From positions 1 to 21,934 of the IMG/VR virus record IMGVR_UViG_3300017958_003458: a DNA stretch of 21,934 nt; one strand, written 5' to 3'. Position numbers and translations under genes: made by a program. Position 1 is the first letter of the stretch, and each line of letters opens with the position of its first letter. The notes beneath the pieces were generated by a model. The model ran no database searches. It saw nothing but the letters and a program-made list of their open reading frames with translations, and had not been told where the DNA came from. Positions 1 through 21,934 of the stretch are shown here, piece by piece. This DNA comes from a virus.

Positions 1-3000
1 ATGCAATTGTGTGCTGCACTCAAGTGTGAATCTCTTGACGGAATGGTCGAAAAGCTAGAAGGCATGCAAGGTGCCTTAAATGATGCTGCTGATGCTGCTG
101 AAAAACCTAAAAATTCTTTAGAAACTGTCGGTGAAGCCGCCGGAGGTTTGTCTAAAAAGCTGGATGCTACAAAGGTTGCCGCTGTAGGTGCTGGTGTCGG
201 TTTGATATCCGGATTTAAGGGTGCTTTGGGAATGTTCAGCGCTGTAGGCAAAGGCATTACAGGGATCGTAGGCTCCTTAGGACAAATTGGAGCAACCATA
301 CTCAAGACACCATTTAAGATGATGTCAGGTCTGATTGGAATGGCACAGTCTGGAGGCGGTGGTCCTTCTCCTATTCGCGAAGAGCTAGAGGCTATTCGAG
401 GTGAGTTTGGTGACTTGGCAACAAATGAAGGTAAGGCAGTAGCGTCTTCATTGGGTCAGGTACAGTCTCAGATGGGTGATCTCGCCGGAACAGGCCTTAG
501 TGTCAGACAAGTGTACGGATCTGGTCCAGGTGGTGTTGCGGCTGCAATGAAAGACATACATGAGTTGGCAACTGCATTAGGACCTGCACTTAACGGTCTG
601 ACAGACGTTATTGCTAAGTCTGGTGTTGAGCTCTCAATGTATCGAAAAGGCTTAGGGCTTACAGCAGAACAACAAGCCTCAATGCTTAAGCAAGCTTCAA
701 TGGCTGGCAAAGATCCAGTCGGAGAAATGAATAAGTTTGCCTCCATGGCAATTAACATGGGTGAGCAGTTTGGTGTCAATGCAAAGGTTGTTGGTAAGTC
801 TATGGCTGAGATGTCAGCAGACGTTGCCAATTTCGGCCAATTAAGTGTCAAGGAATTGGGCAAGGCAGCAATCTTTGCCAATAAGTTAGGAATCGCCGCC
901 AAGGATCTTCAAGGCGTTATCAGTAAGTTTGATAATTTTGAAGATGCAGCTAAAGGCGCTGGAGAAATGGCGCAAGCATTCGGTATGAATGTTGATGCTA
1001 TGGAACTGATGAACGCTCAGAATCCAGCTGAGCGACTCTCAATGTTGCAAAAAGCTTTTAAAGAAACAGGTAAGTCTGTTGAAGATATGAGCCGACAAGA
1101 ATTAAAGATGTTGGCTAGTCAAGCAGGTCTATCAGAAGAAGCAGCCAAGCTTGCATTTAGTCAGAAAGGTATGGCATTAAGCTATGATGACATATCAAAA
1201 GGCGGTGACAAAGCAGAAAAGAAGCAGCTTTCTCAAGCTGAGGCAATGGATAAGCTGGCTACTTCTATCCAGAAGATGACACAAGGCGGTGGAGGCGGCG
1301 GATTTAAAGGTTTCTTTGATGCTTTCTTGCAAGGATTTGGCGACGGGATTAAAAAATCTAAAGAATTTCGCGCTGTAATGCGTAATATTCGAAAGTCACT
1401 TAAGGTTGTGTTCCGAGCAGGCAAGCAAATCGGCAAAATGTTTGTCAAGATGTTTCCAGGTGTCAAGCAATTCTTAAAAGGCTTACAAGGAATATTTGAT
1501 CCTAAGAAATTTAGTGGCTTGATGAATGATGTCAAGAAAATTTTTAAAGGATTCTTTACAGACTTGGGCAAAGATCCTGTTAAAGCCACAGAAAAATTTA
1601 TAGATAAAATTCAAGGCGCATTTAAAAAGTTCTTTGGAAAACAAGGAAGCGCCGGAAAAGACGTCATGGAAGGTGGTTCTAAGATCCTTAAAGCTGTGAA
1701 GGGGATCTTTAAAGCACTTTTAGGTATGGCAATCAAGGGCTTGACAAACCTTGTTAAGAATATCACACATGCGATTAAAAATCCAAAGCCGATCAAGACC
1801 GGTCTAGGCAAGCTTTTTAGTGATCTAGGAAAAGAATTTGGTAGTTTGTTTAAGGCACTTCTGCCGCCTCTAGGAAAAGCTCTCGCTGATTTGGGACAAA
1901 CACTATTTGATAAGTTCAAGCCAAAGCTTATCAAGGTAGGTAAGGTTGTTCTTACTGCTGCACTTACAAAAATGTTTTTAGTTGCAGCACTTTCAGCTGT
2001 CAAGGGCGCAGTTATGGGCAAGATTGGCTCAATTATTGCAGGCGCCTTTGGCAAAATGTTTGGGGGAGTCTCAAAAAATCCAAGTGCGCTTAAAGGTGCC
2101 TCGCAAATGGGCAAAGGAATGGCTAAAGGCGGCGGGATGGGCAAAGGCTTTTCTGGATTCATTAAAGGCTTCGCCGGAATGAAGATCGGCGACATTATTA
2201 AAGCAGCTCTAAAACTATCAATCCTCGCAGTTTCATTCATACCTGTCGTTAAGATATTTGCCTTTGCTGCTGTAGAAGCTTATAAAGCCATAAAGAAAGA
2301 AGATCCGTTAAAGGTTGCTGCCGGCATGATATCATTGGCAGTGACTGTTGGTGCCGCTGCAGTACTTTCTAAGGCTGGACAAAAAATTAGTGCAGGAGGA
2401 ATAGGAAAGGCTATTGTCGGTCTATTGGCTGGTGCTGCTATGTTAGGTGTTGGTGCAGTTGCATTTGGTAAGGCATTAAAAGTTGCAGCACCAGCATTTG
2501 ATGGTGTCGATTGGAAAAAGGTACCTGCTGCAATGATTGGTCTAGCAGTTTCAGCAGGTGCCGCAGTTTTATTAGCAAAAGCAGGTGAAAAAATCAATGC
2601 CGGATCTACAATTAAAGCTGGACTCGGACTTCTAGCTGGTGCCGCTTTCTTAGCAACTGCAGGTGTCGCGTTTGCTGCTGCCTTAGGCGTTGCCAATATC
2701 GCGATGGGCCTGGTCAATATGAAAGAAGCTGCTAAGAACATGGGAATGCTTGTTCTGGCAGTTGGAGCCACTGTCCTTCTTGGTGCAGCCAGCATTCTAA
2801 TGCAACCTCCAGTTATGATTCTGGCAGGCACAGGAGCCTTAGCAGGTGCTGCTTTCTTGGCTGTGGGCGGTGTTGCTTATGCAGCTGCTTTAGGTGTTGT
2901 CAACGTAGTAATGGGTAAGGTTGATATGAAGTCAGCTGCAGCTAATATGGGTCTTTTGGCAGCAGCAATTATTGCTACAGTTCCAATGGCAGTTGCTTCC

Positions 3001-5883
3001 GCACTGCTCCTTATTCCCGCCATGGTCGGCATGCCTGGTGCCATTGCAGGTGCAGGTTTTCTAATGACAGGAGCATGGGCATATGCAAACGCATTAAGTT
3101 ATCTTCAGGACAAGCTTGGAAAGATAAAGATGCTCGAAGCTGCAAAGAACATGGGACTTCTAGCAACAGCTCTAATTGCGACCATACCGATGGCATTGGC
3201 AGCTGCAGCTTTAACAGTTCCTGCAGTAATTGGCATGGTAGGAATTCTTCCAGCTTCAGGATTCTTGGCACTAACAGCTAAATTAATGGGTGGCGCGCTG
3301 GAAGACTTTGGGGCAATGAACATTAATGGACAAGCAGTAGTCAAGAACGCAAAAGCATTAAGTGCTGCCATGGGTGCTTTGGTGACCACTGCACTTACTG
3401 CTGTTCTTTTGGTTCCGTTTGCTGTACCATTTATTGGCGGCTGGCTTATGAAAAAAGGTATTGAGCTCATCGGTGACTTTATGAGTCTGATTGCTAACAA
3501 TATGGTTCAGCCGTTGGCAGCATTTGCAGCAATGCCGATACCAGCTTCAGCCGCCTTAGGAAAGAAGATCGACATTATTAATGCTGCTATTGATGGAGTT
3601 GCAAAAATTGGTGACGTTGCACTTGGTTTGGCAGCCATAGATACAGCTGCAGTTGAGGAAGGTGGAAATCAAGGCGGTACAATAAAAGCGGTAACTAAAT
3701 TTATGGATGTTCTAATAGGTGGCATCTCAGGTATGATTACATCCATTGGAACAGTTGCCAACTCAATACCTGAAGATCAAATTGGAGCAGTAGGCGCAAT
3801 TGCAAAGGTCATTGAAGGTCTAGGAAAACTAATTGGAGGAGTCGTACCACCGATTGCTGATCTAGCACAAACCATGATCGAATCATCAACAGAGGGTGGC
3901 GGTATATTCTCATCTGGTAAAGTAAATACAGCCAAATTTTCAACAATGATGTCTAGTGTCCAAGGAATGATGACATCTATTTTTGACACGATTAAAGCTA
4001 GTATCGGACCTATGATACAAGAAGTATTGAAAGTCGAGATACCAAAAGGAGAAGGTACTCAGCAAAGAATAGAGCTCATTGCAAAAGTTATTGATATCAT
4101 GTCCAAGTTTTTGGATCCTGCACAAGAAATACTAAAAATGACACAGGAGCAGGAAAAGAAGAAAGGGTGGTTTGATAAAATAGTAGATAAGATTAAGGGT
4201 CGAAAACCTCAAGACACCATGATGGGAACTTTAAGAAATCTGATGTCCAGCCTTGTTGATATGATTAAGACAAACTTACCTGAAATTGTGTCTGCAGTAA
4301 CTACAGCTGCAGACTCTGTTACAGGAGGTGGGGATATAAAATCAATTGAGCCAAAGATAAAACTAGTAGGATCTGCTATGGAAGTCATAAGTAAAATGAC
4401 TGCTCAGTTATTCAAGACTTTGGAATTCGTAAAAAGCAAAAAGACAGGAAAAATTGATTTTGGTGCTATAGAGTCTTTATTTGGTCCGAAAGATAAGCCT
4501 AGAGAAAGTGTGCTGTATCAAATTACATCATCTGTTGGTAGAAGTTTGTATTTTATTATTTCTGCTATTGTTAAATCTGTTGCAAAACTAGATGCAACAA
4601 AAGTTGAACCCGCAATCAAGCTCGTATCCGCAGCAATTGATTCTGTTTCTAAGTTTGCTGGTGCAATAATGGACACTATGAAGTTGGTATTGCCAAAAGG
4701 AGGAAGCCTTAAAAAGGTAGAATCGGCGCTTCCTACTGTTTTGAAAATGATAAAAAGCATATCAACAACCATGTCTAAATCTCTACATGCAGTAATTACA
4801 CCAATTTTAAAGACTGCTGCTAAGATCGGCGGTAAAGGATCTGATCAAACAAAAAAAGGAATGGAAATGATATCGACTGCTTTGAGTGCAGTTGGTGAAT
4901 TTGCAGGAGCATTAAAAGATGTCATGAGCCTGGTGCCTGCTGACACCAAATCGATCGATCCATTTAGACTATTAAATGTAATGACGACTGTAAGTTCAGT
5001 ATCTTCTTCAATAAAGACTGAACTACCGGGTCTTATTAAGGCACTTATGGCATCTGTTGAAGAAGTTAAAAAGGCAAAGATTCGAACTTCAGACGTCAAT
5101 AAGGTCTCTAAGCTCCTAGAAGGTGTAGGTGTATTTGCATCTGCAATGAAAGACATTATGGGAATTCTGCCTCCTCTCAAAAAAGGAGAAAGCAAAACCA
5201 TGTCAGAAAGACTATCTGTGATTGGTGAAGTAGCCAATGCAGCTCAGGAAGGTATAAAGACTGTAATTAACGGAATGTCAAAGCTTGTCGAAAATATTCA
5301 GAAAACAAAAGTTACACATTCCGGAATTAATAAGCTAAATAAGTTCTTCAAAGGCATGGCTGGATTTGCTGAAGGACTTTCAGCTTTGCAAGGTTTAAAA
5401 TCAGCCGATCAAAGCGTCAAGCAGGTAATAGATTCAATTGCTGAAGCCCTAGGCACCAAAGACGCCGGAACCGGTATACACAAAATGATCGATTCTTTAG
5501 GAAACATGGATACAAAACTCTTAGGAAAAGCATCTACTAATATGTCTAAGTTTTCTAGAATGATGACAAAGAGTGTAGGTCCAGCATTTAACGTTCTAGA
5601 AGAAATGGATGGAATGACTGCTGATAAAATTGTGACAATTAATCAATCAATAGAAGAGCTTAAGAATACTCTTACGGCTATAAATGACATTGAAATGTCT
5701 ACAGTTATAGAATTGGCGAAAGTGTTGGCAAATCCATCTAGTAGACCTCTTAAGATGCAAGTAGAGCAACCGAAGCCTTTTGTGATTAACGCAAACTTTA
5801 CGCTAAATATTGATTCTAAGAAGATGGCACAAACTATTGCTGCTACGGGTGAAGTTGCAGCATCAAGTGACGGAACCAAGTAA
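1..5883 (+). CDS. Tail tape-measure protein (5' end may be cut by the window)
   Basis: At least 1960 residues. It is probably the tape-measure protein that sets tail length and helps DNA cross the host envelope; this is inferred from size, composition and position before baseplate genes. The layout is: a Gly/Ala-rich helical N-terminus; a soluble domain at about residues 125-420 (the stretch around AEMSADVANFGQLS resembles phage tape-measure domains); a Lys/Phe-rich amphipathic region at about 434-600; a strongly hydrophobic tandem-repeat region at about 771-1144; and an Ala/Lys/Met-rich repeat region at about 1350-1800. The first base of the window is the A of an ATG, so the true start may lie upstream and no ribosome site can be checked. 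At the usual rough figure of 0.15 nm per residue, the tail would be about 290 nm or longer. The stop overlaps the next start as TAATG. Confidence 0.85.
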   Translation: MQLCAALKCESLDGMVEKLEGMQGALNDAADAAEKPKNSLETVGEAAGGLSKKLDATKVAAVGAGVGLISGFKGALGMFSAVGKGITGIVGSLGQIGATILKTPFKMMSGLIGMAQSGGGGPSPIREELEAIRGEFGDLATNEGKAVASSLGQVQSQMGDLAGTGLSVRQVYGSGPGGVAAAMKDIHELATALGPALNGLTDVIAKSGVELSMYRKGLGLTAEQQASMLKQASMAGKDPVGEMNKFASMAINMGEQFGVNAKVVGKSMAEMSADVANFGQLSVKELGKAAIFANKLGIAAKDLQGVISKFDNFEDAAKGAGEMAQAFGMNVDAMELMNAQNPAERLSMLQKAFKETGKSVEDMSRQELKMLASQAGLSEEAAKLAFSQKGMALSYDDISKGGDKAEKKQLSQAEAMDKLATSIQKMTQGGGGGGFKGFFDAFLQGFGDGIKKSKEFRAVMRNIRKSLKVVFRAGKQIGKMFVKMFPGVKQFLKGLQGIFDPKKFSGLMNDVKKIFKGFFTDLGKDPVKATEKFIDKIQGAFKKFFGKQGSAGKDVMEGGSKILKAVKGIFKALLGMAIKGLTNLVKNITHAIKNPKPIKTGLGKLFSDLGKEFGSLFKALLPPLGKALADLGQTLFDKFKPKLIKVGKVVLTAALTKMFLVAALSAVKGAVMGKIGSIIAGAFGKMFGGVSKNPSALKGASQMGKGMAKGGGMGKGFSGFIKGFAGMKIGDIIKAALKLSILAVSFIPVVKIFAFAAVEAYKAIKKEDPLKVAAGMISLAVTVGAAAVLSKAGQKISAGGIGKAIVGLLAGAAMLGVGAVAFGKALKVAAPAFDGVDWKKVPAAMIGLAVSAGAAVLLAKAGEKINAGSTIKAGLGLLAGAAFLATAGVAFAAALGVANIAMGLVNMKEAAKNMGMLVLAVGATVLLGAASILMQPPVMILAGTGALAGAAFLAVGGVAYAAALGVVNVVMGKVDMKSAAANMGLLAAAIIATVPMAVASALLLIPAMVGMPGAIAGAGFLMTGAWAYANALSYLQDKLGKIKMLEAAKNMGLLATALIATIPMALAAAALTVPAVIGMVGILPASGFLALTAKLMGGALEDFGAMNINGQAVVKNAKALSAAMGALVTTALTAVLLVPFAVPFIGGWLMKKGIELIGDFMSLIANNMVQPLAAFAAMPIPASAALGKKIDIINAAIDGVAKIGDVALGLAAIDTAAVEEGGNQGGTIKAVTKFMDVLIGGISGMITSIGTVANSIPEDQIGAVGAIAKVIEGLGKLIGGVVPPIADLAQTMIESSTEGGGIFSSGKVNTAKFSTMMSSVQGMMTSIFDTIKASIGPMIQEVLKVEIPKGEGTQQRIELIAKVIDIMSKFLDPAQEILKMTQEQEKKKGWFDKIVDKIKGRKPQDTMMGTLRNLMSSLVDMIKTNLPEIVSAVTTAADSVTGGGDIKSIEPKIKLVGSAMEVISKMTAQLFKTLEFVKSKKTGKIDFGAIESLFGPKDKPRESVLYQITSSVGRSLYFIISAIVKSVAKLDATKVEPAIKLVSAAIDSVSKFAGAIMDTMKLVLPKGGSLKKVESALPTVLKMIKSISTTMSKSLHAVITPILKTAAKIGGKGSDQTKKGMEMISTALSAVGEFAGALKDVMSLVPADTKSIDPFRLLNVMTTVSSVSSSIKTELPGLIKALMASVEEVKKAKIRTSDVNKVSKLLEGVGVFASAMKDIMGILPPLKKGESKTMSERLSVIGEVANAAQEGIKTVINGMSKLVENIQKTKVTHSGINKLNKFFKGMAGFAEGLSALQGLKSADQSVKQVIDSIAEALGTKDAGTGIHKMIDSLGNMDTKLLGKASTNMSKFSRMMTKSVGPAFNVLEEMDGMTADKIVTINQSIEELKNTLTAINDIEMSTVIELAKVLANPSSRPLKMQVEQPKPFVINANFTLNIDSKKMAQTIAATGEVAASSDGTK
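2311..3430 (+). repeat. Hydrophobic tandem repeat inside the tape measure, period about 69 residues
   Basis: About five diverged copies lie in tandem. Each has an Ala-rich opening followed by long Ala/Leu/Val/Ile stretches and a GAGFL or GAAFLA-type motif. Copy openings include KVAAGMISLA (2311), KVPAAMIGLA (about 2518), KEAAKNMGML (2722), KSAAANMGLL (2929) and LEAAKNMGLL (3133). Successive spacings are about 207, 204, 207 and 204 bases. A fifth, more diverged unit (KALSAAMGAL) follows near 3352. The region has the hydrophobicity of several membrane-spanning segments, which is common in tape measures that insert into the host inner membrane. Confidence 0.75.
4050..5420 (+). repeat. C-terminal tandem repeats of the tape measure, 77-96 residues each
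   Basis: Six diverged copies share a pattern of a helix ending in SKF or GVF, then an Ala-rich stretch, then a Leu/Met motif often followed by Pro. Anchor positions are SKFLDPAQEILKM (Phe at 4108), SKMTAQLFKTLEF (Met at 4396), FAGAIMDTMKLVLP (4654), FAGALKDVMSLVP (4900), FASAMKDIMGILPP (5134) and FAEGLSALQGL (5365). Spacings are 288, 258, 246, 234 and 231 bases, shrinking toward the C-terminus. A repeated helical bundle packed along the tail is plausible, but this is inference. Confidence 0.65.
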
Positions 5884-6119
5884 TGAGCAAAGACAATAAA
5901 AATAAATACGAAGGCGAAACCTTTCAGAGGGTTATAAAAGAAACCATGGTTGCTAACAGTGTTCCCAACATGATGTCTAAGCTTATTGAAGACTTTGATG
6001 AAAAACATCGTCAACAAACACTTGACAAAGTCAAAGGGTTATCAAGCGTAGTCGACCGGTTAAAATACTTATTAGAAAAAGTAAAAGAGGAGACAGTCGA
6101 TGACAAAGAAGACGAGTGA
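5883..6119 (+). CDS. Small helical tail-associated protein, unidentified
   Basis: This is a 78-residue charged protein, rich in Lys, Glu and Asp, predicted by eye to be almost wholly helical. The C-terminal half (LSSVVDRLKYLLEKVKEE) has heptad-like hydrophobic spacing compatible with a short coiled coil. It starts one base inside the tape-measure stop (TAATG) and its own end overlaps the next gene by 20 bases, so translation is probably coupled on both sides. Its place between the tape measure and a baseplate-type gene suggests a structural or assembly role, such as a chaperone or small baseplate subunit. I do not recognise the family. Confidence 0.7.
   Translation: MSKDNKNKYEGETFQRVIKETMVANSVPNMMSKLIEDFDEKHRQQTLDKVKGLSSVVDRLKYLLEKVKEETVDDKEDE
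6086..6092 (+). promoter_or_regulatory. Ribosome binding site for the 1125-residue structural gene
   Basis: AGAGGAG lies 7 bases before the ATG at 6100, inside the 3' end of the preceding gene. It supports this start even though the start overlaps the upstream reading frame by 20 bases. Confidence 0.6.
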
Positions 6120-9100
6120 TACTCAATCTGATATCAAGGAAACTCCTCAAAAGCTTTATAATCCTAGATATGAGTCGACAGGTGATGATATTACAGGCAA
6201 TGTTGTCATTGGAAATCACGACATATCAAAAACTTCCAAAGCTACATTAGGTGACTTTTTATCTCGCGTCACAAAAGGAGAAGCTGGTTCAGCTAAGAAG
6301 CCAAATGCATTCGCAGTAGATCCGGATCTTGTTGATATGAGACTGACCGATCCGTCTACAGGATTGCCGGCAAATCAGACAAATCCTCAAAAAGGAAAAG
6401 GGGACTCTAAAAAGCTAAAGACAGCAGGCACGACTCTAGGCAGTTTTATAGATACAGTTGACGACGATGCAAAAGCAAAGTTTGACAACCTTAGTACTGG
6501 AGATTTTAACAATGCAGAAGGTATTGCATCTTTAGCAAACAAAGACGATAAAAACAGTCAAAAATTTGGTCATACTGTTTATTCTGACATTGAGCCTGTC
6601 CAACCAACAGGTACAAACTTAGGTGCACCTCCGACTTATGCCCCGGCAGGATCTGAAGTTCAAAAAAAGATATCAGCTGTTTTGACTTCGAATCGTTTTA
6701 ATCCATCACCTCAAACACCGTTTATGCAGGATAATTCTGCTTTAAGCCTTGGATACACTAAACAAACGGAGTTAGGTAAATACACACAGAATCAACCAAC
6801 TGTAAAGATTGATGATATATCAAAAGTCGGCCACCAAATGGTTGTCGCAGGAACAGGACACGATGCTGATCTTGAAAGTATGCTGGTTGCAGGAGTCCTT
6901 CCGACTCTAGAGCAAATCACCGGCCTTAAGATGGTTGACACACAGGGGTTAAGACCACGATCAATGCCGGCAGCTTCATCTGTTGCTGAAGATAAAGGTG
7001 AGCTGGTAAAAGGTGAGAGCGACAATAAGAGTTATGGTCATTTACATTCACCGATTGAACCTTACGCAGAAGCATTGCCAGTTGGATCATTTATTAATAC
7101 TGTTGCAGGAATTGTAGCACTTAGCCTGGCAACTGTTGTTATAAGTCAACTGATTGATTTACTTAAACCGTCAGATTCAGGTACACCTAGAACTCCTGTC
7201 AACCCAGACAAGCCACATACTTTGCAAAAAGGTAAGCATATGACCAAAGGTCAAAAGACCGGGGATATGATCTGGACAATGCTGGGTGTGCCGGCTGTTC
7301 AATTTGATTTTTCTGAATGTGTTTACCTGGGTATTTTATCTTTCTACGGCATTAAAGAACTTCCTTCTGGCGGTGATCTAGACTTAAACAGTCTTTTAGA
7401 AAGTGCACAGACAGTTGCGGGCTCACCGGGTTACTATGGTGCTATAACAAGATCTGTTATTAGAGATGTTGATCAAATTGTTCAAGCGACCTCTAATATT
7501 CCTTTTGGACCAGATGCTTTATTACAAATTTTTAACATTGTTGAGGCTTTAACATCATCTGCAACATGGAAATTCTTGATGCAGATGGCAAAGCTAGGAA
7601 ACCAGATACGATCTGGAATTGACGGCCTCAAGTCTTTAGGAAATCCTCAAGATGTAGATGGAATGCTGGAATCTCCAAATACGCGAATTTCCAAGAGTAG
7701 AGCAAAACCAGTTCCTGGAGGTGCAAAATATCCTGGGTCAAAGCTTGAGAGTCGTCTCGCATGGAGACATAGTGCTTCTCCATCTAGATATATTTTACCA
7801 GATAGCTTTAAAAACGCTTTAATATCTGCCAAAAGAGGTAAATCCAGTAGTTCACTTTCCGAACTTTATTTTGCCAACGGAGGCAAACCGGCAAAAGAAG
7901 ATATTGACGGCGGAGGAAATTTAAATAGTTTCAACAAGAGCCTAACATCGGGAGACACACCAGGCAGACTGTCTAATGAGTACGTTGAGTTTATAGAAAA
8001 TGCTTTAGAGGCTGAGTATATGCCTTTTTATTTTCATGACTTGAGAACAAATGAGATCATATCATTTCACGCATTTCTAGGTGCGTATTCTGACGGGTTT
8101 AGTACGGATTATACGTCAACTTCTGGATACGGAAGATCTGACGATGTCAAGATTTATAATAAAACAACCAGATCAATTAGCTTTGACTTTACGGTTGCAG
8201 CTACATCAGAAGCAGACCTGGATGTTATGTACTGGAATATTAATAAAATAGTGTCAATGTGCTATCCTCAATGGTCTCGAGGACGTCAAATGATTAACGG
8301 TGACGATGACAAGTTTATTCAGCCGTTCTCTCAAATACCAACAGCAAGCCCTATGATACGTGTTCGCTTAGGTGACATGCTTAAGTCCAACTATTCTAAG
8401 TTTGGCTTACAGAGGCTTTTTGGTCTAGGAAATTCTGATACAGAGTTTAATATTGACAAGAAGACTGACACAGACGCAGCAGCAAAGAAACAACAACTAG
8501 AAGCTCAGAAAAAAGCTCAAGAAGAAGCTATAGAAATATTCAATATGAAGCAAATGTCAGTTGCCGGACTTGTTCAGGCGGGTTCTAACTTAGATGATTT
8601 AGGATATGCTGAAGGTGATCTTGTTCTTTTAAACTCTAACCCTACGAAATATTGGCCAAGAACAGCTGATGGAAAAATGGGTTCTGAGCAAAGCCCAGAG
8701 GTTGGCCCTGAAGCGATCGAAGGAAGACTTCACCAATATTCGCAAAATGTTGAAGTTGAAGTAATTAAAAGAGTTCCTGCTCCTAATAACGAGCCAACTG
8801 GGTTTGGAGCAGCTGCTGCTGCTTTATTGGGAGATGATCCACCTGCTTGGGACGGCAAAGGAATGATGACTTACCTGGTCAAAATAAAAGAGGGATCACC
8901 TGCACACATGTCCTTAGGTAATATCAAATCTGAGTACTTGCACCACAGAGCAGAACATGGTGAAATTGTGGGTCTTTCCGAAAAAGGAAAGCAAAAAATT
9001 ATTGATGAGCTAGCTGCCAAGCATATGAAAGGTGATCCACCCTCTCAGGAAGGTGAAGAAAGATTTAGAAACTTTTTTGACCCTGATAAAAACTTTATTG

Positions 9101-9477
9101 TTCGATCATTTGAAAGCACAAGAGGTAGAGGCTTGGCCGGTTTTATTACAGGGCTAACATTTGACTGGGCAGAGTCTACGTGGGAAATCACAAAAGGACG
9201 TAGAGCACCAAAAATGGTAAAGCTTTCAGTATCCTTCGCACCGGTACATGATCTTCATATGGGTCTTGATCATCACGGAATGATGACATCTGTTCCATTC
9301 AATGTAGGAAAATTCTCCGGCATTGTTGGAGGTGATCCATATCTTGATGATCAACTTCTTGTATCAGAAAACCATCCTTCTAGTGAAATTGCTGCAAAAG
9401 CAGAAGGCAAATCATTAGAAAAAGGCAGCGGCAAAAAGAATAAAGCAGTTGAAGCAGCTAAGAAAGCAAAGCCTTAA
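6100..9477 (+). CDS. Large baseplate/tail structural protein
   Basis: 1125 residues. The first 320 or so are polar, rich in Gly, Ser, Asp, Lys and Pro, and probably disordered. A single strongly hydrophobic segment at about residues 331-355 is followed by a Pro/Lys-rich turn. A folded region at about 640-785 contains ISFDFTVAATSEADLDVMYW (MYW at 710-712) and a later MIRVRLGDML. A second conserved-looking block at about 1002-1055 contains RSFESTRGRGLAGFI and RAPKMVKLSVSFAPVHD. These blocks recall baseplate proteins of marine T4-related phages, from memory of the family rather than a search. Its position between the tape measure and the LysM and hub genes fits a baseplate or tail-completion part, comparable in place to the gpU/gp43 genes of P2 and Mu. 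The C-terminal tail is Lys/Ala-rich. It is much longer than usual equivalents. Confidence 0.65.
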   Translation: MTKKTSDTQSDIKETPQKLYNPRYESTGDDITGNVVIGNHDISKTSKATLGDFLSRVTKGEAGSAKKPNAFAVDPDLVDMRLTDPSTGLPANQTNPQKGKGDSKKLKTAGTTLGSFIDTVDDDAKAKFDNLSTGDFNNAEGIASLANKDDKNSQKFGHTVYSDIEPVQPTGTNLGAPPTYAPAGSEVQKKISAVLTSNRFNPSPQTPFMQDNSALSLGYTKQTELGKYTQNQPTVKIDDISKVGHQMVVAGTGHDADLESMLVAGVLPTLEQITGLKMVDTQGLRPRSMPAASSVAEDKGELVKGESDNKSYGHLHSPIEPYAEALPVGSFINTVAGIVALSLATVVISQLIDLLKPSDSGTPRTPVNPDKPHTLQKGKHMTKGQKTGDMIWTMLGVPAVQFDFSECVYLGILSFYGIKELPSGGDLDLNSLLESAQTVAGSPGYYGAITRSVIRDVDQIVQATSNIPFGPDALLQIFNIVEALTSSATWKFLMQMAKLGNQIRSGIDGLKSLGNPQDVDGMLESPNTRISKSRAKPVPGGAKYPGSKLESRLAWRHSASPSRYILPDSFKNALISAKRGKSSSSLSELYFANGGKPAKEDIDGGGNLNSFNKSLTSGDTPGRLSNEYVEFIENALEAEYMPFYFHDLRTNEIISFHAFLGAYSDGFSTDYTSTSGYGRSDDVKIYNKTTRSISFDFTVAATSEADLDVMYWNINKIVSMCYPQWSRGRQMINGDDDKFIQPFSQIPTASPMIRVRLGDMLKSNYSKFGLQRLFGLGNSDTEFNIDKKTDTDAAAKKQQLEAQKKAQEEAIEIFNMKQMSVAGLVQAGSNLDDLGYAEGDLVLLNSNPTKYWPRTADGKMGSEQSPEVGPEAIEGRLHQYSQNVEVEVIKRVPAPNNEPTGFGAAAAALLGDDPPAWDGKGMMTYLVKIKEGSPAHMSLGNIKSEYLHHRAEHGEIVGLSEKGKQKIIDELAAKHMKGDPPSQEGEERFRNFFDPDKNFIVRSFESTRGRGLAGFITGLTFDWAESTWEITKGRRAPKMVKLSVSFAPVHDLHMGLDHHGMMTSVPFNVGKFSGIVGGDPYLDDQLLVSENHPSSEIAAKAEGKSLEKGSGKKNKAVEAAKKAKP

Positions 9478-9493
9478 ATAAAAGAGAGCAGAC

Positions 9494-9790
9494 ATGACAA
9501 TTAGCAGGTATTCTAGAACTAATCGATTGCTCGGCGGTGTTCAACTAGGAACATCACGTGCACATTCAATTATTCACTTAGGTGTACAAAATGGTACAAT
9601 TGATTATAAAACTGTTATAGTAGAAGAAGGTCAAAGGCTGGATCATATTGCTGCAAGAGAGCTTGGTGATGGTCGACTTTGGTGGGTTATCGCTGCAGCT
9701 TCAAGAATTGGTTGGTGGATGCAGGTACCACCAGGTACAGTTTTAAGAGTTCCTACAGATATATCGCAGATTAAGGCATATGTTGGATGA
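9494..9790 (+). CDS. LysM-domain baseplate protein (T4 gp53 / P2 gpX type)
   Basis: 98 residues. The region at about residues 38-88 fits a LysM fold: an opening strand (YKTVIVEEGQRLDHIA), a helix ending GDGRLWWVIAAAS, and a closing PPGTVLRVP. The paired Trp residues and the closing PPGT motif are typical of phage LysM proteins that sit in the baseplate wedge (T4 gp53) or tail tip (P2 gpX). Here the domain more likely serves assembly than cell-wall digestion, as no hydrolase domain is attached. A weak purine-rich site (AGAGAG, near 9483) precedes the ATG. The stop overlaps the hub start as ATGA, so translation is probably coupled. Confidence 0.8.
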   Translation: MTISRYSRTNRLLGGVQLGTSRAHSIIHLGVQNGTIDYKTVIVEEGQRLDHIAARELGDGRLWWVIAAASRIGWWMQVPPGTVLRVPTDISQIKAYVG

Positions 9791-12700
9791 AAGATCGCAA
9801 GATTGATAAAATTACAAATCAGCTAGCTTCCTATTTTGGAACAATTACCAAGGCTGCATTTGTTGCTGAAATGATTGATCCAACTTACGATCCAACCTCA
9901 GACTTTTTTACGCCACCAACACCCAATCCAGAACATAAAGCTGCCAATGCATTGCTGGACATAACGGAAGGTGGCAAGACAATGTCAGAGTTTTTGCTCG
10001 GGTTGTCTGATTACACTAAGCCTAAAGACGGCGAAGAAGTTGACGTGGATTCCGTTAAGATGGGAATGGCAGAAACTTTTACGGTAACATTTGAGCCTGA
10101 GTTTGACGAAGGTGGCAAAAACTGGATTATGAATGGAAGTCCAAAAAATAAACAGCAAGGACATCCTACACCAAGCAAAACATTTTCCATTAAAAAAATG
10201 TTAGGAGTTCAAGGAGAAGGAGAGGGCACAACGATCAATGGAAAAACTAGTGATCCGGACAGATCGACATCTCCAAACCTATCATGTGTTCAAATTTGGC
10301 CAGTTAGGTTCGGGCCAGGAACCCAAGACACATCAGCACTATCGCTTTTTTTAAACGCTGTTCCTACATTAGAGTTTAGTAGATGTGTTCCATTTATAGA
10401 CGTCGTAGCAATTACAAATTCACCTCAGCTTTCAAATGTAGACAACGAGGGTGGAAGAGTTTCCACTATGAGCTTAGCACAATTCTTAATGGGTGCTGAC
10501 AAAGTAAAGTTTGGAGACGCGAGCGGTCAAATCGCATCTGCACTAGACGCTGATGTTTTTACAGAGTTTCAAAATAAACCACCCAAAGAATCGACTGACG
10601 AGAAAGCAGGTTCTGAAACACCACCACCTAATATACCTCCAATTGCAACAGCTGGGATGGAAATGTTCACATCTCCTCAAACACTAGTTCCAGGAAATGA
10701 TCCGTATTTTGAGGCAGATTCGGATCAGTTTAGAAGGCAGAATCTTTTGACAGGAGAGACAGAGGAGTCTACAATGTCGCCAGGAGGACGTAGAGCTGCT
10801 CCTGTAATTGACAGATTTAGACCGTTTATGTCGCTCATGTCCTTGAACTTTAATGTCGCTCCAGGCGGCGGAATGTTTGCATTTAAAACAGCTAGCCTTA
10901 AACTGGTCCTACACGATAGATCTAGGTTAGCAGAAATTCAGCCTTTCATAAAGCCTGACGCATTTGGAAATTCTCATCTTTTAATAGAATATGGGTGGGC
11001 ACATCCTGAATATAAGGTTCACTCTGAAATTGCCGACAGAGAAAAATATCTGATGGGTCACTTTTTAGGTGCGCTTCGCTGTAAAGAGAAGTACAGAGTA
11101 ATTAATACATCTTACAATTTTGACGACGTGGGTCAAGTTGAGATTGATATCAAGTTGTCCATGATGGGTGCCAACTCTATTCATCAAGTTAAGATTGGTA
11201 TGGGTGGTGCTGTTGAAGAATCTGTCAAGGTAATGGAAAAGTTAACCAAGGCAGTTTCTGAAATACTCAGAAAATCTGGAGGCAGCGGGATGGCAGCTGA
11301 CGCAGGTGGAGAAGACTTTTTAACAGCATCTTCTTCTACAAGCGGCGCCATGTCAATGAAAAAAGAGACTCAAGAAAAAATTGCAAAGTTTATTTCTAGA
11401 AACTCAAAAGCTCCGGAGGGAAGTCCTCTCAAAGATCTAGCTTCTAAAATGACTGAGCTTTATGGCAAAAACGGAAAAGGCGGTGCAGCCAAAAAAGCAC
11501 AAGACACTGTAGCTAATGAAGTTAAGAGAAAAGTTTCTCTCCTTAAAAAGACAGATGATCCGTGGTTTGTTGGGTATGATTGCAAAGATAATACAATCAA
11601 GGCTCCTAAGTTTGTTTCCCTAGGAAAGGTCATAATGACATTTCTAGGTCTTCCAATTGCAGCAACAAAACAGTATGATGACATACAGTTTATATTTTAC
11701 TCAATTAACGACAAGGCCAGTTATGTGCACGGAATGAATCTTGCATGTTTTCCGATTGATGCTGATGATTTTGAATTAATGTTTAAAGAAGAAACCAAAA
11801 ACGATCCAAACTTAAGTGTAGGACGTTTCATGGGATTCATTAACGGAAACTTTCTTGCTGATCAAGGAAATCCTGCGTATGGCATGACCAAAATATACGG
11901 AGAAAGAGACAAGGACGACCTAAAGAAAAGAAAGATGAATGCCAAATTTAAGGACGCATCACCTTCTGAAATTGCAATGGCACAAAATGAAGTACTTAAG
12001 CATGCATATGGAAATGGCGATGCTTCTGATTTAGAATTTAAAATGCCAAGAATAAAAGTTCAGATCGAATGTGTCCCGGCAGCTCCTCCAACCGAAAGTA
12101 CAGGTGCTAGTTCTGGTGAAGCTCCAAAAGCTAAAAATATTCTAAGGATACATCTTTACGATGCACAAGCTACAAAATATGCTGCAATAGGAAAAATGTT
12201 GTCTGCAATGCAAGGAAATGCTACGGGTCAGATAACAGGACTGGCAGGAAAAATTAAACACGGAAACACGGGCCCGAGTGCATCAGAAGCTGCTGAAGCT
12301 GCAAAGAATGGAGAAGAAATCGATCTTAAAAGCTCTAGAGACCAAGCTTATAAAGAATTTACTGCTCTGATTCAAAAAGCAATGGATTCAAATATGCTTG
12401 AGCCTATTCCAAAGATTGCAGGAGCCAAAGTAGAGTCTGAAGGTGCTGAGTCTGTTAAGGTTGAAGAATTTGCAAAGCCTAGATTTAGAATTAAAGGAGG
12501 CTTTCCGGCACTGAAGAACTTTATAGCATCAAATATGCCGTCAGTTAGATACGGCTCTTTAGGCTCCGGAATTATGAGTGCAAATCTTTCAAGTATGCAA
12601 AATCCTCAATTAGCTACAGTCAACATGCTAAGAGCAGGTCAATCCGGTGCGACTGACCCGCAAGGTCACCGAGATGCTGGAGTTCCACTAAGAGTTGCAC

Positions 12701-12963
12701 CTATGGAGCTAAACATTGAAACAATGGGCTGTCCTTTGTGGAGATTCGGTCAGCAAATATTCATTGACTTTGGAACTGGAACAACTGCAGACAATGTATA
12801 TGCTGTTACAGGTATTGATCATTCAATTGCCTCAGGTGAATTTAAGTCTAACGTCAAGTTTGTTCAACTCAACACATTTGGTAAGTTTATTGCGATGACA
12901 GACAGGGTCGAAGAGGCACTTAACGTCATTGCGGACGAAAAAGAAGAAGACTCCAGCAGCTAG
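9787..12963 (+). CDS. Baseplate hub protein (gp27/gpD-like), enlarged
   Basis: 1058 residues. The first 330 residues are mostly polar. A hub-type domain begins near residue 339; its marks are VLHDRSRLAEIQPFIKPDAF followed by LLIEYGWAHPE (EYGW at 401-404), a pattern I associate with hub proteins of marine T4-related phages. A long middle section (about 470-960) contains Lys/Glu-rich linkers and a folded part near 595-790. The C-terminal block at 980-1012 (MGCPLWRFGQQIFIDF, then TGTTADNVYAVTGI) is typical of the same family. The gene follows the LysM gene, as in P2-, Mu- and T4-type baseplates. T4 gp27 is about 390 residues, so this version carries large additions. No lysozyme or peptidase motif is visible. 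The family call is from recognition, not a search. Confidence 0.7.
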   Translation: MKDRKIDKITNQLASYFGTITKAAFVAEMIDPTYDPTSDFFTPPTPNPEHKAANALLDITEGGKTMSEFLLGLSDYTKPKDGEEVDVDSVKMGMAETFTVTFEPEFDEGGKNWIMNGSPKNKQQGHPTPSKTFSIKKMLGVQGEGEGTTINGKTSDPDRSTSPNLSCVQIWPVRFGPGTQDTSALSLFLNAVPTLEFSRCVPFIDVVAITNSPQLSNVDNEGGRVSTMSLAQFLMGADKVKFGDASGQIASALDADVFTEFQNKPPKESTDEKAGSETPPPNIPPIATAGMEMFTSPQTLVPGNDPYFEADSDQFRRQNLLTGETEESTMSPGGRRAAPVIDRFRPFMSLMSLNFNVAPGGGMFAFKTASLKLVLHDRSRLAEIQPFIKPDAFGNSHLLIEYGWAHPEYKVHSEIADREKYLMGHFLGALRCKEKYRVINTSYNFDDVGQVEIDIKLSMMGANSIHQVKIGMGGAVEESVKVMEKLTKAVSEILRKSGGSGMAADAGGEDFLTASSSTSGAMSMKKETQEKIAKFISRNSKAPEGSPLKDLASKMTELYGKNGKGGAAKKAQDTVANEVKRKVSLLKKTDDPWFVGYDCKDNTIKAPKFVSLGKVIMTFLGLPIAATKQYDDIQFIFYSINDKASYVHGMNLACFPIDADDFELMFKEETKNDPNLSVGRFMGFINGNFLADQGNPAYGMTKIYGERDKDDLKKRKMNAKFKDASPSEIAMAQNEVLKHAYGNGDASDLEFKMPRIKVQIECVPAAPPTESTGASSGEAPKAKNILRIHLYDAQATKYAAIGKMLSAMQGNATGQITGLAGKIKHGNTGPSASEAAEAAKNGEEIDLKSSRDQAYKEFTALIQKAMDSNMLEPIPKIAGAKVESEGAESVKVEEFAKPRFRIKGGFPALKNFIASNMPSVRYGSLGSGIMSANLSSMQNPQLATVNMLRAGQSGATDPQGHRDAGVPLRVAPMELNIETMGCPLWRFGQQIFIDFGTGTTADNVYAVTGIDHSIASGEFKSNVKFVQLNTFGKFIAMTDRVEEALNVIADEKEEDSSS

Positions 12964-12981
12964 ACTGTACAAATTTACATG

Positions 12982-13003
12982 TGCATTTACAATGTAACAT
13001 GCA
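12982..13003. repeat. Inverted repeat at the tail-replication gene junction
   Basis: TGCATTTACA and TGTAACATGCA pair around one central A, with one unpaired C at 12998. If transcribed, it can form a short AT-rich hairpin with an opened loop. It starts 19 bases after the hub stop and covers two candidate start codons of the polymerase gene. There is no T-run, so an intrinsic terminator is unlikely. Confidence 0.4.
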
Positions 13004-14204
13004 AATACTGTTCAACAAAAATTCTATTGGTATGGAACGACATCTTTTGATGGGTGATAATTGCATACAGTGGTATGACAATTTTGTTGACAATGTCTGG
13101 ACTTTTGGATTTCACGACGCACCTCTTTCGGTCGAAACTCTAAGAGAAGTTCAATTTGAAGAACCTCTGAAAATGATTCCGGAGTCTCATGTAAAGACAT
13201 TTACAGAGCTTTATCCTGATGGGTATGACTTTCAGATACCTTGGAGATGGATTCTGGGTGAAAAGAAATATACAGACTTACTACAGAATGTTGCAGAGAA
13301 CGCGAAATTAAGCATCTGTGCTTTGGAAGCATCTGGATACCATAAAACATACAAAAAAATAAGAAAGTTTCTTACAGAGCTTCGTAGACCTATTGTCGAT
13401 GTTGATAAACTCGCAAAATATATACATCAAAACGATAAAGGCATGACTGTTGAAACGTCTTTGAGGTCATTTGCTCCAATTGAATCTTTGGCGCCTTCTA
13501 TAAAATACGACTTGGTAGGCACTGCAACAGGAAGATTGACAGTCAAGAAAGGACCAAAAATTTTAACGTTGCCTGCTAGATACAGAGATATCATTAAAGC
13601 CGAAGACGGATGTGATATTGTCCAGATTGACTTGGTGTCTGCAGAACCTAGAACTGCGTTATATGTTTCAGGAAATACAGCAGAAGGTGATGTATATAAT
13701 CAGATCTCCAAAGATCTAGGATTTGACTTTCCAAGAGACGTAATTAAGGTTGCAAGTCTATCAGCATTGTATGGAGCAGGTCTAAACAGCTTAACAAATC
13801 TTTTAGGAAGCAAATTTAAAGCTAAAAGAGTTGTGGATAATTTAAAGTCACACTTTAAAGTAAATCAAGTCACAACAAAGCTGGCGCAGGAAATGAAGGA
13901 ACGTGGTTATATTACAAATTTATTTGGAAGACGTCTAGCAACAAGAACTGACGAAATACAGAAAGTATATAGTCACTTTATGCAATCAACAACATCTGAT
14001 GCTGCATTAAGTATGTTTTCTGACTTTTGTAAAAGTGCACTAGATGTTGACAGTAATTTCAAGTCATTTTATGTAATTCATGATGCTTTAGTGTGTCAAG
14101 TTTCAAAGTCTAAAAGACAAGAACTTCAATCAATGTCCAGAATTCTACATTTAGATGACGTTGGCGATTATGAAACGAAAATGACTTCTGTAAATGATAA
14201 TTAA
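12999..14204 (+). CDS. Family A DNA polymerase, polymerase domain only
   Basis: Replicative DNA polymerase of the Pol I/T7 family, 401 residues from ATG 12999. Visible elements are TATGRLTVKKGP; motif A, IDLVSAEPR, with metal ligand Asp211; motif B, RDVIKVASLSALYG, with Arg246, Lys250 and Tyr258 and with Leu254 at the E. coli Phe762 position; and motif C, VIHDALV, with His361-Asp362. The roughly 150 residues before TATGR can hold only the thumb, so there is no 3'-5' or 5'-3' nuclease domain. T7 polymerase has about 700 residues and Klenow about 600. The start is uncertain: GTG 12981 and ATGs at 13032 and 13050 are in frame, and none has a convincing ribosome site. The FEN-type nuclease at 17690 could supply 5' nuclease activity. 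A separate proofreading exonuclease, as described for Rhodothermus phage RM378, is expected elsewhere. Confidence 0.85.
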   Translation: MQILFNKNSIGMERHLLMGDNCIQWYDNFVDNVWTFGFHDAPLSVETLREVQFEEPLKMIPESHVKTFTELYPDGYDFQIPWRWILGEKKYTDLLQNVAENAKLSICALEASGYHKTYKKIRKFLTELRRPIVDVDKLAKYIHQNDKGMTVETSLRSFAPIESLAPSIKYDLVGTATGRLTVKKGPKILTLPARYRDIIKAEDGCDIVQIDLVSAEPRTALYVSGNTAEGDVYNQISKDLGFDFPRDVIKVASLSALYGAGLNSLTNLLGSKFKAKRVVDNLKSHFKVNQVTTKLAQEMKERGYITNLFGRRLATRTDEIQKVYSHFMQSTTSDAALSMFSDFCKSALDVDSNFKSFYVIHDALVCQVSKSKRQELQSMSRILHLDDVGDYETKMTSVNDN

Positions 14205-14212
14205 AAGGGTAT

Positions 14213-14218
14213 CGAGGA
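14213..14218 (+). promoter_or_regulatory. Ribosome binding site for the 171-residue gene
   Basis: GAGGAG, 7 bases before ATG 14226 in the 21-base gap after the polymerase stop. It fixes that start with good confidence. Confidence 0.6.
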
Positions 14219-14225
14219 GCTAGCC

Positions 14226-14741
14226 ATGAACAGCATTAAAGATTTTCTTCGAAGAGAAGTAGCTAAATTAATCTTGGAAGAAAAAGAGAAAAGCGAACCT
14301 AAGAAAGAACCGACAAAAAAGAAAGATTCTGGTCCTGTTAAAAAAGGTAAAGTTGGTCGGGGTGGAATTAAAAAGAAAATTAAAGAGGCAGGTGCTCTTG
14401 CCAGCGAAAACCCTAAAGAGCTGATGAAGCGCCTAGGTGTATCTGGTCCGGCAGGAGGCGCAAATGATTTTGATAAAGTCGTTAGTCTTATAAGATCAGC
14501 AATATTTGGCAACGAAATAATGTCAGCTGCATATGGAGGAGCAAAGATCATAAGTCTTCCTATGAAAGAGGAGACTGTGCGTGCTGTTGAAGTTACTACT
14601 CGAAAAATAAGCCCACGTGACGGTGCTCTTTATATGTTACACACTCTTACAGGTGCTCATAATGCAGGTTTTTTGCAAGGATTGGAAAAACAACTTGAGG
14701 TTAGTATTGAGCAAGGCAGAATTGTAGTATTGTTTGACTAG
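14226..14741 (+). CDS. Unidentified basic phage protein, 171 residues
   Basis: I do not recognise the family. The N-terminus (NSIKDFLRREVAKLILEEKE) is an amphipathic helix. Residues about 20-60 are very rich in Lys, Glu, Pro and Gly and look disordered. From about residue 75 the protein appears folded, with alternating hydrophobic and polar stretches (DKVVSLIRSAIFG, then GALYMLHTLTGAHNAGFLQG) and an end at VVLFD. There are no cysteines and no catalytic motif I can name. A strong ribosome site sits upstream. Its position between the polymerase and an HD-like gene gives little help; a DNA-binding or virion role for the basic segment is possible but unsupported. Its N-terminal helix resembles that of the small protein at 15363. 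Confidence 0.7.
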   Translation: MNSIKDFLRREVAKLILEEKEKSEPKKEPTKKKDSGPVKKGKVGRGGIKKKIKEAGALASENPKELMKRLGVSGPAGGANDFDKVVSLIRSAIFGNEIMSAAYGGAKIISLPMKEETVRAVEVTTRKISPRDGALYMLHTLTGAHNAGFLQGLEKQLEVSIEQGRIVVLFD

Positions 14742-14768
14742 AATACAATACAAAATGTTACCTCTGTG

Positions 14769-14774
14769 TATAAT
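14769..14774 (+). promoter_or_regulatory. Isolated -10-like TATAAT box
   Basis: A consensus TATAAT lies in the 53-base gap before the HD-like gene. The only good -35 match upstream (TTGACT at 14734-14739) is 29 bases away, which is too far, and no better hexamer is at 16-18 bases. It may be a promoter used with an activator, or chance in AT-rich DNA. Confidence 0.2.
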
Positions 14775-14784
14775 TTGATAGATT

Positions 14785-14789
14785 GGAGG
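14785..14789 (+). promoter_or_regulatory. Ribosome binding site for the HD-like gene
   Basis: GGAGG, 5 bases before ATG 14795. It is among the strongest such sites in the window and fixes the start. Confidence 0.6.
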
Positions 14790-14794
14790 TATAA

Positions 14795-15352
14795 ATGAGC
14801 ACACCTGATTTTGAAACCATAAAAAATAACTGGGAAACATTTGAAAGGCTTTGTAAAAAGCTTGAAGACGAAGGCGTTAATAACCTTTTGGAAGCTCTAG
14901 GAGAAAGGTTAGTAACAGCTCCTGCAGCAACACACGACTCTTCACCAGGTTGTTTTCCAGGTGGACTAATCCAAAATAGTTTAGAGACAACGTCAAAGCT
15001 TAAGAAAGCAGCTAATCTATTTGACAATCTAAACACAACATCACTTTTAAAAGTAGGTCTACTTCACGAGATAGGTAAAGTAGGTGATTTGTCCAACAAT
15101 CTTTTTGTTGATCAAGAGTCGGACTGGCATCGTGAAAAGCTAGGTCAGAACTACAAGTACAACGAAGTCATACCCAAAGCTACAGTGCACGACAGAACAT
15201 TAATGATTTTGCAGCACTTTGGAGTCAAGCTTACACATGACGAGTTTATGGCTATTCGTCTCTCACAAGGCTCACACCTCGAGGAAAATAAGTTTTATGT
15301 AGGATCAGAGCCTGATCTAGCTGTAGCACTTCAAATTGCAAAAAGGGTGTGA
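14795..15352 (+). CDS. HD-domain phosphohydrolase-like protein with degraded active site
   Basis: 185 residues. The layout matches phage HD-domain proteins: FPGGLIQNSLETT (usual form GGLLEHSL), then LLKVGLLHEIGKVG (usual form LLHDLGK), then VHDRTLMILQHFG (usual form GHGEKS-ILQ), then LTHDEFMAIRLSQG (usual form AIRWHMG), and a final helix ending LQIAKRV (usual form ADRL). Compared with that pattern, the first metal His is Asn61, the HD pair is His91-Glu92, a His is kept at 132, the later His is Ser157 and the final Asp is Lys183. Most ligands are therefore missing and metal-dependent phosphohydrolase activity seems unlikely. The frame is intact and the hydrophobic core is conserved, so this is probably a working binding or regulatory protein rather than a decayed gene. 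The alignment was made by eye. Confidence 0.65.
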   Translation: MSTPDFETIKNNWETFERLCKKLEDEGVNNLLEALGERLVTAPAATHDSSPGCFPGGLIQNSLETTSKLKKAANLFDNLNTTSLLKVGLLHEIGKVGDLSNNLFVDQESDWHREKLGQNYKYNEVIPKATVHDRTLMILQHFGVKLTHDEFMAIRLSQGSHLEENKFYVGSEPDLAVALQIAKRV

Positions 15353-15362
15353 CGTCATATTT

Positions 15363-15599
15363 ATGTTTATGCGTAATTTTGACTTATTAAGAGAATACAT
15401 CTACCGACTAATTGAAGCCTCTAAAGAAAAGCCTGACTTGCTTGTCGAGCCAGACAAGACTAAGGGCCGCGATGAGGAAGAAGAAGAGGTAGATGAGTTT
15501 TCTGCTGCAGGTGCTGTTGCCGGTGCTATAACACCTATGGGAACAGACTCCTCATATCCAAAAAAGACCCGCAGCAAGTCTAAAAAATCACGAAAATAA
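15363..15599 (+). CDS. Small charged protein with conserved-looking Gly/Ala motif, unidentified
   Basis: 78 residues from ATG 15363, or 76 from ATG 15369; the two cannot be separated because no clear ribosome site precedes either. An in-frame TTG at 15336 would overlap the HD-like gene and is less likely. The N-terminus (RNFDLLREYIYRLIEASKEK) is an amphipathic helix like that of the 171-residue protein. A run of Glu follows, then VDEFSAAGAVAGAITPMG, a motif that looks conserved and that I have an impression of seeing in other marine phage proteins. The C-terminus is Lys/Arg/Ser-rich. The function is unknown. It is the last gene before the gap that precedes the gp32 gene. Confidence 0.6.
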   Translation: MFMRNFDLLREYIYRLIEASKEKPDLLVEPDKTKGRDEEEEEVDEFSAAGAVAGAITPMGTDSSYPKKTRSKSKKSRK

Positions 15600-15618
15600 A
15601 TTACTGAATATTGAACAA

Positions 15619-15644
15619 TTGACTAGTCTAGCCTAGACTATAAC
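15619..15644 (+). promoter_or_regulatory. Candidate promoter upstream of the gp32-like gene
   Basis: TTGACT (15619-15624) and TATAAC (15639-15644) resemble sigma-70 -35 and -10 hexamers but are only 14 bases apart. TTGAAC at 15611-15616 would give 22. Neither spacing is ideal, so this is tentative. It lies in the longest intergenic gap of the window, ahead of a gene expected to be strongly expressed. Confidence 0.3.
15624..15640. repeat. Perfect 17-bp palindrome, operator-like
   Basis: TAGTCTAG, a central C, then CTAGACTA: eight perfectly paired positions on each side. It fills the space between the two promoter-like hexamers in the gap before the gp32-like gene and shares a base or two with each. 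It could be an operator for a dimeric repressor or, in RNA, a 6-bp hairpin with a 5-base loop in the leader. No T-run follows, so it is not an obvious terminator. Confidence 0.55.
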
Positions 15645-15671
15645 AGGCAATAAAAGTTGACTATTGCAAAT

Positions 15672-15678
15672 TAAGGAG
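15672..15678 (+). promoter_or_regulatory. Ribosome binding site for the gp32-like gene
   Basis: TAAGGAG, 8 bases before ATG 15687. It is a near-consensus site in an AT-rich, open leader, fitting a gene needed in large amounts. Confidence 0.65.
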
Positions 15679-15686
15679 ATAATATA

Positions 15687-16487
15687 ATGGCAATTGATTT
15701 TGATGCAATTCGTCGAAAGCTAAACAAGCTTTCTGGACAAAATTCCCGACAAAACGTAACGTGGCGTCCTCAAGAAGGTGAAGAACATTCAGTTCGTCTT
15801 CTTTCATTCCCAGATAATGACGGGCAACCTTTTAAAGAGCTTTGGTTTTACTATAACATCGGCAATAACCCAGGTCTCTTGGCACCGTATCAGTTTCAAA
15901 AGGCTGATCCTATTCAGGAGTTAATCACTAAGCTGCGAGATGATGGTTCAAAGGAATCATACGAGTTGGCAAAAAAGCTTTACCCAAAGATGCGTTGCTA
16001 TGCACCTGTAGTTGTTCGCGGTGAGGAAGATAAGGGTGTTCGTATCTGGTCTTTTGGAAAGACGGTGTACCAGTCACTCCTCAATATTATGCTTGACGAG
16101 GATTATGGAGACATCACAGATCCAACTGAAGGACGTGATGTGAAGGTTGTTTGCACAAAAGCACCAGGACGTCAATGGGCAACCACTGAGGTTCGACCCC
16201 GCGGCAAGCAGTCCGTCTTGAGTGAAAATAGTGACACGGTTAACACGTTTCTCACTTCAATTCCTGATCTAGATGACATGTTTACATGCAAGTCATACGA
16301 AGAGCTAGAAAAGATTGTCAATGATTGGCTAAATGACGATGGTACTGATGATGTTGGGTCTACACGTGGATTTGAAAGCTCTTCAAGCTCATCACAGACA
16401 CAAGAAACTTCATCAACTAGCGGATCATCACAAGGTCAAAAGTACAAGTCACTTGATGAAGCTTTTGCTGACCTAGAAGATCTATAG
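15687..16487 (+). CDS. Single-stranded DNA-binding protein, gp32-like
   Basis: 266 residues. It coats single-stranded DNA at forks and recombination intermediates. The layout matches T4 gp32: a basic N-terminal segment for cooperative binding (residues 1-27, with IRRKLNKLSGQ); a core with aromatic and basic positions such as FKELWFYYNIG (49-59) and GVRIWSFGKTVY (117-128); then a Ser/Thr/Gln-rich linker (230-250) and an acidic tail (YKSLDEAFADLEDL) that in T4 binds partner proteins. The T4 zinc site (one His, three Cys) is absent: the only cysteines are 104, 156 and 201, far apart. All 14 arginines use CGN codons, while the tail genes use many AGA, which suggests high expression. UvsX follows 22 bases later. 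Confidence 0.88.
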   Translation: MAIDFDAIRRKLNKLSGQNSRQNVTWRPQEGEEHSVRLLSFPDNDGQPFKELWFYYNIGNNPGLLAPYQFQKADPIQELITKLRDDGSKESYELAKKLYPKMRCYAPVVVRGEEDKGVRIWSFGKTVYQSLLNIMLDEDYGDITDPTEGRDVKVVCTKAPGRQWATTEVRPRGKQSVLSENSDTVNTFLTSIPDLDDMFTCKSYEELEKIVNDWLNDDGTDDVGSTRGFESSSSSSQTQETSSTSGSSQGQKYKSLDEAFADLEDL

Positions 16488-16509
16488 ACAATAACAGCGA
16501 GGACCAAAG

Positions 16510-17688
16510 ATGGCAAAACGAAAGTACCCTGATCAAGATGGGTTTACCAATGAACTCATCGAATCACTAAACAAGGAACATGGCAATAAGATTGCTTACA
16601 ATCTTGCCTATGACGATTCGCCTACACACGTGAATCGATGGATATCAACAGGCTCAAAGCAGCTTGACTATATCATTGCAAATCGTGCGGATGGCGGGTT
16701 ACCTGAGGGTCGTATCGTTGAAATCTTTGGTCCTCCGTCTATTGGCAAGTCACATATCGCAATTCAGATTGCAAGATCTACTCAGCAAATGGGAGGTATT
16801 GTTGTCTATATTGATACCGAAAATGCAACAAGCGTTGAAAATCTTTCTTTGCTAGGTGTTGATATTAGTAAAAGATTTGTCTATGTTGATACACACTGCA
16901 CAGAAGAAGTTCTTGCTATTGCTGAATCTACTATTATGAGAGCTAAGGCAATGGATAAGGATGTCCCTATCACAATCATATGGGACTCTGTTGCAGCTAC
17001 CTCTCCCAAGGCAGAGCTTATTGGTGATTATGACAAAGATTCCATAGGTCTTCAGGCGCGCGCTATTTCTAAAGGGATGCGCAAAATTACAGGAATTATT
17101 GCAAATCAAAATGTGTTAATGATTTGTCTGAATCAGATTCGAACCAAAATTGGTGTTATGTATGGAGATCCAACTACAACACCGGGTGGCAAAGCAATAC
17201 CTTTTCACTCGTCTGTCCGAATCAAGTTAGGTGCAGGACAGCAAATCACAAACAAGGATAAAGAAGTAATTGGAATCAATGTTTCTGCCAAGACAATCAA
17301 GAACAAAGTTGCTCCTCCTTTTAGAACAGTAAATTTTGAAATCCACTTTGGTGTAGGAATTAAAGAGCATGAGCAAATGTTTGACTTGCTAAGAAAACAT
17401 GGCAAGACAGAAACTGACACTAAGATTATTGAAATGTCTGGCGCTGGTGCGTGGAAAAAGCTCACAGTGTTTAGTCGCGACACAGGCGAAGTTCTAGTAG
17501 AAAAGAAATTCTATAAAGCAGACTTCGGTGATATCATTAGCGACCCTGGGTATTCTGAATACGTTGAAGCAATGCTTAATGATGCACTAGTTCGAAAGTC
17601 AGCACAAGAAATTGATCTAGAATCATATGAAGAAGTTAGGGCAGCTGCTCTAGAAATTGAAGACGAACTAATCAATCCTGAGGGATAA
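16510..17688 (+). CDS. uvsX: UvsX/RecA-family recombinase
   Basis: 392 residues, close to T4 UvsX (about 390). It forms ATP-dependent filaments on single-stranded DNA and drives strand exchange and recombination-dependent replication. Walker A is GPPSIGKS at residues 74-81. Walker B ends with Asp159 in ITIIWDSVAA. The expected loop regions follow: DSIGLQARAISKGMRKI near 178-194, NQIRTKIGVMYGDPTTTPGG near 212-231, and SVRIKLGAGQQI after that. A Gly-rich adenine-side motif precedes Walker A (DGGLPEGRIVEIFG). The ribosome site CGAGGA lies 6 bases before the ATG. The gp32-like partner is directly upstream, matching the functional pairing in T4. The stop is one base before the next start. Confidence 0.92.
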   Translation: MAKRKYPDQDGFTNELIESLNKEHGNKIAYNLAYDDSPTHVNRWISTGSKQLDYIIANRADGGLPEGRIVEIFGPPSIGKSHIAIQIARSTQQMGGIVVYIDTENATSVENLSLLGVDISKRFVYVDTHCTEEVLAIAESTIMRAKAMDKDVPITIIWDSVAATSPKAELIGDYDKDSIGLQARAISKGMRKITGIIANQNVLMICLNQIRTKIGVMYGDPTTTPGGKAIPFHSSVRIKLGAGQQITNKDKEVIGINVSAKTIKNKVAPPFRTVNFEIHFGVGIKEHEQMFDLLRKHGKTETDTKIIEMSGAGAWKKLTVFSRDTGEVLVEKKFYKADFGDIISDPGYSEYVEAMLNDALVRKSAQEIDLESYEEVRAAALEIEDELINPEG

Positions 17689-17689
17689 T

Positions 17690-18640
17690 ATGCTTGATAA
17701 ACCTGTTCTTATAGTAGACGGGTTGAACTTTTTTACTAGACACTTTGTTGTAAATCCTACAATGAGCCAAAACGGAGAACATCTGGGAGGGTTTGTAGGG
17801 TTTCTCAAAGGTTTACGCCTTCTAAGTGAAAGGTGCAATCCAGAGCAAATTGTAGTTGTTTGGGAAGGCGGCGGATCAATGAGACGTCGCGCAATTATGC
17901 CTAACTACAAACAAGGAAGACGACCTCAAAAATTAAATCGTTACTATGAGGATGACATACCTGACACTTATGCAAATAGAAATAAGCAGATAGCTTTATT
18001 GATTGAGTCATTAAAAAGTGTACCAATCAGGCAGATGTATGTGTCAGACTGTGAAGCAGATGACGTCATTGCATACATGACAAAGTATCACTATCGTGAC
18101 AAAAAGTGTGTTGTAGTTTCTTCAGATAAGGACTTGTATCAATTGATAGATGACCGCGTAACGCAATGGTCACCAGGTCAAAAAAAATACATAACAGAGA
18201 AAAAGGTTTTAGAAAAATTCGGTGTAAGTGTTTCTAACTTTGTTACCGCAAGGGCATTTATTGGAGATCCATCTGACGGAATAAAAGGTGTTTCTCACGC
18301 AGGATTTAAGTCTTTGTCCAAAAGATTTCCCGAGCTAGCTGAAAGCAAACATGTTACAGTTTCAGATGTAATTGAAGGTGCACATAGTCTTGCAGAAACA
18401 AAAAAGCTGAAAATATTGGATTCGATTATCGAAGAAGGAAATGTTGCCCTAAGCAACTGGAAATTGATGTATCTGGATATCAAAAACCTTTCAGGACAAC
18501 AAATTGAAAAAATTAAAAATTCTCTTGATTCTTTTGAGCCTGTGCGTAATAAAATATCACTGATGAGAATTTTGATGAGAGAAGGCGTCAATAATTTTGA
18601 CGTTGATTCGTTTTATATGTCAATTAAAAACTGCAAATAG
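17690..18640 (+). CDS. FEN-family 5'-3' exonuclease / RNase H (T4 Rnh type)
   Basis: 316 residues, near T4 RNase H (305). It probably removes RNA primers and 5' flaps on the lagging strand, which matters because the polymerase here has no 5' nuclease domain. Acidic metal-site residues are Asp10 (LIVDGLNFF), Glu59 (VVVWEGGG, where Asp is usual), the cluster Asp120, Glu122, Asp124, Asp125 (SDCEADDVIAYM), Asp146 and Asp148 (SSDKDLYQL), and Asp193 and Asp196 (GDPSDGIKGV). The last lies in the helix-three-turn-helix DNA-binding part, whose continuation SHAGFKSLSKRFP is less Gly-rich than usual. A basic arch patch (MRRRAIMPNYKQGRR, about 64-78) is present. GAGGGA just inside the end of uvsX is the likely ribosome site, so the two are probably co-translated. 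Confidence 0.88.
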   Translation: MLDKPVLIVDGLNFFTRHFVVNPTMSQNGEHLGGFVGFLKGLRLLSERCNPEQIVVVWEGGGSMRRRAIMPNYKQGRRPQKLNRYYEDDIPDTYANRNKQIALLIESLKSVPIRQMYVSDCEADDVIAYMTKYHYRDKKCVVVSSDKDLYQLIDDRVTQWSPGQKKYITEKKVLEKFGVSVSNFVTARAFIGDPSDGIKGVSHAGFKSLSKRFPELAESKHVTVSDVIEGAHSLAETKKLKILDSIIEEGNVALSNWKLMYLDIKNLSGQQIEKIKNSLDSFEPVRNKISLMRILMREGVNNFDVDSFYMSIKNCK

Positions 18641-18652
18641 GAAAACAGCAGG

Positions 18653-20038
18653 ATGGAAAGAAATATTGTAGAACACCCAGGTTTATTTTCCCAGTACGGA
18701 AAACAGTTTCAAGAAACAGTCTTTCAGGGGTTAATATCAGACCATGCATGGGCAGCACAGATGACTGAAGTGATGAGTCCGGACTATTTTGAAGTAAAGG
18801 CTCTAAGCTATCTTGCTGAAAAATATTTTGCGTATCACAAAAAATATAAGTGCTTTCCAACCCTAGGGCTGCTTGTTTCTATTATAAAAGAAGAACTTAC
18901 GGAAACAAACGATACAATTCTAAGAGATCAAGTTGTTGACTTTTTACACAGAACAAAGGTTAGTCCTAACGTATCTGATCTTCACTATGTTAAAGATAAG
19001 TCACTTGATTTTTGCAAGAGGCAAGCATTCAAAGATGCCTTGGAACAAGCAGTTGAATTAATTTCTACAGATAAATTTGATAGTGTCGTTACACTAATGA
19101 AAAATGCAGTTTCTGTGGGAATGCCACATTCTACTGGACACGACTTCTTTGAAGATCTCGAATCTAGGTTTGTTAAGACTCGAAGGCTTGTGTGTCCAAC
19201 AGGCTTACCTCGTCTAGACGCAAAAGATATTTTGCAAGGCGGATTAGGGAGAGGTGAAATTGGCGTTGTTACTGCAAACACCGGTGTGGGTAAGTCACAT
19301 TGGCTAGTCGCCATGGGTGCTAATGCATTAAGGGCAGGAAAAAATGTTGTCCATTATACCTTTGAATTGACTGAACATGCGGTTGGTTTGAGGTACGATT
19401 CTAACTTTTGTGATATGCCGAGTAATGAAATTCCTGACAATAAAGATTTTGTAATTGAAAAATATAAGGAACTTGAGCTCGGCAGGCTCATTATTAAAGA
19501 ATACCCAACAGGTTCTGCATCTGTTATTACAATTAGAAATCACATCGAAAAGCTGGCCCTCAAAGGGTTTGTTCCAAGCTTAATTGTTATTGATTATGCA
19601 GATGTAATGAGATCTACCAGGAGCTACGATTCATTGAGACATGAGTTAAAATTAATTTATGAAGAGCTCAGAAATCTTTCAATGGATATGAATGTTCCAA
19701 TATGGACAGCATCTCAGGCTAATAGAGATTCAGCAAAATCCGATATCGTTGGACTTGAAAATATGTCAGAGGCATATGGAAAAGCAATGGTAGCAGACGT
19801 TGTATTGTCTCTTTCTAGAAAGCCAATGGAAAAAGCAACAGGATCTGGTAGACTTTTTGTTGCAAAAAATAGAGCAGGTAAAGATGGTCTCGTTTTTCCT
19901 GTACACATTGACACGGCAAAGTCTACTATAAAGATACTAGATGAAAGTCATATGACTTTAAGTGAAGCAGTTAAACAAGACGAAACAAGCATGAAAACTT
20001 TGTTAAAGCAAAAATGGTCAGAAGTGAGTGGAGCATGA
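18653..20038 (+). CDS. Replicative DNA helicase, DnaB/T4 gp41 type
   Basis: 461 residues, similar to DnaB and T4 gp41 (about 470). It would form a ring-shaped 5'-3' helicase on the lagging strand. The N-terminal helical domain (about 1-165) ends in a linker, and the RecA-like motor follows. Walker A is TANTGVGKSH at residues 207-216. HYTFELTEH (about 238) holds the catalytic Glu. Walker B is LIVIDYADV, with Asp314. SQANRDS (Gln355) is the sensor motif, and KNRAGKDG (Arg407) is the finger of the neighbouring subunit. The gene starts 12 bases after the nuclease stop; AGGAAA at 18639-18644 is the probable ribosome site. The stop overlaps the reductase start (ATGA). No primase is fused or adjacent, so one is expected elsewhere. 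The middle of the motor is typical, with no intein or insertion. Confidence 0.92.
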   Translation: MERNIVEHPGLFSQYGKQFQETVFQGLISDHAWAAQMTEVMSPDYFEVKALSYLAEKYFAYHKKYKCFPTLGLLVSIIKEELTETNDTILRDQVVDFLHRTKVSPNVSDLHYVKDKSLDFCKRQAFKDALEQAVELISTDKFDSVVTLMKNAVSVGMPHSTGHDFFEDLESRFVKTRRLVCPTGLPRLDAKDILQGGLGRGEIGVVTANTGVGKSHWLVAMGANALRAGKNVVHYTFELTEHAVGLRYDSNFCDMPSNEIPDNKDFVIEKYKELELGRLIIKEYPTGSASVITIRNHIEKLALKGFVPSLIVIDYADVMRSTRSYDSLRHELKLIYEELRNLSMDMNVPIWTASQANRDSAKSDIVGLENMSEAYGKAMVADVVLSLSRKPMEKATGSGRLFVAKNRAGKDGLVFPVHIDTAKSTIKILDESHMTLSEAVKQDETSMKTLLKQKWSEVSGA

Positions 20039-21934
20039 ACAAAACAATAAACTACAACGAAGCATTTGAAAAGTGCGTCAAGTATTTCAACGGAGATGAC
20101 TTGGCAGCTAACGTATTTCTAACAAAATACGCCTTGACTGATACAAGTGGAAATCTGCAAGAGGAAACACCTGACGACATGCATCGTCGTTTGGCAGCAG
20201 AGTTTGCACAGATCGAGCAAAAATATCCTAATCCAATGAGTGAGGATGAAATTTATGATCTATTTGCGAACTTCAAGTATGTTGTGCCGCAAGGATCACC
20301 AATGTCAGGTATTGGGAACCCACATCAGATTCAATCTATCTCTAATTGCTTCGTTATTGAGTCACCTCACGATTCGTATGGTGGCATCTTAAAAACTGAT
20401 CAGGAGCTTGTTCAGATTGCAAAGCGTCGAGGTGGCGTCGGATTTGACATTTCCACCATACGCCCTAAAGGATTGTCTACTGGAAACTGTGCTAGAACCA
20501 CTGACGGCATCGAAGTATTTATGGACAGGTTTTCAAATTCTTGTCGCGAAGTTGCACAAGGAGGGCGTCGAGGTGCACTGATGATTACAATATCAGTAGC
20601 TCACCCGCAAGTTCAAGATTTTATTCGAATTAAGCGAAATTTGACAAGAGTTACAGGCGCAAATATTTCAGTCAGGCTTAATGATGAGTTTATGACTGCA
20701 GTTCAGGAGGGAAGTGATTATACACTACGATGGCCGGTAGACTCTGACGATCCTGCAGTGACTAAAACTGTTAATGCACAAGAACTTTGGCATGAAATTA
20801 TTGAGTCTGCACATGCTTGTGCAGAGCCTGGCCTTTTGTTTTGGGATACTGCAAAGTCTCAAACACCGTCTGATCTCTATGAAAAAGAAGGTTTTGGTTC
20901 TGTAAGTACTAATCCATGCGGTGAAATTATTCTTAGCCCATATGACTCATGCAGACTTATGCTCGTTAATCTTAAAAGTTTTGTTACAGAAGCATTTACA
21001 TCAGAGGCAAAGTTTAATTTTGATCATATGGCTGAAGTTGTCCAAAAAGCTCAGCGCCTAATGGATGATATGATTGATATTGAAATTGGACAAGTTGACA
21101 AGATACTTGCAAAAATTGATTCTGATCCAGAGCCAGAATCAGTTAAGCAAATTGAAAAAGATATGTGGACTCGAATAAAAGAGCAAGCACAACAAGGCCG
21201 TCGAACAGGTTTAGGAGTTACTGCTATTGGTGATGCTCTGGCTGCCCTAGGAATTCGTTACGGAAGTGAAGAGTCCATTCAAACAGTTGAAAAGATTTAT
21301 CAGTGTTTGACAGTCAACGCCTACAAGTCTTCTGCAATTATGGCGTCAGAACGTGGTTCGTTTCCTGTTTATGACGCACAAAGAGAAGCAGATCATGAAT
21401 ATCTCCAGCGCGTTATTACATCAGATGATGAGCTTCAGACGTTGCATGGTCAGCATGGTCGACGAAATATTGCCTTGACAACCACAGCACCCGCAGGTTC
21501 AGTATCTGTTCTTACACAGACTACGTCTGGTATCGAACCTGCATTTCTTCTAAAATATATGCGTCGTAAAAAAATTAACACAGATGCAGAGCCAAATGCA
21601 AGAGTTGATTTTGTAGATGACGTAGGAGACGCATGGCAAGAATATCCTGTGTATCATCATGCTTTCAAAGAATGGATGAACACATCTGGCTTGGAAGACG
21701 AAGCAATGTCTCCATACTGGAAAGCAACTGCAAATGAAATTGTCTGGACACAAAAAGTAAAGCTTCAGGCAGCTGCACAAAAATGGATATGTCATGCGAT
21801 ATCTAATACAACAAATCTTCCGGAAGATACAGACGTTGAAACCGTCAAAGATGTCTACATGACAGGTTGGCAATTAGGTTGTAAGGGTGTAACTGTTTAT
21901 CGCGATGGTTGCCGCTCAGGTGTTCTTGTAAGCG
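20035..21934 (+). CDS. nrdJ: Ribonucleotide reductase, class II (adenosylcobalamin-dependent), 3' end outside window
   Basis: The first 633 codons are present and the frame is open to the window end. The enzyme reduces ribonucleotides to deoxyribonucleotides for phage replication, using a B12-generated thiyl radical. Evidence includes SNCFVIESPHDSYGG (Cys105 of the redox pair), AKRRGGVGFDISTIRPKG, NPCGEIILSPYDSCRLMLVN (Asn293, Cys295 and Glu297 of the active site), TAPAGSVSVLTQTTSGIEPA, and near the end ISNTTNLPED followed by GCKGVTVYRDG. The sequence between these, and the lack of any NrdB neighbour, favour class II over class I. No ATP-cone domain is visible at the N-terminus. The C-terminal redox cysteines would lie outside the window. 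The ATG overlaps the helicase stop, tying nucleotide supply to the replication operon. Activity would depend on cobalamin from the host. Confidence 0.88.
   Translation, partial: MNKTINYNEAFEKCVKYFNGDDLAANVFLTKYALTDTSGNLQEETPDDMHRRLAAEFAQIEQKYPNPMSEDEIYDLFANFKYVVPQGSPMSGIGNPHQIQSISNCFVIESPHDSYGGILKTDQELVQIAKRRGGVGFDISTIRPKGLSTGNCARTTDGIEVFMDRFSNSCREVAQGGRRGALMITISVAHPQVQDFIRIKRNLTRVTGANISVRLNDEFMTAVQEGSDYTLRWPVDSDDPAVTKTVNAQELWHEIIESAHACAEPGLLFWDTAKSQTPSDLYEKEGFGSVSTNPCGEIILSPYDSCRLMLVNLKSFVTEAFTSEAKFNFDHMAEVVQKAQRLMDDMIDIEIGQVDKILAKIDSDPEPESVKQIEKDMWTRIKEQAQQGRRTGLGVTAIGDALAALGIRYGSEESIQTVEKIYQCLTVNAYKSSAIMASERGSFPVYDAQREADHEYLQRVITSDDELQTLHGQHGRRNIALTTTAPAGSVSVLTQTTSGIEPAFLLKYMRRKKINTDAEPNARVDFVDDVGDAWQEYPVYHHAFKEWMNTSGLEDEAMSPYWKATANEIVWTQKVKLQAAAQKWICHAISNTTNLPEDTDVETVKDVYMTGWQLGCKGVTVYRDGCRSGVLVS

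Follow-up and report, generated by a model that had tools for sequence, protein, structure and literature searches.

The window, by which we mean the whole stretch of DNA analysed here, comprises the 21,934 bases of an IMG/VR virus record and represents a fragment of a genome. It encodes a DNA polymerase of only 401 residues, which we term mini-PolA, upstream of genes for recombination and replication. Is this protein a genuine family A polymerase? Is a proofreading exonuclease present in the same chain or encoded elsewhere? Does the enzyme copy the phage genome or does it assist another polymerase that does so?

The polymerase core and its active site

The open reading frame spans position 12924 to the stop codon at 14202-14204 and offers two candidate start codons, GTG at 12981 (407 residues) and ATG at 12999 (401 residues). 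The conserved N-terminus of the relatives begins at the residue matching 12999, so the coordinates in the preliminary description of this locus are right. The upstream gene, in the tail region, stops at 12963 and mini-PolA starts 35 bases further on; the early end of that gene leaves no space for an upstream exonuclease domain belonging to the polymerase.

The Pfam family DNA_pol_A (PF00476) matches the protein with an E-value of 1.8e-10, and profile-profile comparison with the E. coli and T7 PolA sequences gives E = 6e-21. An AlphaFold2 model, for which the input was an alignment of 56 sequences, has a pLDDT of 95.2 and a pTM of 0.92. The Pol I fold is evident and the top solved structure identified by Foldseek is KlenTaq, the large fragment of Taq Pol I (E = 2.7e-14, probability 1.00, TM-score by query approximately 0.6). 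Taken with Pfam and the profile-profile match, model and fold place the assignment to family A beyond chance. The protein is, as first described, a minimal family A polymerase carrying motifs A, B and C.

IMG/VR was scanned first with alignments of the 5′-nuclease and helicase and then with an alignment of the polymerase. The scan with the polymerase alone gave 410 confirmed related stretches. The alignment used here comprises 114 distinct full or near-full mini-PolA sequences drawn from all scans. The numbering of E. coli PolA was transferred by column-anchored (profile) alignment, used in place of plain MAFFT, which misplaced motif B in divergent members. Residue n of mini-PolA begins at 12999+3(n-1). 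The gene and its key positions are as follows.

12999..14204, + strand: mini-PolA, exonuclease-less family A DNA polymerase of 401 residues (PF00476, AlphaFold2, Foldseek, start of relatives)
13533..13535, + strand: Arg179, equivalent to R668, in a TATGRL motif (column-anchored alignment; Arg in 112/112 relatives with this column)
13629..13646, + strand: motif A core DLVSAE (Asp in 114/114, Glu in 111/114)
13734..13775, + strand: motif B, RDVIKVASLSALYG (R754 is R246, K758 is K250, position 762 is L254, Y766 is Y258)
13983..13988, + strand: Gln329, equivalent to Q849, then Ser330 (Gln in 114/114)
14079..14087, + strand: motif C, His-Asp-Ala (Asp in 114/114; at E883, Ala in 101, Glu in 9 and Ser in 4 of 114)

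The E. coli residues R668, D705, E710, R754, K758, Y766, Q849, H881 and D882 all have an identical counterpart in mini-PolA. Motif A reads QIDLVSAEPRTA, with D705 and E710 represented by D211 and E216. D705, K758, Y766, Q849 and D882 are invariant in the 114 distinct relatives, and E710, R754 and H881 are retained in 111. Motif C is VIHDAL; H361 and D362 correspond to H881 and D882, and Ala363 occupies the position of E883. The window protein therefore displays HDA and lacks HDE, a feature on which the preliminary description was silent. Scored on residue 883 alone, the relatives divide into 101 with HDA, nine with HDE and four with HDS. Of the three carboxylates in the Klenow fragment E883 is the one that matters least, and for that reason HDA need not imply an inactive enzyme. 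Activity may be lowered in the majority of members that have alanine here.

Close pairs of mini-PolA genes give pS values of 0.51-0.58 against pN values of 0.08-0.09 (0.58 and 0.086 for the pair L090-L092), a dN/dS of approximately 0.08-0.1. Purifying selection is strong. Catalytic residues that are nearly invariant and a dN/dS of about 0.1 suggest that mini-PolA is maintained as an accessory enzyme and is probably active. In G074 (14883-15760) stop codons interrupt the frame, indicating a pseudogene or an assembly error, and in L116 (3686-4894) the gene is present as two open reading frames of 302 and 100 residues with one stop between, which may reflect an error in sequencing or a gene that is truly disrupted.

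The column-anchored alignment with E. coli PolA confirms leucine at the position of Phe762 (Leu254, codon CTA at 13758-13760). The preliminary description took this residue as a guide to speed, fidelity and phage lifestyle. Among the 114 sequences, though, the position is Leu in 78, Ile in 24, Phe in eight and Met in four, and it has changed at least 16 times on a tree of 95 representatives that was built with column 762 left out. Published Leu762 PolA groups are associated with SNF2, UvrD or RecB helicases, and a ribonucleotide reductase (RNR) is commonly missing (PMC6302109), whereas a DnaB-type helicase and an RNR follow mini-PolA. The virioplankton PolAs that have been synthesised and tested are 564-760 residues in length (PMC6302109, PMC9069017). 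Mini-PolA resembles the virioplankton Leu762 groups as a viral family A enzyme with Leu at 762, and is unlike them in its size of 401 residues and in its linkage to DnaB, gp32, UvsX and RNR. Since residue 762 is so labile, readings of lifestyle or fidelity from Leu762 are unsafe in this group.

Searches of mini-PolA with Pfam, NCBIfam and PHROGs identify polymerase sequence alone, and the DnaQ-like domain that provides Pol I-type proofreading in the same chain is absent, as originally proposed. The median open reading frame among the relatives is 405 residues, the length that a polymerase core has when no exonuclease domain is attached. A vestigial exonuclease at the N-terminus was considered and found no sequence support: the first 134 residues give no exonuclease signal in Pfam even at E<=10, and the hhalign match to PolA begins only at residue 162. 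A split-off exonuclease was also sought in the relatives. No separate gene for a Pol I-type 3′-5′ exonuclease occurs in 13 long relative contigs, and the only match in that search was to the full-length PolA of Flavobacterium phage immuto, described below. An exonuclease of DnaQ/RNase T type is present in three of the 13, distant from the polymerase. Rhodothermus phage RM378, in which the polymerase polypeptide is likewise separate from its exonuclease, had been put forward as the closest precedent. The comparison fails because the RM378 polymerase, p092, belongs to family B (PF00136, 2e-33) and its partner p024 is a PolB-type exonuclease (PF03104), whereas the window protein belongs to family A.

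Gene order around mini-PolA

The following genes were recognised downstream of mini-PolA.

14226..14741, + strand: protein of 171 residues, function unassigned (85 homologous open reading frames in the fetched loci)
14795..15352, + strand: HD-phosphohydrolase-like protein of 185 residues (weak match to PHROG 28876, 0.009; 146 homologous open reading frames)
15687..16487, + strand: gp32-like single-strand DNA-binding protein (PF08804, 9e-10; PHROG 1192, 6e-20)
16510..17688, + strand: UvsX/RecA-like recombinase (PF00154, 4e-65; PHROG 97, 9e-72)
17690..18640, + strand: stand-alone 5′-3′ exonuclease or flap nuclease (PF02739, 4e-30; PHROG 107)
18653..20038, + strand: DnaB/gp41-like replicative helicase (PF03796, 7e-18; PHROG 19, 3e-69)
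20014..21934, + strand: RNR large subunit, truncated where the window stops (PF02867, 9e-94)

The Pfam and PHROG matches confirm the T4-like gp32, UvsX and DnaB/gp41 partners recognised earlier. A complete RNR of 830 residues is encoded on the near-identical contig L002. The protein of 171 residues, which is kept directly behind mini-PolA in many relatives, gives no Pfam, PHROG or NCBIfam match.

Mini-PolA is found in hundreds of contigs from large aquatic phages, beside the same recombination and helicase genes. The module has the order mini-PolA, one to three small genes (often the 171-residue and HD-like proteins), gp32, UvsX, 5′-nuclease, DnaB and RNR. Conservation was assessed in 80 loci kept of the 410, chosen by the polymerase alone, with each neighbour counted only where there is enough downstream DNA. 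On this basis gp32 is present in 68/69, UvsX in 63/63, the 5′-nuclease in 56/56 and DnaB in 48/48; mini-PolA and the 5′-nuclease thus occur together in all 56 informative loci.

Some relatives carry altered versions of these genes. UvsX is split into two open reading frames at least several hundred bases apart in L261, L284, L285, L290, L292 and L322, as if by an intron, an intein or insertion of a homing endonuclease. DnaB and RNR frames that are several hundred residues longer than those of their relatives (L261:10699-13164, L306:17508-20906 and L325:17265-21134) suggest inteins.

A tblastn search with the window protein returned partial matches alone, none covering at least 80% of the query, the best being to Pol I genes of actinobacteriophages. 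We found no published description of the mini-PolA group in the literature searched, which is thin in subscription papers.

Replicases in related phages

Long relative contigs encode a DnaE, the α subunit of DNA polymerase III (family C, PF07733), of approximately 1,200 residues. It is present in 31 of the 32 contigs that extend at least 40 kb downstream of mini-PolA, with three sets contributing 7/8, 15/15 and 9/9. Selection of the second set relied on a ThyX gene that lies close to DnaE, which skews this set towards DnaE; the third was picked by mini-PolA alone. The usual distance from mini-PolA to DnaE is 12-41 kb. Third-set contigs with less than 15 kb downstream show no DnaE (0/6), and the window and its near-identical contigs end too early to show one. 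The exception among the long contigs, G013, has 59 kb downstream and no DnaE match; G010, with a polymerase 86% identical to that of G013, does have a DnaE.

The tree places contig G044 as a close sister to the window. This contig is colinear with window positions 5976-21924, with pieces of 66-78% DNA identity, and its mini-PolA is 52% identical to that of the window over 425 columns. It carries both mini-PolA and a DnaE of 1,213 residues, in which PHP, polymerase, finger and helix-hairpin-helix domains are recognised. The PHP metal-ligand positions that could be located are retained in most of 40 phage DnaEs, so proofreading may sit in the PHP domain of DnaE, an idea drawn by analogy from PMC3919608. 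In G055 and G059 the DnaE gene is present as two open reading frames. The interval from RNR to DnaE contains a gene for an Fpg/Nei-like DNA glycosylase (L331:4628-5422, in G044, and L199:5652-6452), which would fit base-excision repair using mini-PolA.

A family B polymerase was considered as the main replicase of the window's group and rejected, there being no PF00136 match in 13 long IMG/VR contigs. A second PolA is absent from all 24 mini-PolA contigs searched.

Three phages form a divergent branch, and among 50,697 phage records no other clear relatives of this branch were found, with one partial match to a fecal phage. In Flavobacterium phage immuto this module is headed by a PolA of 441 residues (gp001), with Phe at 762, and the phage encodes elsewhere an exonuclease-positive PolA of 777 residues that has Leu at 762 as judged from its motif B. 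By eye the N-terminus of gp001 (L005:1-510) is like a Pol I 3′-5′ exonuclease minus the catalytic residues, with no Pfam support. In Microcystis phage Mel-JY01 the mini-PolA homologue, identified by profile at 50397-51623 (WWT39333.1, annotated as hypothetical), is upstream of the same module genes; an open reading frame at 52405-53691, proposed from position, is not a polymerase. Mel-JY01 also carries a family B polymerase and clamp-loader genes. LR756508 (484 kb) has the module, with mini-PolA near 241 kb, together with a PolB and a DnaE open reading frame of 575 residues. In all three, as in the window, a small PolA occupies the syntenic position ahead of gp32, UvsX, 5′-nuclease and DnaB, and, as in the window's relatives, the phage has another replicase. 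They differ from the window protein in very low identity, 15-19% for the immuto and LR756508 proteins, and E710, R754 and H881 are replaced by His, Tyr and Tyr in immuto and Mel-JY01. The DnaE contigs, the PolB of Mel-JY01 and the exonuclease-positive PolA of immuto show that the syntenic mini-PolA coexists with replicases of three families. Relatives thus do possess a second, full-length replicative polymerase, and the view of mini-PolA as a replicase without proofreading, implicit in the preliminary description, is not sustained.

Assessment of possible roles

We consider it very likely that mini-PolA is an accessory enzyme and not the sole replicase. It would represent the polymerase core of Pol I without either nuclease domain, heading a conserved module, and replication of the phage genome would most likely fall to another polymerase, in this lineage a family C DnaE that brings a PHP domain of its own. 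In the phage from which the window comes, the gene for this replicase would be expected some 12-41 kb downstream of mini-PolA, past the window end. Because related phages carry a full-size polymerase of another type, mini-PolA is most likely a gap-filling helper and not the genome copier, and we favour gap filling in particular with moderate confidence. The neighbourhood suggests the 5′-nuclease as its working partner. The pair may constitute a two-protein Pol I, or split Pol I, in which the nuclease would take off RNA primers or flaps and mini-PolA would fill short gaps at Okazaki fragments, in repair patches and in recombination intermediates on DNA coated with gp32 and UvsX. A lack of proofreading should cost little in such short-gap synthesis. 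Mini-PolA might also extend recombination intermediates with UvsX and gp32.

Comparisons with known systems inform on this proposal. E. coli Pol I, Klenow and KlenTaq have the polymerase core, motifs A, B and C and fold in common with mini-PolA, with approximately 20% identity to bacterial Pol I over the core. The differences are that mini-PolA has no 3′-5′ exonuclease domain, Leu at 762 and HDA in motif C, and that the 5′-nuclease, part of the chain in full bacterial Pol I (PolA1), is a separate gene. Mini-PolA and the adjacent nuclease would cover two Pol I activities, and bacterial Pol I acts beside a family C replicase, as would mini-PolA in the relatives. The nearest cellular parallel is actinobacterial PolA2/APEX, which acts together with a family C replicase; its exonuclease domain is inactivated and it has a clamp-binding motif (PMC12926913). 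Like mini-PolA as proposed here, it belongs to family A, has no working proofreading and assists a family C replicase. PolA2 keeps its inactivated domain, whereas none is recognisable by sequence in mini-PolA, which sits in a phage replication module. DnaE is known as the replicase in marine jumbo phages (PGC_A of PMC9123017, group 3.2 of PMC7824862), which thus encode their own DNA polymerase III α as do the window's relatives; the passages on DnaE in those two papers do not mention an accessory mini-PolA.

The alternative that survives best, though we regard it as rather unlikely, is a polymerase for recombination synthesis that mainly extends UvsX-invaded 3′ ends (D-loops), to start recombination-dependent replication or break repair, and does not serve Okazaki gaps. 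The link to gp32 and UvsX is invariant (63/63), as is that to the 5′-nuclease, and T4-like phages prime replication by recombination (PMC7824862). However, the nuclease and DnaB are linked just as tightly, and gene context therefore does not point to UvsX in particular. Recombination synthesis and gap filling could also be true together.

An error-prone or translesion polymerase of low fidelity, bypassing damage in the manner of PolA2/APEX, is improbable. The missing exonuclease domain, the variable residue 762 and the alanine at E883 would suit such an enzyme, and PolA2 with its inactivated exonuclease likewise works beside a family C replicase (PMC12926913). Set against this, mini-PolA is a compact core in which no extra domain is detected, the fingers residues R754, K758 and Y766 and the steric-gate position E710 are retained, and a fixed link to core replication genes is better suited to routine replication than to an occasional response to damage.

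We judge it very improbable that mini-PolA is the main replicase, slow and accurate by virtue of Leu762, with proofreading either absent or provided by a split-off exonuclease, a reading implied by the preliminary description. The enzyme does head a module with helicase, single-strand binding protein and RNR, and is the sole polymerase visible within the 21.9-kb window, but DnaE is encoded by nearly all relatives with enough sequence, the colinear contig included, immuto and Mel-JY01 carry other replicases, the 13 long contigs lack a Pol I-type exonuclease gene, and residue 762 is labile. Least credible of all is the idea that the protein is catalytically dead, whether as a relic or as a structural subunit. 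Although E883 is lost in most members, and E710, R754 and H881 are changed too in the branch of immuto, Mel-JY01 and LR756508, the conservation of D705, D882 and K758 in 114/114 and the strong purifying selection argue against it, as does the fact that E883 is the carboxylate Klenow can best do without.

Gap filling by a split Pol I, our preferred reading, has wider consequences. Surveys use PolA to track viral replication and read phage lifestyle from its residue 762. The mini-PolA group shows that PolA in a virus can be accessory, with residue 762 drifting, and PolA surveys should therefore set this group apart. Mini-PolAs are also small polymerases that naturally lack an exonuclease, and practical use is possible. 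One module that is found with differing replicases offers a clear test case for how phage replisomes are assembled. We tentatively propose, as an idea somewhat short of an even chance, that these phages belong to a widespread and undescribed group of large phages in which a split Pol I is locked into the gp32-UvsX-DnaB module, and that this module is retained whole whilst the main replicase is exchanged among families A, B and C. If true, such phages would bring with them their own division of labour between a Pol III and a Pol I.
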